Part shown: in pieces, positions 1 through 64,000 of the stretch
How positions within the stretch are numbered: the stretch's first letter is position 1
Layout: every line of letters begins with the position of its first letter
Origin: Firmicutes bacterium FC7
GTDB taxonomy: Bacteria > Bacillota > Clostridia > Tissierellales > Tissierellaceae
Direction: 5' to 3'
Assembly (NCBI GenBank): GCA_022760735.1
Contig: JAKELU010000001.1
Location: 64,383 to 128,382 of the forward strand
DNA length: 64,000 nucleotides
The notes under the pieces: generated by a model
The model's database searches: none
What the model was told of the DNA's origin: nothing
Seen by the model: only the letters and a program-made list of their open reading frames with translations
Translations under genes and position numbers: made by a program

Positions 1-696
1 CTCTTTTACATCTTTAACAGTTAGATAAAAATCAGTATATACATCTAGGGCATAGCTATCCTCATCAACATAGATAATTGTACCTAATCTGCCGTTTCCA
101 ACATTTGATCTTTCTCTTTCTTTAGAAAAGTGAAATGGATTTGATACTATACCTACAACCGTAAATTCTGTTGTATTATATATATCTGGGATATCATCAT
201 AATTATCATTTTCTTTAGAAATAGTAAATTTTGTACCTACTTTATAATTGCTTAAGAAAGTGCCACCAATTTCTACTAAACATTCATCTTTCTTTTGAGG
301 TAGACGACCTTCAATTAACGTAAGCCTGTTTAAATAATTTTTGTTATTGAATTTATTTATTAGATCAAGTCCATAAATCCTTGTTGCTATTATTTCATTT
401 TCTTCGGTTTCCATAAGAGTGTCTGTTACAAAAGCAGGCATAATCTCATCAATATATTCCATATCAGACAAAACATTCATGTCATCCTTTGTAAGCCCCA
501 TAGTAGACTTTATAAATATATCAGCCACATTATTTTTATCATAATATTTATCAACAGTTAAATGCATATCCGGTGTAGTGACTAATAGTCCTGATAAAAA
601 CCCAACTCCTAAGGCGACTATGCTAAATATAGCCACAAACCTACCAAAACTTCCCTTTATTTCACGAACTATTATCTTTGAATAGGTCCTTTTCAC
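1..696 (-). CDS. ABC transporter permease, FtsX/MacB type (C-terminus beyond the window)
   Basis: Reading the minus strand from a GTG at 694-696 gives 232 uninterrupted codons to the window edge. The start ([20 protein letters not shown]) leads into a hydrophobic segment (FVAIFSIVALGVGFLSGLL) and then a long extracytoplasmic-looking region, the arrangement of FtsX-like permeases. The GTG shares its G with the TAG stop of the ATPase gene upstream, so the two are translationally coupled and probably form one exporter. The remaining membrane segments and the substrate cannot be judged because the gene is cut by the edge. Family assignment comes from the N-terminal pattern and the pairing with a LolD/MacB-like ATPase. 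Confidence 0.8.
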   Translation of the reverse strand, partial: MKRTYSKIIVREIKGSFGRFVAIFSIVALGVGFLSGLLVTTPDMHLTVDKYYDKNNVADIFIKSTMGLTKDDMNVLSDMEYIDEIMPAFVTDTLMETEENEIIATRIYGLDLINKFNNKNYLNRLTLIEGRLPQKKDECLVEIGGTFLSNYKVGTKFTISKENDNYDDIPDIYNTTEFTVVGIVSNPFHFSKERERSNVGNGRLGTIIYVDEDSYALDVYTDFYLTVKDVKE

Positions 697-1400
697 TACC
701 ACTCTATCCTTTCTACAGGCTGAGGATTATCATTCTTATACATAGATTCAACAGTTCCATTCTTTATATGTATAACCCTATCAGCCATTGGTGCAATTGC
801 TAGATTATGAGTAATCACAATAACGGTTTTTCCTGTTTTTCTACAGCTATCCTGTAATAGCTTTAGTATGTTTTTGCCTGTATTATAATCAAGTGCACCA
901 GTCGGTTCATCACATAGAAGTATTTTGGGATTTTTTGCTAGGGCTCTTGCTATGGAGACCCTCTGTTGTTCTCCACCTGATAATTGAGCTGGAAAATTAT
1001 GCATTCTATCCTTTAACCCGACCTGAGCCAGAACCTCTTTTGGATTCAAGGGATTTTTGCTAAGCTCTGCTGATAATTCTACATTTTCTAAGGCAGTCAA
1101 ATTCTGAACTAAATTATAGAACTGGAATACGAAACCAACATCATATCGCCTATAATCTGTTAGCTGTCTTTCATTAAATTTGCTTATTTCCTTTCCATCA
1201 AGCATAATAGTCCCACTACTACAAGAGTCCATTCCTCCTATCATATTTAAGACGGTGGTTTTCCCAGCACCACTTGGTCCAACTATTACACAAAATTCCC
1301 CTTTGTCAATAGTTAGACTGATGTTGTTTGCAGCAGCAATTTTATGCTCTCCCATCTGATAATATTTGCATACATTTTCTAGCACAACATAATCCTTCAT
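696..1400 (-). CDS. ABC transporter ATP-binding protein, LolD/MacB family
   Basis: A 234-residue ATPase with Walker A GPSGAGKT near residue 43, the Q-loop region VFQFYNLV, signature LSGGEQQR and Walker [13 protein letters not shown], followed by the H-loop in VITHN. Length and sequence fit the subfamily that partners FtsX-like permeases in peptide, antibiotic or lipoprotein export. The in-frame ATG at 1406 lies only about one base after AAGGAG, whereas the ATG at 1400 is spaced seven bases, so I place the start at 1400. The gene follows marR by about 20 bases and overlaps the permease by one base, so regulator, ATPase and permease look like one operon. The substrate is unknown. Confidence 0.9.
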
Positions 1401-1422
1401 TTGCATTCTCCTTCACATTCGT

Positions 1423-1854
1423 CTACACATTATGCCTCTTCATAATATCAACTGATAAATCAATCAATCTTATAAGTTCAAGTGTATTCTCTTCACCTAA
1501 TTCCTTAACTATTATTTCAAACAAATTCTCAACATTCTCCTGTTTTTCTCTAATAAATGACAATCCATCATAAGTTATTAATACTCTCACCTTTCGTCTA
1601 TCTTCCTCAGATGCTATCGTATCTACATAGCCCTTTTTCCTTAGAGTATTTAGTGCAGCTGTAATCCTTGGCCTTGATATGTGCAGCTCTTCACTAAGCA
1701 TAGATGGATAAACCTCAGTATTTTTATTGTTAGAAAGAAAATATAATATGTATAATTCCCCTTGTAAAAACTCAATTAATTGACTAAAAGCCTCCATGTA
1801 ATAGATCTTACCTAGGGAGTCTATTAATTTATCCTTTAAACTCATTTCATACAT
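1423..1854 (-). CDS. MarR family transcriptional regulator
   Basis: A 143-residue protein with the MarR winged-helix pattern: an N-terminal dimerisation helix, the recognition segment LSEELHISRPRITAALNTLRK near residues 53-73, and the wing KGYVDTIASEEDRRKVRVLIT. Such proteins are dimeric repressors released by small ligands. The start has GGAGG six bases upstream. It is the first gene of a probable operon with an ABC ATPase and permease, so it most likely controls that exporter. The promoter region carries an inverted repeat just downstream of the -10 element, consistent with autorepression. The ligand cannot be read from the sequence. Confidence 0.88.
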   Translation of the reverse strand: MYEMSLKDKLIDSLGKIYYMEAFSQLIEFLQGELYILYFLSNNKNTEVYPSMLSEELHISRPRITAALNTLRKKGYVDTIASEEDRRKVRVLITYDGLSFIREKQENVENLFEIIVKELGEENTLELIRLIDLSVDIMKRHNV

Positions 1855-1882
1855 ATTAAACCTCCATAATTAATTAATAGCG

Positions 1883-1930
1883 TTAATAGTTAACACTATT
1901 AATTATATTATAGTGATTAATATTCTACAA
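1883..1930 (-). promoter_or_regulatory. marR promoter with inverted-repeat operator
   Basis: On the minus strand TTGTAG (1925-1930) and TATAAT (1902-1907) are separated by 17 bases. The repeat TTAATAG-N6-CTATTAA (1883-1902) touches the -10 element and ends about 28 bases before the marR ATG. This position would let bound MarR block transcription. The site is inferred, not shown to bind. Confidence 0.6.
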
Positions 1931-1964
1931 CAAAAAAGCAATAATTTTTCAATTATTGCTTTTT
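1931..1964 (-). terminator. Intrinsic terminator after the 57-aa gene
   Basis: Thirteen-base arms (1933-1945 and 1952-1964) built on AAAAAGCAATAAT, with a six-base loop. On the minus strand the stem runs into TTTTTTG directly ahead of the marR -35 element, separating the two transcripts. Confidence 0.75.
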
Positions 1965-1991
1965 GGGGGCTTCTTACATTAACAAGAACTT

Positions 1992-2165
1992 CTAACTCTT
2001 TGGTTTTTCAAAAACCATTATAATTCCTATAAGACCAATAAGTAAAAAGATACAAGCCCAATGTAGACTTAAATCAAATACATACTTAATTTTCATAACT
2101 TCAAACGTTAAAGTAAGCAAAATACTGAATAAAATCAATGCTATTCCTTGCAATTGCTTTCTCAT
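1992..2165 (-). CDS. 57-aa membrane peptide of unknown function
   Basis: A short open reading frame starting MRKQLQGIAL and ending VFEKPKS. It has two hydrophobic stretches (about residues 7-22 and 37-51) separated by a short charged loop, so a two-helix hairpin in the membrane is likely. A strong AGGAGGG lies six bases before the ATG, and terminators lie on both sides, which supports a real single-gene transcript. I do not recognise the family. It lies just upstream of the MarR-controlled exporter, but there is no direct sign that they work together. Confidence 0.65.
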   Translation of the reverse strand: MRKQLQGIALILFSILLTLTFEVMKIKYVFDLSLHWACIFLLIGLIGIIMVFEKPKS

Positions 2166-2184
2166 ATATCTCCCTCCTAGAATT

Positions 2185-2231
2185 CAAAAAATATAGGATA
2201 GGTAGTTATATATAAAACTATCTATCCTATA
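2185..2231 (-). terminator. Terminator of the FMN-binding lipoprotein gene
   Basis: Sixteen-base arms (2192-2207 and 2216-2231) with one mismatch. On the minus strand the stem is followed by ATTTTTTG. It lies about 40 bases past the lipoprotein stop codon. Confidence 0.8.
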
Positions 2232-2268
2232 GCCTGAGTTTAATAAAGCTTATTACTTATTAAATAAA

Positions 2269-3552
2269 TTATTCTATTGTTAAATCAATTTCTACACGAT
2301 TTTCAAATGAAGCTTTTATTGCAGCAATAATATTTCCATGGCTGTCATTTAAACTCATTGTAGCTGCTGATGTTACATCTGCAAGCATTGCTTTTTCTTC
2401 ATCTGTTAAAGCTTCATATTTTGCTTTATCTTCTTCTTTGTCTGAACCTTCTTTTAATGGTCTTCCGTTTAGGTCTGAAGTATATTTATTGAACCATTCT
2501 TCTACTTCTTCTACAGTCTTTCCTATAAAGATTTCTTGGAACTTATCCATTTGCTGATACCATGTTCCTGTTCCCATTCTATAGGAATCTCCACGTTCTC
2601 TCTTTGTTTTCCAACCTTCGATTTCAGCAAAGAAGTTCTCTTCTGTGTCTTTAGTCTTACCATCTACTTTTCCATCATGATTTTCATCATAGTTATATCC
2701 ACCTTGTCCAGGCCATCCACTAAAGTGTGGCATTCCATCTCCATCATAGTTTGGTGTAGCTATTTCTAATTGATCTACATATAATGAAATTATTCTTCCT
2801 TCTTCATCAAATAATGTGTTAGCAAAAACTTGATTTATACTCCATACTTGTGTGCCTGTATCATCTTTTCCAGGACCTGTTCTTGGACTACTAACAATGC
2901 CAAATCCTTGTGCTGAAGCTGATTTAATATCAAGTGGTACACGTTTTTCATAAGCATCTTTTATAGCTGCTATAATGTTTCCATGACTGTCATTTAAACT
3001 CATAGTTGCAGTTGAAGTTACATCTGCAAGCATTGCTTTTTCTTCATCTGTTAAAGCCTCATATTTTGCTTTATCTTCTTCCTTGTCAGAACCTTCTTTT
3101 AATGGTCTTCCATTTAGGTCAGAAGTATATTTGTTAAACCATTCTTCTACTTCTTCTACAGTCTTTCCTACAAAGATTTCTTGGAATTTATCCATTTGTT
3201 GAGACCAAGTTCCCGTTCCCATTCTATAGGAATCTCCACGTTGTCTCTTTGTTTTCCAACCATTTATTTCAGCTGCAAAGCTTTCCTCTGTAGCTGTTAA
3301 CTGTCCATCTACTTTTGCATCATGATTTTCATCGTTATTGTAGCTTTGTCCTGGGAATCCTGTGAAATGAGGCATTCCGTCTCCATCATAGTTTGGTGTA
3401 GCTACTTCTAATTGATCTACATATATTGAAAGAATCTTTCCATCTCCATCGAATAGTACGTTTGCAAATACTTGATTTGTACTCCAAACTTGAGTATCTG
3501 TGTCATCTTTTCCAGGTCCCTTACGTCCTGAATTAGATAAACCAAATCCTTG
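2269..3552 (-). repeat. 642-bp in-gene tandem duplication
   Basis: Units 2911-3552 and 2269-2910 encode near-identical 214-residue domains. The match is also strong at base level, for example in the stretches encoding KEGSDKEEDKAKYEALTDEE at about 2410-2460 and 3050-3100. This indicates a fairly recent or homogenised duplication within the lipoprotein gene. Confidence 0.9.
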
Positions 3553-3972
3553 ATAAACTTCAGCTGCTGTAATTGCTTCTTTTTCTTTAGGCTCTTTAGC
3601 TTCTTCACCAGGAGCAGGGTATGTAGTTGGATCTAATGCATTATTTACAGCATAAATTATAGCTTCACTAGTTACAGTTGCACCAGCTATTACATCAACA
3701 TCTGTTGAATTAGCTTCAACAATTTTTGCTGGTAGTTGTTCAATAGCAGGAGTACCTATTCCATTAGTTTCGTTGTGTTCAACTACCTCTACTGCTGTAA
3801 TTTTGTCTCCCTCTTTTGTTACTTTTACCTTAAGTTCTCCCCCAAAACCTTTTCCTACACCAGTTAATACTTCCGCACCAGTTGATGCTGCAGGTTCTTC
3901 AGCAGGCTTGGAACATGCTACCATATTGATAGCCATCGCTAAACATAGCAACAATAATAATGATTTCTTCAT
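2269..3972 (-). CDS. FMN-binding lipoprotein with two tandem C-terminal repeat domains
   Basis: The start is the ATG at 3972, just after AAGGAGGAG, giving 567 residues; upstream in-frame codons have no ribosome site. Residues 1-20 form a lipoprotein signal with lipobox MVAC, so the protein is anchored outside the membrane. Residues about 34-115 are an FMN_bind domain ending in DVIAGATVTSEA, which resembles the motif that ApbE flavinylates on Thr. Two ~214-residue units follow, each running from QGFG...GPGKDDT, through VDQLE.ATPNYDGDGMPHF, to MSLNDSHGNIIAAIK. Such flavolipoproteins carry electrons at the cell surface in Gram-positive bacteria. The role of the repeats is unknown to me. The gene stands alone between a good promoter and a terminator. 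Confidence 0.82.
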   Translation of the reverse strand: MKKSLLLLLCLAMAINMVACSKPAEEPAASTGAEVLTGVGKGFGGELKVKVTKEGDKITAVEVVEHNETNGIGTPAIEQLPAKIVEANSTDVDVIAGATVTSEAIIYAVNNALDPTTYPAPGEEAKEPKEKEAITAAEVYQGFGLSNSGRKGPGKDDTDTQVWSTNQVFANVLFDGDGKILSIYVDQLEVATPNYDGDGMPHFTGFPGQSYNNDENHDAKVDGQLTATEESFAAEINGWKTKRQRGDSYRMGTGTWSQQMDKFQEIFVGKTVEEVEEWFNKYTSDLNGRPLKEGSDKEEDKAKYEALTDEEKAMLADVTSTATMSLNDSHGNIIAAIKDAYEKRVPLDIKSASAQGFGIVSSPRTGPGKDDTGTQVWSINQVFANTLFDEEGRIISLYVDQLEIATPNYDGDGMPHFSGWPGQGGYNYDENHDGKVDGKTKDTEENFFAEIEGWKTKRERGDSYRMGTGTWYQQMDKFQEIFIGKTVEEVEEWFNKYTSDLNGRPLKEGSDKEEDKAKYEALTDEEKAMLADVTSAATMSLNDSHGNIIAAIKASFENRVEIDLTIE

Positions 3973-4012
3973 AATTCTCCTCCTTTTATTACTAATTGAT
4001 AATACATTAACG

Positions 4013-4041
4013 ATTATACCATTTACATAATGTTTGTTCAA
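4013..4041 (-). promoter_or_regulatory. Promoter of the FMN-binding lipoprotein
   Basis: On the minus strand TTGAAC (4036-4041) and a consensus TATAAT (4013-4018) are separated by exactly 17 bases. The predicted start lies about 35 bases before the ATG at 3972. This is one of the best sigma-A-type promoters in the window. Confidence 0.8.
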
Positions 4042-4051
4042 CTATTTGCAC

Positions 4052-4088
4052 AAGAGAAAAGTGCTAAAAATCAGGATTTTAGCACTTT
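4052..4088 (-). terminator. Terminator of the pyrophosphatase gene
   Basis: Twelve-base perfect arms AAAGTGCTAAAA (4058-4069 and 4077-4088), followed on the minus strand by TTCTCTTG. It lies 18 bases past the stop codon. Confidence 0.75.
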
Positions 4089-4105
4089 AATTCATCGTTA
4101 GTTCT

Positions 4106-5755
4106 TTAGCTATCAATTGCAGGAGATAATACTTCTGTTATAGGTGGAACCACTTGTTTCTTTCTAGATAAGACACCTGGTGCAAGGAAGGAATTATTTT
4201 CTAATGTCTTGCCAAAGGCTCTTGCAGCTAAATCCTTATGTTCTCCTACAACAATCATCTCGGACGCCTGATTGAATATATCAGTTAACATAAGTATAAA
4301 TATAGAATATCCGTATTCACGAGCCCTTTCTTCCATTATACTAATCAACTCTTCTCGCATATCACTAAGGCTTTCTGGGTCCATTGTATATACTTGTGAT
4401 ATGCCAATTTTCTCAGATTTTATTGTAAAAGCTTTAAAATCTTGATTAAGTAATTCCTGAGGAGTTCTACCTGTTAGAGACGTTCCAGCCTTGAACATCT
4501 CCTCTGCAAACTTATCTATATCAATATCTGCTATTCTGGCTAATCTTTCTAGCATCATCTTATCAGTATTAGTTGCAGTTGGAGATTTTAACAAAAGAGT
4601 ATCAGATATTATTGCTGCAGCTAGAATACCTGCAATCTTTTTAGAAGGTCTTCTACCATTTTCAAAGAATATAGAAGCAATTATAGTAGAGGTACTTCCA
4701 ACTGGTTCGTTTCTAAAATAAATTGGATTTCCTGTAAATACATCTGCTACTCTATGATGGTCAATAATTTCAAGTATTTCGGATTCTTCAAGTCCATCTA
4801 CAGATTGACTTCTTTCATTATGGTCTACTAAAATAACCTTCTTTTTCATACTTGAAATAAGGTGATATCTTGAAATCAAACCAACAACTCTTTTATTATG
4901 GTCAATTACAGGATAACTTCTAAATCTAGTCTGAGACATTTGAACTTTTACATCATCAACTAAGTCATCTAATTCAAATACCACAAGATTATCTGTAGTC
5001 ATTGCATGACTAACTGGTACACTTTGAGTTATCAGTCTAGAAGTCATAAATGTATCATATGGCGTAGATAAAATAGCTATATTCTTTTCCTTTGCTAATT
5101 CTAAAAGGTCTTCATCTACTCCACCATTTCCTGTTACAATCATTAGGGCAATATCATTATTTAATGCAAATTCCTGACTATCTCTTCTATCACCACAAAT
5201 TATCACACTATTTTCAAAATCATTATCTTTAATGGAAGGAAGATCCATAGCTAGAATTGAAATCTTTCCTGTCATTTCCTTAATCTTATCAGGTATAAGT
5301 ACAGGATTTGCGCTTAAAGTATCTATTATATTATCAATTGATGTACCAGCCTTACCTAATACAGTATTATCCCAGACATCTATATAGTTTTGGATAATAT
5401 CAGAGACTGTAACTATTCCAATTATCCTTTCATCATCATCGACAACTGGAAGACTGTTTATATTATTTTTCTTCATTATATTTAGGGCCATTCTTAAAGA
5501 AATATCTGCACTTATAGGAGCAACCTTATCAAAGTTTAAATCCTCTACGCTCAATCTTACTGTTTCAACTAATCTTGGTGCTTTAACACCAAAATAATTC
5601 AATATAAATTTTGTTTCTAGATTCATCTCTCCTAGTCTGATAGGAATTGCCTCAACATCTCCATTCCCATTTTTAAAATCTGCATATGCTAAGGCAGCAC
5701 ATATTGAATCTGAATCTGGATTCTTATGGCCGGTTATATATACAATATCTTTCAT
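4106..5755 (-). CDS. Manganese-dependent inorganic pyrophosphatase with CBS and DRTGG domains
   Basis: A 549-residue family II pyrophosphatase (PPi to two phosphates, cytoplasmic). The DHH catalytic core starts with VYITGHKNPDSDSICAALAY and resumes after the inserted regulatory part with VDHNERSQ, EIIDHHR and the DHHA2 part near GRTPQELL. The insert holds two CBS motifs (ISADISLRMALNIM and MTTDNLVVFELDDLVDDV) flanking a DRTGG domain. This is the layout of clostridial CBS-PPases, in which adenine nucleotides bound to CBS tune activity. The ATG at 5755 has GGAGG five bases upstream; that Shine-Dalgarno lies inside the longer frame starting at 5767, so the shorter start is preferred. Confidence 0.93.
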   Translation of the reverse strand: MKDIVYITGHKNPDSDSICAALAYADFKNGNGDVEAIPIRLGEMNLETKFILNYFGVKAPRLVETVRLSVEDLNFDKVAPISADISLRMALNIMKKNNINSLPVVDDDERIIGIVTVSDIIQNYIDVWDNTVLGKAGTSIDNIIDTLSANPVLIPDKIKEMTGKISILAMDLPSIKDNDFENSVIICGDRRDSQEFALNNDIALMIVTGNGGVDEDLLELAKEKNIAILSTPYDTFMTSRLITQSVPVSHAMTTDNLVVFELDDLVDDVKVQMSQTRFRSYPVIDHNKRVVGLISRYHLISSMKKKVILVDHNERSQSVDGLEESEILEIIDHHRVADVFTGNPIYFRNEPVGSTSTIIASIFFENGRRPSKKIAGILAAAIISDTLLLKSPTATNTDKMMLERLARIADIDIDKFAEEMFKAGTSLTGRTPQELLNQDFKAFTIKSEKIGISQVYTMDPESLSDMREELISIMEERAREYGYSIFILMLTDIFNQASEMIVVGEHKDLAARAFGKTLENNSFLAPGVLSRKKQVVPPITEVLSPAIDS

Positions 5756-5883
5756 ACTATCCTCCATTTATCACTCATTATCATATACAACAAAAGTCAT
5801 TTAGACATAAATAATTTGTGTAGTAATTTTCTACATATATTGTATTGCCGCAACAATTAAAGATCATTATCTTTAATTATAAC

Positions 5884-5923
5884 ACAAAAAACTACAGAAA
5901 CTAAAATATTGTCTCTGTAGTTT
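5884..5923 (-). terminator. Terminator of the copper operon
   Basis: Ten-base arms AAACTACAGA (5889-5898 and 5914-5923). On the minus strand the stem runs into TTTTTGTG. It begins six bases after the stop of the last small gene. Confidence 0.75.
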
Positions 5924-5928
5924 AGCAA

Positions 5929-6072
5929 TTATTTTTTGCTTTGTGTCGTTTTTATAGTCTTGCTATTATTCTTATTTCTACCTACTGTACAACAATCTAA
6001 TGGTTCTGAACCGAAGTTCTCCTTATTAGCAGTTTCCAACTTTTCAAGCCATCTTTTTATAATTTTTTTCAT
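5929..6072 (-). CDS. 47-aa LDCC-motif putative metal-binding peptide
   Basis: A short frame reading MKKIIKRWLEKLETANKENF, then GSEPLDCC, then a basic tail. The amphipathic N-terminus followed by G-x-x-x-LDCC matches small clostridial proteins annotated as LDCC-motif putative metal-binding proteins. The ATG overlaps the TAA stop of copZ (TAATG), so translation is coupled to the copper chaperone, and a terminator follows directly. The vicinal cysteines at residues 29-30 and the operon position suggest it handles copper or another soft metal. That role is inferred. Confidence 0.78.
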   Translation of the reverse strand: MKKIIKRWLEKLETANKENFGSEPLDCCTVGRNKNNSKTIKTTQSKK

Positions 6073-6287
6073 TAGATCACATCAATCCCTACCACATCGT
6101 AGCCAGCATCTTCTACTGCAGATTTAATAGTTTCATCTAAATTGTCACTAACTACTTCTACTAAGGCATATTTTCCTTCTAAATTAACATCTACACTTTT
6201 TACTCCATCTATTTCATTTAATGCCTCTGTTACATGACGTACACAATTATGACAGCTCATACCTTCAATAAATAATTTCTTTTTCAT
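6072..6287 (-). CDS. copZ: Copper chaperone, HMA domain (CopZ-like)
   Basis: A 71-residue single heavy-metal-associated domain with the metal-binding motif GMSCHNC near the N-terminus. CopZ proteins bind Cu(I) in the cytoplasm and pass it to the CopA ATPase and the CsoR sensor. The ATG at 6287 has GGGGAG eight bases upstream; earlier in-frame ATGs lack a ribosome site. It lies about 50 bases after copA in the same direction and is coupled to the LDCC peptide downstream. The His after Ser-Cys (CHNC) is an ordinary variant of the CxxC loop. Confidence 0.9.
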   Translation of the reverse strand: MKKKLFIEGMSCHNCVRHVTEALNEIDGVKSVDVNLEGKYALVEVVSDNLDETIKSAVEDAGYDVVGIDVI

Positions 6288-6336
6288 TTTATTATCTCCC
6301 CTCATTATGATATATTTAATCTGCATATTGCAGCTT

Positions 6337-8784
6337 CTATCTTATTGGTTTAAATCTCTTTAATCTTAATGCATTAGTTAATACAGATACTGAACTCAAG
6401 CTCATTGCAGCTCCTGCAATCATAGGATCTAGTAATGGTCCACCAAATATGTGAAGAACACCCATGGCTATAGGTATTCCTAAAGTATTATACCCAAATG
6501 CCCAGAATAAGTTTTCTTTAATATTCTTAATAGTCTTCTTACTTAATTGAATTGCAGTAGGCACATCTAACAAATCACTTCGCATTAGAACTATATCTGC
6601 TGACTCCATGGCAACATCTGTACCAGAACCAATTGCTATACCTATATCTGCTTGAGCCAATGCTGGAGCATCATTTATACCATCCCCAACCATCGCTACC
6701 TTTTTGCCTTCAGCCTGAAGTTTCTTTACTTCATTTGCCTTGTCCTCTGGCAATACTTCCGCTAAAACTATATCTATATTTACTTGCTTAGCTATTGCCT
6801 CAGCTGTTCTTCTATTATCACCCGTTATCATGGCAACCTGAATTCCCATATCATGAAGTAATTCTATGGCTCTTTTACTATTTTCCTTAACTGTATCTGC
6901 TACAGCTATTATACCAGCAATTTTATTGTCAATTGCTATATACATTGGAGTTTTTCCTTCTTCTGCTAATCTATCAGAAGATTCTTCTAAATTCTCCAAT
7001 GAGATATTTCTTTCTACCATTAGCTTTCTATTACCTGCTAAAATATTTTTACCTTCTATTGTTACTTCAATTCCATGACCAGGTATTGCATTAAATGAAT
7101 CTACCTTTTTAAACTCAATACCCTTTTCTTCTGCATCTCTAACTATTGCTTCACCAAGTGGGTGCTCTGAACCTTTTTCTGCTGAAGCTGCAAGTTGTAA
7201 AAGTTCACCCTCTGATAATCCTTCTATGGCAATTATATCAGTTACCTTAGGTTTTCCTTCGGTAATTGTACCTGTCTTATCAAATACAATTGTTTGTATT
7301 TGATGGGCTGTTTCCAATGCTGTACCACTCTTTATCAACACTCCATTTTCAGCACCTTTTCCAGTTCCAACCATAATTGCCGTTGGTGTGGCTAAACCAA
7401 GTGCACATGGACAAGCTATTACTAAAACTGAAATGAATATTGTTAAGGCAAATGTTGTTGATTCTCCACCAATAAAATACCATGCTAGACCGGATATTAT
7501 GGCTAATGCGATAACTATAGGAACGAAATATCCGGAAATAACATCAGCAAGTTTTGCAATAGGTGCCTTGGACCCTTGTGCATCTTCTACCAATTTAATT
7601 ATTTGGGCTAATGCTGTATCCTTTCCTACCTTTGTTGCCTTATATCTAATAAACCCATTTTTATTTATACTAGCTCCGATTACCTGGTCCCCAACATTTT
7701 TTTCAACTGGGATACTTTCTCCTGTAAGCATTGATTCATCTACAGATGTAATCCCCTCAATAACCTCTCCATCTACTGGAATCTTTTCCCCTGGCTTTAC
7801 AACTATAATATCTCCGACCTCTACCTCATCAATTGATACTTCCACTTCTTTACCACCTAGTATAATTGTTGCAGTCTTAGGTTGCAGACCCATAAGCTTC
7901 TTGATTGCCTCAGATGTCTTACCTTTTGATACAGCCTCTAAATACTTACCAAGGGTAATTAAAGTAATTATTACAGCTGCTGATTCAAAATAAAGATGCA
8001 TTGCATAATGTACTTCACCATCTATTATCTTATATATAGCAAATAATCCATATACAACTGCTGCCCCTGTTCCAATCGCGATTAGTGAATCCATATTAGG
8101 GCTTCCTTTAATTAAGGTTTTAAGCCCTACTGAATAAAACTTTCTCCCTGATATAACTACAGGTATAGTTAGTAATAATTGCGCTAAGGCAAAATTAAGT
8201 GGGTTAGCCATTGGATCAAGAATCATTGGCAAAGGAGCACCTATCATATGCCCCATTGAAATATACAATAATGGTGCAGAAAAAATTGCAGATAATATAA
8301 ATCTCTTCCAAATAGCTTTTATCTCATTATCTTTTTTCTCTTTATCTATATCTACAGTAACTTCATCTTCTATTGCCTTGTAGCCTGCTTTTTCAATTGC
8401 ATTTTTTATATCAGAAACCCTAAGAGCTGAAGGTTCATAGCTAATAGTAAGCTTCTCAGTTGCTAAGTTTACATTAGCATCGATAACACCCTCTAGCTTT
8501 TTAGTGACTCTCTCTACAGCCTTTGCACATGCTGCACAGGTCATTCCTTCTATTTTAATAGTTTTTGTAACAGCATCTGATACTGCCTTGTAGCCCGCTT
8601 TTTCAATGGCAGCTTGTATGTCATTTATTGTCAGGACATTTTCATCAAATCTTATATTTAACTTTTCTGTTGCAAGATTGACATTTGCCTCAGTTACACC
8701 ATTAAGCTTTTTAGCTGCTCTCTCGACTGCATTAGCACAAGCTGCACAAGTCATTCCTTCTATTTTCAAAGTTTTATTTGCCAT
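6337..8784 (-). CDS. copA: Copper-exporting P1B-type ATPase CopA
   Basis: An 815-residue Cu(I) export ATPase. Two N-terminal HMA domains carry GMTCAAC (around residues 10 and 82). Eight membrane segments are expected, with the transport motif ACPCAL in helix six. The phosphorylation site DKTGT, the nucleotide-domain motif SEHPLG, and the hinge [13 protein letters not shown] are all present, as are the C-terminal YN and MxxSS ([15 protein letters not shown]) typical of the P1B-1 copper group. AGGAGGG precedes the ATG. It follows csoR by 24 bases and precedes copZ, forming a copper-responsive operon for detoxification. Confidence 0.96.
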
Positions 8785-8808
8785 CTATCTCCCTCCTTTT
8801 CACATGAG

Positions 8809-9075
8809 TTATTTCCCAATAACCTTAGCTAAAAGTTGCATAACTTCATCTATTTTTTCATCACCCTTATCATTTTCAAAAGCTTCTTTAACGCAATGTT
8901 TAAGGTGTTGTCTTATAATCAATAAATCAGCCCTCTTTAAAAGCGATTGGGCTGCCAATATTTGATTTGATATATCTACACAATAACGACCATCTTCAAT
9001 CATCTTAATCGTAGCTTCTATCTGACCCTTTGCGGTTTTTAAGGTTTGTAATGCTTTTTTTTGATCAGCATTCAT
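8809..9075 (-). CDS. csoR: Copper-sensing repressor CsoR
   Basis: An 88-residue all-helical DUF156 protein. Cys32, His57 and Cys61 have the C-x24-H-x3-C spacing of Cu(I)-binding CsoR proteins, so this is a copper sensor rather than a nickel (RcnR) or formaldehyde (FrmR) type. CsoR tetramers bind GC-rich operators and leave DNA when loaded with Cu(I). The gene heads the csoR-copA-copZ-LDCC operon, and a G/C-tract operator lies at its own promoter, so autoregulation is expected. GGAGG lies seven bases before the ATG. Confidence 0.93.
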   Translation of the reverse strand: MNADQKKALQTLKTAKGQIEATIKMIEDGRYCVDISNQILAAQSLLKRADLLIIRQHLKHCVKEAFENDKGDEKIDEVMQLLAKVIGK

Positions 9076-9093
9076 TATATTTCCTCCCTCCCC

Positions 9094-9148
9094 TCCCCCT
9101 GGCCGGGGGGTATATTTATATAATATTTCTTTTATTTTTATCTGTCAA
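9094..9148 (-). promoter_or_regulatory. csoR operon promoter and CsoR operator
   Basis: On the minus strand a consensus TTGACA (9143-9148) and TATTAT (9120-9125) are 17 bases apart. Immediately downstream, at 9094-9112, is TACCCCCCGGCCAGGGGG, an inverted C-tract/G-tract site flanked by AT-rich DNA, as CsoR-family operators are. It covers the expected transcription start, so bound CsoR would block the operon. It is the most GC-rich stretch of the neighbourhood. Confidence 0.82.
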
Positions 9149-9172
9149 TACTCTATTTTAATATTTTAACCA

Positions 9173-9218
9173 AAAAAGAAAAAAGTCAGGGCTTCCTTAC
9201 TAGGAAACCCTAACTTTT
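9173..9218 (-). terminator. Terminator after the 39-aa peptide gene
   Basis: Sixteen-base arms (9181-9196 and 9203-9218) with two mismatches, followed on the minus strand by TTCTTTTTTGG. It starts nine bases past the stop codon. Confidence 0.8.
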
Positions 9219-9226
9219 ATTCACTT

Positions 9227-9346
9227 CTAGAAAAAATCACAGTTACAGAAAATAATAACTAGCAATAAGAAGAAGAACAATAATGAGGTATCAGCTCCTC
9301 TTACATCATCTCGTCTATCTCTTTCCCCTAAAAATTCGTTGCCCAT
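9227..9346 (-). CDS. 39-aa small hydrophobic protein
   Basis: The frame from the ATG at 9346 starts MGNEFLGERDRRDDVRGA and ends in a single membrane-spanning stretch with a cysteine-bearing tail (IIFCNCDFF). GGAGG lies seven bases before the ATG, and a terminator follows, so expression is likely. A longer frame starting at 9457 has no ribosome site and overlaps tcdA, so I reject it. The charged head plus hydrophobic Phe/Leu/Val/Ile tail recalls short sporulation-associated peptides of the YjcZ type, but that resemblance is weak and I do not assign a function. Confidence 0.6.
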   Translation of the reverse strand: MGNEFLGERDRRDDVRGADTSLLFFFLLLVIIFCNCDFF

Positions 9347-9440
9347 ATTCACACCTCCAATAATTTTTAAGTACATTGTTCTGTCATAATAGAATATGCT
9401 TGGAGGTTTGAAAGTGTTAATTATGAATATTTTTAATAAA

Positions 9441-10199
9441 TTACTTCTTAATCTCAAGTAAATCTTTAATTACTTCTCCTGCTGCAATTAAACCTGCAAC
9501 GGATGGAACGAAGGATACGCTACCTGGTATTTGTCTTCTTTGTGTACATTTACGAACAGTATTAGGAGGACAGACACATTTAGTTTTACAATTATCATCC
9601 TCATTTTCTATTGGTTTAATTGCTGGTTCTTTAGAATAGACCACCTTTAACGACTTAATTCCTCTCTTTCTTAATTCAGATCTCATTGTTCTTGCAAGTG
9701 GGCATATACTTGTTTTATATATATCAGTAACTTCAAACTTAGTTGGGTCAAGTTTATTACCTGCACCCATGCAGCTAATAATTGGAACACCACATTGTTT
9801 TGCTTTTTCTATTAGTGTTAGCTTGGACGATACAGTATCTATTGCATCAACTATATAATCATATTTAGAGAGATCATATTCATCTGCATTATCTTTTGTA
9901 TAGAAAGTCTGATATGTTTCTACATTGCATTTAGGATTAATCTCTAGTATTCTTTCCTTCATTACTTCAACTTTGTATTTCCCAATTGTTTTTCTAGTTG
10001 CTATTAATTGTCGATTTATATTTGTTAAACACACCTTGTCATCATCAAATATTGCAATATTGCCGACTCCACATCTAGCAAGAGCTTCAACAGTAAAAGA
10101 GCCTACTCCACCTACTCCAAATACTGCTACACTTGAATTTTTAAGCTTGCCGACACCTTGAACTCCTAAAAGAAGTTCAGCTCTAGAAAATTCATTCAT
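9441..10199 (-). CDS. tcdA: tRNA threonylcarbamoyladenosine dehydratase (TcdA/CsdL-like)
   Basis: A 252-residue E1-like ThiF/HesA-family enzyme. It has the nucleotide-binding GVGGVGSFTVEALARCG near residue 27, the Arg-finger region NINRQL, the catalytic-region segment SCMGAGNKLDP, and a Cys-rich stretch (CKTKCVCPP). TcdA dehydrates t6A37 in tRNA to its cyclic form using ATP. Length and the MGAGNKLDP block separate it from ThiF and MoeB, which have other partners, and no thiamine or molybdopterin genes are adjacent. AAGGAG precedes the ATG. Confidence 0.88.
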   Translation of the reverse strand: MNEFSRAELLLGVQGVGKLKNSSVAVFGVGGVGSFTVEALARCGVGNIAIFDDDKVCLTNINRQLIATRKTIGKYKVEVMKERILEINPKCNVETYQTFYTKDNADEYDLSKYDYIVDAIDTVSSKLTLIEKAKQCGVPIISCMGAGNKLDPTKFEVTDIYKTSICPLARTMRSELRKRGIKSLKVVYSKEPAIKPIENEDDNCKTKCVCPPNTVRKCTQRRQIPGSVSFVPSVAGLIAAGEVIKDLLEIKK

Positions 10200-10227
10200 C
10201 TATATTCTCTCCTTAAAATTCTTAATT

Positions 10228-10250
10228 AAAAAAACCCACTGTAAAGTGGG
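10228..10250 (-). terminator. Orphan minus-strand terminator
   Basis: CCCACT (10235-10240) and AGTGGG (10245-10250) form a short stem with loop GTAA. The run AAAAAAA before it on the plus strand becomes TTTTTTT after the stem on the minus strand. There is no recognised gene for it to serve, and tcdA starts only 28 bases further on. Confidence 0.5.
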
Positions 10251-10468
10251 ATTATTATTTAATTATACAATTTTATTCCCGCTTTTTCTACCCTCATTTT
10301 ATTGTTGGTATTAAGGAGTTTCATCAGCATAGATAAATACTATTAAATAAATTCTAATTTTGTGACTCCTATTCACTGATTTGAAACTTGCCCTACTTAA
10401 ATTCTTAGTTATTATATTTTTAAGTTTTATAAGAAAGTTAATACTAGATATCATGGTTCATATATTCT

Positions 10469-10529
10469 TTGTACTAAGCATGTTATTAAGATATAATGAA
10501 ATTATAAAATTTACTAATTTTATTAGTAA
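10469..10529 (+). promoter_or_regulatory. Promoter and palindromic operator of the MFS-GDPD operon
   Basis: TTGTAC (10469-10474), 17 bases, and a consensus TATAAT (10492-10497). Just downstream, at 10511-10529, is a palindrome with eight-base arms TTACTAAT/ATTAGTAA around three bases. It lies between the predicted transcription start and the ribosome site, a common repressor position. No local regulator gene is adjacent. Confidence 0.65.
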
Positions 10530-10559
10530 TAAATTATTTTAAATAAGGAGGGGATTTGA

Positions 10560-11846
10560 ATGAAATTGAATTATAAGCGTACAATTCTAATCGGCTTGGC
10601 TTTTATGTCTATTTCTTCATTTTGGCAATTATATGATAATATTATTCCGCTTATTCTTCAAAACACCTTTGGACTAGGAGAAACTTTAACTGGTACTATA
10701 ATGGCATTAGATAATGTTTTAGCATTATTTTTATTACCTTTATTTGGTGCATTTTCAGATAAAGTTAATACAAGACTTGGTAAGCGAACGCCTTTTATTA
10801 TTGTAGGTACAACTGTTTCAGTAATCTTTATGATGTTAATACCTTATGCGGACCAAGGTAAAAACTTTATTTTGTTCTTTATTTCATTAGGTACTGTTCT
10901 AATAGCTATGGGACTATATAGATCACCTGCAGTAGCATTAATGCCGGACCTAACACCAAAACCCCTAAGGAGTAAAGCCAATGCAATAATTAACCTTATG
11001 GGAGCAGTTGGGGGAATATACACCCTGGCAATGATAAGTCTCTTGATACCTAAGGAAATTAATCCAAATTATACTTCTGTATTCTTCGCAGTAGCATCAT
11101 TAATGATAATTGCCGTAGTACTTTTAGTGTTAACAATTAAAGAGAATAAAATTTCTAAGGAACTTAAAGATAGAGGTTTACTTGTGACAGATGATGATGC
11201 TAAAGGTGAGAATCATTCTAATGAAAAATCTCATATGACGGGTGATGTTAAAAAGAGTTTAATATTTATTCTTGCATCTGTTTTCCTATGGTTTACTGCT
11301 TATAACGCTGTCACAACAGCATTTTCCAGGTATGCAGTTAAGGTATGGAATCTTCAAGGTGGAGGGTTTGCAAATGCACTTATGGTTGCTACAGGAGCAG
11401 CTATACTAAGTTATATCCCTATAGGAATTGTATCAAGTAACATAGGAAGAAAAAATACAATTATTATTGGTATTATAATGATGTCAATATCCTATTTTTG
11501 CGGTTTTCTTTTTGTAGAATATTCTCCACTAATAAATATAGTCTTCGCCTTTACTGGTATTGGATGGTCTGCAATAAATGTTAACTCCTATCCAATGGTA
11601 GTAGAGATGAGTAAAAGTAGTGATGTAGGTAAATATACTGGTTTATATTATACCTTCTCAATGTCAGCTCAGATATTGACACCAATATTATCAGGTATTC
11701 TTTTAGAAAATGTATCATATAGGACTTTATTTCCTTATGCTGTTGTATTTTCACTAGCATCCTTATGTACTATGTTATTCGTAAAACATGGGGATTCAAA
11801 ACCTCCTAAGAAGGGTAAGTTAGAAAGCTTCGATGTAGAAGATTAA
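10560..11846 (+). CDS. MFS transporter, GPH/SLC45-like sugar-cation symporter type
   Basis: A 428-residue protein with about twelve hydrophobic segments. The loop between helices 2 and 3 reads FGAFSDKVNTRLGKRTPFI, close to the D-x-x-x-x-R-x-G-R-R-x-P motif of glycoside-pentoside-hexuronide symporters. A hydrophilic central loop (about residues 200-228, rich in D, K, E and H) separates two six-helix halves. GGAGGGG lies six bases before the ATG. A glycerophosphodiester phosphodiesterase gene follows after 12 bases, so the transported solute might be a glycoside or a glycerol-phosphate compound. The substrate is not determined. Confidence 0.85.
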   Translation: MKLNYKRTILIGLAFMSISSFWQLYDNIIPLILQNTFGLGETLTGTIMALDNVLALFLLPLFGAFSDKVNTRLGKRTPFIIVGTTVSVIFMMLIPYADQGKNFILFFISLGTVLIAMGLYRSPAVALMPDLTPKPLRSKANAIINLMGAVGGIYTLAMISLLIPKEINPNYTSVFFAVASLMIIAVVLLVLTIKENKISKELKDRGLLVTDDDAKGENHSNEKSHMTGDVKKSLIFILASVFLWFTAYNAVTTAFSRYAVKVWNLQGGGFANALMVATGAAILSYIPIGIVSSNIGRKNTIIIGIIMMSISYFCGFLFVEYSPLINIVFAFTGIGWSAINVNSYPMVVEMSKSSDVGKYTGLYYTFSMSAQILTPILSGILLENVSYRTLFPYAVVFSLASLCTMLFVKHGDSKPPKKGKLESFDVED

Positions 11847-11858
11847 AGGTGAGATAAA

Positions 11859-12677
11859 ATGTTAGTAATAGTATTCCTGTTAGTAATAGTTTATCTATTA
11901 GCAATTATGCCTAAAATGTTTAATCGAAAAAACTTTTATCCTTTTGAAAACTTTTATTATGCTCATAGAGGATTACATAATAACAATAGTGATGCTCCAG
12001 AGAACTCAATTAAAGCTTTTAAATTGGCAGTGGAACATAATTACGGAATAGAACTAGATGTAAGGCTTACAAGAGATAGAGTGCCTGTTGTATTTCATGA
12101 CAATTCCTTAAATAGAGCCTGCGGAGTAGATAAGCTAGTAAGTGAAGTAAATTTCGATGAACTTAGTAAGTATAGGCTTTTTAACTCAACTGAGACAATA
12201 CCAAGCTTTGAAGAAGTTTTAAAGATTATAGATGGTAAGGTTCCACTTATTGTAGAACTTAAAAACACCAATAATATTGGCCTATTATGTGAAACTATAA
12301 CACCTATTTTAGATAAATATAAAGGTATGTACTGTATTGAATCATTTAATCCATTAATCGTAAAATGGTACAAAGAACATCGACCACATATAATCAGAGG
12401 TCAGCTGTCCTCTAACTTCATAAAAGAAGGAATAAAAAATGATAGATTATTAAATTTTCTTATGCAAAATTTAATGTTAAATTTTATTTCAAAACCAGAT
12501 TTTATTGCATTTAATTATAAATATAGAAATATGTTCTCCTTCATACTATGTCGAAAATTATTTAGAATACCAACTTTTGCATATACAATTGACTCAAAAA
12601 AGGCTATGGAGGAAAGTAGAGATAGCTTTGATTATTTTATATTTGAAGGGTTTAACCCCCATTATAAAAACTTTTAA
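11859..12677 (+). CDS. Glycerophosphodiester phosphodiesterase family protein
   Basis: A 272-residue protein with an N-terminal membrane anchor (about residues 1-18) and a GDPD TIM-barrel. The signature HRG (YAHRGL, about residue 34), ENSIKAF, ELDVRLTRD and FHD match the metal- and substrate-binding residues of the family, which releases sn-glycerol-3-phosphate and an alcohol from glycerophosphodiesters. The barrel would lie at the membrane surface. It is the second gene of an MFS-GDPD unit and is followed by a strong terminator. Family is certain from the motifs; the precise substrate is open. Confidence 0.9.
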   Translation: MLVIVFLLVIVYLLAIMPKMFNRKNFYPFENFYYAHRGLHNNNSDAPENSIKAFKLAVEHNYGIELDVRLTRDRVPVVFHDNSLNRACGVDKLVSEVNFDELSKYRLFNSTETIPSFEEVLKIIDGKVPLIVELKNTNNIGLLCETITPILDKYKGMYCIESFNPLIVKWYKEHRPHIIRGQLSSNFIKEGIKNDRLLNFLMQNLMLNFISKPDFIAFNYKYRNMFSFILCRKLFRIPTFAYTIDSKKAMEESRDSFDYFIFEGFNPHYKNF

Positions 12678-12710
12678 AAAAATGGATTTCCTCTGAGAAA
12701 TCCATTTTTT
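12677..12710. terminator. Bidirectional terminator between gdpD-like gene and yerC
   Basis: Fourteen-base perfect arms AAAAAATGGATTTC (12677-12690) and its complement (12697-12710), with T runs on both strands. It serves the converging GDPD and YerC genes. Confidence 0.88.
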
Positions 12711-12714
12711 GCTA

Positions 12715-13023
12715 TTATTCGTCTTCTTTAATAATACCTAATTTCTTGAAGATAACCTTATATCCATCCGCCCCATAGTTTAATGATCTGTTTATTCTAC
12801 TTATTGTTGCTGTACTTGCACCAGTTTCAGCTTCAATTTCCGTATAAGTCTTATTTGATTTTAGCAGTTTTGCAACTTCTAATCTTTGTGCTATTGCTTG
12901 TATCTCTTTTACAGTACAAAGATCTTCAAAAAAACGATAGCATTCTTCAACATTTTCTAATAATAAAATTGCTTCAAACAATGAGTCTGCTTGTGGACTT
13001 TTTAGTCTTGATTCGTAAGCCAT
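12715..13023 (-). CDS. YerC/YecD family TrpR-related protein
   Basis: A 102-residue helical protein with the TrpR-like core: EIQAIAQRLEVAKLLKSNKT, then the helix-turn-helix TYTEIEAETGASTATISRIN. It matches the YerC/YecD family of Firmicutes, which shares the TrpR fold but has no known tryptophan role. A long AGGAGGGGG lies ahead of the ATG. It is a single-gene transcript between terminators. Its target genes cannot be read from the window. Confidence 0.9.
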   Translation of the reverse strand: MAYESRLKSPQADSLFEAILLLENVEECYRFFEDLCTVKEIQAIAQRLEVAKLLKSNKTYTEIEAETGASTATISRINRSLNYGADGYKVIFKKLGIIKEDE

Positions 13024-13078
13024 TGTCCCCCTCCTATGTGAATTAATATATTATTGTAGTGCAGCGAAGAGTCAAAGA

Positions 13079-13103
13079 TTAAGCTGGGCTATACCCAGCT
13101 TAA
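13079..13103 (-). terminator. Hairpin after fhs
   Basis: Ten-base perfect arms TTAAGCTGGG (13079-13088 and 13094-13103) just past the fhs stop. The T run on the minus strand is weak (AATCTTTG), so it may end or only stabilise the transcript. Confidence 0.65.
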
Positions 13104-13106
13104 TAC

Positions 13107-14777
13107 TTAGAATAATCCTACGATTTCTCCACTTGGTAATATATCTATACTGTTAGCTGCTGGAACTTTAGGCAATCCTGGCATTGTCATTACATCACCT
13201 GTTAAAGCTACAAGGAATCCTGCACCTGCAGATATTCTAATTTCTCTAACTGTAATTCTAAATCCTTTTGGTCTAGCTAATAAAGTTGGGTCATCTGATA
13301 AGGAATATTGAGTCTTAGCCATACAAATTGGCATTTTATCATAGCCTAATTTTTCAGCTTCCTTAATTTGTTTTAGTGCAGCACTTGTAAAATCAACACC
13401 GTCAGCGCCGTACACTTCCTTAGCTATTTTTTCAATCTTAGCTTGGATTGATTCTTCTACATCATATAAAGGCTTAAAGTTAGACTCCTTAGTTTCAACA
13501 ACTTCAACAACTTTCTTCGCTAATTCTACTCCACCTTCACCGCCTTTTGCCCATACTTCTGAAAGAACAGCTTCAGCACCTAATTCTTTACATCTTTCAA
13601 TTACATAATTTAATTCAGCTTCTGTATCAGTTGGGAATTTGTTTATTGCAACTACAGCAGGTACGCCAAATTTATTTACATTTTCTATATGCTTTTCAAG
13701 GTTTTCAAATCCTCTTGCTAATTGGTCAAGATTTTCAACGCCTAATTCTTCTTTCTTAGCTCCACCGTGATGTTTTAGAGCTCTAACTGTAGCAACAATT
13801 ACTGCAGCATTAGGTTTTAATCCACCAAATCTAGCTTTAATGTCGAAGAACTTCTCAGCACCTAGATCTGCTCCGAATCCTGCTTCTGTAATAGTGTATT
13901 CAGCTAATTTTAATGCCAATTTAGTAGCTAGCATTGAGTTACATCCATGTGCAATATTAGCAAATGGCCCACCATGAATTAAAGCAGGTGTATTTTCAAG
14001 AGTCTGAACTAAGTTTGGCGCCATGGCATCCTTCATTAATAGAGCTACAGCACCTTGTGCTTGTAAGTCTTTTACATATACTGGACTTCCATCGAATTTA
14101 TAAGCAACAATCATATTGCTTACTCTTTCTTTCAAGTCTTCAAGGCTACTTGCTAAACAGAATATTGCCATGATTTCTGAAGCAACTGTTATGTCAAAGT
14201 GGTCTTCTCTTGGCATTCCATTTGGCTTACCACCAAGGCCTACAACTACATTTCTTAAAGCTCTATCATTCATGTCCAGAACTCTATGCCATACAATTCT
14301 TCTAGGGTCTATACCTAATGCATTACCTTGTTGAATATGATTATCCAATAAAGCAGCTATTAAGTTATGTGCAGTAGTGATTGCATGGAAATCACCAGTG
14401 AAATGAAGGTTAATGTCCTCCATTGGTACTACCTGTGCATATCCACCACCAGCTGCTCCCCCTTTTACACCAAAACTAGGTCCTAAGGATGGTTCTCTAA
14501 TAGCAGTGATTGAAGTCTTACCAATTTTATTTAATCCCATAGAAAGACCTATATTTGTAGTAGTCTTTCCTTCTCCTGCAGGAGTAGGATTTATTGCAGT
14601 AACTAAAATTAACTTTCCATCTGGCTTATCCTTCAAATCTTCAAATGCCCTTAATGATATCTTGGCTTTATATTTACCATAATTAATGATATCGTCTTCC
14701 TTAATACCAAGTTTAGAAGCAACTTCATTGATAGGGACCATTTTTGCTTCCTGTGCTATTTGTACGTCTGTTTTCAA
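13107..14777 (-). CDS. fhs: Formate-tetrahydrofolate ligase
   Basis: The start is a TTG at 14777 with GGAGGAGA seven bases upstream, giving 556 residues, the usual length of the enzyme. Longer frames upstream lack a ribosome site. The P-loop [18 protein letters not shown] and the block [22 protein letters not shown], split here only for length, are typical. The enzyme makes 10-formyl-THF from formate, ATP and THF in the cytoplasm. 10-formyl-THF feeds PurN and PurH, both encoded in this window, and the enzyme also serves glycine or serine fermentation and the methyl branch of Wood-Ljungdahl metabolism. No ZTP riboswitch is visible in its leader; a 12-base palindrome TACTATATAGTA lies at 14856-14867. 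Confidence 0.97.
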
Positions 14778-15033
14778 GTTATCTCCTCCTAATACTATAG
14801 TTTTTTGAAGTTCCCGATGTAAAACGTTATCACTGTTACAAATAGAACACATTCGTACTATATAGTAGTATATCAAAATATTGACGATTTGGGAAGAAAA
14901 AAAGCGAATTTGATTTATTTTGTAATATTACGTAAAAAAATACACTTTATTCAAATAAATATTTTTATTAGATATATATTTATGATAGAATAAGTCATAA
15001 TAATTTTAGGATTAATTATATGTGAGGTGGAAT

Positions 15034-16260
15034 ATGCAAAATCAATATGTATTAATTATTGACTTTGGTAGTCAATATAGCCAATTAATAGCTAGAAGTG
15101 TTCGTAAACTTGGGGTTTATTGTGAAGTTAAACCATCTACTATTACATTAGATGAAATAAAATCATTAGAACCAGTAGGAATAATTCTTTCAGGAGAATC
15201 AAATAAAGATTTATCTAAACTAGGAATCCCTACTCTTGAATCAAAGACTCTTGTTGAAGATAATACCCTAAAGGCATTCTTATATGATACCTGTGGATGT
15301 ATAGGTGACTGGACAATGACAAGATATATTGAAAATCAAATTAAAGAAATTAGAGATAAGGTTGGAAATGGTAAAGCACTTTGTGCACTTTCAGGAGGAG
15401 TTGATTCATCAGTTTGTGCAGCTCTAATGTCAAAGGCAATTGGTAGCCAGCTAACTTGTGTATTTGTAGACACTGGACTTATGAGAAAAAATGAAGGTGA
15501 CGAAGTTGAGGCAGCTTTCTCAAAAAACTTTGATGCTAAATTTATAAGAGTAAATGCCCAAGATAGATTTCTTAGTAGACTAAAAGGTGTAACTGACCCT
15601 GAAACTAAGAGAAAAATTATCGGAGAAGAATTTATAAGAGTTTTTGAGGAAGAAGCAAGAAAAATAGGAAAGGTTGATTTCCTTGTTCAAGGTACAATTT
15701 ACCCTGATGTTATAGAAAGTGGTATTGGAGATGGTAAAATAGTTAAATCTCACCATAATGTAGGAGGACTTCCAAGCGTTGTAGACTTTAAAGACCTAAT
15801 TGAACCACTGAGATCACTGTTTAAAGATGAAGTTAGAAAAATTGGTGAAGAACTGGGTTTACCAGACTACCTAGTATGGCGTCAACCATTCCCAGGACCT
15901 GGCTTAGGAATTAGAGTTATAGGTGAAGTTACAAAGGAAAAATTAGATATTCTAAGAGATGCAGACTATATCTTTAGAGAAGAAATAGCAAATGCAGGTT
16001 TAGACAAAGAAATTAACCAATACTTTGCAATAATCACAGATATGAGAAGCGTTGGTGTTACAGATGATAAAAGAACTTATGATTATACCCTAGCACTTAG
16101 AGCTGTTAAAACAACTGACTTTATGACAGCTGAATGGGTTAGAATGCCTTATGAGTTACTAGATAAGGTATCTCAAAGAATAATAAATGAAGTTAAACAT
16201 ATTAATCGTATAGTTTACGACATAACAAGCAAACCACCTGCAACTATTGAATGGGAGTAG
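15034..16260 (+). CDS. guaA: GMP synthase with most of the glutaminase domain deleted
   Basis: A 408-residue protein; ordinary bacterial GuaA is a little over 500. Residues 1-67 match the start of the class I GATase domain ([30 protein letters not shown]). The next ~100 residues of a normal enzyme are absent: the nucleophile motif G-I-C-Y-G-M-Q and the later catalytic His-x-Glu. The sequence resumes at [15 protein letters not shown], the normal end of the domain. The synthetase part is complete: P-loop ALSGGVDSS (residues 118-126), [11 protein letters not shown], the dimerisation domain with [12 protein letters not shown] and the C-terminal PPATIEWE. It should adenylate XMP but cannot hydrolyse glutamine, so free NH3 or a separate subunit must supply nitrogen. 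The ATG at 15034 has GAGGTGG upstream and replaces an in-frame GTG at 15022. Confidence 0.95.
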
Positions 16261-16270
16261 ATTTTTAAAT

Positions 16271-16307
16271 AATAACCGTGTGTGATTTAAGTACATACAC
16301 GGTTATT
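16271..16307 (+). terminator. Terminator of guaA
   Basis: Fourteen-base arms (16271-16284 and 16294-16307) built on AATAACCGTGTG with one G-U pair, ending in TTATTTTCC. It lies ten bases past the stop codon. Confidence 0.75.
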
Positions 16308-16326
16308 TTCCTTCTATTGTATAACA

Positions 16327-16680
16327 TTAGAGTTGATTATATTTTTTAGAATTCCCCTTACTCTTTTCTATTGGATATTTTTCGCTGTTTTTCTTGAGCT
16401 TATTTAAAGTCACTTTAATTATATCCACATTAATTTCATTGCATAATAACAATAAATACACAAATATATCTGCTATTTCATCTTCAACTTTATATTTTTC
16501 AGAACCATTTAGCATCAAATCTACTTCATCTATGTTTTTCCACTGAAAACATTCTAATAGCTCCCCTGCTTCAATATTTAAAGAAATAGCTAAATCTTTT
16601 GGATTATGGAATTTCTTCCAATCTCTTTCATCTCTAAATTTGAGTATTTCTGAAATTAACATATCTATGTTTCTTTCCAT
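16327..16680 (-). CDS. MazG-like nucleotide pyrophosphohydrolase
   Basis: A 117-residue all-alpha NTP pyrophosphatase. The metal-binding pattern EAGELLECFQWK followed by EDEIADIFVYLLLL is the E-x2-E...E-x2-D motif of the MazG / dCTPase (RS21-C6) group. Such enzymes hydrolyse non-canonical or excess (d)NTPs to the monophosphate and PPi. The small single domain resembles the dCTPase-like branch more than full-length MazG. It lies in a minus-strand run with HIT and HNH genes, 22 bases after the HIT gene. Substrate specificity is not readable. Confidence 0.85.
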   Translation of the reverse strand: MERNIDMLISEILKFRDERDWKKFHNPKDLAISLNIEAGELLECFQWKNIDEVDLMLNGSEKYKVEDEIADIFVYLLLLCNEINVDIIKVTLNKLKKNSEKYPIEKSKGNSKKYNQL

Positions 16681-16702
16681 GATTCATCCTTCTTTCAATG
16701 TA

Positions 16703-17074
16703 CTAATAACTCATTTTATTGGGAATTACCCCACGAACCCCACCTCTAGGGTCACCTTCAATATCACCCTTATATCTCGGTATTAAGTGAATATGTAAGT
16801 GAAAAATAGTTTGTCCAGCATCCATGCCACAGTTAATACCTATATTGTAACCACTAGGTTTATATTTTTCGTCTAGTATACTCTTAGCTTTATCTATTAG
16901 TTCTAATATCGCTAACTTTTCATCTAGCGTAGTATCAAAGTAATTGGCTACATGTCTTTTAGTAATGATTAAAATGTGTCCTTCATTTACAGGGTATTTA
17001 TCATAGATAGCAAATGATAAATCGTTTTCTATTATTATCTCTAATTGTTCTTGTTTACAGAATGGACAATTCAA
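16703..17074 (-). CDS. HIT family nucleotide hydrolase/transferase
   Basis: A 123-residue protein with the histidine triad HLHIHLIP near residue 95, preceded by the QTIFH segment, and an N-terminal CPFC that may bind a metal. HIT proteins cleave nucleotide phosphoramidates, adenylates or dinucleoside polyphosphates through the middle His. The sequence GMDAGQTIFHLH is closest to the Fhit/HINT-like bacterial group. AAGGAGGGA precedes the ATG. It is cotranscribed with the MazG-like gene downstream, so both may serve nucleotide housekeeping. Confidence 0.9.
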   Translation of the reverse strand: MNCPFCKQEQLEIIIENDLSFAIYDKYPVNEGHILIITKRHVANYFDTTLDEKLAILELIDKAKSILDEKYKPSGYNIGINCGMDAGQTIFHLHIHLIPRYKGDIEGDPRGGVRGVIPNKMSY

Positions 17075-17105
17075 AACAAGTCCCTCCTTATCAACCTAAT
17101 AATTC

Positions 17106-18080
17106 CTAGCTTTGGCAAGAAATCCAAAACTTTCTTACTAAATTACCTTTTATAGCGTTCTCCAACTCAAAGGTAATCTTGTTGTCTAATCCCTTAGTCC
17201 TTAAGATATTCATAAGCCTTATATTCCTATCTTCCAGTCTTTTTATCGTTTCCTCGCTAGGAATAATATTATTCTTACTACTATTGCAACTCTTATGAGT
17301 AAATACTAAATTCCATAGGTTATCATCATATAGGTAAGACCACGGAATTACATGGTCTATCGAAGGTTTTTCGCCTATTATCTCCTCACCACAAATAAAA
17401 CATTCTCTTGATTTATTCTCATATTCTATGTACTTAATGAATTTATTTAAGGGCTTTCTTTTTACTTCTTCTATGTCTATAACCTTTACCTTTTTTGAGA
17501 TTTTAGGTGAGAGGTTAAATTCCTCAAGGATCTGAGTCCATCTAAAGTTAATAATATCAAATACAATTAGATAATTCCTATTGAGTTCTTGCAAATTACT
17601 CTTTAATATTACTAACTTATCATCACCTTTATTGTATTTATAAATATTCTCTATCTTCTCTCCACCAAGATTTAAGAACCTATAGCTTACATCTTGCTTT
17701 AAAACTGCTACTATTTTATTAATTGTTTTATCATAATTATATTTTATAATCTTATCAACTTCTGCCTTATAAAATTTCACAGGCTGTTTTGAACCTACCT
17801 TTTCTTGATATGTATTTATTAGTTCTTTAACTAAAGAGATTATTTTAGGTGGTTTATTAGGATTACTTCCTTGTATTAGATCAAAGAAAATAGTTTGGTC
17901 AAAATAGTATTTGAGCATCTTTTCGGCAATCTGCTTTAAGTATATTTCTATATATTCAGATTCATCATTATAGTCAATTTCTAAAGAAATTTCTGTTATG
18001 GCCTTTGCCCATGCCATTTTATATGTATTATCAATATTACAATTTCTAATAATATTTAACCATTTATCTAAAAATGTCAT
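17106..18080 (-). CDS. HNH endonuclease domain protein
   Basis: A 324-residue protein. The C-terminal part holds an HNH module: CFICGEEIIGEKPSIDHVIP, then NLWNLVFTHKSCNSSKNN. This gives the two CxxC zinc-knuckle halves and the D-H...N...N catalytic pattern. The N-terminal ~210 residues are helical and I do not recognise them. The ATG at 18080 is ten bases after GGAGG; the in-frame TTG at 18089 abuts the ribosome site and is unlikely. Related solitary HNH proteins occur in restriction and phage-defence settings, but here the neighbours are housekeeping nucleotide enzymes, so a defence role is only a possibility. Confidence 0.82.
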   Translation of the reverse strand: MTFLDKWLNIIRNCNIDNTYKMAWAKAITEISLEIDYNDESEYIEIYLKQIAEKMLKYYFDQTIFFDLIQGSNPNKPPKIISLVKELINTYQEKVGSKQPVKFYKAEVDKIIKYNYDKTINKIVAVLKQDVSYRFLNLGGEKIENIYKYNKGDDKLVILKSNLQELNRNYLIVFDIINFRWTQILEEFNLSPKISKKVKVIDIEEVKRKPLNKFIKYIEYENKSRECFICGEEIIGEKPSIDHVIPWSYLYDDNLWNLVFTHKSCNSSKNNIIPSEETIKRLEDRNIRLMNILRTKGLDNKITFELENAIKGNLVRKFWISCQS

Positions 18081-18218
18081 ACCATTCAAACCTCCACCTC
18101 TCTTAATCTCACCTGTATTTTATCATATATAAGAAAGCTATGTGTATAATTTAATTTATAAGGAAACATGAAGCTTAATTATTTAAATCAAGATAAGTAT
18201 CAAAATAGAGTAATATAG

Positions 18219-18253
18219 AAAAGAGCTAACTGATTTATGTAATCAATTAGCTC
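18219..18253 (-). terminator. Terminator of the NhaC-type antiporter gene
   Basis: Thirteen-base arms (18223-18235 and 18241-18253), one mismatch, built on GAGCTAACTGATT. On the minus strand the stem is followed by TTTTCTATAT. Confidence 0.78.
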
Positions 18254-18271
18254 CATTATTTATCTTCATTA

Positions 18272-19588
18272 TTAAGCTTCTTTATGTTTTATCTTGTACC
18301 TTCCCGAGTATAGATTATACAATAAATAGCATATAGGAAGTAGATACAAGAAAAATGCAACCAAAATACTGCTAGTTGGTGCTCCTACAGAAGCAAGAGG
18401 TACTGCTCCAGCAATTGACCAGGGAATCAGAGGTGCAATAACGACTACTGAATTCTCAAGGTATATTGCCAACTTCTTTGGATCAGGTTCTATATCTTTA
18501 CATAGCTGGTGAGTTAACATAATTGCTAGGGTTTGGTTACAAGCAACCATTGATGCTACCACAGAGGTTACTAGCATGCCACCAAATGGTGTTATCTTTG
18601 CACTAAGTTTAATTAGCAACTCCTTTATGTGGTTAAGAAGTCCAGTTTTTTTAAATATTCCAGCATAAGATGAGGATATGGTAATTATAGCCATAACCTT
18701 CAACATTGAAAGTATTCCTCCACCGTTGAGCATAACAGCTACTTCCTGATCTCGGGCGCTAAATCCTCTGATAGCCACCCTTATAACATCCATTATATCC
18801 ATCTCCTGAACAAACAAACAGATAAAAACTGATGCAACTATGCTGACTGACATGGCAATTTTTACATTTACATGAAATCCGGACAAAACAAGAATGATGA
18901 TGGCAGGAATTATTGCGCTCCAATGTAAATTTATTTCACGGCTGAGAAGTTGATTCAAGTCAACTGGATTTCCTATATTATTTGAGAACAGACCAACTGC
19001 TGCATATATAAAGCTAGCAAGTAGAAAAGGCACTAGCGCTGTATGTAGCATTTTCTTGATGTTATCAAAAATGTCAGTATCGGTCAATTCGCTAACCAAA
19101 AGAGCACTGGTAGAAACAGGCGAGCAGCGATCACCAAAGAACACACCTGACAATATAGCACCACCGACAAATACTGGATCAGTACCCATAGAAACAGCCA
19201 TTGTCATGCATATTACTCCCATAGTTGCAGCTGTACCAAAAGCTGTACCTGTAAGCATTGATACTCCACAATTCAAGAGGAAAGACATTAACACAATGGT
19301 ACTAGGGCGAATAAGTCGGACTGCATAACTAATAATTACTGGTATAGTTCCACCAGCCCTCCACAAGGCAGTCAACATTCCTATTAAAACAAATACTATC
19401 AATATACTTTTTGCTGTTTTTATTCCAGACAGGATCATTTTTGCTAGGTCTCGATAAGAATATTCTTTCATCTTTCCATAGATACAAAAGATAAGGAGTC
19501 CAGAAAGCAAGGCGTATATGATTGAAATTTTAAGTATAATACAAATTAATAATATGGCGCTGAATAACAATAGTGTGAAGACTTCCAT
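18272..19588 (-). CDS. NhaC-type Na+/H+ antiporter family protein
   Basis: A 438-residue integral membrane protein with about eleven helices. The segments SMLTGTAFGTAATMGVICM, GVFFGDRCSPVSTSALLVSE and VVASMVACNQTLAIMLTHQL are typical of the NhaC family, with the conserved GD-RxSP motif. Some members exchange Na+ or H+ against organic acids (malate-lactate) rather than acting in pH control. A LysR regulator is divergently transcribed from the adjacent 105-base spacer, suggesting metabolite-controlled expression and favouring an organic-acid or amino-acid exchange role. That last point is inference. Confidence 0.87.
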   Translation of the reverse strand: MEVFTLLLFSAILLICIILKISIIYALLSGLLIFCIYGKMKEYSYRDLAKMILSGIKTAKSILIVFVLIGMLTALWRAGGTIPVIISYAVRLIRPSTIVLMSFLLNCGVSMLTGTAFGTAATMGVICMTMAVSMGTDPVFVGGAILSGVFFGDRCSPVSTSALLVSELTDTDIFDNIKKMLHTALVPFLLASFIYAAVGLFSNNIGNPVDLNQLLSREINLHWSAIIPAIIILVLSGFHVNVKIAMSVSIVASVFICLFVQEMDIMDVIRVAIRGFSARDQEVAVMLNGGGILSMLKVMAIITISSSYAGIFKKTGLLNHIKELLIKLSAKITPFGGMLVTSVVASMVACNQTLAIMLTHQLCKDIEPDPKKLAIYLENSVVVIAPLIPWSIAGAVPLASVGAPTSSILVAFFLYLLPICYLLYNLYSGRYKIKHKEA

Positions 19589-19653
19589 TATACCACCTAC
19601 CTGATGATATTATAACAGCTACAAATACAGTTGTAAAACTGATAAATTCAGTA

Positions 19654-19675
19654 TATAATACAGTAAAATTACTGT
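19654..19675 (+). promoter_or_regulatory. Intergenic palindrome at the lysR/antiporter divergent promoters
   Basis: A TATAAT (19654-19659) abuts ACAGTAA-AA-TTACTGT (19660-19675), an inverted repeat with seven-base arms. It lies 18 bases before the lysR ATG within the short divergent spacer. LysR proteins usually bind dyads there and repress their own gene. The assignment rests on position and symmetry only. Confidence 0.55.
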
Positions 19676-19693
19676 GATATTGAGGCGATAATC

Positions 19694-20605
19694 ATGAATT
19701 TTCTGAGCATGAAATATTTTGTAATGGTAGCCAGAGAAAGAAGCTTTACAAAAGCTGCCAAGCAATTACATATCACCCAACAGACACTGAGTGCACATAT
19801 TTCCTCTGTCGAGAAAGAGCTCGGATGTCAACTATTTGTACGCAATGTACCTTTAGAGTTGACTTATGCTGGACAAGTATTCCTAGACTATGCATTAAGA
19901 TTTGAGCAAAGCTATCAAGCTATGTGTAAAGAGTTTTGTGACATCACCGCCAATCAAAAAGGAACTCTCAGAGTTGGCGTTGCATATACCAGAGGGCGTT
20001 TGATTATGCCTGATTTAATTTCGGTTTTTCAGGCAAAATATCCCAATATCCAAATAATATTGAGGGAAAGCTCCAATGATGGGATACTTCAGTCCTTGAT
20101 AGACGGTGAAATTGATCTTGCCATTGGGAGTTTTCCCAAATCACTACCGGAAATTGAACTGCATGATTTCTATGAAGAGGAAATAGTACTGTTGATTTCA
20201 GAGGAGTTATTATCTGGAATTAACGAAGAAGATTTTGAAAACAAGATCTCCCATGGAAACCTATCATTTTTGCAAGCGTGCCCGTTTGTTCTTGGAAATC
20301 CAGAAGACATTGCAGGACAAATTGGCAGAAGAATAATTAAACATTCAGGATTCCAGGCAAATGTAAAGGCACAATCAGATAATATTGAAACACTTTTATC
20401 ACTATGTACTCGTGGCATAGGTGCCTGTTTTTGTCCAGAAAACCTTGCAAGATTAGCTCTGTCAACCGAACAACTATCGAAACTAAGGATGTTTCGTTTC
20501 CCCAACGATACAACATATAAGATTAGATTTGGGTATCTTAAAAAGGCATATCAATGGAATATAATACTGGAATTTATAGAAATTGCTAAGCAGATATTTG
20601 GTTAA
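19694..20605 (+). CDS. LysR family transcriptional regulator
   Basis: A 303-residue protein with the LysR N-terminal helix-turn-helix (residues 1-60: YFVMVARERSFTKAAKQLHI, then QQTLSAHISSVEKELG). The effector-binding periplasmic-binding-protein fold occupies about residues 90-300. It is divergent from the NhaC-type antiporter, the usual arrangement for a LysR protein and its target. The ribosome site is weak (GAGGCG). Many LysR proteins of this type respond to a transported metabolite. The ligand is unknown. Confidence 0.92.
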   Translation: MNFLSMKYFVMVARERSFTKAAKQLHITQQTLSAHISSVEKELGCQLFVRNVPLELTYAGQVFLDYALRFEQSYQAMCKEFCDITANQKGTLRVGVAYTRGRLIMPDLISVFQAKYPNIQIILRESSNDGILQSLIDGEIDLAIGSFPKSLPEIELHDFYEEEIVLLISEELLSGINEEDFENKISHGNLSFLQACPFVLGNPEDIAGQIGRRIIKHSGFQANVKAQSDNIETLLSLCTRGIGACFCPENLARLALSTEQLSKLRMFRFPNDTTYKIRFGYLKKAYQWNIILEFIEIAKQIFG

Positions 20606-20646
20606 TATAAAGTAACTTGAATTAGATTTGACCTAAATTAAAATTA

Positions 20647-20682
20647 AATAGGAGATTCTTCCCCATGGAATTATCTCCTATT
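20647..20682. terminator. Shared terminator between lysR and the TPM gene
   Basis: Ten-base arms AATAGGAGAT (20647-20656) and ATCTCCTATT (20673-20682). The right arm includes the stop codon of the TPM gene. It separates converging transcripts. Confidence 0.6.
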
Positions 20683-21427
20683 ACCATCTGCCTCCTGCAC
20701 CACCGCCACCAGAACGGCCACCGCCACCTCTAGATCCCCCTGTACCTCCACCTCGATATCCTCCTCTCCCAACACCTCTTAGCAAACTAAATGTTAGCCA
20801 ACCTCTAAAGAACTTAAAGTCAATAAATATAAAGATTATTATCCCAATAATTACATAGATACTTGGAATTCTAGTGCCAGTTTGAACCTGATTACCAGGA
20901 TAATAGTCACCACTTCTCGTTTGAAGTTCAATGTTATATTCCTTTTCAACATAATCTAGTATTCCTTCAAATCCTGATAAGACTCCAGTATCGAAGTCTC
21001 CTTGTGAAAAATAAGGGATTATATTGTTCTCAATAATTCTTTTTACTCTACTATCTGGTAAAATTCCTTCAAGCCCATAGCCAACCTCTATCCAAATTTC
21101 ATTATTCACTGGGACAATTAACATTAATAGACCATTATCGTACTGCGCCCCTCCTATTTTCCACTCTTCAAATAATTTAACAGCATATCTGTTGATATCC
21201 ATAGATTCTAAATCATTGATTGTAGCAACTACAATCTGGGCGCCTGTTTTTTGATATAGCTCATTATTAACTTCTATGATATAACTTTCTGTTGTTGAAT
21301 TTAATAAATCTGCACTATCATAAACATAAAACTCATAACTTGGATTAGGTATAGCATATATAGGTGAACTTAATATAATTAAAAGTGCAATGATAAAACC
21401 TATATATGTCCATTTGAGCCTTTTCAT
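20681..21427 (-). CDS. TPM domain membrane protein (YgcG type)
   Basis: A 248-residue protein: signal peptide (residues 1-26), TPM domain (about 30-155, with VYDSADLLN, QIVVATINDLE, NGLLMLIVP and WIEVGYGLEGILPD), one transmembrane helix near 192-205 and a Gly/Arg-rich tail ending GGAGGRW. TPM domains face outside and are paired with LemA proteins in many bacteria; they are proposed to act in envelope maintenance, and a phosphatase activity has been reported for plant members. It follows lemA by 12 bases. The Gly-rich tail is normal for the family. Confidence 0.9.
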   Translation of the reverse strand: MKRLKWTYIGFIIALLIILSSPIYAIPNPSYEFYVYDSADLLNSTTESYIIEVNNELYQKTGAQIVVATINDLESMDINRYAVKLFEEWKIGGAQYDNGLLMLIVPVNNEIWIEVGYGLEGILPDSRVKRIIENNIIPYFSQGDFDTGVLSGFEGILDYVEKEYNIELQTRSGDYYPGNQVQTGTRIPSIYVIIGIIIFIFIDFKFFRGWLTFSLLRGVGRGGYRGGGTGGSRGGGGRSGGGGAGGRW

Positions 21428-21439
21428 TTAGACACCCTC

Positions 21440-22003
21440 TTAAAAGTTTACTTCAGGAACTTCTGCATCTTGTGGATCTATCTCAAAATACTCTCTTGAA
21501 TCATATCCAAAGATACCTGCAACTATATTGGCCGGAAATCTTCTTATAGCTGTATTGTATTCTCTAACAGCATCATTGTATCTCATTCTTTCAGTACTTA
21601 TTCTATTCTCAGTTCCAGACAATTCTGCTTGAAGCTCTAAAAAATTCTGATTAGCTTTAAGATCTGGATAATTTTCAACAACAATATTTAGAGATCTAAT
21701 TGCTTCATTAAATTGTGCATTGGCCTCTGCAAATTCCTCTGGTGAATTAGCATTAGTAAGACCTGCTCTTGCATTTGTTATCTGAGTAAGAACTTCCTCT
21801 TCATGTGCTGCATAACCTTTTACTGTATTGACTAAGTTTGGAATTAAATCTGCCCTTCTCTTTAGTACATTTTCAACCTGCGCCCATGCGCTATCTACAC
21901 GTTCCTCCATTGTAGCAAGTCTATTGTATGTTCCTATGGACATTGCACCTATTATAACAACAATTGCAATTATGATAATTAAAGTTGTGGATATACCTTT
22001 CAT
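21440..22003 (-). CDS. LemA family protein
   Basis: A 187-residue protein with an N-terminal membrane helix (residues 6-24) followed by the LemA coiled-coil domain: YNRLATMEERVDSAWAQVEN, RRADLIPNLVNTVKGYAAHE and the C-terminal FPANIVAGIFGY, all diagnostic. AGGAGG precedes the ATG. LemA and TPM genes form a conserved pair, here in the usual order. The function is not established; the helical domain probably lies outside the membrane. Confidence 0.94.
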   Translation of the reverse strand: MKGISTTLIIIIAIVVIIGAMSIGTYNRLATMEERVDSAWAQVENVLKRRADLIPNLVNTVKGYAAHEEEVLTQITNARAGLTNANSPEEFAEANAQFNEAIRSLNIVVENYPDLKANQNFLELQAELSGTENRISTERMRYNDAVREYNTAIRRFPANIVAGIFGYDSREYFEIDPQDAEVPEVNF

Positions 22004-22107
22004 TTAAAAGCCTCCTAATAATTAAGATTATTTTATTATAATTTTTTATCGATTTTGTTATTAATAATTTACCCTTATTAGTTTATTCTAAATAACAAAT
22101 ATATATT

Positions 22108-22137
22108 AAAATAGAAGTCAGTTTTTCAACGACTTCT
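22108..22137 (-). terminator. Terminator after the 192-aa membrane-anchored protein
   Basis: Seven-base arms AGAAGTC/GACTTCT (22113-22119 and 22131-22137), followed on the minus strand by TATTTTAATA. It lies 46 bases past the stop codon. Confidence 0.6.
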
Positions 22138-22182
22138 AATAAAACTAGAATTTCATTTATTTTTTTATATAACTTTTTAACT

Positions 22183-22761
22183 CTAAGGTGCACCTATTTC
22201 CAAGATTCTTGTTAATTGCCCTTTACTAGGGTTAAATCTATCTACCTTCCAATTTTCATCTACCTTCTTCATATATAAATGTCCATCTAAACTTGTATTT
22301 TCTCTAATCTCATCCTCGTGACTTACCATAGCTGTAACATTGTATTTATATATTCTATGTTCATCTGATATCTCTATTTCAGTTAATTTAGTATCAATTA
22401 CGTAAAGCTTGCTACCAGACTTTTTTGCAGCTAATTCTCCAGCTGGTATTATTCTATTAGCTACCGCTTTTTTGAGTCCTCCTTCTGTCATTAATGCTCC
22501 ATATTTATTTTGTAATGCTTCTTCGAACCCAGCAACCTCAGCTATTATAAGGCTATCATCGTTGGCACTAGTATTTGCTGGTACAGAGTTTTCTAATAAT
22601 CCCGCTAAATCATAATTTGTAATAGTATAGTACTCCATTAAGAATTCATTAGCCGTAGCCTCAGGGGTATTCTTTGTTAAACTCGATATTAAAAAATTTA
22701 AAATCATTCCTACTACAAATCCAATAAGAAATATCAAAACTCTTCGCTTTCTATCCTTCAT
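22183..22761 (-). CDS. Membrane-anchored protein of unknown function (192 aa)
   Basis: One hydrophobic helix (about residues 8-26, after the basic MKDRKRR) anchors a ~160-residue outside domain. That domain starts ATANEFLMEYYTITNYDLAG and ends in a beta-rich part with HLYMKKVDENWKVDRF, a pattern seen in NTF2-like or lumazine-binding-type accessory proteins. I do not recognise the family and assign no function. The ribosome site is weak (TAGGGT). The gene is a single transcript between terminators, next to the LemA/TPM pair. Confidence 0.6.
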   Translation of the reverse strand: MKDRKRRVLIFLIGFVVGMILNFLISSLTKNTPEATANEFLMEYYTITNYDLAGLLENSVPANTSANDDSLIIAEVAGFEEALQNKYGALMTEGGLKKAVANRIIPAGELAAKKSGSKLYVIDTKLTEIEISDEHRIYKYNVTAMVSHEDEIRENTSLDGHLYMKKVDENWKVDRFNPSKGQLTRILEIGAP

Positions 22762-22831
22762 AATACCCTATAAGACCCCCTTTATTTGAAATTAATATGT
22801 ATATTTTTTAGGTCAGTTAAAAAAGCCTTAA

Positions 22832-22870
22832 GAAAAATATAGGAGACTTCTATTTACAGAATTATCTCCT
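22832..22870 (-). terminator. Terminator of the EAL-lipoprotein operon
   Basis: A hairpin with core AGGAGA/TCTCCT arms (22841-22846 and 22865-22870) extended by imperfect pairs. On the minus strand it is followed by TATATTTTTCTT. It lies eight bases past the stop codon. Confidence 0.6.
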
Positions 22871-22877
22871 GTATTTA

Positions 22878-23492
22878 TTATCTAATCATATTGCTATCTA
22901 ATATTACATAGTTTGCACGGTGAATATAAAGACTCCTTCCATCAATATTTAATCTTGTCATCTTAGGTAAATTTTCAGGTACTGTAACATACACATCTTC
23001 TCCTTGATATACTCCTATTGGGATACCCATTTGACTAGATACTATGATGATCTTTTCCTTACCTATTTTGTTTTTCAAATCGTTTATTAATCTATCAAAA
23101 GGAACAAATCCACCACCATTATTAACAGCTATTTCACTAGGTGTTTCAAAGTCCTCTACTAGATTTAAACCTTCTTCAGCAAAAATTACTGTATTACCAA
23201 CCTGAAGCATTTGATTTCCATTTATAGTAATTTCTAATACACTTGATTCAAATCCTATGGCCTCTGCATCTTTATTTGCTTCATTCTCAAATAAACCTAC
23301 AGTAATTTTAGTCCCTTCTAATTTAAGGGTTTTATTTGCATAATGATCATATACTGATATTTCAAATCTATTGCCTATTAAATCCCCTCTAAGAACTGCC
23401 AATTTATCTCTAATTATTGCACAACCTGCTAAACCTAATATTATTATTAGTATAAAAATTAGTAAAAGCTTAGTATTTCTTTTAAATTTCAT
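22878..23492 (-). CDS. Lipoprotein, probably DUF5052 family
   Basis: The ATG at 23492 has GGAGG five bases upstream, giving 204 residues; the longer frame overlaps the preceding gene and is not supported. A basic start (MKFKRNTK), a hydrophobic stretch and lipobox LAGC make a lipoprotein signal. The rest (LRGDLIGNRFEISVYDHYAN, NGNQMLQVGNTVIFAEEGL) resembles the DUF5052 group of Firmicutes as I remember it. It follows the EAL protein gene by 26 bases, so both are likely cotranscribed and may share a c-di-GMP or envelope link. The function is unknown. Confidence 0.6.
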   Translation of the reverse strand: MKFKRNTKLLLIFILIIILGLAGCAIIRDKLAVLRGDLIGNRFEISVYDHYANKTLKLEGTKITVGLFENEANKDAEAIGFESSVLEITINGNQMLQVGNTVIFAEEGLNLVEDFETPSEIAVNNGGGFVPFDRLINDLKNKIGKEKIIIVSSQMGIPIGVYQGEDVYVTVPENLPKMTRLNIDGRSLYIHRANYVILDSNMIR

Positions 23493-23518
23493 TCTATCCT
23501 CCAATGTTTGATTAGACC

Positions 23519-25093
23519 TTATTCGATGATAGTTGGTGTATGATAATAATACCCCTGTAAATAATCTATACCTATCTCTTTGCAAATTTCTGCGATTTCT
23601 CTTGTTTCTACTCCTTCTGCCACTGTTTCTAAACCATTTTGGCGACAGAAATATACTATACTTTCTACTATGCTTCTAGACAGCTTACTTTCACAGATTT
23701 TGCCTACAATGGACTTATCAATTTTTATTATATCAATAGGCACTTCACCTATACTCTTATATGATGAATATCCTGTGCCAAAGTCATCCATAGCAATATT
23801 CATATTATGTTCCTTAAGAATGTTAAAATATTTAATTGCTTTTTCCTTATTTAATAATATTTCTTCAGTAACTTCTATTTTTATTTTCTTGAAATCTATG
23901 TTGTTTTCTCTGATTAAATTTATTAGGTAATTAATATTTTCATCATTAAAGGCTTTAGGTGAAAAATTAATAGATACAATAGCATCTTTATTAGAAGAAC
24001 AAAATTCGATGGCCTTATTTATCATAAAAGCTGTAAGTTCATTGATTAGCTCTGTATTTTCAATTACAGGAATGAAGATGCCTGGAGATAAGAAATTACC
24101 ACTATCATCTTCCCACCGAGCTAGAAGTTCTACACCAAATATATCTTCTGATTCTGATTTGACTATTCTTTGATATGCTACTCTTATTTTATTTAACGCA
24201 AGAGTAGATTTAAAGTTAGCTGCAATATCAACAACATTTTTATAGTAGGTATCTAAATTAGCATAATAAAAACACCTTTTTTTATTATTTATAATAGCAT
24301 ATCTTAATGCAACTAATGCTTGCCTAACTCCCTCTAATACATTTTCATTCTCACTAATATTTGTTATCCCAACTAGAGTCTCTATGTAAATTGGTATACC
24401 ATTTACCTTTAATGTAAGCTCATTTAGCTCTTCTAATGAATTTATTATGGCATCTGTATTAATATAATTATTTTCATGGGAAACTATGAGTATGAATTCC
24501 ATACCATTATATTTAATAATCTCTATATTTTCGAACTGATTTAATAATTCATTTAATTTCTTAGAAAATGTTAAAATTGATTTGTTAATAAAATCATAAC
24601 CAAATATGCTAAGGGTTTCTTCATAGTTTTTAACTGTCAATGCAATTATTGTTTTCTTTTTTTTGTCATGATTTTCTTCACGTTTTAGTGATTCAATATT
24701 TCTAAGGTCAGTTAATGCATCATGGGTTAGCAGATTAAGTATATACTCTCTATTCTTTCTACTATAATCAGAAAAGAAACCAATTATAAATGCCATTAAT
24801 AGATAAATTACAAGTCTTATGATCCAATTAAATACTGTTTGACTTTGTCCAAGTTCAACGTTTAAAGGCATCAATGGTCCGAGCAAAAGTCCACTGTATA
24901 CGGCGTGAATTAAACCCTTTTTTAGTCCATTAGTTGATGATATAATTGCTATTGGAATATACATAAGATTTGTGTAAACATTCTTAGTTCCACCAGTGCT
25001 ATAGACTATATAAGTTACAATTAGTGATAATACATAAGATGCTATTAAAAATCTTCTGTTAATATTTTTTCTATCCATAATAGTATTTTTCAT
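23519..25093 (-). CDS. Membrane EAL-domain phosphodiesterase with degenerate GGDEF domain
   Basis: A 524-residue protein. Residues about 10-120 hold four or five membrane helices. A GGDEF-like domain follows (DALTDLRNIESLKREEN) in which the active loop reads YNGMEF rather than GGDEF, so cyclase activity is unlikely. The EAL domain looks intact: ELLARW, SINFSPKA, EVTEE, DDFGTGYSS, KIDKSIV, VAEGVET and QGYYY, covering the metal and catalytic residues. It should hydrolyse c-di-GMP. I place the start at the ATG 25093, twelve bases after AAGGA; ATG 25105 abuts that site. A lipoprotein gene follows in the same transcript. Confidence 0.88.
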   Translation of the reverse strand: MKNTIMDRKNINRRFLIASYVLSLIVTYIVYSTGGTKNVYTNLMYIPIAIISSTNGLKKGLIHAVYSGLLLGPLMPLNVELGQSQTVFNWIIRLVIYLLMAFIIGFFSDYSRKNREYILNLLTHDALTDLRNIESLKREENHDKKKKTIIALTVKNYEETLSIFGYDFINKSILTFSKKLNELLNQFENIEIIKYNGMEFILIVSHENNYINTDAIINSLEELNELTLKVNGIPIYIETLVGITNISENENVLEGVRQALVALRYAIINNKKRCFYYANLDTYYKNVVDIAANFKSTLALNKIRVAYQRIVKSESEDIFGVELLARWEDDSGNFLSPGIFIPVIENTELINELTAFMINKAIEFCSSNKDAIVSINFSPKAFNDENINYLINLIRENNIDFKKIKIEVTEEILLNKEKAIKYFNILKEHNMNIAMDDFGTGYSSYKSIGEVPIDIIKIDKSIVGKICESKLSRSIVESIVYFCRQNGLETVAEGVETREIAEICKEIGIDYLQGYYYHTPTIIE

Positions 25094-25320
25094 TAGGAGC
25101 ACCATTCCTTGTAACAACTTTCAAAGTTCAAATTACTTTATACATATATACCACTTGGTATAATAATGCACACATCAATATTCTTAAAAACATCTGACAA
25201 ATTATTATATATTGTTATTTAGTTCGACATAAAATAAAAAAAGTTAATAATTTTCCAATTTATTTAATCCTATTTAATTTAGTATATAATAAATGTAGGA
25301 ATATTTTAGGAGGTCTGTCC

Positions 25321-26166
25321 ATGAAGTTTGATTTAAAACGATTTGTCATCATTAATATTGGCCTATTAATTTTAGCTTTCGGTTTATACTTTTTTCTAAA
25401 TCCTTCGAATCTTGCAGTTGGTGGAGCAAGTGGTCTTGCACTTGTAATAAGTAATCTATTACCAATGATTAGCTTTAGTCTACTTCTAGGCATAATTAAT
25501 GTAACCTTATTCATTATAGCCTTTATAGTACTTGGTAAAGAATTTGGTGGATATACCCTTTACGCAAGTTTAGCCTTATCTGGAATACTATCTTTACTAG
25601 AACACCTATTTCCAATGACAGAGCCTTTTACTGATGATTTATTTATTAATTTAATTTTTGGTATTCTAATCACTGGTGTTGGCATGGGTTTGGTTTTTAA
25701 TGAAAATGCATCAACTGGAGGAACAGACATTATCGCAAAGATAATACATAAATATGCTCACATTGAAATTGGAAAATCTCTATTAATAGCTGACTTTATT
25801 ATTACCCTTTTTGCAGGATTTGTTTTTGGACCACGTTTAGGTATGTATGCTCTTTTAGGTGTAATTATAAACTCCTTCGTTATTGATAAAATGATTGCTG
25901 GATTTAATATAAAAATAAATATGATAATTATTACAAATGAATATGAAAAAGTAAACGACTATATTATCCATACAATAGTAAGAGGTACCACTATCTATCA
26001 TGGAACAGGTGGTTATTCTAAAGAGGATAAAAGAATAATCAATACTATTGTAGATAGAAGCGAATATATTAAAATAAGAGATTTTACAAAATCTGTTGAT
26101 CACAGAGCATTTATAGCAGTTTCACATATTACAGAGGTTGAAGGAGAAGGATTTACTTTTGATTAA
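25321..26166 (+). CDS. YitT family membrane protein
   Basis: A 281-residue protein with five or six membrane helices (YitT domain, about residues 10-200, with NPSNLAVGGASGLALVISNL and NENASTGGTDIIAKI) and a C-terminal cytoplasmic DUF2179 domain (about 220-278, with TTIYHGTGGYSKEDKRII). This two-part layout is typical of YitT/YebE-type proteins in Firmicutes, whose function is not established. AGGAGG precedes the ATG. A TATAAT lies at 25285-25290, but no convincing -35 was found. The gene is alone. Confidence 0.9.
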   Translation: MKFDLKRFVIINIGLLILAFGLYFFLNPSNLAVGGASGLALVISNLLPMISFSLLLGIINVTLFIIAFIVLGKEFGGYTLYASLALSGILSLLEHLFPMTEPFTDDLFINLIFGILITGVGMGLVFNENASTGGTDIIAKIIHKYAHIEIGKSLLIADFIITLFAGFVFGPRLGMYALLGVIINSFVIDKMIAGFNIKINMIIITNEYEKVNDYIIHTIVRGTTIYHGTGGYSKEDKRIINTIVDRSEYIKIRDFTKSVDHRAFIAVSHITEVEGEGFTFD

Positions 26167-26254
26167 CCCTTCCTTTAGTTTTGATCATATTAAAAATTAT
26201 ATGTTTTTTATATTATATCATTGATTTCCCAATGAAAACCCTGATTTAACAGTA

Positions 26255-26731
26255 TTGGTAAAATTTAAATCGAATATTCATATTTTTAATCATGATAATA
26301 ATTATATGGACAGAAAAAACACTCTTCAAAAATATATGTTTTATGGTGTACTTGGTTTAGCATTAGAAATCTTTTTTACAGGCTTTAAATCACTATTAAA
26401 TAATGATCTTACATTGGAGGGAAAATCATATATTTGGATGTTTTTCATATATGGGTTAGCTGTTTTTGCAGAACCTATACATGATAGGATCAGAGATAAG
26501 AGCTTTATTATTAGAGGGCTAATCTACATGGTGTTAATATATACTGTTGAATTTATAACCGGGGGTTTTATAATGCTACTCATTGGCAAGTGTCCTTGGG
26601 ATTACACTGGTAATGGCGAAAATTCAATAAGTAGCATAATTTCAATAAAATTTGTACCTATATGGTTTGCCTTAGGGTTATTCTTAGAAAAGGTGCATGA
26701 CTTTTTAGATAGAACAACAACTTTTAGTTGA
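26255..26731 (+). CDS. Putative ABC transporter permease-like protein (CmpB family)
   Basis: A 158-residue protein with four hydrophobic segments. The second half (LIYMVLIYTVEFITGGFIML, then KCPWDYTGNGENSISSIISI and FVPIWFALGLFLEKVHD) matches the PF06541-type small membrane family often labelled ABC_trans_CmpB, of unknown function. The start is unclear: the frame opens with TTG at 26255, the first ATG is at 26306 (141 residues), and neither has a convincing ribosome site. The hydrophilic N-terminus before residue 18 may not be translated. A terminator follows. Confidence 0.7.
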   Translation: MVKFKSNIHIFNHDNNYMDRKNTLQKYMFYGVLGLALEIFFTGFKSLLNNDLTLEGKSYIWMFFIYGLAVFAEPIHDRIRDKSFIIRGLIYMVLIYTVEFITGGFIMLLIGKCPWDYTGNGENSISSIISIKFVPIWFALGLFLEKVHDFLDRTTTFS

Positions 26732-26787
26732 TTTTATATTTATATTTGACAAATTCATTGTATACAAAAAATAATATTACTTTTTAT

Positions 26788-26830
26788 AGGCTGCCGAAAA
26801 TATATATAAATAGGCAGCCTTTAGAATTTT
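26788..26830 (+). terminator. Terminator before dapF
   Basis: Perfect eight-base arms AGGCTGCC (26788-26795) and GGCAGCCT (26813-26820), followed by TTAGAATTTTTTG. It ends the CmpB-like transcript. Confidence 0.78.
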
Positions 26831-26914
26831 TTGAATTATTAACATTATATATTGATTATGAATACTATATATACGATGGTAAAAAAATCTCTAATTATGG
26901 AAAGGAGTGAAACA

Positions 26915-27754
26915 GTGGAATTTACAAAAATTCAAGGTCTTGGAAATGATTTTATAATTATAAACAATATGCAATTAAATCTACCTATACAGAAATTTTC
27001 TAATATAGCTAAACGACTATGTAGACGAAGGGTTTCTATTGGAGCAGACGGCTTAATAATTGTCGACTATGCAGATGGTAACGCAGATTTTAAGATGCAT
27101 TTTATCAACTCAGATGGTAGCATTGGTGAAATGTGCGGGAATGGAGCTAGATGCATAGCTAGATATGCTTATTTAAATAATCTTGCTCCTAAGAAGATGA
27201 CCTTTGAAACGTTAGCAGGCTTAGTAACCGCAGAAATCCTTGACAACAGACTAGTTAAAGTTAGATTAAATAACCCTGAAATCATAAAATTGGAATTAGA
27301 TATAACTATTGATGAAAAAGTTTATAAATGCTCTTATATTGAACTTGGAAATCCTGGGCTTCCTCATTTAATAGTAAATTATCCGGGACTAATTAATATT
27401 CAAGAACCTGAAATCTTTGAATTAGGAAAAATGTTAAGATTTCATGAAGAGTTTCCAAAAGGAGCAAATGTTAATTTCTATGATATATTAGACATGGATA
27501 AGGTTGTTGTTAAAACCTACGAAAGAGGAGTTGAAGGTTTTACTCTAGCATGTGGAACAGGCGCAGGTTCAACTGTTGCAGCTCTGATACTAAAAAATGA
27601 AATAAAAAGCAATAAAGTAAAAGTTCTAGTTCCTGGTGGAGAATTACTTATTGAAGTTGAGAAAAATGAAGAAACGATAGAAAAATTATACTTAGTTGGT
27701 GATACAAATATTATCGCCGTTGGTCAAATATTTGATGAAGATTTAATTCAATAA
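26915..27754 (+). CDS. dapF: Diaminopimelate epimerase
   Basis: The start is GTG at 26915, seven bases after AAGGAG, giving 279 residues; the frame is open further upstream but without a ribosome site. Both catalytic cysteines are present in their motifs, MCGNGARC (about residue 74) and LACGTGAGST (about residue 220). The fold is the duplicated DapF barrel. It converts LL- to meso-diaminopimelate for lysine and peptidoglycan synthesis, so the organism likely has a DAP-type wall. A Na+:dicarboxylate symporter gene starts 20 bases downstream, probably cotranscribed. Confidence 0.96.
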   Translation: MEFTKIQGLGNDFIIINNMQLNLPIQKFSNIAKRLCRRRVSIGADGLIIVDYADGNADFKMHFINSDGSIGEMCGNGARCIARYAYLNNLAPKKMTFETLAGLVTAEILDNRLVKVRLNNPEIIKLELDITIDEKVYKCSYIELGNPGLPHLIVNYPGLINIQEPEIFELGKMLRFHEEFPKGANVNFYDILDMDKVVVKTYERGVEGFTLACGTGAGSTVAALILKNEIKSNKVKVLVPGGELLIEVEKNEETIEKLYLVGDTNIIAVGQIFDEDLIQ

Positions 27755-27773
27755 TATTGAGGGAGTTGGTTGA

Positions 27774-28997
27774 ATGAATAAAAAGAGTATTTGGCTAAAC
27801 TATCGTTTCCCAATTATCCTTATTATTTCAATCGCTGTAGGTAGTATTATAGGAGTTATATTTGGAGAAAATGCAACTGTACTTAAACCATTTGGTGATA
27901 TATTTATAAACTTAATGTTCACTGTAGTTACTCCATTAGTATTTGTAACAATATCTAGTGCTGTGGGTAACATGGTCAATATGAAAAGACTAGGTAAAAT
28001 ATTAGGTAATATGTTCCTAACATTTGTTGTCACAGGATTAATTGCAGCTATATTAATTATTTTTGTCGTTAAAATATTCCCTCCAGCTGAAGGGGTAAAT
28101 ATTGCTATAGAAACCGTTGAAGAATTAGAAAGGATTACACTATCAGAGCAAATTGTCAATGCACTTACAGTTAATGATTTTAGCAAATTACTTTCAAGAT
28201 CTAATATGATGCCTCTAATAGTATTTTCAATTTTATTTGGATACTGTGTTAGCTTGTTTGGAGAAAATAACGCGGTTGCTAAAGGTTTAGATGCACTTTC
28301 AAAGGTAATGATGAAATTAATCAATGTAGTAATGCTATATGCCCCAATAGGGTTAGCAGCATATTTTGCCACTTTGATTGGTGAATTTGGGCCTCAATTA
28401 TTAGGTGCTTATGCAAAAGCAATGGCTATTTATTATCCAATCTGCGTATTTTACTTCATAGTAGCTTTTACAGGTTATACCTATTTTTCTGGTGGTAAAC
28501 CTGCTGTAAAATCTTTCTTTAAAAATATAATTAGCCCTACTATTACATCTATTGCTACTCAAAGTTCAATAGCAACACTTCCCGTTAATCTGGAAGCAGC
28601 TAAGCGCATTGGTGTCCCTAAGGATATACGTGAAATTGTACTTCCAATTGGTGCAACAATGCATATGGATGGTACAGTACTCTCATCTATACTCAAAATT
28701 TCATTCTTATATGGAATATTTAATCAGGATTTTACCGGAATTGGTACTTACACAATAGCTATTGTAATTTCAATTTTAAGTGGAGTAGTAATGTCAGGTA
28801 TTCCTGGTGGGGGATTAATTGGTGAAATGTTGATTGTTAGTTTATTTGGATTTCCATCAGAAGCCTTTCCAATTATAGCAACTATAGGATTTTTAGTTGA
28901 TCCCCCAGCAACCTGTATAAATGCAACCGGAGATACAGTTGCGGCAATGATAGTTACAAGATTAGTTGAGGGTAAAAATTGGATGAGTGAGACATAA
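27774..28997 (+). CDS. Dicarboxylate/amino acid:cation symporter (DAACS/GltP family)
   Basis: A 407-residue transporter with the family's hallmarks: the serine-rich hairpin QSSIATLPVNL, the helix-7 motif around ATMHMDGTVL (in place of NMDGT), hairpin GIPGGGLIG, and DPPATCINATGDTVAAM for substrate and Na+ binding. It takes up glutamate, aspartate or C4-dicarboxylates with Na+ or H+. It is placed directly after dapF. The C-terminal region lacks the usual Arg/Asp discriminator that I can read with confidence, so the substrate is left open. Confidence 0.92.
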   Translation: MNKKSIWLNYRFPIILIISIAVGSIIGVIFGENATVLKPFGDIFINLMFTVVTPLVFVTISSAVGNMVNMKRLGKILGNMFLTFVVTGLIAAILIIFVVKIFPPAEGVNIAIETVEELERITLSEQIVNALTVNDFSKLLSRSNMMPLIVFSILFGYCVSLFGENNAVAKGLDALSKVMMKLINVVMLYAPIGLAAYFATLIGEFGPQLLGAYAKAMAIYYPICVFYFIVAFTGYTYFSGGKPAVKSFFKNIISPTITSIATQSSIATLPVNLEAAKRIGVPKDIREIVLPIGATMHMDGTVLSSILKISFLYGIFNQDFTGIGTYTIAIVISILSGVVMSGIPGGGLIGEMLIVSLFGFPSEAFPIIATIGFLVDPPATCINATGDTVAAMIVTRLVEGKNWMSET

Positions 28998-29016
28998 AGT
29001 CCCACTCATTTATTTT
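28983..29016. terminator. Terminator between the symporter and thpR
   Basis: Seven-base arms ATGAGTG (28983-28989) and CACTCAT (29003-29009) overlap the symporter stop codon and run into TTTATTTTG. It sits between converging genes. Confidence 0.55.
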
Positions 29017-29018
29017 GC

Positions 29019-29555
29019 CTAATCCAATGCTTTCGAATATATATTTGTATAAATTAATCTTCCTTTTATATTCTCTGATTTCATAAGGTCAATTCTGTCA
29101 ACTATTATCTTTATATTTTTAATTTGATTAGAAATTATTTCTGAATTAAAACCATCTCCCATTACTACTCTCCTACCTAGGGTTAGATGAGGCTTATATG
29201 GTCTATTTTCCAAGGTGAACCCTTGCTCTAATAAATATCTGTGCAGTTCAGCCTGAAGATTTATTAGAGATCTATTCTCCTTTAATCCTATCCAGTAGAT
29301 ATTGCCTTCTCTACGCTTAAAGTGTCCTATATCTGATAATTCTAGGGTAAATCCTTCTTCTTTTACTTTATTCATAGCATGCTTTATTGAATCTAATTTA
29401 CTTTCATCCACCTCTCCTAAAAATTCTAATGTAATATGCATATGCTCCTTACTTACAAATTTACCTTTATCGGCGAATTTTTTCACTTTATCAGAAATTT
29501 TGTGAATTTTATCCTTTGTTTCCTCATCAAAATTTATAGCTATAAATAATCTCAT
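29019..29555 (-). CDS. thpR: RNA 2',3'-cyclic phosphodiesterase (ThpR/LigT)
   Basis: A 178-residue 2H phosphoesterase with both catalytic motifs, HITLEFLG (about residue 43) and HLTLGR (about residue 123). ThpR opens 2',3'-cyclic phosphates at RNA ends. Length matches the family. It lies 55 bases after the cadA-type gene on the same strand; the spacer has no clear terminator, so read-through from the metal operon is possible. Confidence 0.92.
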   Translation of the reverse strand: MRLFIAINFDEETKDKIHKISDKVKKFADKGKFVSKEHMHITLEFLGEVDESKLDSIKHAMNKVKEEGFTLELSDIGHFKRREGNIYWIGLKENRSLINLQAELHRYLLEQGFTLENRPYKPHLTLGRRVVMGDGFNSEIISNQIKNIKIIVDRIDLMKSENIKGRLIYTNIYSKALD

Positions 29556-29610
29556 TCCAATTACCTCTTTTTTATAATGATTTAAAAGACAAAGTGGGGC
29601 AAGTTACATG

Positions 29611-32001
29611 CTATTTCATTACTCTCATGGAGTTTAGAATTGCTATTAAGGCTACTCCCACATCAGCAAATACAGCTTCCCACATTGTAGCTATACCAAA
29701 GGCACCCATAACCAGAAATACTCCTTTTACAACTAATGCAAAAACAATATTTTGCCATACTATCTTTTTAGTTTTATTAGCCATCTTTATAGCCTCAGCA
29801 ACCTTTGATGGTTCATCAGTCATTATTACTATATCAGCTGCCTCTATTGCTGCATCGGAACCTAGTCCACCCATTGCTATACCAATATCAGCCCTTGCCA
29901 GTACCGGTGCATCATTGATTCCATCACCTACAAATATCAGCTTACCTTTTTCTGATTTTTTCTTAAATAGCATTTCTAACTTTTCAACTTTATCTGTAGG
30001 TAATAATTCAGTATATACTTCATCTAGCCCTAATTCATTACCTACTTTTTCTCCAACTAATCTAGTATCACCTGTTAACATTACTGTATTTTTGATTCCA
30101 AGTGTTCTTAGTTCCTTTATAGCCTTAGCAGAATCTTCTTTTATTTCATCGGATATTATAATATATCCTACATATTTTTTATCTAATGCAACATGGACTA
30201 CAGTTCCAATAGCACTTACATCATTATAAGCTATATTCTCTCTATCCATCAACTTCTTATTCCCTGCTAGGATTTCTCTATCATCTACAACTACTTTTAT
30301 ACCGTGACCAGATATTTCTTCATAATTTTCTATTAATGATTTGTTTACCTCTTTGCCATATTCCTTCAATATTGAAGTAGCAATTGGATGATTTGAAAAA
30401 CTTTCTGCAAATGCTGCTATTTCTACTAATTCATCCTTAGCAAAATCCCCTTCTGGTTGAACTTTTGTTACCCTAAATACACCCTTAGTTAAGGTTCCTG
30501 TTTTATCGAAAACCACTGTTTCAACTGTGTTTAATGCTTCAAGATAGTTGCTACCTTTAACCAATATACCTCTCTTAGAAGCTCCTCCAATTCCTCCAAA
30601 AAAACCTAGTGGAATTGATATTACTAGTGCACAAGGACAGGATATTACTAAGAAAATCAATGCTCTGTAAAACCATTCAGAAAATGTTGCTCCTTTTAGA
30701 AATAATGGTGGTATAAATGCTAAAGCCAATGCTCCATAAACTATTGTTGGAGTATAATATCTTGCAAATTTTGTAATAAACTTTTCTGTAGGTGCTTTTT
30801 TACTACTTGCATTTTGTACTAAATCAAGAATTTTAGATACTGTTGATTCACCAAAATTCTTAGTAACTTCTATATTTAAAACACCATTTTTATTTATAAA
30901 TCCACTCAATGCTTCACTTCCAGGCTCTAATTCTCTAGGTAATGATTCACCTGTTAATGCTGAAGTATCTACCATAGAATTACCCTCTATAACTCTACCG
31001 TCTAGAGGTATCTTTTCACCAGGCTTTACAACTATTATATCCCCTATATTTATATCTTCAGGAGATACTACCCTAATATCATCACCTACTTTTAGGTTTG
31101 CATAATCTGGTCTTATATCCATTAGTTCACTTATAGATTTTCTTGACCTATTTACTGCAATATCTTGGAACAGTTCTCCTATTTGATAGAATAGCATTAC
31201 CCCTACTGCTTCAGCATATTCTCCTACAAAGAAAGCACCAACAGTGGCTATACTCATAAGAAAGTTCTCATCAAAGACCTGACCTCTTAATATATTACTA
31301 ATTGCCCTAGATAATACTTCTCCACCTACTACTGTATATGCCATTAGAAATATTAGCAAATTAAATAACGGTGTAGTCTCAATTACAGATCCTAGTATCA
31401 ATAGGCCAGCACTTAAAAATATTTTAATAATCTGTTCTTTTGCTTCAGATTCTCCATGTTCGTGTTCATGGTCATGTCCGTGGTTGTGCCCATGTTGGTG
31501 TTCATGAGACTGTACTTCTTTCTTGTAAAGTCCAGTGCTTATCATTTTTACATTTGGCTCTATTATATTTACAATTTTACTAACTTTTTCAAGTATATCT
31601 TCTTCTTCAGATTTATTTTTAATTTCAATGGTCAATTTCTTTGAAACAAAATCAACCATAGCTGTATCAACTCCATCAAGTTCATTTACCTTGCCCTCTA
31701 TTGTCGTTGCACAATGGGCACATCCTAACCCTTCGAGGATATATTGCCTCTTAATTGGTTTGTCTATTTCTTTTTCAATAACCTTTACATGTGGTTCATG
31801 TTTATGAACAATTGTAGTAACTTGTTCAATTAAGGATTTTAGATCGTAATCACTACTTGTTTCCAAGGTTAATGTCTTAGTTAAAAAATTTATAGAGGCA
31901 ATAACACCATCTATATTATTAACATCATGTTCAATTTTTGCTGAACAGTTAGCACAATCTAATCCTTCTAAAATTAACTCCTTTTTTGTTGCTATAACCA
32001 T
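29611..32001 (-). CDS. cadA: Zn/Cd-type heavy-metal P-type ATPase
   Basis: A 796-residue P1B-type ATPase. Two N-terminal HMA domains carry GLDCANC (residue ~13) and GLGCAHC (residue ~74). A His-rich linker (HEHQHGHNHGHDHEHEHG, about 167-184) follows. The transport motif is SCPCAL, with DKTGTLTKG, SFSNHPIA and [14 protein letters not shown] for catalysis. The C-terminal membrane part lacks the copper-type YN and MxxSS motifs, and DVGVALIAILNSMR is typical of P1B-2 Zn2+/Cd2+/Pb2+ pumps. It exports divalent soft metals. A CadC-type repressor gene lies 28 bases upstream. The His-rich segment after two HMA domains suggests zinc sensing or buffering. Confidence 0.93.
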   Translation of the reverse strand: MVIATKKELILEGLDCANCSAKIEHDVNNIDGVIASINFLTKTLTLETSSDYDLKSLIEQVTTIVHKHEPHVKVIEKEIDKPIKRQYILEGLGCAHCATTIEGKVNELDGVDTAMVDFVSKKLTIEIKNKSEEEDILEKVSKIVNIIEPNVKMISTGLYKKEVQSHEHQHGHNHGHDHEHEHGESEAKEQIIKIFLSAGLLILGSVIETTPLFNLLIFLMAYTVVGGEVLSRAISNILRGQVFDENFLMSIATVGAFFVGEYAEAVGVMLFYQIGELFQDIAVNRSRKSISELMDIRPDYANLKVGDDIRVVSPEDINIGDIIVVKPGEKIPLDGRVIEGNSMVDTSALTGESLPRELEPGSEALSGFINKNGVLNIEVTKNFGESTVSKILDLVQNASSKKAPTEKFITKFARYYTPTIVYGALALAFIPPLFLKGATFSEWFYRALIFLVISCPCALVISIPLGFFGGIGGASKRGILVKGSNYLEALNTVETVVFDKTGTLTKGVFRVTKVQPEGDFAKDELVEIAAFAESFSNHPIATSILKEYGKEVNKSLIENYEEISGHGIKVVVDDREILAGNKKLMDRENIAYNDVSAIGTVVHVALDKKYVGYIIISDEIKEDSAKAIKELRTLGIKNTVMLTGDTRLVGEKVGNELGLDEVYTELLPTDKVEKLEMLFKKKSEKGKLIFVGDGINDAPVLARADIGIAMGGLGSDAAIEAADIVIMTDEPSKVAEAIKMANKTKKIVWQNIVFALVVKGVFLVMGAFGIATMWEAVFADVGVALIAILNSMRVMK

Positions 32002-32029
32002 GTCATCTCCCCCTTTCTAATGCTTAATA

Positions 32030-32392
32030 TTACTCTTTAATATGCATTAAGCCTTGATCAAAGATTGCTTTTACATGGTTATCATCTAATGAATAATAAA
32101 CCACTTTACCTTCCCGTCTATTTTTAACAAGCCTTGCTTGCTTTAATACTCTTAATTGATGTGATATGGCTGACTGAGTCATATTAAGAACTGAAGCTAT
32201 ATCACAAACACACATCTCAGATTCATCCAAAGCCCATAGTATCTTTACTCTTGTGGAATCCCCAAATACTTTGAACAACTCAGCTAAATCATATAGTACT
32301 TCTTCATCAGGCATATTTTTTCTTACGTTTTCAACTACGTCTTCATGAATTACTGTACAATCACATTTATCCAACTCTATTTTTTCCTTCAC
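32030..32392 (-). CDS. ArsR/SmtB family metal repressor, CadC-like
   Basis: The start is GTG at 32392 behind GGGGGAG, giving 120 residues; the longer frame runs through the promoter and is rejected. A winged helix (ESEMCVCDIASVLNMTQSAI, SHQLRVLKQARLVKNRREGK) is framed by two possible metal sites. The alpha3N site uses MCVCD with the N-terminal KCDC, as in CadC. The alpha5 site uses D-x-H...H-x2-E at DNHVKAIFDQGLMHIKE, as in SmtB/CzrA. It therefore probably senses Cd, Pb or Zn. It heads the operon with the P-type ATPase. Having both sites suggests a CadC-type protein with a regulatory zinc site. Confidence 0.9.
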   Translation of the reverse strand: MKEKIELDKCDCTVIHEDVVENVRKNMPDEEVLYDLAELFKVFGDSTRVKILWALDESEMCVCDIASVLNMTQSAISHQLRVLKQARLVKNRREGKVVYYSLDDNHVKAIFDQGLMHIKE

Positions 32393-32446
32393 TTTTTCTC
32401 CCCCTTCTGCTTGAACATTTGAACAATCGTTCTTATGTATATAATA

Positions 32447-32503
32447 ATTATATGCAAACATCCAACATATTGTCAATATATCATATGAATAATTATTCAT
32501 ATG
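32447..32503 (-). promoter_or_regulatory. cad operon promoter and 22-bp palindromic operator
   Basis: On the minus strand TTGACA (32471-32476) and TATAAT (32447-32452) are 18 bases apart. A perfect 22-base palindrome with half site CATATGAATAA lies at 32482-32503, close to the TGAA-TTCA operators of ArsR/SmtB proteins. It sits just upstream of the -35. A weaker GAAC-AATC-GTTC dyad (32421-32432) lies downstream of the -10. Either could bind the repressor. Confidence 0.72.
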
Positions 32504-32661
32504 ATTGTGTTTAAAGGAAGTTGTGATGTAAATATGATTACTTTATTTTTCAAATCATTAAATGGTATAATGATTATAGTTCACATTTGTAGATTTATGT
32601 GGATACTGATTAAAATATATGAAAGCGGTTAAATTATCAATATATTTATTCGCAATATAGG

Positions 32662-32690
32662 TTGAAGGTAAGTTATAGATATAGTATTAT
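32662..32690 (+). promoter_or_regulatory. Promoter of the fluoride-controlled antiporter
   Basis: TTGAAG (32662-32667), 17 bases, TATTAT (32685-32690). The predicted transcription start falls at about 32697, directly before the fluoride aptamer. The stretch 32504-32661 upstream is AT-rich and I see no gene in it. Confidence 0.7.
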
Positions 32691-32699
32691 ATCTTTATT

Positions 32700-32763
32700 G
32701 GGAATGAAGTTCTCCCTTGGTAATATAATTACCAAAACCGCAATTATGCTGATGACTTCTGCA
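32700..32763 (+). promoter_or_regulatory. Fluoride riboswitch (crcB motif) aptamer
   Basis: The stretch has the crcB-motif layout. GGGAATGAAGTTCTCCC (32700-32716) forms the first stem with the ATG-x-x-GTTC loop. An optional hairpin TTGGTAAT/ATTACCAA follows. Then AACCGC, a short loop and GCTGATGACTTCTGC complete the second stem and pseudoknot. Fluoride riboswitches control fluoride exporters, eriC-F, and some cation antiporters. The aptamer starts right after the promoter, and its 3' strand is shared with a terminator. I recognise this by eye; a covariance search would confirm it. Confidence 0.85.
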
Positions 32764-32794
32764 AAAACTATGCAGAAATTGTCAGCTTTTTTAT
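32748..32794 (+). terminator. Riboswitch-controlled intrinsic terminator
   Basis: Fifteen-base arms (32748-32762 and 32772-32786) pair GCTGATGACTTCTGC with GCAGAAATTGTCAGC, followed by six T. The 5' arm is the 3' part of the fluoride aptamer, so ligand binding and termination exclude each other: fluoride should switch the antiporter on. Confidence 0.85.
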
Positions 32795-32818
32795 TTCTGT
32801 AAATCTAAGGAGGATTTT

Positions 32819-33997
32819 ATGCTTGCAAGTTTAGCACTCATTTTTCTGTTAGGTCTGATGTTAGGAAAAATATTCAATCAACTTAAATTACCTAGTTTAC
32901 TAGGTATGATTATTACGGGTATGATTTTAGGTCCCTATGCTTTTAATCTATTGGACTCATCTATCTTAGACATATCTGCTGATTTAAGGCAACTAGCCTT
33001 AATAATTATATTAACTAGAGCAGGATTGTCGCTTGATATTAGTGATTTAAAAAAAGTCGGTAGACCTGCTATAATGATGTGTTTTGTTCCTGCTTGCTTC
33101 GAAATTGTAGGAGTTGTATTATTTGCACCACGAGTATTAGGTATCTCCGTATTAGAAGCTGCAATTATGGGAAGTGTTCTAGCAGCAGTATCACCAGCTG
33201 TAGTTGTCCCAAGGATGCTAAAAATTATGAAAGAGGGTTATGGAAAAGAAAGAAGCGTTCCACAATTGATTTTAGCTGGGGCATCGGTAGATGATGTTTT
33301 TGTTATTGTACTGTTTACAGCATTTACATCATTAGTAACAGGTGAAGTTGTTTCAGTATCAAATTTTCTTCAGATTCCCATATCTATCATATTAGGTATT
33401 CTAATTGGGTCTTTGATGGGTATTGGATTAACTATACTTTTTAAGAAATTTCATATGAGGGATACTGTAAAGATTATAATTATTCTTAGTTTGTCATGTC
33501 TACTTATTGAATTACAGAATAGCTTAGAAGGAATAGTACCCATTTCAGGGTTACTTTCGATTATGAGCATGGGAATTGCAATTTATCAAAAGTATAATAT
33601 ATTAGCAGATAGGCTTTCAGATAAATATAATAAGCTTTGGGTAGCTGCGGAGGTGTTGTTATTCGTTCTAGTCGGTGCTACAGTAGATTTAAACTATGCT
33701 CTTCAAGCGGGAGGATATGCTATAGCTATTGTCCTAGGAGCATTAATGTTTAGAATGATTGGAGTTTATATATGCCTCTTAAGAACTAAGTTATCAAAGA
33801 AAGAAAGATTGTTTTGTATGGTAGCATATACACCTAAAGCAACTGTACAGGCAGCAATTGGAGCAATCCCTCTTTCAATGGGATTAGCTAGTGGTCAACA
33901 AGTTTTAACAGTGGCAGTATTATCGATTTTAATTACAGCTCCATTTGGAGCTATGTGTATTGACCATCTATATACTAGATTATTAGAACTTAAATAA
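32819..33997 (+). CDS. Cation:proton antiporter (CPA family), fluoride-riboswitch controlled
   Basis: A 392-residue protein with about twelve membrane helices, of the NhaP/KefB-like monovalent cation:proton antiporter superfamily. Recognisable parts are GKIFNQLKLPSLLGMIITGM at the N-terminus, LTRAGLSLD, the ASVDDVFVIVLF helix with the paired Asp expected in the ion site, and VAYTPKATVQAAIGAIPLSM. AAGGAGG precedes the ATG. The fluoride riboswitch in the leader ties it to fluoride stress, where it could restore ion or pH balance or act more directly. The exchanged ion is not known. A terminator lies about 100 bases downstream. Confidence 0.88.
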   Translation: MLASLALIFLLGLMLGKIFNQLKLPSLLGMIITGMILGPYAFNLLDSSILDISADLRQLALIIILTRAGLSLDISDLKKVGRPAIMMCFVPACFEIVGVVLFAPRVLGISVLEAAIMGSVLAAVSPAVVVPRMLKIMKEGYGKERSVPQLILAGASVDDVFVIVLFTAFTSLVTGEVVSVSNFLQIPISIILGILIGSLMGIGLTILFKKFHMRDTVKIIIILSLSCLLIELQNSLEGIVPISGLLSIMSMGIAIYQKYNILADRLSDKYNKLWVAAEVLLFVLVGATVDLNYALQAGGYAIAIVLGALMFRMIGVYICLLRTKLSKKERLFCMVAYTPKATVQAAIGAIPLSMGLASGQQVLTVAVLSILITAPFGAMCIDHLYTRLLELK

Positions 33998-34102
33998 TTG
34001 TTTATAAAGTTCGCATTGATAATTATCTAGTTAAGACACATTATTTATAAAACACGTCATAGTTGTATTTTTATATGGCTTCATTATAGTATTTTCAAAA
34101 TT

Positions 34103-34150
34103 AGCCTATATCTTAAATTACTATGTAAAATAAGATATAGGCTTTATATT
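34103..34150 (+). terminator. Terminator after the antiporter
   Basis: Thirteen-base perfect arms AGCCTATATCTTA (34103-34115 and 34131-34143), followed by TTATATTTTC. It also suits the converging degV side. Confidence 0.75.
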
Positions 34151-34196
34151 TTCAGAACCAAGAATCTCTATATACTTTTAAGGTTTCCTTAGCTGC

Positions 34197-35024
34197 TTAA
34201 TAAAAGGATATAATCATTCCTTTATCACCTGCATATGTGCCCATTGTTGCTCCCATATAATTTATTATAACATCTTTGGGATTAAATCTTTTTATAATCT
34301 CAGACTTTAAAAACTCTGCATCCTTCTGATTATTAATGTGAGTTATACCAAATACAGTATTTGAAAAGTCATCTTTAAGGTCTCCAATTAACCCTAAGGT
34401 TCTATTTAAAAATTTCCTCTTCCCTCGTATTTTTTCAAGTATTTCAACTTTTCCATTTACTCCATGTAATATTACTTTTATATCCAATACCTTCGCTATT
34501 GAACCTTGAAATTTACTTAGTCTACCACCCTTTACAATATTCTCAAGAGTATCTAACAATATTAATATATTTGAATGTTTCTTCATCTCTTCCAGATGGT
34601 CTACTATTTCATCTATACTTTTTCCTTGTTCCCTAAGCATACACGCTTCTAATATTTGAAGACCATGCCCCAAAGAGCCAGCTAAAGTATCTATTACCCG
34701 TACATCCTTACCTGAATCATCTCGACCTAAACAGGCTGATTGATAAGTACCGCTAAGACCTGAAGATATAGTTAGACATAATATAGAACCCTTTTCAGAT
34801 AACTTATTAAATACTTCAGCAAACACCCCAGGTGATGGCATTGAAGTTTTTGGTAAGCTTTTAGCATTTTTCATTTTTTTATAAAATTCCTCAGGAGTAA
34901 TGTCTTGACCTTCCAAATATTCCATCCCATCAATATTAATAGTTAAAGGTACAACTGAAATATCGTATCTATCAATAAGTTCTTTAGGCATATCCGATGA
35001 GCTGTCAGTAACTATTTGTATCAT
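34197..35024 (-). CDS. DegV family fatty-acid-binding protein
   Basis: The ATG at 35024 with GGGGTGG upstream gives 275 residues; the longer frame has no ribosome site. Motifs include IVTDSSSDMPKEL, PKTSMPSPGVF with the fatty-acid-binding Thr-Ser, ISSGLSGTYQSA and the C-terminal GATMGTYAGDKG region. DegV/FakB proteins bind acyl chains and, with FakA kinase, deliver acyl-phosphate for phospholipid synthesis. No fakA is nearby. It lies 123 bases after purD on the same strand and could be reached by read-through. Confidence 0.92.
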   Translation of the reverse strand: MIQIVTDSSSDMPKELIDRYDISVVPLTINIDGMEYLEGQDITPEEFYKKMKNAKSLPKTSMPSPGVFAEVFNKLSEKGSILCLTISSGLSGTYQSACLGRDDSGKDVRVIDTLAGSLGHGLQILEACMLREQGKSIDEIVDHLEEMKKHSNILILLDTLENIVKGGRLSKFQGSIAKVLDIKVILHGVNGKVEILEKIRGKRKFLNRTLGLIGDLKDDFSNTVFGITHINNQKDAEFLKSEIIKRFNPKDVIINYMGATMGTYAGDKGMIISFY

Positions 35025-35147
35025 AGGTACCACCCCTTTTAAATTACACCGCTTATGAAACGGAGACATCTTTAACCTCATTATATAGTTTAAAAGAGGT
35101 ACAAACAAGCATTTATCCCAAAAATTGTTAGTTATTGAAAATTTAGT

Positions 35148-36398
35148 TTACTTACCTATATCATTCCTATAACATACTCCCTCAAATTTAACTTTTCCAA
35201 TGTTCTTATAGACCTCTTCTCTAGCCTTTGCTATATTTTCACCTAAACTTGTTATGGATAATACCCTACCTCCGTTTGTTAGTAGCTTATTATTTTCATA
35301 CCTTGAGCCATTGTGAAATACTATAATGGAATCGTCTAATTCTTCTAATCCACTTATTTCATAACCTTTCTTATATTCTCCAGGGTATCCTGATGAAGTT
35401 AGAACAACAGTTACACAAGACTTATCATCCCAAACCAAGTCCGTTTCAACTAAGGTACCATCTATAGTTTTTAGGAACACATCTACTATGTCAGATTTTA
35501 ACCTTGGAAGTACAACTTCAGTTTCAGGATCACCAAATCTTACGTTGAATTCTAGTACCTTTGGCTCACCTTTTACTATCATAAATCCTATAAACAAAAT
35601 GCCTTTAAAGTTTAATCCTTCATTTATAAATCCATTGATTATTTTATCTAAAACATCTTTTTTAATTTTATTATTCAATTCTTCAGTAAATAATGGGCTT
35701 GGTGAAAAGCAACCTACCCCTCCAGTATTTGGTCCTAAATCTCCATCATAGATTTTCTTATAATCCTTCGCACTTTCTAGAGGTATTATCTTGTTATCTG
35801 TTACAAAGCATAAAAGAGAAGCTTCCACTCCGTCTAAAAACTCTTCTAAGACAATTTTTCTGCCTTCATCACCAAAGATTTTATCAACTAATATTTTCTT
35901 AATTACATTCTTGGCTTCCTCTTCTGAATTACAGATTATAACTCCTTTGCCTAAGCATAATCCATCTGCCTTTATAACTAAAGGATAAGTAAAATTCTTA
36001 AGTTCACTTACTGCTACTTCATGATCTGTAAAACTTCTATATTTTGCAGTTGGCACTCCATACTTTTCCATAAATCTCTTTGAAAAATCTTTACTTCCCT
36101 CTAATTGTGCACACTGTTTATTTGGTCCAAAGATTTTTAGATTATTTTCCTCAAATTTATCTACTATGCCATGTACCAATGGATCTTCAGGGCCTACTAC
36201 AGTTAAATCTATATTATTATTAAGTGCAAATTCCAATAGCTTATCTATTTCATTAGGCTTTATATCTATATTCTCAGCAATTTCTCTTGTACCGCCATTC
36301 CCAGGGGCACAGTAGATTTTACTCACATTTTTAGATTGTTTTATCTTCCAACACAAAGCGTGTTCTCTTCCGCCACTTCCGATAACTAGGACTTTCAT
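35148..36398 (-). CDS. purD: Phosphoribosylamine-glycine ligase
   Basis: A 416-residue ATP-grasp enzyme that joins 5-phosphoribosylamine, glycine and ATP to GAR. Diagnostic parts are VLVIGSGGREHALCWK at the start, FGPNKQCAQLEGSKDFSKRF, YPLVIKADGLCLGKGV, GGVGCFSP and VLEFNVRFGDPETEVVLPR. AGGAGG precedes the ATG. It is the last gene of the purine operon, separated from purH by 185 bases that hold a palindromic element. Its substrate comes from PurF, which here has a degenerate glutaminase site. Confidence 0.97.
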   Translation of the reverse strand: MKVLVIGSGGREHALCWKIKQSKNVSKIYCAPGNGGTREIAENIDIKPNEIDKLLEFALNNNIDLTVVGPEDPLVHGIVDKFEENNLKIFGPNKQCAQLEGSKDFSKRFMEKYGVPTAKYRSFTDHEVAVSELKNFTYPLVIKADGLCLGKGVIICNSEEEAKNVIKKILVDKIFGDEGRKIVLEEFLDGVEASLLCFVTDNKIIPLESAKDYKKIYDGDLGPNTGGVGCFSPSPLFTEELNNKIKKDVLDKIINGFINEGLNFKGILFIGFMIVKGEPKVLEFNVRFGDPETEVVLPRLKSDIVDVFLKTIDGTLVETDLVWDDKSCVTVVLTSSGYPGEYKKGYEISGLEELDDSIIVFHNGSRYENNKLLTNGGRVLSITSLGENIAKAREEVYKNIGKVKFEGVCYRNDIGK

Positions 36399-36427
36399 CT
36401 TTTCCTCCTATTAATGTTAAATAATTA

Positions 36428-36514
36428 AATCCGAGATTCTTCACATTCGTTCTGAATGGCAATAAAGTCATCATTCAGAACTTCGTAGAGGTATCAATCT
36501 AGGGTTTTATAGAG
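36428..36514. repeat. Palindromic intergenic element between purH and purD
   Basis: A perfect ten-base core stem GTTCTGAATG/CATTCAGAAC (36449-36458 and 36472-36481) lies inside longer imperfect arms: AATCCGAGATTCTTCACATTCG on the left, and on the right the inverse of CCCTAGATTGATACCTCTACGAA. The phrase GAGATTCTTCAC-TTCG-TTCTGAATG resembles interspersed REP-like elements of Firmicutes. The rest to 36583 holds another small stem, GAAACC-N5-GGTTTC (36545-36561), ahead of the purH stop. Confidence 0.55.
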
Positions 36515-36583
36515 TGAACATTTGCAGACCGACTCTTCAAGTCCGAAACCGAACGGGTTTCTATTATAATAAGCCGGTGATAT

Positions 36584-38116
36584 TTAGTGTTTAAAATGTC
36601 TCATTCCAGTAAATATCATTGCTATACCATATTTATCTGCTGCTTCTATTACTTCATTGTCCTTTATTGATCCACCAGGTTGAATTACAGCCGTTACACC
36701 AGCTTTAGCCAATGCTTCAACAGAATCGCTAAATGGAAAGAATCCATCTGAAGCTGCAACACTATTTTTGATTTTGTCCTTACTTCTTTCTATTGCATTT
36801 TCTGTTGCCCAGAATCTATTAACTTCTCCAAGGCCGATTCCTATTGTAGCCTTATCTTTAGCAATTACAATACCATTTGATTTTATATTTTTAGCGGCCT
36901 TCCAAGCAAACATTAGGTCTTCCATCTCTTTTTCGTTAGGTTTTCTTTTAGTTACTACTTTAAAATCATCCATAAGTAGTTTTTCATTTCTATCCTGCAT
37001 TAAAAGTCCGCCTAGTACTTTTTTAATGTCCATAGCCTCATAATCATTTTTACCTATATTGTCTATTTGAATTAATCTTATATTTTTCTTTTGAGTTAAG
37101 ATTGATATTGCATCCTCAGTAAATGATGGTGCTAAGACAATCTCAATAAATATTTCATTTATCTTCTGTGCAACATCAGAGTCAATCTCTCTATTAGCTG
37201 CTATAATTCCACCAAATATTGATTCCTTATCACACTCATAAGCTTTTAAATATGCTTCCAATAGCGTTTGTCCACTTCCTATGCCACATGGATTAGTATG
37301 CTTTACAGCAACTATAGTAGGTTCTTCAAATTCCTTTAAAATTTCCAAAGCCCCATTTGCATCATTTATATTATTAAAGGATAGTTGCTTTCCATGTAGT
37401 TGTTTGCCTGATGATATAGAACCCGCAACTTCAAATACTTCCTCATAAAAGCTCGCTTCTTGATGTGGATTTTCTCCGTATCTTAGATCCTGTGAGCGCT
37501 TATAAGTTAGAGTCAATGTTTCAGGGAATTTAACTTTTGTAAATCTATTAAAATAATTAGCTATTAAGGCATCATAATAAGCTGTATAATTAAATACCTT
37601 ACAAGCCAAATACTCCTTTGTTTCAATACTTACTTCATTATTTTCTTTTAACTCCTCTAAGACTTTTTCATAGTCATCAGGATCAACTATAACAGTAACA
37701 AATTTGTAATTTTTTGCCGCTGCCCTAATCATAGAAGGTCCACCAATATCTATATTTTCAATTATATCCTCATGGGTTGAACTAGGATTTTTTATGGTCT
37801 CTTCAAAAGGATAAAGATTATTTACAACCATATCAATTGAATTAATATTTAATTCTTTTATAGTATTTACGTGCTCTTCTTCATCTCTTTTATATAATAA
37901 TCCACCATGTATATATGGATTTAGCGTCTTTACTCTTCCATCTAATATTTCGGGAAAATTTGTAACTTCCTCAATTTCAATGACATTTATTCCTTCTTCC
38001 TTTAATGCTCTTGCAGTTCCACCGGTAGAGATTATTTCCCATCCTAATTTAACTAATCCCTTTGCAAACTCTACAATTCCATCTTTTTTATATACACTAA
38101 TTAGTGCTCTTTTCAT
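36584..38116 (-). CDS. purH: Bifunctional AICAR formyltransferase / IMP cyclohydrolase
   Basis: A 510-residue two-domain enzyme. The N-terminal IMP cyclohydrolase (residues 1-~195) starts RALISVYKKDGIVEFAKGL and contains ISTGGTARALK and RVKTLNPYIHGG. The C-terminal AICAR transformylase has LRYGENPHQEASFY, VAVKHTNPCGIGSG, IGLGEVNRF and the end IFTGMRHFKH. It performs the last two steps to IMP using 10-formyl-THF. The gene begins ten bases after purN. All expected catalytic Lys-His-Asn blocks are present. Confidence 0.97.
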   Translation of the reverse strand: MKRALISVYKKDGIVEFAKGLVKLGWEIISTGGTARALKEEGINVIEIEEVTNFPEILDGRVKTLNPYIHGGLLYKRDEEEHVNTIKELNINSIDMVVNNLYPFEETIKNPSSTHEDIIENIDIGGPSMIRAAAKNYKFVTVIVDPDDYEKVLEELKENNEVSIETKEYLACKVFNYTAYYDALIANYFNRFTKVKFPETLTLTYKRSQDLRYGENPHQEASFYEEVFEVAGSISSGKQLHGKQLSFNNINDANGALEILKEFEEPTIVAVKHTNPCGIGSGQTLLEAYLKAYECDKESIFGGIIAANREIDSDVAQKINEIFIEIVLAPSFTEDAISILTQKKNIRLIQIDNIGKNDYEAMDIKKVLGGLLMQDRNEKLLMDDFKVVTKRKPNEKEMEDLMFAWKAAKNIKSNGIVIAKDKATIGIGLGEVNRFWATENAIERSKDKIKNSVAASDGFFPFSDSVEALAKAGVTAVIQPGGSIKDNEVIEAADKYGIAMIFTGMRHFKH

Positions 38117-38126
38117 TAAATCACTC

Positions 38127-38750
38127 CTATTTTGTTCTAACTATTCTTCCGTCTATAGTTAACCTATTGTCACAGTATAATTTAATAGCCTCAACTAAAA
38201 TACGATGTTCAACTTTTAATACTTTCTTTTGAAGTGTATCTGGCGTATCATCTTCAGCAACTTTAACAGCTTCTTGTATGATAATAGGTCCAGTATCTGT
38301 ATTTTCATCTACAAAATGTACTGTTGCACCGGTTATCTTACAGCCATATTCCAGAACTGCTTCGTGTACTCTTATTCCATAATAATTTTTCCCGCAAAAA
38401 CTAGGTATAAGGGAAGGGTGTATATTCATTATCCTCCCAGAATACTTATTTATAAATTCCTTAGAGAGTATCTTTAAATACCCTGCCAAAACAATTAAAT
38501 CTATATCTCTTTTCTTAAATTCATCTATTAACCTTCTATTAAATGATTCTTCATTTTCATAATCTTTAGGGTTTATATATATTGATTCTATTCCGGCTTT
38601 TTTCCCTCTTTCTAGACCATAGGCATTCTCTCTGTTGGAAATTATTAATTCAATACTTCCATTTATATTTCCTTCATTTATATTGTCAATAATGGACTGT
38701 AGGTTAGTACCTCCACCTGAAATTAGAACACCTATTTTTGTTTGTGACAT
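38127..38750 (-). CDS. purN: Phosphoribosylglycinamide formyltransferase
   Basis: A 207-residue folate-dependent GAR transformylase. It shows [30 protein letters not shown], the catalytic N-H-D region ([31 protein letters not shown]) and the normal length. It overlaps the end of purM by 19 bases, so translation is likely coupled. PurN uses 10-formyl-THF, the product of the Fhs enzyme elsewhere in the window. Confidence 0.96.
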
Positions 38751-39772
38751 AGAACAACACCCTTATTACCTTTTCTAATTTCTCCTAATACATAAAACTT
38801 CTCATGTCTTTCATTTAAATAGTTTTCTATATCCATTAGTTCATCTTTTGAAACAACTAGCACCATTCCAACGCCCATGTTAAATGTAGAATACATCTCG
38901 TCTATATTGATATTTCCCCATTGCTGCAATAGATTAAATATTGGAAGTGTATTAATCTTTGTACAATCTATATGTGCTGACAAGCCTTCAGGTAACATTC
39001 TTGGAATATTTTCATAAAATCCTCCACCTGTAATATGACTCAAGCCTTTTATTTTAAATTTCTCTATTAAATCATAAACAGGATCTACATAAATTCTTGT
39101 TGGCTTAAGTAATTCCTCACCAATAGTACAACCTAATTCTTCAAAATACTCATTTACATCAAGTTTTTCCTTTTCAAACACTAGCTTTCTAACTAGTGAA
39201 TAGCCATTACTGTGAATTCCATTAGAAGGTAAGCCTATGATAATATCTCCTTCTTCTATGGCTGATCCATCTATTATTTTTGACTTATCTACTACTCCTA
39301 CACAAAAACCAGCCATATCATATTCCTCTTCACTGTATAATCCTGGCATTTCCGCTGTTTCTCCACCAACTAATGGACATTTTGATTTAATGCATCCGTT
39401 GGAAACTCCTTCAACTATACTAGCCATTTTTTCAGGGACTAATTTCCCAGTAGCTATATAATCAAGGAAGAATAAAGGTTTTGCACCTTGGCACAAGATA
39501 TCATTTACGCACATAGCAACACAATCTTCACCAACGGTATTGTGTCTATCCATCATAAATGCGATTTTTAACTTTGTACCAACTCCGTCTGTACCTGATA
39601 CTAAAACTGGTTCCCTATATTTTGTAGTATCTAGTTGAAATAACCCTGCAAAACCTCCTATTTCAGATAACACTCCTGGCATATGGGTCTTTTTTACTAA
39701 ATTCTTAATAAGCTGTACTTCCTTGTATCCAGCCTCCTTGTCAACTCCTGAATCCTTATATGTTATAGACAT
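38732..39772 (-). CDS. purM: Phosphoribosylformylglycinamidine cyclo-ligase (AIR synthase)
   Basis: The ATG at 39772 with AAGGAGG seven bases upstream gives 346 residues; an earlier frame start at 39793 lies before that ribosome site. Typical blocks are [72 protein letters not shown] and [13 protein letters not shown]. The enzyme closes the imidazole ring of AIR with ATP. The spacer to purF (128 bases) holds a structured stretch. Confidence 0.97.
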
Positions 39773-39839
39773 GTATATCCTCCTTAAATTCAATTCAATC
39801 CTATTTAGTGAATTTCTTTAGTATTGTTAAGCAACTTTC

Positions 39840-39901
39840 GCGTCCCTAGGATTTGACCCCAGAGAGAATTGAAAGCTATTGGGGAGTAAACCCGAGATTC
39901 T
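39840..39901. repeat. Possible relic of the same palindromic element, between purF and purM
   Basis: The spacer reads CGTCCCTAGGATTTGACCCC, then a gap, then GGGGAGTAAACCCGAGATTCT. The CCCC/GGGG arms (about 39857-39860 and 39880-39883) can pair. Its right end AACCCGAGATTCT repeats the left end of the purH-purD element (AATCCGAGATTCT), and the inverted CCTAGGATTT recalls that element's other end. The match is short, so relation is tentative. It overlaps the last codons of purF. Confidence 0.35.
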
Positions 39902-41264
39902 ATTCACCATTAACTTTCTTTACGAATGGCTTAATAGCATAATCGCCAGTAAAGCATCCTTTACAAAATCCGTTATTCTCTCCTACTGATTTAACAAGTC
40001 CATCAATAGATAAATAGTATAGCGAATCAGCACCTATCATTTTTCTAATATCTTCTGTACTATAATTAGCAGCAATTAAATTTTCTCTACTAGGTGTATC
40101 CATTCCCAAATGACATGGATTTACCACCTGTGGAGATGCAATTCTAACATGAATCTCTTTTGCTCCTGCTTTTTTTAGCAAATCCACAGTTCTTTTTATT
40201 GTAGTACCTCTCACAATTGAATCATCTACTAAAATTACTCTTTTGCCTTCTATATTTTCCTTCACTGTATTTAACTTAATTCTTACTCCTTGCTCTCTCA
40301 AATCTTGACTTGGTTGTATGAAAGTTCTACCAACATATCTATTTTTAATTATTCCTTCTGCATAAGGAATCTTTGATTCTTCAGCAAATCCTATAGCAAA
40401 TACAATTCCTGAATCAGGAGCACCGATTACAACATCCCCATCATTTTCCGATTCCCTAGCAAGTTGTCTACCAGCCTCTTGCCTTGATAGATAAATACTT
40501 CTACCGTCCAATAAGCTATCAGGTCTAGCAAAATAAATTAACTCAAATAAGCAAAGGTTTCTTTTCTTAGGATTTCTATTTATCGTTCTTAATCCTTCAT
40601 TATCAATAACTACTACTTCTCCTGGCTCTATATCCCGTATAAACTCCGCACCTATTGTATCAAATGCGCAGGTTTCTGATGCTAATATATAATTATTATC
40701 TAATTTACCAAGGGATAATGGCTTTAAGCCAAAAGGATCCCTTGCGCCTATTAATCTATCATTTGTCATTAATACAAGGCCGTAGGTTCCTTCAACTTCG
40801 TTTAAGGTTTTTATTATGGCTTCTTCTAAATCACCCTTGTGATTTCTAGCTATTAAATTTGCTAATACCTCTCCATCTAGACTGGATTGAAAAATGATAC
40901 CTGCATCCTCTAGACTATCTTTAATTTTTTCCGAGTTAACTATTGTTCCATCTAGAGATAAAGCTAGAGCTCCTCTTTTATAGCCTGCTACTAAAGGTAG
41001 TGTATTAACTTGACTATGTTCATCATGGGAAGGGGCATATCTGACATGGCCTATACCTATATTGCCTCTTAGTCTTCCTATTTTTTCTTTAGAGAAGACT
41101 TCATGAACAAGTCCAAGCTCCTTAAAATAATCTATATATCCGTTGTTATTCACTGCAATACCTGAACTTACTTGGCCTCTATGTTGAAGTGCATAAAGAC
41201 CATAATATATAAGTTGAGATACATCATTTCGTTTAGAACTATATATTCCAATTATTCCACTCAA
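39900..41264 (-). CDS. purF: Amidophosphoribosyltransferase with a degenerate glutaminase site
   Basis: A 454-residue PurF; it starts at TTG 41264, seven bases after AGGAGGG. A frame stop just upstream leaves no room for a Cys-containing propeptide. The mature N-terminus would be Ser-Gly-Ile-Ile-Gly-Ile, so the N-terminal nucleophile Cys is replaced by Ser. Other glutaminase blocks are changed too: the usual HRGQESAG is HRGQVSSG, GHVRYSTTG is GHVRYAPSH, and the oxyanion-hole NG (residues ~105-106) is DG in LSLDGTI. The phosphoribosyltransferase half is intact (VILVDDSIVRGTT). The four Fe-S cluster cysteines remain (LCLFEL, NPCHLG, FCKGC). It is likely an NH3-dependent enzyme making phosphoribosylamine from PRPP. 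Confidence 0.94.
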   Translation of the reverse strand: MSGIIGIYSSKRNDVSQLIYYGLYALQHRGQVSSGIAVNNNGYIDYFKELGLVHEVFSKEKIGRLRGNIGIGHVRYAPSHDEHSQVNTLPLVAGYKRGALALSLDGTIVNSEKIKDSLEDAGIIFQSSLDGEVLANLIARNHKGDLEEAIIKTLNEVEGTYGLVLMTNDRLIGARDPFGLKPLSLGKLDNNYILASETCAFDTIGAEFIRDIEPGEVVVIDNEGLRTINRNPKKRNLCLFELIYFARPDSLLDGRSIYLSRQEAGRQLARESENDGDVVIGAPDSGIVFAIGFAEESKIPYAEGIIKNRYVGRTFIQPSQDLREQGVRIKLNTVKENIEGKRVILVDDSIVRGTTIKRTVDLLKKAGAKEIHVRIASPQVVNPCHLGMDTPSRENLIAANYSTEDIRKMIGADSLYYLSIDGLVKSVGENNGFCKGCFTGDYAIKPFVKKVNGE

Positions 41265-41276
41265 GGCTGAGCCCTC

Positions 41277-41756
41277 CTAACTATTTAGTTCTCTATCCAT
41301 TCTTATAACTTCTTCTTCCATTTCCTTCTTGTATTCTTTAAACTTCTCTCTTAAATCTGGATATTTTACTGATAATATTTGAACCGCTAATAGCCCAGCA
41401 TTTTCCCCACCATCGATGGCAACTGTTGCTACCGGAACTCCCTTTGGCATTTGAACTACTGATAATAGTGAATCAAGCCCGTCCATAGTGGAAGATTTAG
41501 CAGGAATTCCTATTACAGGGAGCGGTGTTATACCAGCAATAACACCTGCTAAGTGAGCCGCCTTTCCTGCAATAGCTACGATCACTTCAATACCATTTGA
41601 TTCAGCATTTTCTGCAAACTCAGCAGCTATATGTGGACTTCTATGAGCTGAGATAACTCTTGTTTCATAATCTACTCCGAATTTTCCTAAAACTTTTATA
41701 ACCTTATTTCCAATTTCTCTATCTGAAATACTTCCCATTACTATACTAACCTTCAT
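41277..41756 (-). CDS. purE: N5-carboxyaminoimidazole ribonucleotide mutase
   Basis: The ATG at 41756 is eight bases after AGGAG, giving 159 residues. It has SIVMGSISDREI (the usual GSxSD motif), VISAHRSP with the catalytic His, AGKAAHLAGVIAG, PVIGIP and the end VQMPKGVPVATVAIDGG. That makes it a class I PurE. No purK is present in the window, as in many anaerobes whose high CO2 may allow direct carboxylation, or because purK is elsewhere. The gene lies between purL and purF, separated by a dozen bases or fewer. Confidence 0.96.
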   Translation of the reverse strand: MKVSIVMGSISDREIGNKVIKVLGKFGVDYETRVISAHRSPHIAAEFAENAESNGIEVIVAIAGKAAHLAGVIAGITPLPVIGIPAKSSTMDGLDSLLSVVQMPKGVPVATVAIDGGENAGLLAVQILSVKYPDLREKFKEYKKEMEEEVIRMDRELNS

Positions 41757-41767
41757 CACATTCACTC

Positions 41768-44700
41768 CTAAACAAAGTATTTTACCCCTGATTCAAATAT
41801 CTTGTGTCTTCCTTTTATTTTTACGTTCTTATAGACTCCTTCTCCCATTCTATCTATGGAGGTTATAGTACCTAGAATTCTTCCATCTTTACTTGTGAAT
41901 GATTCAACGGCCATATCTGAACCAGTAGGATTAGTTGAAACAAATTGAGTTACAAGCTGACCATTGATTAATAGTTCATCTGCACTATTGCCTAGTAGAA
42001 TTCTACCTTCTTTAGTAGCTATTGGAACAGTATATACTTCACCTACTTCCATTTCATTCATCCAAGGTGATAAATTAGACACTACCTTTACATCCACCAT
42101 TGTAGAGATGAATTTACCGTCAATATTATTCGTAATATATGGTGATTGCAATAAACCAGCTTTTATTAATCCAAGTGCACCTTCTCCAATTCCTAGGATA
42201 AGTCCATCTCTATTTTCTAGAAGCTCATCAAGTGATTCCTTAATATAAGGGTTGTTAAAGATAATGTTTAATAGCTTTCCACCAGCTTCTGGCTCATCAC
42301 CGTAGATTTGGCCATGAGGTAATCCAAGGATTTGAGAATTCTTTATTTTTTCTGCTAAAATCTTGTATGACTCTTCAATATTATCCTTAGTTAATGATTT
42401 GAAAACATAGGTTTCTACTTCTGCACCAGCTTTTTCAAAGGATCTAGCCATATCATATTCACCATGAGTTCCAGTAAAAATTGGAATGATTACTTTTGGC
42501 TTAACTATTGCTCTTTGCTTCTTAATGATAGTTCCCTTTGTATATGGTCTAATTTCTGTTTGCTCAAAAGCTTTTCTATCAGTAGGGAATACCTCTTTCA
42601 ATGGTTCTTCCCATTGAACTAACAATTCATCAAGTCCTATAATTTCATCCTTTATCTCTATTTGCTCTTTTGCTATTGTTCTACCAATTAAGGAATAATC
42701 TATTCCCTCAAATATTTCTTCAATATTTTCTCTATTGCTTATTTCCAATATGATAGAGCCATAAAGAGGTTTATAGAGTTTGTCTACTATGCTTTCTTCA
42801 ATTTCACAACCTATTTTATTACCTAATGTCATTTCAGCTATACTCTTTGCTATTCCTCCAAATGTAATACTTGAGCTTGCTAGAACTTTCTTTTTATCTA
42901 TTAATTCATTTATCCTTATATAATTCTTCTTTAATTGCTCAAAGTTCACTAAACCATTGTCATCTATGTGTAAATTAACCATTACGATATTTGACCCTAC
43001 TTCTTTAAATTCCTTTGAAACAATGTTGTCAACTTTATCATAACTTACTGCAAAGCTTAATAATGAAGGTGGCACATTTACACTTCCAAAGCTACCACTC
43101 ATACTATCTTTTCCACCAATGCTTGGAATATCTAAGTTCTTTTGAACTAAAAATGCTCCTAAAAGGCTTGCAAATGGCTTACCCCATTTAGTTGGATTAT
43201 CTCCTAATCTCTCAAAATACTCTTGGAATGTAAGTCTAACTTTTCTATAATCTCCACCTAAAGCTACAATTTTCGCAATAGATTCAATAACTGCATAGTA
43301 TCCGCCATGGAATGTACTCCACTTAGCTAATTTAGGGTCATATCCATAGGTCATCATAGAGCAGGTAGTTGTTTCTCCTTCTGGAACTGGAATTTTTGCT
43401 ACCATACCTTCCTGTGGAGTTACCATTTCTTTACCACCTAATTGCATCAATACAGTACCTGAACCAATTGTATTATCAAATCTTTCAACTAAGCCTTTTT
43501 GTGAGGCAACATTTAATTCTTTTATATTTTCTATGAATGCTTCTTTAAGTCCCTTATTCTGTACATGACATGGATCGTTTATTAAATACATTTCATCATT
43601 TGGCATGGCTATATTTACTTTAGCCTTTTTTCTTATTCCATTTGTATTTAGGAATTCTCTATCTATATCGATTATCATTTTTCCTTGCCATACCATTTGA
43701 AGTCTATTTGTATCTGTAACCTGAGCAATTACAGTCGCCTCTAAATCCTCTGCCTTTACAAGGCTCATGAACTCGTCTAAATTTTCTTTATCGATAACTA
43801 CTGCCATTCTCTCCTGGGATTCAGATAGTGCAATTTCAGCTCCATCAAGTCCTTCATATTTTAGAGGTACTTTATTTAAATCGATATATAAGCTATCTGC
43901 CAACTCTCCCACTGCAACTGCTACTCCACCAGCTCCAAAGTCATTACATTTCTTAATAAGCTTTGTTGCATTTGGGTTTCTAAACAGTCTTACTATCTTT
44001 CTCTCTAGAACTGGATTTCCTTTTTGTACTTCTGCTCCTGATTTTTCAAGGGATTTCTCTGTTTGTACTTTTGAAGAACCAACAGCAGCACCTAGACCGT
44101 CTCTTCCAGTTCTCCCACCAACAAGAAGTATTAAATCTGTAGGTTCTGATTTGCCTCTTACAACCCAATCCTTAGGAGCAGCTGCAACTAGAGCACCTAA
44201 TTCCATTCTCTTTGCGACAAAACCTTCATCATAGAATTCCTTTATATAGCCTGAAGTAGCTCCGATTTGATTGCCGTATGAGCTATATCCTTCCATAGCT
44301 GTTTGAGTTATTTTTCTTTGAGGTAATTTCCCTTTTAATGTATCTTCAAATTTTTGGCGTGGGTCAGCTGCACCTGTAATTCTCATAGCTTGATATACAT
44401 ATGCTCTACCAGATAGAGGATCTCTGATTCCACCACCTAAACAAGTAGCTGCTCCTCCAAAAGGCTCCATTTCAGTTGGATGATTGTGAGTTTCATTTTT
44501 AAACATTAATAGATATTTTTCATTTTTACCATTTACATCAACGTCAATTACAATACTAGCCGCATTAACCTCATCTGTTTCTTCCTTATCATCAAGCAAG
44601 CCCTTTTTCTTTATTTCCTTCATGTTTATAGTAGCTAAATCCATTAAAGATGTAGCTCTCTCTTTGTCTTCGTAAACATATTTCTTTGATTTCAAGTATT

Positions 44701-45451
44701 CCTTTATGGCTTCTTCGAATATTTCTTTATATTTCCCATCTTCGATTTGAATGTCTGTTATTTCTGTCATGAATGTAGTATGTCTACAATGGTCTGACCA
44801 ATAAGTATCTATTACTCTGAGTTCTGCTATGCTTGGATCTCTATTCTCAGACTTGAAGTATGATTGACAGAATAATAGGTCTTCCATATCCATTCCAAGA
44901 CCTTTTTGATTTTTTAAATCCATAACTTCATATTCAGACATATTTATAAATCCGCTTATGATTTCTACATCCTTTGCTGCTTCATCTATAGTGCTATCAT
45001 CAACGTAATCTAGATCAATTTCTCTATACTCTATAGGGTTGATATAATAGGTCTTAATTTTTTCAAATTCTTCATCACTTACATTACTTAATACAATTAT
45101 TTTGGAGTGTTTTACTTCTATATCATCAAAGTTTAAAAATTTCTTTATAATCTCATTTGTTGAATCTTCTCTTTGATTAAACTGTCCCTTGTGTGCTTCA
45201 AATCTAAATGCCTTTTCATTTTCTCCTAATGTTAGAACTGTATATAGCAAATCTGTATATGGTTCATATAGTACCTTTTCTATAATTTTCTTTGTTTCAT
45301 TTTCATTTGCATTCTTTATATCATATACGTTTATTACTCTGACTTTTTCTAAGTTGGAGATACCTAAATAATTTTTAAAATCATCTAAATAATTTTTAGC
45401 TTCAACATTAAACAATTCTTTTTTTTCTATAAAAACTCTTGTATTCTCCAT
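41768..45451 (-). CDS. purL: Single-chain FGAM synthase (clade II PurL) with a dead-looking glutaminase domain
   Basis: A 1227-residue PurL-PurQ-like fusion of the clostridial/streptococcal clade II type. The synthetase half is intact: YWSDHCRHTTF, FKNETHNHPTEMEPFGGAAT, GIRDPLSGRA, FGAGGVAVAVGELAD and SIGGKDSMSGSF. The C-terminal GATase domain (about residues 985-1170) keeps its overall shape but not its catalysis. The usual PGTNCEYD is TGTHGEYD. The nucleophile motif GICNGFQ is GIGEGAL (Cys replaced by Gly1089). The catalytic His-x-Glu segment SHGEG is ATKEG (His replaced by Thr1146, Glu kept). It should still make FGAM from FGAR and ATP using ammonia. Its leader holds a ykkC-type riboswitch and terminator. 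Confidence 0.94.
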   Translation of the reverse strand: MENTRVFIEKKELFNVEAKNYLDDFKNYLGISNLEKVRVINVYDIKNANENETKKIIEKVLYEPYTDLLYTVLTLGENEKAFRFEAHKGQFNQREDSTNEIIKKFLNFDDIEVKHSKIIVLSNVSDEEFEKIKTYYINPIEYREIDLDYVDDSTIDEAAKDVEIISGFINMSEYEVMDLKNQKGLGMDMEDLLFCQSYFKSENRDPSIAELRVIDTYWSDHCRHTTFMTEITDIQIEDGKYKEIFEEAIKEYLKSKKYVYEDKERATSLMDLATINMKEIKKKGLLDDKEETDEVNAASIVIDVDVNGKNEKYLLMFKNETHNHPTEMEPFGGAATCLGGGIRDPLSGRAYVYQAMRITGAADPRQKFEDTLKGKLPQRKITQTAMEGYSSYGNQIGATSGYIKEFYDEGFVAKRMELGALVAAAPKDWVVRGKSEPTDLILLVGGRTGRDGLGAAVGSSKVQTEKSLEKSGAEVQKGNPVLERKIVRLFRNPNATKLIKKCNDFGAGGVAVAVGELADSLYIDLNKVPLKYEGLDGAEIALSESQERMAVVIDKENLDEFMSLVKAEDLEATVIAQVTDTNRLQMVWQGKMIIDIDREFLNTNGIRKKAKVNIAMPNDEMYLINDPCHVQNKGLKEAFIENIKELNVASQKGLVERFDNTIGSGTVLMQLGGKEMVTPQEGMVAKIPVPEGETTTCSMMTYGYDPKLAKWSTFHGGYYAVIESIAKIVALGGDYRKVRLTFQEYFERLGDNPTKWGKPFASLLGAFLVQKNLDIPSIGGKDSMSGSFGSVNVPPSLLSFAVSYDKVDNIVSKEFKEVGSNIVMVNLHIDDNGLVNFEQLKKNYIRINELIDKKKVLASSSITFGGIAKSIAEMTLGNKIGCEIEESIVDKLYKPLYGSIILEISNRENIEEIFEGIDYSLIGRTIAKEQIEIKDEIIGLDELLVQWEEPLKEVFPTDRKAFEQTEIRPYTKGTIIKKQRAIVKPKVIIPIFTGTHGEYDMARSFEKAGAEVETYVFKSLTKDNIEESYKILAEKIKNSQILGLPHGQIYGDEPEAGGKLLNIIFNNPYIKESLDELLENRDGLILGIGEGALGLIKAGLLQSPYITNNIDGKFISTMVDVKVVSNLSPWMNEMEVGEVYTVPIATKEGRILLGNSADELLINGQLVTQFVSTNPTGSDMAVESFTSKDGRILGTITSIDRMGEGVYKNVKIKGRHKIFESGVKYFV

Positions 45452-45460
45452 TTTATCCTC

Positions 45461-45512
45461 CTTAATTTTAAAACCCAGGCGGGTAGGTAAAAGAACCTAC
45501 CCGCCTGGGTTT
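45461..45512 (-). terminator. Riboswitch-linked terminator in the purL leader
   Basis: A perfect 18-base stem (45471-45488 and 45495-45512, core CCCAGGCGGGTAGG) with a six-base loop. On the minus strand it is followed by TTTTAAAA and then the purL ribosome site. Its upstream arm joins the 3' end of the aptamer, as in ykkC-family expression platforms. Confidence 0.85.
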
Positions 45513-45618
45513 TTCTCCCTTCGGTGTAATACTAAAATAGTATCTGTACCGCTTGGACCAGCAAGCTTTATGCTTCGGAACCCTAGGTACACTTCCATCC
45601 CAACCTTATTATGGGATT
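45513..45618 (-). promoter_or_regulatory. ykkC-family riboswitch (probably PRPP-sensing) before purL
   Basis: On the minus strand the leader contains GTGTACCTAGGGTTCCG, then GCTGGTCCAAGCGGTACA, then TTACACCGAAGGGAGAAAA. CTAGGGTTCCG and GCTGGTCC with closing pairs GTGT/ACAC and GTACC/GGTAC are ykkC hallmarks. An extra 5' hairpin ATCCCA/TGGGAT precedes it. Guanidine-I, ppGpp and PRPP subtypes share this core; the purine context points to PRPP (subtype 2b), which turns purine genes on when PRPP is plentiful. Subtype by eye is not certain. Confidence 0.8.
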
Positions 45619-45633
45619 TTTCCAAGTATCTTA

Positions 45634-46317
45634 TTAATCTAACATTATTCTTTCTAGCTGCAGTGGTTCAATATATGAACCGTCTTTATATGCTCTCATA
45701 TTTCCTCCAGATATTTCATCTATAAGAGCTATGTGGTTATCTTCCCCCACTCTTCCAAATTCAAATTTTATATCATAAAGCTCCAAGCCTTTTTTACTAA
45801 GTTCTTCTTTAACTATACTTCCAATTTTCTTTGTAAGGTCAACTAGTGTATTGTATTCTTCCTTTGTCATTATGCCTAGCATTTCTAAAGCTTCATCAGT
45901 AATCAATGGGTCATTTCTCTCATCGTCCTTTAACGTTACTTCAACATATGCGTCTAATTTTTGACCCTCTTTTGCATACAATCCATATCTTCTTAAAAAA
46001 CTACCAACTGCCCTATAACGACAAATTACTTCTACTCCTTTTCCAAACATCTTAGCAGGCAATACTGTCATTGTTGCATTTTCTATATCTGAACTAACAT
46101 AATGCGTTGGAATATCTAGGTCATTTAGCTTTTCAAAAAAGTATTTAGTTAATTTTAAACCTGATTTACCAATACCTTCTATACTTAACCCAACAGTATT
46201 TGCTCCTGGATCAAATACTCCATTCTCACCAGTAACATCATCTTTAAACTTAAGTAGAAAATTCCCATCTTCTAATGCATATACATTCTTAGTTTTGCCT
46301 GTGTACACTAATTTCAT
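45634..46317 (-). CDS. purC: SAICAR synthase
   Basis: A 227-residue enzyme that couples CAIR, aspartate and ATP. It has the start KLVYTGKTKNVYALEDGNFL, the P-loop-like FKDDVTGENG, CRYRAVGSFLRRYG, DPLITDEALEMLGIM, and DIKFEFGR followed by LIDEISGGNMR. It is the first gene of the purine operon, with AAAGGAG upstream and its own ykkC-type leader. A second riboswitch separates it from purL. Confidence 0.97.
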   Translation of the reverse strand: MKLVYTGKTKNVYALEDGNFLLKFKDDVTGENGVFDPGANTVGLSIEGIGKSGLKLTKYFFEKLNDLDIPTHYVSSDIENATMTVLPAKMFGKGVEVICRYRAVGSFLRRYGLYAKEGQKLDAYVEVTLKDDERNDPLITDEALEMLGIMTKEEYNTLVDLTKKIGSIVKEELSKKGLELYDIKFEFGRVGEDNHIALIDEISGGNMRAYKDGSYIEPLQLERIMLD

Positions 46318-46343
46318 TTTTTCGCTCCTTTTATTTTCTTATT

Positions 46344-46397
46344 TAAAAACAAATATAGCCCAGTCGGGTAGGTAAGCGAAACCTACCCGACTGGGCT
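46344..46397 (-). terminator. Riboswitch-linked terminator in the purC leader
   Basis: A perfect 17-base stem (46357-46373 and 46381-46397, core GCCCAGTCGGGTAGG) with a seven-base loop. On the minus strand it is followed by ATATTTGTTTTTAAAT. It closely resembles the purL terminator and lies 27 bases before the purC ATG. Confidence 0.85.
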
Positions 46398-46540
46398 TTT
46401 ATCCCTTCGGTGTAATACCATAATAGTATCTGTGCCGCTTGGACCAGCAAGCATCAAAACTTCGGAACCCTAGGCACACTTTCGCTCATAGCCAAATGAT
46501 TTACGGTCATTAGGTAGAAACATCCCAACCTTATTATGGG
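46398..46540 (-). promoter_or_regulatory. ykkC-family riboswitch (probably PRPP-sensing) before purC
   Basis: The minus-strand leader has AGTGTGCCTAGGGTTCCG, GCTGGTCCAAGCGGCACA and TTACACCGAAGGGATAAAA, the same conserved core as the purL copy, with compensating changes (GTGCC/GGCAC here, GTACC/GGTAC there). The 5' hairpin ATCCCA/TGGGAT is also shared. Between it and the aptamer is a ~40-base insertion not found in the purL copy. The paired changes support a real RNA structure. Confidence 0.82.
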
Positions 46541-46574
46541 ATTTATATGAGCTAATATTCATCTTTACACTTTG

Positions 46575-46602
46575 ATATTAACACAAATTTTTTGTAAGTC
46601 AA
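46575..46602 (-). promoter_or_regulatory. Promoter of the purine operon
   Basis: On the minus strand TTGACT (46597-46602), 16 bases, TAATAT (46575-46580). It starts the purC leader about 30 bases before the first hairpin. No PurR-type box was recognised here. Confidence 0.6.
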
Positions 46603-46699
46603 GACAAAAAATATTATTTTACATGTAATTAACATTTGGATATACAAATTTCGCATCGTTATGCTATTATGGTTTTAAGTGAGGAAAGGAGCTGATTTG

Positions 46700-47596
46700 A
46701 TGAAGTTTGTTTCTTATATTTTCGATAATATTGAATCATATGGTATAGTTTCGGAAAACGATAATTCAGTAATTCCTATGAATTTAATACTAGAAAAAAT
46801 TAACAAAGAAGTTCCAGTTAATTTATTAAATTTTATAGAAAAATATTCTAATGATATCAATGATGAAATTCTTAGTACCCTAGAGGAAAACCAATTTAAA
46901 GGAATCGAAATTGATAAGATAAAAATTGCTGCACCTATACCTAATCCTAGAAGAAATGTATTTTGCCTTGGAAAAAATTATGCTGAACATGCTTTAGAAG
47001 TTAAAAGTCTACCAAGTGGAAATGCTGCCATCCCTGAGTATCCAATTTATTTCACAAAGGTAGCTGATCCAGCAATTGGACATATGGATAAGGTAATTAT
47101 TCCAAAAGGATATACTGAAAAAATAGATTATGAAGTGGAGTTAGCAATAATTATTGGAAAGGATGGAAAGGACATTTCGCCAGATGCAGCTGAGGATTAT
47201 ATTTTTGGCTATACCATTGCAAATGATATCTCAGCAAGAGATATACAAGTTAAACATATTCAGTGGTTTAAAGGTAAAAGCCTAGATACTTTTACCCCAA
47301 TGGGGCCTTATATCGTTGATAAGTCTGAAATTAAGTTCCCTGTAAAACTTGATATTAGCTGTAAAGTAAATGATGAATTAAGACAAAATTCTAATACTAG
47401 ACATTTAATCTTTGATATACCGTATATAATCTCAGACCTTTCAAGAGGACTTACCCTTAGAGCTGGAGATATAATTCTTACAGGTACTCCATCAGGCGTT
47501 GGAATAGGCTTCGAACCACATAAGTACTTAAAATCAGGGGATATTGTTGAATGTAGTATAGAGAAGATCGGTACCTTAGTAAATTTTATTGAGTAA
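46700..47596 (+). CDS. Fumarylacetoacetate hydrolase family protein
   Basis: A 298-residue FAH-family enzyme; the ATG at 46700 is eight bases after AAAGGAG, and the in-frame GTG upstream at 46679 precedes that site. The C-terminal core holds CLGKNYAEHALEV, PIYFTKVADPAIGH, DYEVELAIIIGK with the metal-binding Glu residues, YTIANDISARDIQ and LTGTPSGVGIGF. Members include acylpyruvate hydrolases, 5-oxopent-3-ene tricarboxylate decarboxylases and oxaloacetate decarboxylases, so the reaction cannot be named. It is divergent from the purine operon. Confidence 0.88.
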   Translation: MKFVSYIFDNIESYGIVSENDNSVIPMNLILEKINKEVPVNLLNFIEKYSNDINDEILSTLEENQFKGIEIDKIKIAAPIPNPRRNVFCLGKNYAEHALEVKSLPSGNAAIPEYPIYFTKVADPAIGHMDKVIIPKGYTEKIDYEVELAIIIGKDGKDISPDAAEDYIFGYTIANDISARDIQVKHIQWFKGKSLDTFTPMGPYIVDKSEIKFPVKLDISCKVNDELRQNSNTRHLIFDIPYIISDLSRGLTLRAGDIILTGTPSGVGIGFEPHKYLKSGDIVECSIEKIGTLVNFIE

Positions 47597-47604
47597 AAAA
47601 GAAA

Positions 47605-47640
47605 AGGACATATTCAAATGAATATGTCCTAAGTTTATTT
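47605..47640 (+). terminator. Terminator of the FAH-family gene
   Basis: Perfect 12-base arms AGGACATATTCA (47605-47616 and 47619-47630), followed by AAGTTTATTT. The spacer from 47640 to 47830 is AT-rich; I see no gene in it. Confidence 0.7.
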
Positions 47641-47849
47641 ATCTTGCAGCTTTTAACAGTGCAATATACTAATTATTTTTTGCTGTAACTATTTCTATGA
47701 TTTCAGCTTTAAGCTTAAAATCAAAAATTACTTGAGATGTAACCTGTTTGTCACCTAAATTTCATAAAACTTATATATAATTAAGCTAAGATATCTCCTA
47801 CTACATGGGTGTTATCATTACTTGAATTAATCAGGGAAAGGAGAAATTT

Positions 47850-49382
47850 ATGAGCAAGAAATCAATACTTATATTGGTACTTATGATAATTTCAAGTATG
47901 CTTATATACGGCTGTGAAATAGCCCCTAAAGATATAGTACCTTCAACTATGCCATTAGAAGATTCAATTAAGGAAATAATTCGTTCAAAAGGTGAAGGGT
48001 ATGATTTTCTACAAGATGAACTTTTTATAAGAAAAATAAATGAGCTTGGCATAGAACATGATTTTACTCTTGGAAACTTAGATGAAGACAATATCCCTGA
48101 ACTAGTAGTGTTTGTAGAAAGAAACCCACAAGACACTAGTGATAAAGGTAAGCTTGAAGTCTATAAATTTTCAGGTGAACGATATGAAGTATTAGATAGT
48201 GTTGAAATGAATTATGATAATTCCAACTATCTGCTTGTAGTTGGAAAGATCTCAGAAAATCAAAATGGAATTTTATTAAGCAATCAAGTAGGTGGAAATG
48301 CTGGTGTTACCTATGGATATATACTTGAAAATAGCAAGTTAAAAAGCATATTAAATGACAAGAAGCTTTCCCTTGTATCCATAGCCCCTAAAAATGAAAT
48401 TAAGGATATAGATGAGGATGGCATACTAGAATTCAGTATATATACTATAGACCCAGAAACGGAAGATACAAATCCTGAAACGGCAGATAAAATGATCCTT
48501 TGGTATAAATGGGATGGGAAAGATAGTGGTGAGCTAATTCAGATAGATAGATTTTCTGATGCAGCTATAGTTAATGAGGTTAATACTGAATCAATAGAAG
48601 CATATAATGACTTAAACCTTTCTCATTTAATAGGACATAAAGATGAATACAATAGATATGAACTAACTGACATAATTAAAAACCTTATAGAAGTTCTGGA
48701 TAGCTCTAAGGAAAATCTAAGTATTGAATTGAATAACTTATATATCAAGTATCAAGAAGGTAATAACTTTGATTATTTGAATAATAAATATGGATTATCA
48801 TTAGATAGGTTGAATGATATTGACTATCTAAATAGAGAAAAAGTATTACAATCGGAACCTGATTTAAAGAGTAACTTGATTGACTCTTTGAATAAGGGAT
48901 ACAGAATTCAAAGTGCAGAGGGCTCATACTTTTATGAAATAGATTATCAAAAAATTATTCAGGTCTTTGGTGATTACTTAACCAAGGAATATAGGGATTA
49001 TTTAAAAATAAAAGCAAAAATGGTTAACAGCCCTATTTTAGCAGATGGTGCTCTTATTGTCACAAGGGACAAAATAGCTGAAAGAATAGTTGAAATTGAG
49101 AATTTTAGATTAACATATCCGTATTCTAATTTTATTGACGAGATAAATAATATATATTCTTTTTATGTTTCTAATTTTATATATGGAAATGTGAATACTC
49201 CAAATTTCGAAAGCAACAATAAATATAATGAAGGTAGCATAGCAGTATTTCAGGATACTATAAATAAATATCCTCATACTCATTTTGCAGATATCCTTAA
49301 AAATACAATTAATCTACTAAACGCTAACTTAAATATTCTAACTGATGACATTAAAGAAAAAATAAATAATTCAATAATTTAG
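47850..49382 (+). CDS. Lipoprotein of unknown function with Asp-rich calcium-loop-like repeats
   Basis: A 510-residue protein with lipoprotein signal (residues 1-22, lipobox LIYGC). Residues about 60-215 contain two Asp-rich segments, LDEDNIPELVVF and IDEDGILEFSIY, similar to the loops of FG-GAP or VCBS beta-propeller repeats. The second half (about 250-510) is helical with no motif I know. AAAGGAG precedes the ATG. It lies 65 bases upstream of a DUF2935 gene. The function is not assignable; location outside the membrane is well supported. Confidence 0.7.
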   Translation: MSKKSILILVLMIISSMLIYGCEIAPKDIVPSTMPLEDSIKEIIRSKGEGYDFLQDELFIRKINELGIEHDFTLGNLDEDNIPELVVFVERNPQDTSDKGKLEVYKFSGERYEVLDSVEMNYDNSNYLLVVGKISENQNGILLSNQVGGNAGVTYGYILENSKLKSILNDKKLSLVSIAPKNEIKDIDEDGILEFSIYTIDPETEDTNPETADKMILWYKWDGKDSGELIQIDRFSDAAIVNEVNTESIEAYNDLNLSHLIGHKDEYNRYELTDIIKNLIEVLDSSKENLSIELNNLYIKYQEGNNFDYLNNKYGLSLDRLNDIDYLNREKVLQSEPDLKSNLIDSLNKGYRIQSAEGSYFYEIDYQKIIQVFGDYLTKEYRDYLKIKAKMVNSPILADGALIVTRDKIAERIVEIENFRLTYPYSNFIDEINNIYSFYVSNFIYGNVNTPNFESNNKYNEGSIAVFQDTINKYPHTHFADILKNTINLLNANLNILTDDIKEKINNSII

Positions 49383-49446
49383 AACATATTCCTCTTTCCT
49401 TTTTACTATATATATTAATGTGTAGTGTAAGGAAGGAGGTATTTTT

Positions 49447-50343
49447 TTGTTGCCGAAAGACGCATTAATTCAAAAATCCCTAGAGATAAACCTCTTTTAC
49501 CAAAGAATAATGAAGGAACATCTTTTTTTAATTGAAACTCATTTACCTTGTGTTGAAACAGGCTATATCCTAGAGGCAGATATACTTAAAAAAAGTTTTG
49601 AAGAACTACTATCAGAAACTACAATACTATCAAACGGGATGATAAGTGAAGATGCAATAAATTCAAATGAGTTTGTAACTAAATATACCTTATCAGCAGA
49701 AGAAATCACTTCCAAGTTGACTGGTGCTAGTATAAATACTAAAATCACAGAAGCAGAATTAACCTTAAAACCTGATAAAGATTATGACTACACAGGCTGG
49801 TTTGAAGATACTATATGTAATTTGAATCAAAGATCTAGAAATTTACTCAAAGATGTAATTGAATTTAAGAAGAAATTGCTTTCTTTAGTCCTTACATGTA
49901 AACTAGAACTCATGTTATATCCGGATATGCTAGAACATTTAATTGAAGAAGCAGAAATTTACATGGAAGTATTAGAAGCATTAATCAATAAGGAAATACC
50001 TAAAAAGACTACTTGTGGGGAACTAAACTTCTGGAATCACATAATGGCCGAACACGCTGAATTTATAGATGGCATGTTAGACCCTACTGAAGGAGAACTT
50101 AAGGATGCAGCAAAAGTCTTTACTGATAGATTTGAAAAGTTAGTAAAGGAATGTGTTGACGATGCAAGCAGCAAAATAATTAAAAAGAGCTTAGAAGCGA
50201 CAACGGAAATAAGGGATTATAAAAAGACTGCTACTGAAGGCCTACTTGAATGTAAAATCAAGTCCATAATACCTCCTATACTAGCTGACCACGTACTTCG
50301 AGAGGCAAATCATTATATCAGAATACTTAAAAATAGGAAATAA
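49447..50343 (+). CDS. DUF2935 domain protein, ferritin-like four-helix type
   Basis: A 298-residue helical protein that I recognise as DUF2935: two related halves, each with a His/Glu helix pair, EHLFLIETHLP (residue ~23) and the later FWNHIMAEHAEFIDGML (residue ~197). The repeated E-H...E-x2-H pattern suggests a metal-binding, ferritin-like bundle. The start is TTG at 49447, seven bases after GGAGG; a second TTG follows directly. Function is unknown in the family as far as I know. A strong terminator follows. Confidence 0.78.
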   Translation: MLPKDALIQKSLEINLFYQRIMKEHLFLIETHLPCVETGYILEADILKKSFEELLSETTILSNGMISEDAINSNEFVTKYTLSAEEITSKLTGASINTKITEAELTLKPDKDYDYTGWFEDTICNLNQRSRNLLKDVIEFKKKLLSLVLTCKLELMLYPDMLEHLIEEAEIYMEVLEALINKEIPKKTTCGELNFWNHIMAEHAEFIDGMLDPTEGELKDAAKVFTDRFEKLVKECVDDASSKIIKKSLEATTEIRDYKKTATEGLLECKIKSIIPPILADHVLREANHYIRILKNRK

Positions 50344-50346
50344 TTT

Positions 50347-50374
50347 AAGAGGGGCCTAACCCCTCTTATTTATT
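50347..50374. terminator. Terminator between DUF2935 and the acetyltransferase relic
   Basis: Perfect eight-base arms AAGAGGGG (50347-50354) and CCCCTCTT (50360-50367), followed by ATTTATT. It sits between converging genes. Confidence 0.82.
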
Positions 50375-50920
50375 CCAAATCTTCATTTAATAAAACCATA
50401 TGAATATGGTCCTCCCACTTTCCATTTATCTTTAAGTACTTATAAGCAATTCCCTCATTATAGAAATTAAGTTTTTCAACTACCCTCAAGGAAGCCTTAT
50501 TCTTTGGCATAATATTAGCTTCTATTCTATGAAGCTTTAAGTCCTTAAATGTAATATTTATTACCTTTTCTACCGCCTCTGTCATAAATCCTTTATTAAT
50601 CTCATCCTTATCTAATTTATATCCAAGGTGGCAAGACTGAAAGGGTCCTCTTACAATATTACTTAAGGAAACAGTGCCTATGGTCTTACTCATATCATCT
50701 TTCTTAAAAATCCAAAACCTTAGGGAATTACCTTTATCATCTTTTAAATTCTTCTCGTGATATTGTATAGTATAAAATCATCAGCCTTTACTGCTTCCCA
50801 CTCCTTTAGAAATTCTGCATTTCTAATATAATAATCTAGAACCAAATTTGCATAAGATTTATCAAGAACCTTAAGTATCAATCTTTCAGTTTCATATGGC
50901 ATTCTTCTAAATTCTTCCAT
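50370..50920 (-). pseudogene. GNAT (RimJ/RimL-type) acetyltransferase broken by a frameshift
   Basis: The minus strand starts well (ATG 50920 behind GAAGG; MEEFRRMPYETERLILKVLD, then EFLKEWEAVKADDF) but then meets a stop. The next frame continues as YTIQYHEKNLKDDKGNSLRF and on through a normal GNAT core (HLGYKLDKDEINKGFMTEA, LHRIEANIMPKNKASLRVVE). The shift falls at the run AAAA 50774-50777; one added A would restore a 183-residue frame. RimJ/RimL proteins acetylate N-termini or small molecules. It may be a true pseudogene or a homopolymer error in the assembly. It starts one base after the stop of the repeat protein gene. Confidence 0.85.
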
Positions 50921-50921
50921 G

Positions 50922-51299
50922 TTACACCTTCATTTCATATATTTTATTAATTTCATCTGTTATTAATGATTTTGCTACATACATAGCCTTTATTATATTA
51001 TCAAAACGAGTATAATGAGAGGTACCCTCAGTAAATTTTAGCCGCCCTTTTTCACATTTGCTGATAATTGATGATACAGGATTTAGAGCCTCTATCAACT
51101 CATCTTTTGAATACTTTTCAGTAACGTTTTCACCTTTTATTAATGAGTTTGATATATACATGGCTTTCAACCTATTCTTAAGGAGTGTGTGTTGAGAAGT
51201 TCCCTCTGCAAACTTCAGCTGCATTTTTTCACATTTGCTTATAGTTGAAGATACTACTCTTAAGGCATTTTCTATTTCTTCTCTTGAAAATTTATCCAT
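50922..51299 (-). CDS. Small protein made of two tandem repeats, unknown function
   Basis: A 125-residue protein built from two similar ~60-residue units. The first runs FSREEIENALRVVSSTISKC then LKFAEGTSQHTLLKNRLKAM; the second YSKDELIEALNPVSSIISKC then LKFTEGTSHYTRFDNIIKAM. Each looks like a helical hairpin with a conserved Cys-Glu-Lys and EGTS turn. I do not recognise the family. It has a fair ribosome site and is directly upstream of the broken acetyltransferase gene, with which it was probably cotranscribed. Confidence 0.7.
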   Translation of the reverse strand: MDKFSREEIENALRVVSSTISKCEKMQLKFAEGTSQHTLLKNRLKAMYISNSLIKGENVTEKYSKDELIEALNPVSSIISKCEKGRLKFTEGTSHYTRFDNIIKAMYVAKSLITDEINKIYEMKV

Positions 51300-51589
51300 A
51301 GTTTATCACCTCAAATTCATATCTAAAAAGTTGATAATCACTTATTCTATCATGTTTTTATAATAATCACAATCATTAAAAAGTATAATAAATATAAATA
51401 TATTGATTACATTTTCAATAAATACAAATAACAATAGTAGTATTGAAAAACACCAGATATAATCTGAATAAATTTTATGAATGGTTTTTTTCGTAATTTT
51501 TTGTAAATACCATATTTTAACATATGCTTTATATTAATTAACAATTATATATTAAAAGGCTGATAGAAACGTAATATTTCTACCAGCCT
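51300..51589 (-). terminator. Intergenic stretch with the ABC-F terminator
   Basis: The stem has 13-base arms (51557-51569 and 51577-51589) built on AGGCTGATAGAAA with one mismatch. On the minus strand it runs into TTTTAATAT after the ABC-F stop. The rest of the 294 bases (51300-51550) is very AT-rich; I see no open frame with a ribosome site and no known RNA motif there. Confidence 0.78.
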
Positions 51590-51593
51590 AACT

Positions 51594-53234
51594 TTAATTT
51601 CGCTTAACTTCCCTTAACTTCCTTGCAATATCAAAATATTCTCTCTCTAACTCTAACTTCTCTTCATCCTTTGCATTGGTTAACTTAAAGGATAAATCTG
51701 CTAGTTTCATCTCTAGCATCAATATATCTGCTTTATATTCATGATTATCCTGTGTTTTTATCATGTAATAATCATAATCTCCTAGATATACATTTAATTT
51801 TTTATCCTTTAGCACCCAGATTTCGTTAGCAATATTCTTAACCAAATATCTATCATGGGTTACAAATAGTATGGAATTGTTGTAGTCCATAATTGCTTCT
51901 TCAATAAGTTCTTTAGTAGGTATGTCTAAGAAGTTTGTAGGTTCATCTAAGATTAACATATTGTATTCCTGGACTAATAATTTAGCTAAAGCTACTCTTA
52001 CCTTTTCACCATAGGACAGTTGTTTAAACTTCTTATAGACATCACCTTCTCTTATCATCAGTTGACCTAAGGTATTGCGTATTAGTGATAAATCATCTGT
52101 AACCTTTTGCATTTCTTCTATTACTGTATTTTCAAACTCAAAACCTTCAAATTCCTGTGATAGATATCCAATCTTTGTAGATGAGTTAATTCTAATACTT
52201 CCCTCATATTCAGTTCTGCCAAGAATTATATTAATAAGGGTTGATTTTCCTGTTCCATTATCACCTAAAAGAGCTATCTTTCTTCCCTTATTAACTTGAA
52301 AGTTAATATTCTTAAACAGCAGTCTATCAAAAGACTTTGATATATTTTCTCCACTAATTAAAATAGATGATGTTGTCTCAGCTTCATCAAATTCAATATA
52401 TACTTCCTTTTCTATAAAAGGCTTATCTACTTCCTGCATTTTTTCCAAACGCTTTAAAATAGATTTTGATCTTTTAGCAAGCTTTTTGTTTCTTCCTCTT
52501 AAATAATCATTTTTAGATGTGGCATTTAGTTTATTTGCCTTATCCATAATTCCTTGAGCTGCTTGTTTTAGTGCCTTTTCCTTCTTTTTATACTTAATAT
52601 ACTCAATTCTTTCTCTTTCTTCTTCTTTCTCCTTCTGTTCTTTATAGCTTGAATAATTGCCTTTATATCTTTTTATTTTACCTTTGTCTATTTCTAATAT
52701 CTCTTCTACTACATTATCTAAGAATACCCTATCGTGGCTAATAGTTAGTATAGCCCCATTGTATGACTTCAAATACTTTTCGAATATCTCTATGGTCTTC
52801 CAGTCTAAAAAGTTAGTAGGTTCATCCAATAGCAATAATTGTGGTTCATCAATTAAAGCTTTAACAAATAGTAACTTAGTTTTTTCTCCACCACTAAGAA
52901 GAGATATATCTTTATTCTTAAGCTTTTCTAAATCAAGGTCATGAATTAATTTTCTAATTTCTTTGCTTATTTGATTGTTATCAATTATTTTGGCCAGGCT
53001 TATGTTTTCTGCCTCATTAGCCTGTGGCAAATAACCTATCTTACACTTTATATCAGAGAATCCACTATCTGCTGGAACTTCTCCCAAAATAATCTTCATT
53101 AGTGTTGTTTTCCCACAGCCATTTCTGCCTACTATACCGATTCTTTCATTATCATTTACTGAAAAACTAATATCCTTTAAAATTTCTTTGTTTAAATAAG
53201 TTTTACTTATATTTGAAACGTTTAATTTTAGCAA
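51594..53234 (-). CDS. ABC-F family ATPase, probable ribosome-protection type
   Basis: About 546 residues with two ATPase domains and no membrane segment. The first has GIVGRNGCGKTT, LSGGEKTKLLF and LLLLDEPTNFLDW; the second ALLGDNGTGKST, LSYGEKVRVAL and LILDEPTNFLD. A charged interdomain linker (about residues 185-265) would reach the ribosomal peptidyl-transferase centre. ABC-F proteins of this size include antibiotic-resistance factors that displace lincosamides, streptogramins A or pleuromutilins. The leader peptide and hairpin upstream favour such an inducible role. The ATG at 53240 abuts the AGGAGG, so the TTG at 53234, seven bases away, is the likelier start. Confidence 0.88.
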   Translation of the reverse strand: MLKLNVSNISKTYLNKEILKDISFSVNDNERIGIVGRNGCGKTTLMKIILGEVPADSGFSDIKCKIGYLPQANEAENISLAKIIDNNQISKEIRKLIHDLDLEKLKNKDISLLSGGEKTKLLFVKALIDEPQLLLLDEPTNFLDWKTIEIFEKYLKSYNGAILTISHDRVFLDNVVEEILEIDKGKIKRYKGNYSSYKEQKEKEEERERIEYIKYKKKEKALKQAAQGIMDKANKLNATSKNDYLRGRNKKLAKRSKSILKRLEKMQEVDKPFIEKEVYIEFDEAETTSSILISGENISKSFDRLLFKNINFQVNKGRKIALLGDNGTGKSTLINIILGRTEYEGSIRINSSTKIGYLSQEFEGFEFENTVIEEMQKVTDDLSLIRNTLGQLMIREGDVYKKFKQLSYGEKVRVALAKLLVQEYNMLILDEPTNFLDIPTKELIEEAIMDYNNSILFVTHDRYLVKNIANEIWVLKDKKLNVYLGDYDYYMIKTQDNHEYKADILMLEMKLADLSFKLTNAKDEEKLELEREYFDIARKLREVKRN

Positions 53235-53249
53235 GTTCATTCCTCCTAT

Positions 53250-53297
53250 GAGGAACCTTGCTAATTATTCATTTTAAATAAGTTAGCATAGTTCCTC
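53250..53297 (-). promoter_or_regulatory. Hairpin between the leader peptide and the ABC-F gene
   Basis: Arms GAGGAAC...GCTAA and TTAGC...GTTCCTC (outer pairs 53250-53256 with 53291-53297) form a stem whose 5' base overlaps the stop codon of the leader frame. Its 3' end sits directly before the AGGAGG of the ABC-F gene. A ribosome stalled on the leader would change its folding. There is no T run, so control is more likely at translation than by termination. Confidence 0.65.
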
Positions 53298-53338
53298 TAT
53301 TTTATTAGATTTTTTAGTGAAATTGCTTTTATCATCAT
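53297..53338 (-). CDS. Putative 13-residue leader peptide of the ABC-F gene
   Basis: The frame MMIKAISLKNLIK follows AAGGAGG by nine bases and ends with TAG inside the base of the hairpin that precedes the ABC-F gene. Short leader frames of this kind are typical of ribosome-mediated attenuation in front of resistance genes such as erm, msr and vga/lsa types. The sequence has no known stall motif that I recognise. Translation is inferred from the strong ribosome site and the placement. Confidence 0.6.
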   Translation of the reverse strand: MMIKAISLKNLIK

Positions 53339-53368
53339 TGATCCATACCTCCTTATTTACTTACTTAT

Positions 53369-53397
53369 ATAGTAACAGTTACAAAATCTGCAATCAA
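53369..53397 (-). promoter_or_regulatory. Promoter of the ABC-F leader
   Basis: On the minus strand TTGATT (53392-53397), 17 bases, TACTAT (53369-53374). It gives a start about 25 bases before the leader-peptide ATG, and a leader of about 125 bases in all. Confidence 0.68.
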
Positions 53398-53559
53398 GTG
53401 TAGTTAATAGTAAAAAGACAAAAAAAGTCAAAAATAGACAATTAGTAAAATTTTACTGGTTGACTTTTCATTGACGTAATTATTTTATTATTTAATTATA
53501 TTTTTTAAAATCAACTAAATACGTTTCCACAAAATGTATTATCAAGACGGAGGGATTTT

Positions 53560-55626
53560 ATGCACAAATTGTTCAATAGTTTAAGAGCTAAGATTCTACT
53601 AATATCAATTGCTACTACATTTATTACTCTAGCACTTTTCGGAAGCATTATGTACTATGTAATTAGCAGTGAATCTTATGAAGATTATTATAGTAATTCC
53701 AATGAGCAAATGAAAATTGTTGCGGAATCAATTAATATCTTTTATGACCAAATTGATAAAACGCTGAATATGTTTGCTACACATCCTTTAGTAATCAAAG
53801 CAGATAATACTATAACGTCTTACGAAAACACTACAGAAACAGTACAAATGACTCCATCAAAAAATGGAGGGCTAGAACAAGAAATCTTTGAAGTATTTAA
53901 ACACTTTGGAAAATCTAATGATGATACTATGTACATTTATTTTGGAACAGATGATGGTTCATATTTACAATGGCCAGAAACTACTACGGTTGCAGGATAT
54001 TCCCCAAAAGATAAACTATGGTACACTGCAGGAATCAGCGGTAATGGTAATATTGTGAGAACAGATCCATATTATGACCCTGTTACAGATTCATTAATAA
54101 CTAGTAACGTCCGCTCTTTTTCAGATGAAGAAGGAAATGTAATTGGTGTAATCGGACTTGATGTAAAGCAATCAGTTATTAGTGATATACTCAATAAAAT
54201 TAAAACTGGCGAGACAGGCTACTCAATGATACTACATAATACAGGCGTAATAATGGCAGATGGAAGTAATCCAGAAAATAATTTTAAAAACATAAACGAA
54301 ATAGGCATTGAAGGTTTGGACGAGCTGTTAAATGACACTTTAGAACCATTCAACGTATTGATTAACGGTGAAAAGTACTTAGTAAATCCATGCAAGGTAG
54401 ATGGAACTGATTGGATTTTGGCTACATTTATTGCTGAAAGTGAACTAACAGAAAGTATGAGAAATATTATTAAATTTGGTGGAGTATTTGCTATAGTTAT
54501 GCTCATACTAGCCATAATTATAACTAGTATTTTTTCAGAAAGGATAACAAAACCTATAAAAAGATCCTCCGAACATCTGAAGTTAATTGCAACTGGAGAT
54601 TTCACTAAAGAAATTGACGAAAAAGATTTATCTAGAAAAGATGAAGTAGGAACAATTATTAATGGTATTAACTTCATGAAGGATTCTCTAAAACAATTGG
54701 TTGATAGTATTAAAAACGAATCTTTAGCAATAGATAATGAAGTTGATAATGTTATTGCTAATGTTACTATGTTGACCAATGATTTAGAAAACATATCAGG
54801 AATAACTGAGGAAGTTGCAGCAAGTATGGAAGAAACAGCTGCTTCATCTGAAGAAATGTCTGCTACATCACAAGAAATAAAATTAGCAGTTGAGTTAATT
54901 GCTAGAAGGTCTCAAGAAGGCGCACTTGCAGCAAATGAGATTAATAAAAGAGCAGAAGACACCAAAGAAAATGTCAATATATCTCGAGAAAGAGCCTTAG
55001 AAATATTTACAGGTACAAAGCAAAATCTTGAGAGTGCAATCAATGAATCAAAAGTTGTAGAAGAAATCAATATTCTAACATCATCCATAATGCAGATAAC
55101 TGAGCAAACAAATCTGCTTGCATTAAATGCTGCTATTGAGGCCGCAAGGGCTGGAGAGGCAGGAAGTGGTTTCTCAGTAGTTGCAGATGAAATTAGAAAA
55201 TTAGCCGAGCAATCAAAAGAAGCGGTTTTAAAAATTCAAAATATGACTTCAAGAGTAACCAGTTCAGTTGATAATTTAATTAGCTGTTCAAATGATTTAC
55301 TAACTTTTATGTCTGAAAATGTTCAAAGTGATTATAAAACCATGATAAATGTAGCCGAGCAATATAGTAATGATGCAAAGTTTGTTGATGAACTTGTTAC
55401 TGAATTTAGTTCCACATCTGAACAACTTTTAGCATCAATACAAGATGTACTTGTAGCAATTGATGACGTTGCTGCAGCAGCTAGCGAGGGCGCTAGTGGA
55501 ACTACAGATATTGCAAGTAAGGTGTTAGAAGCTAATTCTAAAGCAAGCGAAGTGCAAAATCAAGTTATTAAGGCAAAAGAAAGCGCTGATAAACTAAAAG
55601 AAAAGGTTGATAAATTTAAAATATAA
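53560..55626 (+). CDS. Methyl-accepting chemotaxis protein with dCACHE sensor
   Basis: A 688-residue receptor: membrane helix at residues 13-35, an outside double-CACHE domain (about 40-290, with [20 protein letters not shown] and [20 protein letters not shown]), a second helix at about 305-328, HAMP (about 330-385) and the cytoplasmic signalling domain with the hairpin tip [25 protein letters not shown] domains of this form often bind amino acids or organic acids. GGAGGG precedes the ATG. It shows the cell has chemotaxis machinery elsewhere. The ligand cannot be read. Confidence 0.93.
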
Positions 55627-55647
55627 AGACTAATAACCATCTCAATA

Positions 55648-55690
55648 AAAGCCATTATCAATATTTTAGTTGATAATGGCTTTAAATTTT
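55648..55690 (+). terminator. Terminator of the chemoreceptor gene
   Basis: Perfect 14-base arms AAAGCCATTATCAA (55648-55661 and 55670-55683), followed by AAATTTTAAAATTTTTT. Confidence 0.85.
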
Positions 55691-55780
55691 AAAATTTTTT
55701 ATAAAAAAGAAGGATTTTTTTATAGCCCTATAGAATACATTAGTATAGAGAAAAGGAATTAGTAAATTAGGATGATGCTT

Positions 55781-56005
55781 ATGAAAGTTGAAGTAAGACT
55801 GTTTGCTACCTTTAGAAACGGACGATGGAAAAGTAACATTATAGACTTTAAAGATGGAATAAATATTAAAGAGGTTCTTACTCATCTAAATATAAGAGAT
55901 GATGAGTTGGGAATCGCTTTGATTAATGGAAAGCATAGTAGTCTAGATGAAACCTTAAAGGATGGGGATGTACTTTCACTCTTCCCGCCAATTGGTGGAG
56001 GCTAA
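55781..56005 (+). CDS. MoaD/ThiS-like sulfur carrier protein
   Basis: A 74-residue ubiquitin-like protein starting MKVEVRLFATFR and ending in the diagnostic Gly-Gly tail (LFPPIGGG). The C-terminal glycine is thiocarboxylated and donates sulfur, in MoaD for the pyranopterin dithiolene. Two upstream in-frame ATGs (55772, 55775) exist; the ATG at 55781 has AGGAT seven bases before it and matches the family length. It lies ahead of the tungsten AOR operon, so it most likely helps make the tungstopterin cofactor for that enzyme. A role in thiamine or tungsten-specific sulfur transfer cannot be excluded. Confidence 0.85.
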   Translation: MKVEVRLFATFRNGRWKSNIIDFKDGINIKEVLTHLNIRDDELGIALINGKHSSLDETLKDGDVLSLFPPIGGG

Positions 56006-56029
56006 AATTTAATTAAAATATAATTAAAA

Positions 56030-56105
56030 TCTCGATTCATGTGGACCATCATGGCCTATATGAACGATAGGGTATAGAAAGCAATTTCCATGCCTGCCAA
56101 TGCGC
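56030..56105 (+). promoter_or_regulatory. Candidate Moco/Tuco-type riboswitch in the AOR leader
   Basis: Between the MoaD-like gene and the AOR operon lies a non-coding stretch with ATTCATGTGGACC, ATGGCCTATATGAACGA and CAATTTCCATGCCTGCCAAT. The pairs TTCAT/ATGAA and AGGGTAT/ATGCCT can form. The arrangement recalls the molybdenum/tungsten cofactor RNA motif as I remember it, and it directly precedes a strong terminator and tungstoenzyme genes. The call is from memory of the motif plus context, not from an alignment. Confidence 0.5.
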
Positions 56106-56160
56106 AAAGAGATTATTAACCACACTACACTTGTGGCTAATAATCTCTTTTCTATTTTTA
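56106..56160 (+). terminator. Terminator in the AOR leader
   Basis: Perfect 13-base arms AAAGAGATTATTA (56106-56118 and 56138-56150) with an inner CCACA/TGTGG stem, then TTTCTATTTTTA. It ends 25 bases before the ferredoxin start, so it is either the terminator of the MoaD-like gene or the switch of a riboswitch. Confidence 0.85.
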
Positions 56161-56184
56161 AAATATAAAAGGGGGTTGATTAAA

Positions 56185-56664
56185 TTGGCAAAAGGTATAG
56201 TTATTTCTCCGGACAAATGCACAGGTTGTCATACCTGCGAACTTGCTTGCTCATTTACAAAAAATGACCTATTTAATCCAAAGGATTCTGCTATTTCAGT
56301 TCTATCATATGATGAAGCAGGATTGCAAGTTCCAATGACATGTCTACAATGCGACGATCCTCATTGTATGACAGTTTGCACCGTAAATGCAATTACAAAG
56401 GATCCAAAAACAGGTGTTGTAAAAGTTGATAAAGACAAGTGTATAGGCTGCAAAATGTGCATAAGTGCTTGTCCTTTTGGCAATATGACCTACAGCTCAA
56501 GATTAAAGCAAGTTATAAAATGCGATTTATGTAGTGGTACTCCTCAATGCGTTAAAGAATGTCCTTCGGCAGCTTTAGAGTTTAAGGAATTAGATGGACC
56601 ATTGCATAAGAGAAAGAATATTGCCAACCTGTTTAACAATGTATTTGGGGAGGTGGCTAAATAA
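56185..56664 (+). CDS. Ferredoxin-type subunit with four [4Fe-4S] clusters, AOR partner
   Basis: The start is TTG at 56185, nine bases after GGGGG, giving 159 residues; upstream in-frame codons lie inside the terminator. Four cysteine groups are present: [35 protein letters not shown] and [14 protein letters not shown]. The layout is that of HycB/DmsB-like electron-transfer subunits and of the small subunit of multi-subunit tungsten AOR complexes. It overlaps the aor start codon by one base (AATGA), so both are coupled. It likely wires AOR to the NuoE/F/G-like subunits encoded downstream. Confidence 0.9.
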
Positions 56665-58487
56665 TGAAGGGCTGGATTGGTAAACTTATAAGAGTTAACT
56701 TAACGGAAAAAACAATAAAAGTAGAAGACTTAAATATGGAAGATGCAAAGTTATATCTAGGTGGTAGAGGATTAGGCTCTAAATATCTATATGATGAAAT
56801 TGATCCTACAATAGATCCACTAAGTCCTGAAAATAAGCTAATATTCATGACAGGTCCATTAACTGGAACTTACGCTACCTGCGCAGGTAGATTCAATGTA
56901 GTTGCAAAAGCTCCATTGACCGGTACAATAGGAGCCTCTAACTCTGGAGGATACTTTGGTCCTGAGTTAAAATTTGCTGGATATGATGGAATTATTTTTG
57001 AAGGAAAAGCTGATAAACCAGTATATTTGCATATTTATGATGATATTATTGAATTAAAATCTGCTGAACACTTATGGGGCAAGGACGTATTTGAAACCAC
57101 TGATACTCTTCTTCTAGAAAATGAAGAAGATGCAAGAGTTGCCTGCATAGGTCCTGCTGGTGAAAAACAGGTATTATTTGCAACTGTAATGAACGATAAG
57201 GATAGAGCAGCAGGCAGATCTGGTCTAGGGGCAGTAATGGGCTCAAAAAACCTTAAGGCAGTTGTTGTTAGAGGGACTAAAGGCATAGGTGTAAGTGATA
57301 AGTTTGATTTTATGAGTGCAACAAAAGATGCCAAGGAAAAAATATATGCCAATGCAGTTACCGGAAAAGGTGGAGGACTTGCTTCTTATGGAACTGAAGT
57401 ATTAGTCAATATCCTAAATGAAATGCACGGATTGCCTACAAGAAACTGGCAAACTTCATACTTTGAAGGTGGCGAATTGATAAGTGGTGAGTATTTAGCT
57501 GAAAATTACTTAATAAGAAATAAGGCTTGCTTTGCATGTCCTATAGGATGTGGAAGAGTAATAAAAATTCCAGATGGAAAGTACAAAGGAATAGTTGCAG
57601 GTCCTGAATATGAAGCTGGATGGTCCTATGGTGCTTGTTGCGGTGTTGATGACTTAAATGCCATCAATAAAGCAAACCACGTATGTAATTTACTAGGCCT
57701 TGACCCTATTACTATGGGCGCAACTATTGCTTGTGCAATGGAATTATTTGAAATAGGAGCAATCTCCAAGGAAGACCTTGGTGACGAATTAAGATTTGGT
57801 GATGGAGACTCAATTATTAAATGGACTGAAAAAACTGGTAATAGAGAAGGCTTCGGAGACTTACTAGCCCTTGGCTCCTATAGATTAGCAGAAAAATACG
57901 GCCATCCTGAGCTATCCATGAGCGTTAAAAAACAGGAAATGCCAGCTTATGATGGTAGAGCAATTCAAGGTATGGCATTAGAATATGCTACAAGCAACCG
58001 TGGTGGTTGCCATGTTAGAGGTTATCTAACATCACCTGAAGTACTTGGTATTCCTATGAAAACAGACCCATTGACTACAGAAGGCAAAGCTGGATTGTTG
58101 AAATTGTTCCAAGACTTAACGGCTTTAGTTGATTCCTCAGACATCTGTCTATTCTCGACCTTTGCTATAGGTCTTCCAGAAATATCAAGTATGCTAAGAG
58201 CTTCTACTGGCCTTGAATTAACAGATGAAGAGTTCCTACTAGTTGGAGAAAGAATTTGGAATCTTGAAAAACTATTTAATTTAGAAGCTGGCTTCACTAA
58301 GGAAGATGACACTCTTCCACCAAGGCTACTAAATGAGCCACTTACTACAGGCCCTGCAAAGGGTAAAGTTGCCGAACTTGAAGTAATGCTAGAGGAATAT
58401 TATGAAGTAAGAGGATGGGACAAAGAAGGAATCCCAACTGATGAAAAATTAAACGAACTTTCATTATCGGCTAAGGCCTTAGCTTAA
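56664..58487 (+). CDS. Tungsten-containing aldehyde:ferredoxin oxidoreductase
   Basis: A 607-residue AOR. Typical parts are [28 protein letters not shown], pterin-binding [20 protein letters not shown] (residues ~65-84), [19 protein letters not shown], and the [4Fe-4S] motif CFACPIGC near residue 290 with a later Cys in SSDICLF. AORs oxidise aldehydes to acids with a bis-pterin tungsten site, or reduce acids in reverse, using ferredoxin. In amino-acid fermenters aldehydes arise from 2-keto acids. The gene is flanked by its ferredoxin subunit and NAD(P)H-linking subunits. Confidence 0.95.
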
Positions 58488-58496
58488 TAAATACTT

Positions 58497-58533
58497 AGAA
58501 CATCCATTGTTAGTACAATGGATGTTCTTATAA
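58497..58533 (+). terminator. Hairpin inside the AOR operon, between aor and the NuoE-like gene
   Basis: Perfect 14-base arms AGAACATCCATTGT (58497-58510 and 58515-58528) with a four-base loop, followed by TATAAATT. The weak T run suggests partial termination or an mRNA-stability barrier that sets subunit ratios. Confidence 0.65.
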
Positions 58534-58549
58534 ATTAGAAGGTGATAAT

Positions 58550-59008
58550 ATGAATCTTGAACTTATTCACAAATATCCTAGAGAAAAGCGATTTACTCTT
58601 TCGATTTTACAGGATATTCAAAGAGAATATAACTATATTCCAAGAGAATATATGGAGTATATTGCAGAATATTTAAATCAACCTTTAAGTGACGTATATA
58701 GCATAGCAACTTTTTATAAAGCATTGAGTTTAAAACCTAAGGGCAAATATACAATAAAAGTATGTAATGGAACTGCATGTCACATTAGAGGCTCTGAATC
58801 TATTAGGGAAGAACTACTTAAAGTTCTTAATTTAGAACCTGGCGAAACAACTGAGGACGGCTTGTTTTCCGTTGAAGTAGTTAACTGTATTGGAGCATGT
58901 GCACTAGCACCTGTAATTTTAATAAACGATAAATATTATGGTGGCATGACTAAGGAAAAAGTTAAGGACTTAATTAATAGCTACAGGGAGGTGGCTATTA
59001 ATGCATGA
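58550..59008 (+). CDS. NuoE-like [2Fe-2S] subunit (thioredoxin-like)
   Basis: A 152-residue NuoE/HydC-type protein. The N-terminal helical part (PREKRFTLSILQDIQREYNY, then IPREYMEYIAEYL) precedes a thioredoxin-like domain with the four cluster cysteines in CNGTACHIRGS and VVNCIGACALAP. It works with the NuoF-like subunit, overlapping it by eight bases. In hydrogenases, formate dehydrogenases and AOR complexes this module shuttles electrons to or from NAD(P)H. Confidence 0.93.
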   Translation: MNLELIHKYPREKRFTLSILQDIQREYNYIPREYMEYIAEYLNQPLSDVYSIATFYKALSLKPKGKYTIKVCNGTACHIRGSESIREELLKVLNLEPGETTEDGLFSVEVVNCIGACALAPVILINDKYYGGMTKEKVKDLINSYREVAINA

Positions 59009-60821
59009 TACAACAATTAGGAAAAAGATTCTAGTCTGCTGTGGAACTGGATGTCTTGCAAATAATAGCTATTCTATTTATGAAAGATTCGTTGAAAAAT
59101 TAAAGGATAATCCAAATATAACAGTAGAAACATCAATAAAAGCAACAGGTTGTAATGGACTTTGTGAAAAGGGACCTGTTGTTAAAATCCAACCTGATGA
59201 TATCTCCTACTTCAAGGTATCAATAGAAGATGTTGATGAAATCATAGAAAAAACTATAATTAACGGCCAAATTATAAACAGGCTATTATATTTAGATACA
59301 AATCAAAAGAAGAGAATTGTAAATCATATGGATGCTTCCTTCTATAAGCATCAGCACAAAATTGCATTAAGAAATATTGGAGAAATAGATCCACTATGCA
59401 TTGAAGACTATATTGAAAGAGATGGATATAAGGCATTACATAAGATTCTCTTTGAAATGAGTCCTGAAGAAGTAATAGATGAAGTTGAAAAATCGGGGTT
59501 AAGAGGCCGAGGAGGAGCTGGTTTCCCTACTGGAGTTAAATGGAGAACTTGTGCAAGCTTTAACAACTTCCCTAAATACGTAATTTGTAATGGTGACGAA
59601 GGTGACCCTGGAGCTTTTATGGATAGAAGTATAATGGAAGGTGATCCTAATACTATAATTGAAGGCATGATTATTTGTGGATATGCTATAAAATCTAACA
59701 AAGGATTTTTATACATTAGGGATGAATATGAGCTTGCCCTAAAGAACATGCAAGCTGCTATTGATAACGCTAGGTCCCATGGTTATTTAGGTAAGAATAT
59801 CCTCGGCAGCGGTTTTGATTTTGATTTGGAAATTGTGCGTGGTGGTGGAGCATTTGTTTGTGGTGAATCTAGTGCTTTGATGGCATCTATTGAAGGAAAC
59901 GTGGGGGAACCAAGAGCTAAGTATATAAGAAGTGTAGAAAAAGGCCTTTGGGATCAGCCAACTGTCTTAAACAATGTGGAAACATGGGCTAATATACCTC
60001 CTATTATTCTAAATGGGGCTAATTGGTTTAAGGAAATTGGTACAGATACAAATGCTGGTACAAAGGTATTTTCACTGGTTGGTAAGGTTAAGAATACAGG
60101 TCTCGTAGAAATACCTATGGGAACTAAATTAAGTGAGCTCGTATTCGATATTGGAGGAGGCATTATAAACAACAGACCTTTTAAAGCCGTACAGACTGGA
60201 GGTCCTTCTGGTGGTTGTATTCCAAAAGAACATATGGATGTTCCACTTGATTTTGACTCATTAAGCAAAATGGGTTCTATGATGGGTTCTGGTGGCGTAA
60301 TAGTAATGGATGATACCACTTGTATGGTTGAAATTGCAAGATATTATATGGATTTTTTATCCGAAGAGTCCTGTGGTAAGTGTACTACTTGTAGAGAAGG
60401 CATAAAGTTAATGCTTAATATTCTCACAAATATAACCGAGGGTAAAGGTGAACTAGAAGATATAGATGTACTTGAAAGCCTAGGAAATACTATAATAAAA
60501 GCATCCTTATGTGCTTTAGGTAAAACTGCTCCAAATCCAGTATTGACTACTATAAGATACTTTAGAGATGAATATATAGACCACATTGTAAATAAGAAGT
60601 GTCCTGCAGGAGTATGTAAGAACCTAACAACTTACTTCATAGATGAAGAAACATGTATTGGCTGTGGAATATGCAGAAAGAAGTGTCCTGTTGATGCTAT
60701 AAGTGGTTCACTAAAAGAAGTGCATGTTATTGATGAAGGAATATGTATTAAATGTGGCAACTGCTTTACTGCTTGTCCTAAGGATGCTGTAAAGATTGGA
60801 GGTGCTGCATATGCTTATTAA
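59001..60821 (+). CDS. NuoF-like NAD(P)H/FMN subunit with extra ferredoxin domains
   Basis: A 606-residue protein in three parts. Residues 1-~110 are a [2Fe-2S] thioredoxin-like domain (CCGTGCLANNS, CNGLCEKGP). The NuoF core has the NADH-binding GRGGAGFPTGVKW (about 169-181), FMN-binding GDEGDPGAFMDR and the [4Fe-4S] motif ESCGKCTTCREG. The C-terminus adds two clusters, CIGCGICRKKCPVDAI and CIKCGNCFTACPKDAV. This is the HydB/HndC layout used by electron-bifurcating enzymes. It would transfer electrons between NAD(P)H and ferredoxin-level carriers for AOR. Confidence 0.94.
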   Translation: MHDTTIRKKILVCCGTGCLANNSYSIYERFVEKLKDNPNITVETSIKATGCNGLCEKGPVVKIQPDDISYFKVSIEDVDEIIEKTIINGQIINRLLYLDTNQKKRIVNHMDASFYKHQHKIALRNIGEIDPLCIEDYIERDGYKALHKILFEMSPEEVIDEVEKSGLRGRGGAGFPTGVKWRTCASFNNFPKYVICNGDEGDPGAFMDRSIMEGDPNTIIEGMIICGYAIKSNKGFLYIRDEYELALKNMQAAIDNARSHGYLGKNILGSGFDFDLEIVRGGGAFVCGESSALMASIEGNVGEPRAKYIRSVEKGLWDQPTVLNNVETWANIPPIILNGANWFKEIGTDTNAGTKVFSLVGKVKNTGLVEIPMGTKLSELVFDIGGGIINNRPFKAVQTGGPSGGCIPKEHMDVPLDFDSLSKMGSMMGSGGVIVMDDTTCMVEIARYYMDFLSEESCGKCTTCREGIKLMLNILTNITEGKGELEDIDVLESLGNTIIKASLCALGKTAPNPVLTTIRYFRDEYIDHIVNKKCPAGVCKNLTTYFIDEETCIGCGICRKKCPVDAISGSLKEVHVIDEGICIKCGNCFTACPKDAVKIGGAAYAY

Positions 60822-61557
60822 GATAGATGGCAAAACTTATAAAGGACACCCTGGAGAAACTCTTATGGAAGTGGCCAGAAGAAATGGAATAAATATACCA
60901 AGTCTATGTTATAAAAAAGGTTTCGAAGGCCTTGGTAGATGCAGATTATGTCTTGTTGAAGTAAGTGAAGGTAAAAGAAGCAAAATTGTATCGGCTTGTG
61001 TTTACCCTATTAAGGAAGGTATAGAGGTTACAACAATTACCGATGAAATAATAAAAATGAGAAAAGATATTATTCTGCTATTGTTATTACGAGCTCCAGA
61101 TAACGAATATATACAACAATTAGTTAAGGAATATGAAGTAAAGGCTCCTGAAAGGTATATTCAAAATGACAATGACGATTGCATCCTATGTGGTTTGTGT
61201 GTAAAGGCATGTGAAAAACTGGGAACTAAAGCTATTTCATTAGTAAATAGAGGCATTACTAAAAAGGTTTCTACTCCTTATGATGATCCATCTAAAGATT
61301 GTATAGGATGTGGAGCCTGTGCAGAAACTTGTCCTACGAATGCAATTAAGTTAGAAGAAAGCAATGGAATTAGGACCATATGGAACAGGGACTTTGATTT
61401 AGTTAAATGTTCAATATGTGGTAAGTATTATACTACTTTGGATGCACTAAAATTTATTGAAGATAAGTTAGCATCAAATGAAGAACATATCTGTGATACA
61501 TGTAAAAAGAAATCAACAGCTTCAAAATTTAAGGAATCCTTCCAACACATTTATTAA
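60811..61557 (+). CDS. NuoG-N-terminus-like iron-sulfur subunit without a catalytic domain
   Basis: The ATG at 60811 with GGAGG eight bases upstream gives 248 residues, overlapping the NuoF-like gene by 11 bases. The plant-type [2Fe-2S] domain has CYKKGFEGLGRCRLC and ACVYP; two [4Fe-4S] clusters follow (CILCGLCVKACE, CIGCGACAETCP). The C-terminus has CSICG and CDTCKKK, a possible zinc or rubredoxin-like ribbon. The protein stops where FeFe hydrogenase H-cluster or molybdopterin domains normally begin, so it is an electron-transfer subunit only, joining AOR and the NuoEF-like unit. Confidence 0.9.
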   Translation: MLIKIDGKTYKGHPGETLMEVARRNGINIPSLCYKKGFEGLGRCRLCLVEVSEGKRSKIVSACVYPIKEGIEVTTITDEIIKMRKDIILLLLLRAPDNEYIQQLVKEYEVKAPERYIQNDNDDCILCGLCVKACEKLGTKAISLVNRGITKKVSTPYDDPSKDCIGCGACAETCPTNAIKLEESNGIRTIWNRDFDLVKCSICGKYYTTLDALKFIEDKLASNEEHICDTCKKKSTASKFKESFQHIY

Positions 61558-61570
61558 TTTAAACAATAAG

Positions 61571-61625
61571 AAAACTCTCATTAATTTCAAAGGAACAGCC
61601 CTATTGAACTAATGAGAGTTTTTAA
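61571..61625. terminator. Terminator between the AOR operon and ydcF-like gene
   Basis: Perfect 13-base arms AAAACTCTCATTA (61571-61583 and 61610-61622) with T runs on both strands. The right arm includes the stop of the minus-strand gene. Confidence 0.8.
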
Positions 61626-62209
61626 TATACGTCAAAAACAAATGACTTTATAACTGCAAAATATTCTCTTAAATAGCTATTGAGTATTATAGATGGAGGT
61701 GTTTTTGCCGGTAAACCATAGGCAACAACTCCTAGTCTATTACCCAAAAACTTAGCCCTAAAAACATGAAATCTGTTGGTAACTAACAATATCTTTAATT
61801 CTTCCCTATTGTCCTCTTCTCTAATTTTCTCAAGGCTAAATTTAATATTTTCATAGGTACTTGTTGACTTATCTTCTACTATTATTCTATCCTTATCTAT
61901 TCCTTTTGATATCAGGTATTGTTCCATAGCATTAGCTTCAGGAATATCTTCATTTGCACCCTGACCTCCAGATACTACAACTTTTAAACCCTTATGTTCA
62001 AATAAGTAATCTCTAGCTACTATTAATCTTTCTCTTAGAGCTGGAGATGGTATAGTGCCATATAGTCTAGCACCTAGGATTATTACATAATCAACCTCTT
62101 CAATAGGCATTTTCCATCCATTATATATAATTAATCCTTCTATGACTAAAAAGGACAGTAGTATTAAGACAAATGAAACTGCCAGAATTTTTATAATGCG
62201 CTTATTCAT
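61622..62209 (-). CDS. YdcF/SanA family membrane protein (DUF218)
   Basis: A 195-residue protein with one N-terminal membrane helix (residues 7-28). The DUF218 domain follows: DYVIILGARLYGTIPSPALR, VVVSGGQGANEDIPEANAME, DKSTSTYENIKFSLE and LLVTNRFHVFRAKFL. The family is linked to envelope integrity (vancomycin sensitivity in E. coli SanA), with unknown chemistry. The ATG overlaps the end of the decayed DUF1801 frame. Confidence 0.88.
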   Translation of the reverse strand: MNKRIIKILAVSFVLILLSFLVIEGLIIYNGWKMPIEEVDYVIILGARLYGTIPSPALRERLIVARDYLFEHKGLKVVVSGGQGANEDIPEANAMEQYLISKGIDKDRIIVEDKSTSTYENIKFSLEKIREEDNREELKILLVTNRFHVFRAKFLGNRLGVVAYGLPAKTPPSIILNSYLREYFAVIKSFVFDVY

Positions 62210-62470
62210 ATTTTGAACCTTTCTTCTTTTGCTTCGCCGCTAATTTCTCTTCATTCCTTTGGATATTTTCTTCCAATGAAAATCCAGCAATTCTTTTTAT
62301 TAAATCCTCTGGTATTTCCTTATCATAAGGAATTGAATTGTTCCTTTAAATGTCTTATACTCCTTTAGCTCATCTTGAAATGCACCAACTGCATTAGGCC
62401 CTGGGTGAACACCTACATGTTTTTCATCGATTATCTTTGGTAAATTATCTTTTAGATTATTCTTACTCAA
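62202..62470 (-). pseudogene. DUF1801 (YdhG-like) relic, truncated and frameshifted
   Basis: From a TTG overlapping the DUF975 stop, the minus strand reads NNLKDNLPKIIDEKHVGVHP, GPNAVGAFQDELKEYKTFKG, TIQF, then loses frame at the GG 62329-62330. After one inserted base it continues PYDKEIPEDLIKRIAGFS and a Lys-rich tail. KEYKTFKGTIQFPYD and the IP-LI segment match the C-terminal half of DUF1801 iron-chaperone-like proteins. The usual first ~40 residues are missing. No function is expected. Confidence 0.78.
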
Positions 62471-63254
62471 TTATATAATCACTATCCTCATCAATATTTC
62501 CTCTATCTCCATTTAAAACATTATAAAGTCTTGCATAGGTAGCTTCAACATATGGATTGACAAAAATACCACCTATACCAAAGAATAATGCTCCTAGTAT
62601 CCTCCAACCTATAAAGGATAAATCTAGAACAAACATATTCCACTTTTCACCATAAGTTAAATTCTTACTCTTTTCTATTGCTTCCCTTGCAGTTAAATTA
62701 GGTTCGTTTACTAGTATATATGGCACAAATCTATATTCATAGAATTTAATAATTCCTGGAATTATAAGTAACAATGTCCATAAAAACTCGTATAACCCTT
62801 TTATAAACATACAACTTATAATTCCCCAGTATTCTTCCTTGTTAAAAGTTGAAATCAAATATTTGATATCAACATCTTCCTTAAAGGCTTGAAGGAAAAA
62901 CCTATTTTTACCTACCTCTAGCAAAGGAAAAATAAATATCTTTATTATAATTGCAATAAATGCTGCGAATAAGAATATACTAGTTCCTATAAGGAAAAAT
63001 GGTATTCCACCTAACTTATCTATAATGAAATTTAGGCCTCTATAGGCTGTTTCTATAGGTATTACTTCACCGTCTAATATTCTCTCCATCGCATGTGAAT
63101 CTAGATTAAAGCGGTATTCAACATTTGGCTTTTCAACCCTATCAAAATGATTACCTGTAATTAAAGTAAATATAAGACATACTATAAATGCCTTCCAATA
63201 ATGTTTTCTTAAAAATTCCTTAGCATATGTTTTAATATCAGCTCTACTCCACAT
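62463..63254 (-). CDS. DUF975 family membrane protein
   Basis: A 263-residue protein with four to six membrane helices. The start WSRADIKTYAKEFLRKHYWK and the later FKEDVDIKYLIS, YRFVPYILVNEPNLTAREAI and SKNLTYGEKW match DUF975, a family of unknown function common in Firmicutes. GGGGGA precedes the ATG. The stop overlaps the start of the DUF1801 relic, so they once formed a transcript. Confidence 0.88.
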   Translation of the reverse strand: MWSRADIKTYAKEFLRKHYWKAFIVCLIFTLITGNHFDRVEKPNVEYRFNLDSHAMERILDGEVIPIETAYRGLNFIIDKLGGIPFFLIGTSIFLFAAFIAIIIKIFIFPLLEVGKNRFFLQAFKEDVDIKYLISTFNKEEYWGIISCMFIKGLYEFLWTLLLIIPGIIKFYEYRFVPYILVNEPNLTAREAIEKSKNLTYGEKWNMFVLDLSFIGWRILGALFFGIGGIFVNPYVEATYARLYNVLNGDRGNIDEDSDYIIE

Positions 63255-63344
63255 ATTTTCATCCCCCTTAACAATATATTACCATATATATGATTTCTAA
63301 ACAGTTTATTTGTTAGAATTTTAATAATTAAGAAAAATCATAAA

Positions 63345-63372
63345 AAAATAGAAGGATTTCTCCTTCTATTTT
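63345..63372 (-). terminator. Terminator of the acyl-CoA dehydratase activase-type gene
   Basis: Perfect 12-base arms AAAATAGAAGGA (63345-63356) and TCCTTCTATTTT (63361-63372), four-base loop, followed on the minus strand by ATTTTTTTA. It overlaps the stop codon. Confidence 0.82.
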
Positions 63373-64000
63373 AATTTAAATTCTCGACTACATCTAATTT
63401 TTCATTAAAAACTTCTGTAAACTTAAGATGTTCTTCAAGCATAATCTCTGTCTGAAGTTTTTCCTTAGCAACTGATAGCATCAGTTTAATTCTATTTTCC
63501 TGGTTTACCTTAGTTGCACTAGGGTCATAGTCTATCGGAACTATATTTGCATTCTCATGAATACCTTTAATCTTTCTAATTAAACCTTTACCTATTATAT
63601 GATTAGGTAAACATCCAAATGGCTGAGTACAGATTATATTTTCATAACCCAGTTGAATTAATTCCATAATCTCTGCAGGCAATAGCCACCCTTCACCCAT
63701 TTTACTACCTAGATTTATGACCTTTTCACCAAGGTGCTTTAAATGCTTAAAGCCTGTAGGTGCTACAAAACACTCATATTTGGCTACTGCATTGTTCACT
63801 GTTTCCTCTATCTTGCTTAGATATTCATTTATTTTCTCGGAAATCTTACTCTTAATAATATTTCCACCATAAAGTGCTGTATCAATTATGCCATTTTCAA
63901 CACAGTACATTAAGAAGCCCATAAGCCCTGGAACCATAACTTCGCAGTCTTCATTATATAAAAATTCTTCCAATTGATTATTTCCAAGACTGGAATATTT
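63371..64000 (-). CDS. C-terminal part of an acyl-CoA dehydratase activase-related protein (DUF2229 type)
   Basis: The frame is open from the right edge (KYSSLGNNQLEEF...) for 209 residues to a stop. Segments such as EVMVPGLMGFLMYC, GEGWLLPAEIMELIQLGYEN, IICTQPFGCLPNHIIGKGL and VPIDYDPSATKVNQENRIKL match the end of the large (~1400-residue) clostridial proteins that join BadF/BadG-type activase and DUF2229 dehydratase-like parts. Cysteines in CTQPFGC may help hold a cluster. The rest of the gene lies outside the window, so function cannot be tested here; the family is often linked to 2-hydroxyacyl-CoA dehydratases of amino-acid fermentation. Confidence 0.8.
   Translation of the reverse strand, partial: KYSSLGNNQLEEFLYNEDCEVMVPGLMGFLMYCVENGIIDTALYGGNIIKSKISEKINEYLSKIEETVNNAVAKYECFVAPTGFKHLKHLGEKVINLGSKMGEGWLLPAEIMELIQLGYENIICTQPFGCLPNHIIGKGLIRKIKGIHENANIVPIDYDPSATKVNQENRIKLMLSVAKEKLQTEIMLEEHLKFTEVFNEKLDVVENLN

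Follow-up and report, generated by a model that had tools for sequence, protein, structure and literature searches.

Purine genes of the window

The window is a stretch of 64,000 nucleotides from the genome of Firmicutes bacterium FC7. It carries a run of purine genes on the minus strand and a guaA gene on the plus strand. Within the run, purC, purL, purE, purF and purM were assigned by NCBIfam profiles; the remaining three genes we take, from their translations, to be purN, purH and purD. The features are as follows:

35148-46317, minus strand: purine run purC-purL-purE-purF-purM-purN-purH-purD
41768-45451, minus strand: purL, single-chain FGAM synthase of 1227 aa (TIGR01857, 1517.6 bits; cut-off 1057.05)
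41774-42502, minus strand: GATase_5 domain of PurL, residues 984-1226, full length, catalytic residues gone (PF13507, 140.2 bits)
42185-42187, minus strand: codon of Gly1089, nucleophile Cys column of PurL (alignment to active relatives)
42014-42016, minus strand: codon of Thr1146, catalytic His column of PurL (same alignment)
42008-42010, minus strand: codon of Glu1148, retained triad Glu of PurL (same alignment)
39900-41264, minus strand: purF, 454 aa, Ser for the N-terminal Cys and Asp105 for the HNG Asn (TIGR01134, 478.6 bits; cut-off 350)
15022-16260, plus strand: guaA, up to 412 aa, GATase stub and complete ATPPase (TIGR00884, 492.3 bits)

PurC (45634-46317, minus strand) reached 110.7 bits, below the TIGR00081 cut-off of 189.9. 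Elsewhere in the window, an ABC-F protein (51594-53240, minus strand) scored above the general ribosomal protection-like cut-off and below those set for the listed, named resistance families, and 56131-61557 (plus strand) encodes an aldehyde ferredoxin oxidoreductase, presumably of the tungsten type, with 4Fe-4S, NuoF-like and 2Fe-2S partner genes.

Catalytic residues of PurL, PurF and GuaA

PurL matches its profile over the whole chain (positions 2-1239 of 1239). The initial annotation had described a glutaminase domain without Cys and His at 41990-42510. A domain does lie there; however, it extends to 41774, so that this span misses about 70 final residues. The motifs TGTHGEYD, GIGEGAL and ATKEG were read in the translation as described. 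The Cys of GICNGFQ is the decisive one, whereas the Cys of PGTNCEYD occurs in only 78% of the 63 active sequences. Alignment places Gly1089 at the nucleophile and Thr1146 at the His; from the triad of class I glutamine amidotransferases PurL thus retains the Glu. A displaced Cys-His pair, which would have spoken for an active domain, found no support: a search of the domain sequence revealed no cysteine, and among 45 Cys-less PurL sequences there was no conserved replacement Cys column (18 of 45 in the best one). The search for a catalytic Cys elsewhere in the domain thus found none. Chance or sequencing error was ruled out for Gly1089, since the position is Gly in 43 and Ser in two of the 108 PurL sequences. 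It is confirmed that PurL of the window has lost its catalytic residues and kept a complete domain.

The corresponding change in PurF was absent from the initial annotation. Translation of purF starts at a TTG codon preceded by GGAGGG and followed by AGT, which puts Ser at the place of the N-terminal Cys of active PurF. Alignments assign this mature N-terminal Ser2 to codon 41261-41259 and Asp105 to codon 40952-40950; PurF of the window hence has neither the N-terminal Cys nor the HNG Asn. In GuaA, the GATase stub covers positions 1-54 of a 188-position profile and reaches 61.5 bits with TIGR00888 (cut-off 172.15). The complete GATase domain of a glutamine-hydrolysing GMP synthase is therefore missing. 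The ATPPase part of this GuaA matches family f4 at up to 76%, as compared to about 62% for most genomes of its own family, which suggests that the gene was gained from elsewhere and later trimmed.

The genome (2.5 Mb, 99.34% complete) was searched for other amidotransferases. PF13507 matched one protein, namely PurL of the window. PF00117 matched three: a CTP synthase that has both Cys and His, a protein that we take to be peptidase-C26-like and that has its Cys, and the GuaA stub. PF13522 matched PurF and GlmS, the latter retaining its Cys; no PurF other than the Cys-less one was found. This genome yielded neither a second PurL or PurQ nor a free GuaA glutaminase. It also yielded no carbamoyl-phosphate synthase large chain above cut-off, and this enzyme therefore dropped out of the comparison. 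The three purine amidotransferases have thus lost catalytic glutaminase residues, while CTP synthase and GlmS appear intact. As no glutaminase was found for the purine steps, ammonia is the most plausible nitrogen donor there, judged from the genome sequence.

Distribution among relatives

A sample of 120 genomes of the order, including that of the window, contained a PurL match in 114. The C-terminal part was read in 108 sequences from 107 genomes; G007, G033, G049, G060, G073, G092 and G095, with matches that were partial, broken or split over genes, were left out. Cys, His and Glu were present in 63 sequences, and 45 had no Cys (43 Gly, two Ser). His was also lost in 42 of these 45 and Glu in one, yet all 45 retain 239-263 residues of the glutaminase domain. 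GuaA in the same rows had no domain in 17 cases, a truncated one in six, a Cys-less full-length one in 13 and an intact one in six; in three it was not found. The contrast drawn in the initial annotation, a domain retained in PurL and cut out in GuaA, thus extends to the relatives.

On a FastTree tree of the synthetase part (106 rows, without G028 and G094, whose sequences were too short), Cys loss corresponds to three changes, namely in a clade of 40, in G081 (f13) and in G058 with G116 (f19). Addition of named genomes, again in a FastTree tree (177 rows, 60 without Cys), gave a fourth outside the order, which comprises two Halanaerobiales MAGs (L239, L243) and a Clostridiaceae MAG (L257). 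Among the named carriers of a Cys-less PurL are Tissierella praeacuta, T. simiarum, T. creatinophila and [Clostridium] ultunense. The excerpted text of PMC5924567, the genome paper of C. ultunense, describes this species as abundant in biogas processes with high ammonia and as having no gene for a high-affinity glutamine synthetase.

PurF was compared in 113 sequences, which come from 111 of the 112 genomes where a match was found. Cys with Asn was found in 58, Ser with Asp in 42 and Cys with Asp in ten; the other three had Cys/Ser, Gly/Asn or ended before the Cys. Ser with Asn was never seen, all 42 Ser forms having Asp. PurF was scored as lost if either residue was changed, a rule on which the assignment of 11 sequences with Cys and a changed Asn, including that of C. 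ultunense, depends. Six f4 genomes (G047, G096, G105, G108, G111, G114) combine Ser/Asp PurF with an active-type PurL. GuaA was classified in 112 genomes, mostly by score and length, as intact in 64 (above the TIGR00888 cut-off) and lost in 48. Lost forms were full-length in 13 (122-163.5 bits; Gly for Cys in 12, broken motif in G061), truncated in nine (411-437 aa) and without the domain in 26 (312-338 aa; G058, G104 and G116 were read individually).

In 99 genomes all three enzymes could be scored jointly: none was lost in 41, all three in 34 and some in 24. A rule by which all three are always lost together was rejected because of these 24 mixed relatives; three Halanaerobiales MAGs with Cys-less PurL and with Cys and Asn in PurF also speak against it. 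Restriction to purine enzymes was rejected as a general rule as well. PyrG (CTP synthase) of T. creatinophila (L306) reads GISLGMQ, with Ser for the catalytic Cys, the only such case among nine PyrG read, and CarA, the small chain of carbamoyl-phosphate synthase (L301), in the genome of the digester MAG AS06rmzACSIP_356 (L257) reads GIGLGHQ and QYYPE, with Cys and His lost.

Selection on the domain and structure model

Among 39 dead PurL sequences (741 pairs), the glutaminase domain diverges more than the synthetase part in every bin (e.g. 0.466 versus 0.313), whereas both diverge about equally among 63 active ones (1953 pairs; 0.317 versus 0.321). The dN/dS of the domain, for which a comparison over domains had been proposed, was 0.04-0.20 in 17 close dead pairs and 0.02-0.14 in 13 close active pairs, and that of the synthetase part was 0.06-0.14 in the same 17 dead pairs; many of the dS values are high. 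Two dead pairs of genus g10 showed no acceleration of the domain (dN ratios of 0.45 for G018/G024 and 0.81), and three active pairs had ratios of 1.47-2.24 (G039/G065, 2.24). Constraint on the dead domain is relaxed yet still strong. The fold is kept by purifying selection, which supports this part of the earlier interpretation, a fold that outlives its catalysis.

Conservation was counted at 90% in 42 dead and 63 active sequences. In the domain, 45 positions are conserved in dead and active forms alike; another 42, the catalytic loops included, are conserved in active forms only, and 15 in dead forms only. Position 1150, two residues after the triad Glu, is occupied by Arg in 37 of the 45 dead forms and by Lys in the other eight. 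We take R1150 for the putative counterpart of Arg1263 of Salmonella PurL, which, according to the part of PMC3815217 at hand, binds a loop of the synthetase where ammonia exits.

PurL residues 28-1227 were modelled from 30 sequences, with a pLDDT of 82.3 and a pTM of 0.88. Ten-residue blocks of the glutaminase domain lie at 82-96, with one of 64; the synthetase stretches at about 291-400 and 421-450, in model numbering, are of low confidence (35-67). The comparison with Salmonella PurL that had been suggested gave Z scores of 29-32 across some 1060 residues, and PurQ of Thermotoga maritima (3d54_D) matched the modelled domain with Z 27.2 and an rmsd of 1.9 over 211 residues. The model supports a large-PurL fold that includes the glutaminase domain; it bears on the fold and not on a tunnel. 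A model of the domain alone (10 sequences; pLDDT 57.4) was too poor for use.

Glutamine synthetase and correction for relatedness

PF00120 was matched in 73 of the 120 genomes; the 47 without a match were partly derived by subtraction. Type I was assigned to 42 genomes, type III only to ten, and 21 had only a form of 634-650 aa; types were set by score and length, with one type III checked individually. Two of the 21 long forms were scored, and both fell below the GlnA cut-off. The genome of the window has this class only. Its 634-aa protein (L436:2270-4171), with a predicted glutamine synthetase catalytic domain, reached 127.6 bits against the GlnA cut-off of 429.15; presence of this glutamine-synthetase-like protein counts against assuming a lack of glutamine there.

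A missing PF00120 match was found with lost versus kept PurL in 32 of 44 versus 10 of 63 genomes (Fisher P = 5e-9), with PurF in 40 of 53 versus 3 of 58 (P = 3e-15) and with GuaA in 33 of 48 versus 11 of 64 (P = 5e-8), kinship being ignored in all three tests. If PurF was counted as lost only when the Cys was not seen, the figures were 29 of 42 versus 14 of 69 (P = 7e-7, kinship likewise ignored). Furthermore, independent pairs were compared on an rpoB tree of 90 genomes (those of the first 30 loci and 60 fetched; 107 of the 120 had an rpoB match). Mean numbers of pairs in the same/opposite direction were 2.5/0.0 for PurL-PurF, 3.0/0.0 for PurL-GuaA and 1.5/0.0 for PurF-GuaA; with glutamine synthetase they were 0.9/0.1 for PurL, 1.9/0.5 for PurF and 1.5/0.0 for GuaA. 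On these pairs, neither co-loss of the three glutaminases nor loss versus glutamine synthetase was significant, a level of 0.05 being out of reach with fewer than six informative pairs. That glutaminase losses go with a missing glutamine synthetase is hence a lead, not a result, and draft genomes may miss genes.

Transfer and order of losses

In each of two f18 genomes, G057 and G068, a single PurL and a single PurF were matched, and both proteins are dead. Their PurL joins genus g11 of f1 in the PurL tree (support 99). The rpoB tree places them with G044 and G076 (support 100), in which PurL and PurF are active. The simplest reading of these trees is that an active pur operon was replaced by a dead one. 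In genus g12, active copies stand beside dead ones (PurL and GuaA in G014, PurF in G020 and G025). Family f13 forms a series: G053 and G074 lack active PurF and glutamine synthetase, G039 and G065 also GuaA, and G081 also PurL. As to the order in time, we infer that PurF and glutamine synthetase were lost first, GuaA next and PurL last. Tentatively, and with slightly more doubt than conviction, we suggest that loss of glutamine synthetase or high ammonia may have led repeatedly and stepwise, in the order of f13, to an ammonia-only pathway, that ammonia-only pur genes may be transferable, and that some lineages, as in genus g12, may return by gaining active enzymes.

Discussion

Textbooks give glutamine as the nitrogen donor for the reactions of PurF, PurL and GuaA. 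We consider it quite probable that PurL of the window is an FGAM synthase with a long-dead, structural glutaminase half, in a host that makes purines from ammonia only and whose ecology is one of high ammonia. The enzyme would be working, its glutaminase half having lost catalysis long ago, and the synthetase half most likely uses free cytoplasmic ammonia. We propose that the dead domain was kept because it is an integral part of the one-chain fold and packs against the synthetase. The initial annotation had suggested a structural role as well, of which closure of the ammonia tunnel would be one putative example. GuaA, with its separable glutaminase module, would have shed most of this domain. 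Since PurF is changed alike and the GuaA module was shed, the host probably makes its purines from ammonia alone. This may be affordable for amino-acid fermenters and for bacteria of high-ammonia digesters, many of which have no glutamine synthetase. Our best reading is that PurL and PurF keep a structural remnant where GuaA sheds its domain. The dead PurL/PurF pair of G057 and G068, without active copies, speaks for this explanation; the 24 mixed relatives among 99 and the non-significant co-loss on independent pairs speak against it.

Published work on related enzymes is in agreement, as far as the excerpts of these sources go. Most such amidotransferases are able to use exogenous ammonia (PMC10526850), and an E. 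coli PurF whose Cys was replaced by Ser used ammonia, with no detectable use of glutamine in the part of PMC3261824 consulted. Glutaminase and synthetase domains of Salmonella PurL share a common interface and probably unfold together (PMC3815217), which would account for retention of the PurL domain. In some organisms the GuaA glutaminase forms a subunit of its own (PMC10526850), which would account for its dispensability.

Among the alternatives, it is unlikely that the dead PurL domain is a sensor which controls the synthetase half by still binding glutamine or some other metabolite. Purifying selection on the domain and the 15 positions conserved in dead forms only would fit such a role, but the residues conserved around the nucleophile, oxyanion loop and His of active forms are lost, and at 14 of the 15 dead-only positions the residue is that of the active majority, which gives no pointer to a new site. 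Ser-type Ntn hydrolases exist, and the Ser of PurF directly follows the start codon; PurF might hence be a slow glutaminase and the pathway only partly dependent on ammonia. We regard this as very improbable, because the HNG Asn is replaced by Asp in each of the 42 Ser forms and the Ser form of E. coli PurF showed no detectable glutamine use in the text seen of PMC3261824. Slightly less credible still is the supply of ammonia in trans by another glutaminase docking on PurL, PurF or GuaA: a docking surface could persist, as position 1150 on the interface side is Arg or Lys in every dead form, but the profile searches of the genome yielded no candidate beyond PurL itself, CTP synthase, the C26-like protein and the GuaA stub, and the place of a partner is still occupied by the dead domain. 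Three enzymes without their conserved catalytic residues might suggest decay of unused purine genes; this can practically be dismissed in view of the full-length open frames, the low synthetase dN/dS of the 17 dead pairs and the apparent transfer of a dead operon.

The ammonia-dependent reading may be compared with known systems. Large PurL of Salmonella (1T3T and mutants) shares domain order and fold with PurL of the window, which scores above the TIGR01857 cut-off; unlike it, the window protein has neither glutaminase Cys nor His, and identity to the Salmonella structures is about 18%. Archaeal PurF' is likewise a PurF-like protein without the N-terminal catalytic Cys, proposed in the excerpt of PMC3261824 to be an ammonia-dependent PRPP aminotransferase; there it accompanies a normal PurF, whereas here the Cys-less PurF stands alone, with dead PurL and GuaA. 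Single-domain NAD synthetase also amidates with ammonia where relatives use glutamine, but it is described in the accessible part of PMC3376133 as having no glutaminase domain and as ancestral. Here, in contrast, the domain would once have been active and then either died and been kept (PurL, PurF) or been shed (GuaA). Two-subunit GMP synthetase, as outlined in the extract of PMC10526850, has a free-standing ATPPase like the 312-338 aa GuaA of the relatives; unlike in that system, no separate GuaAa was found in the genome of the window and a stub of the domain remains. A description of such an ammonia-only purine clade was not found in titles and abstracts, most subscription journals lying outside the literature search.

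A clade seemingly without glutamine at three steps represents a natural experiment on the glutaminase domain and the ammonia tunnel, in which dead-but-kept (PurL, PurF) and shed (GuaA) cases occur side by side. It would also mean that automatic annotation misnames these proteins, which score as glutamine-dependent enzymes, and it would have a bearing on nitrogen flow in ammonia-rich digesters.
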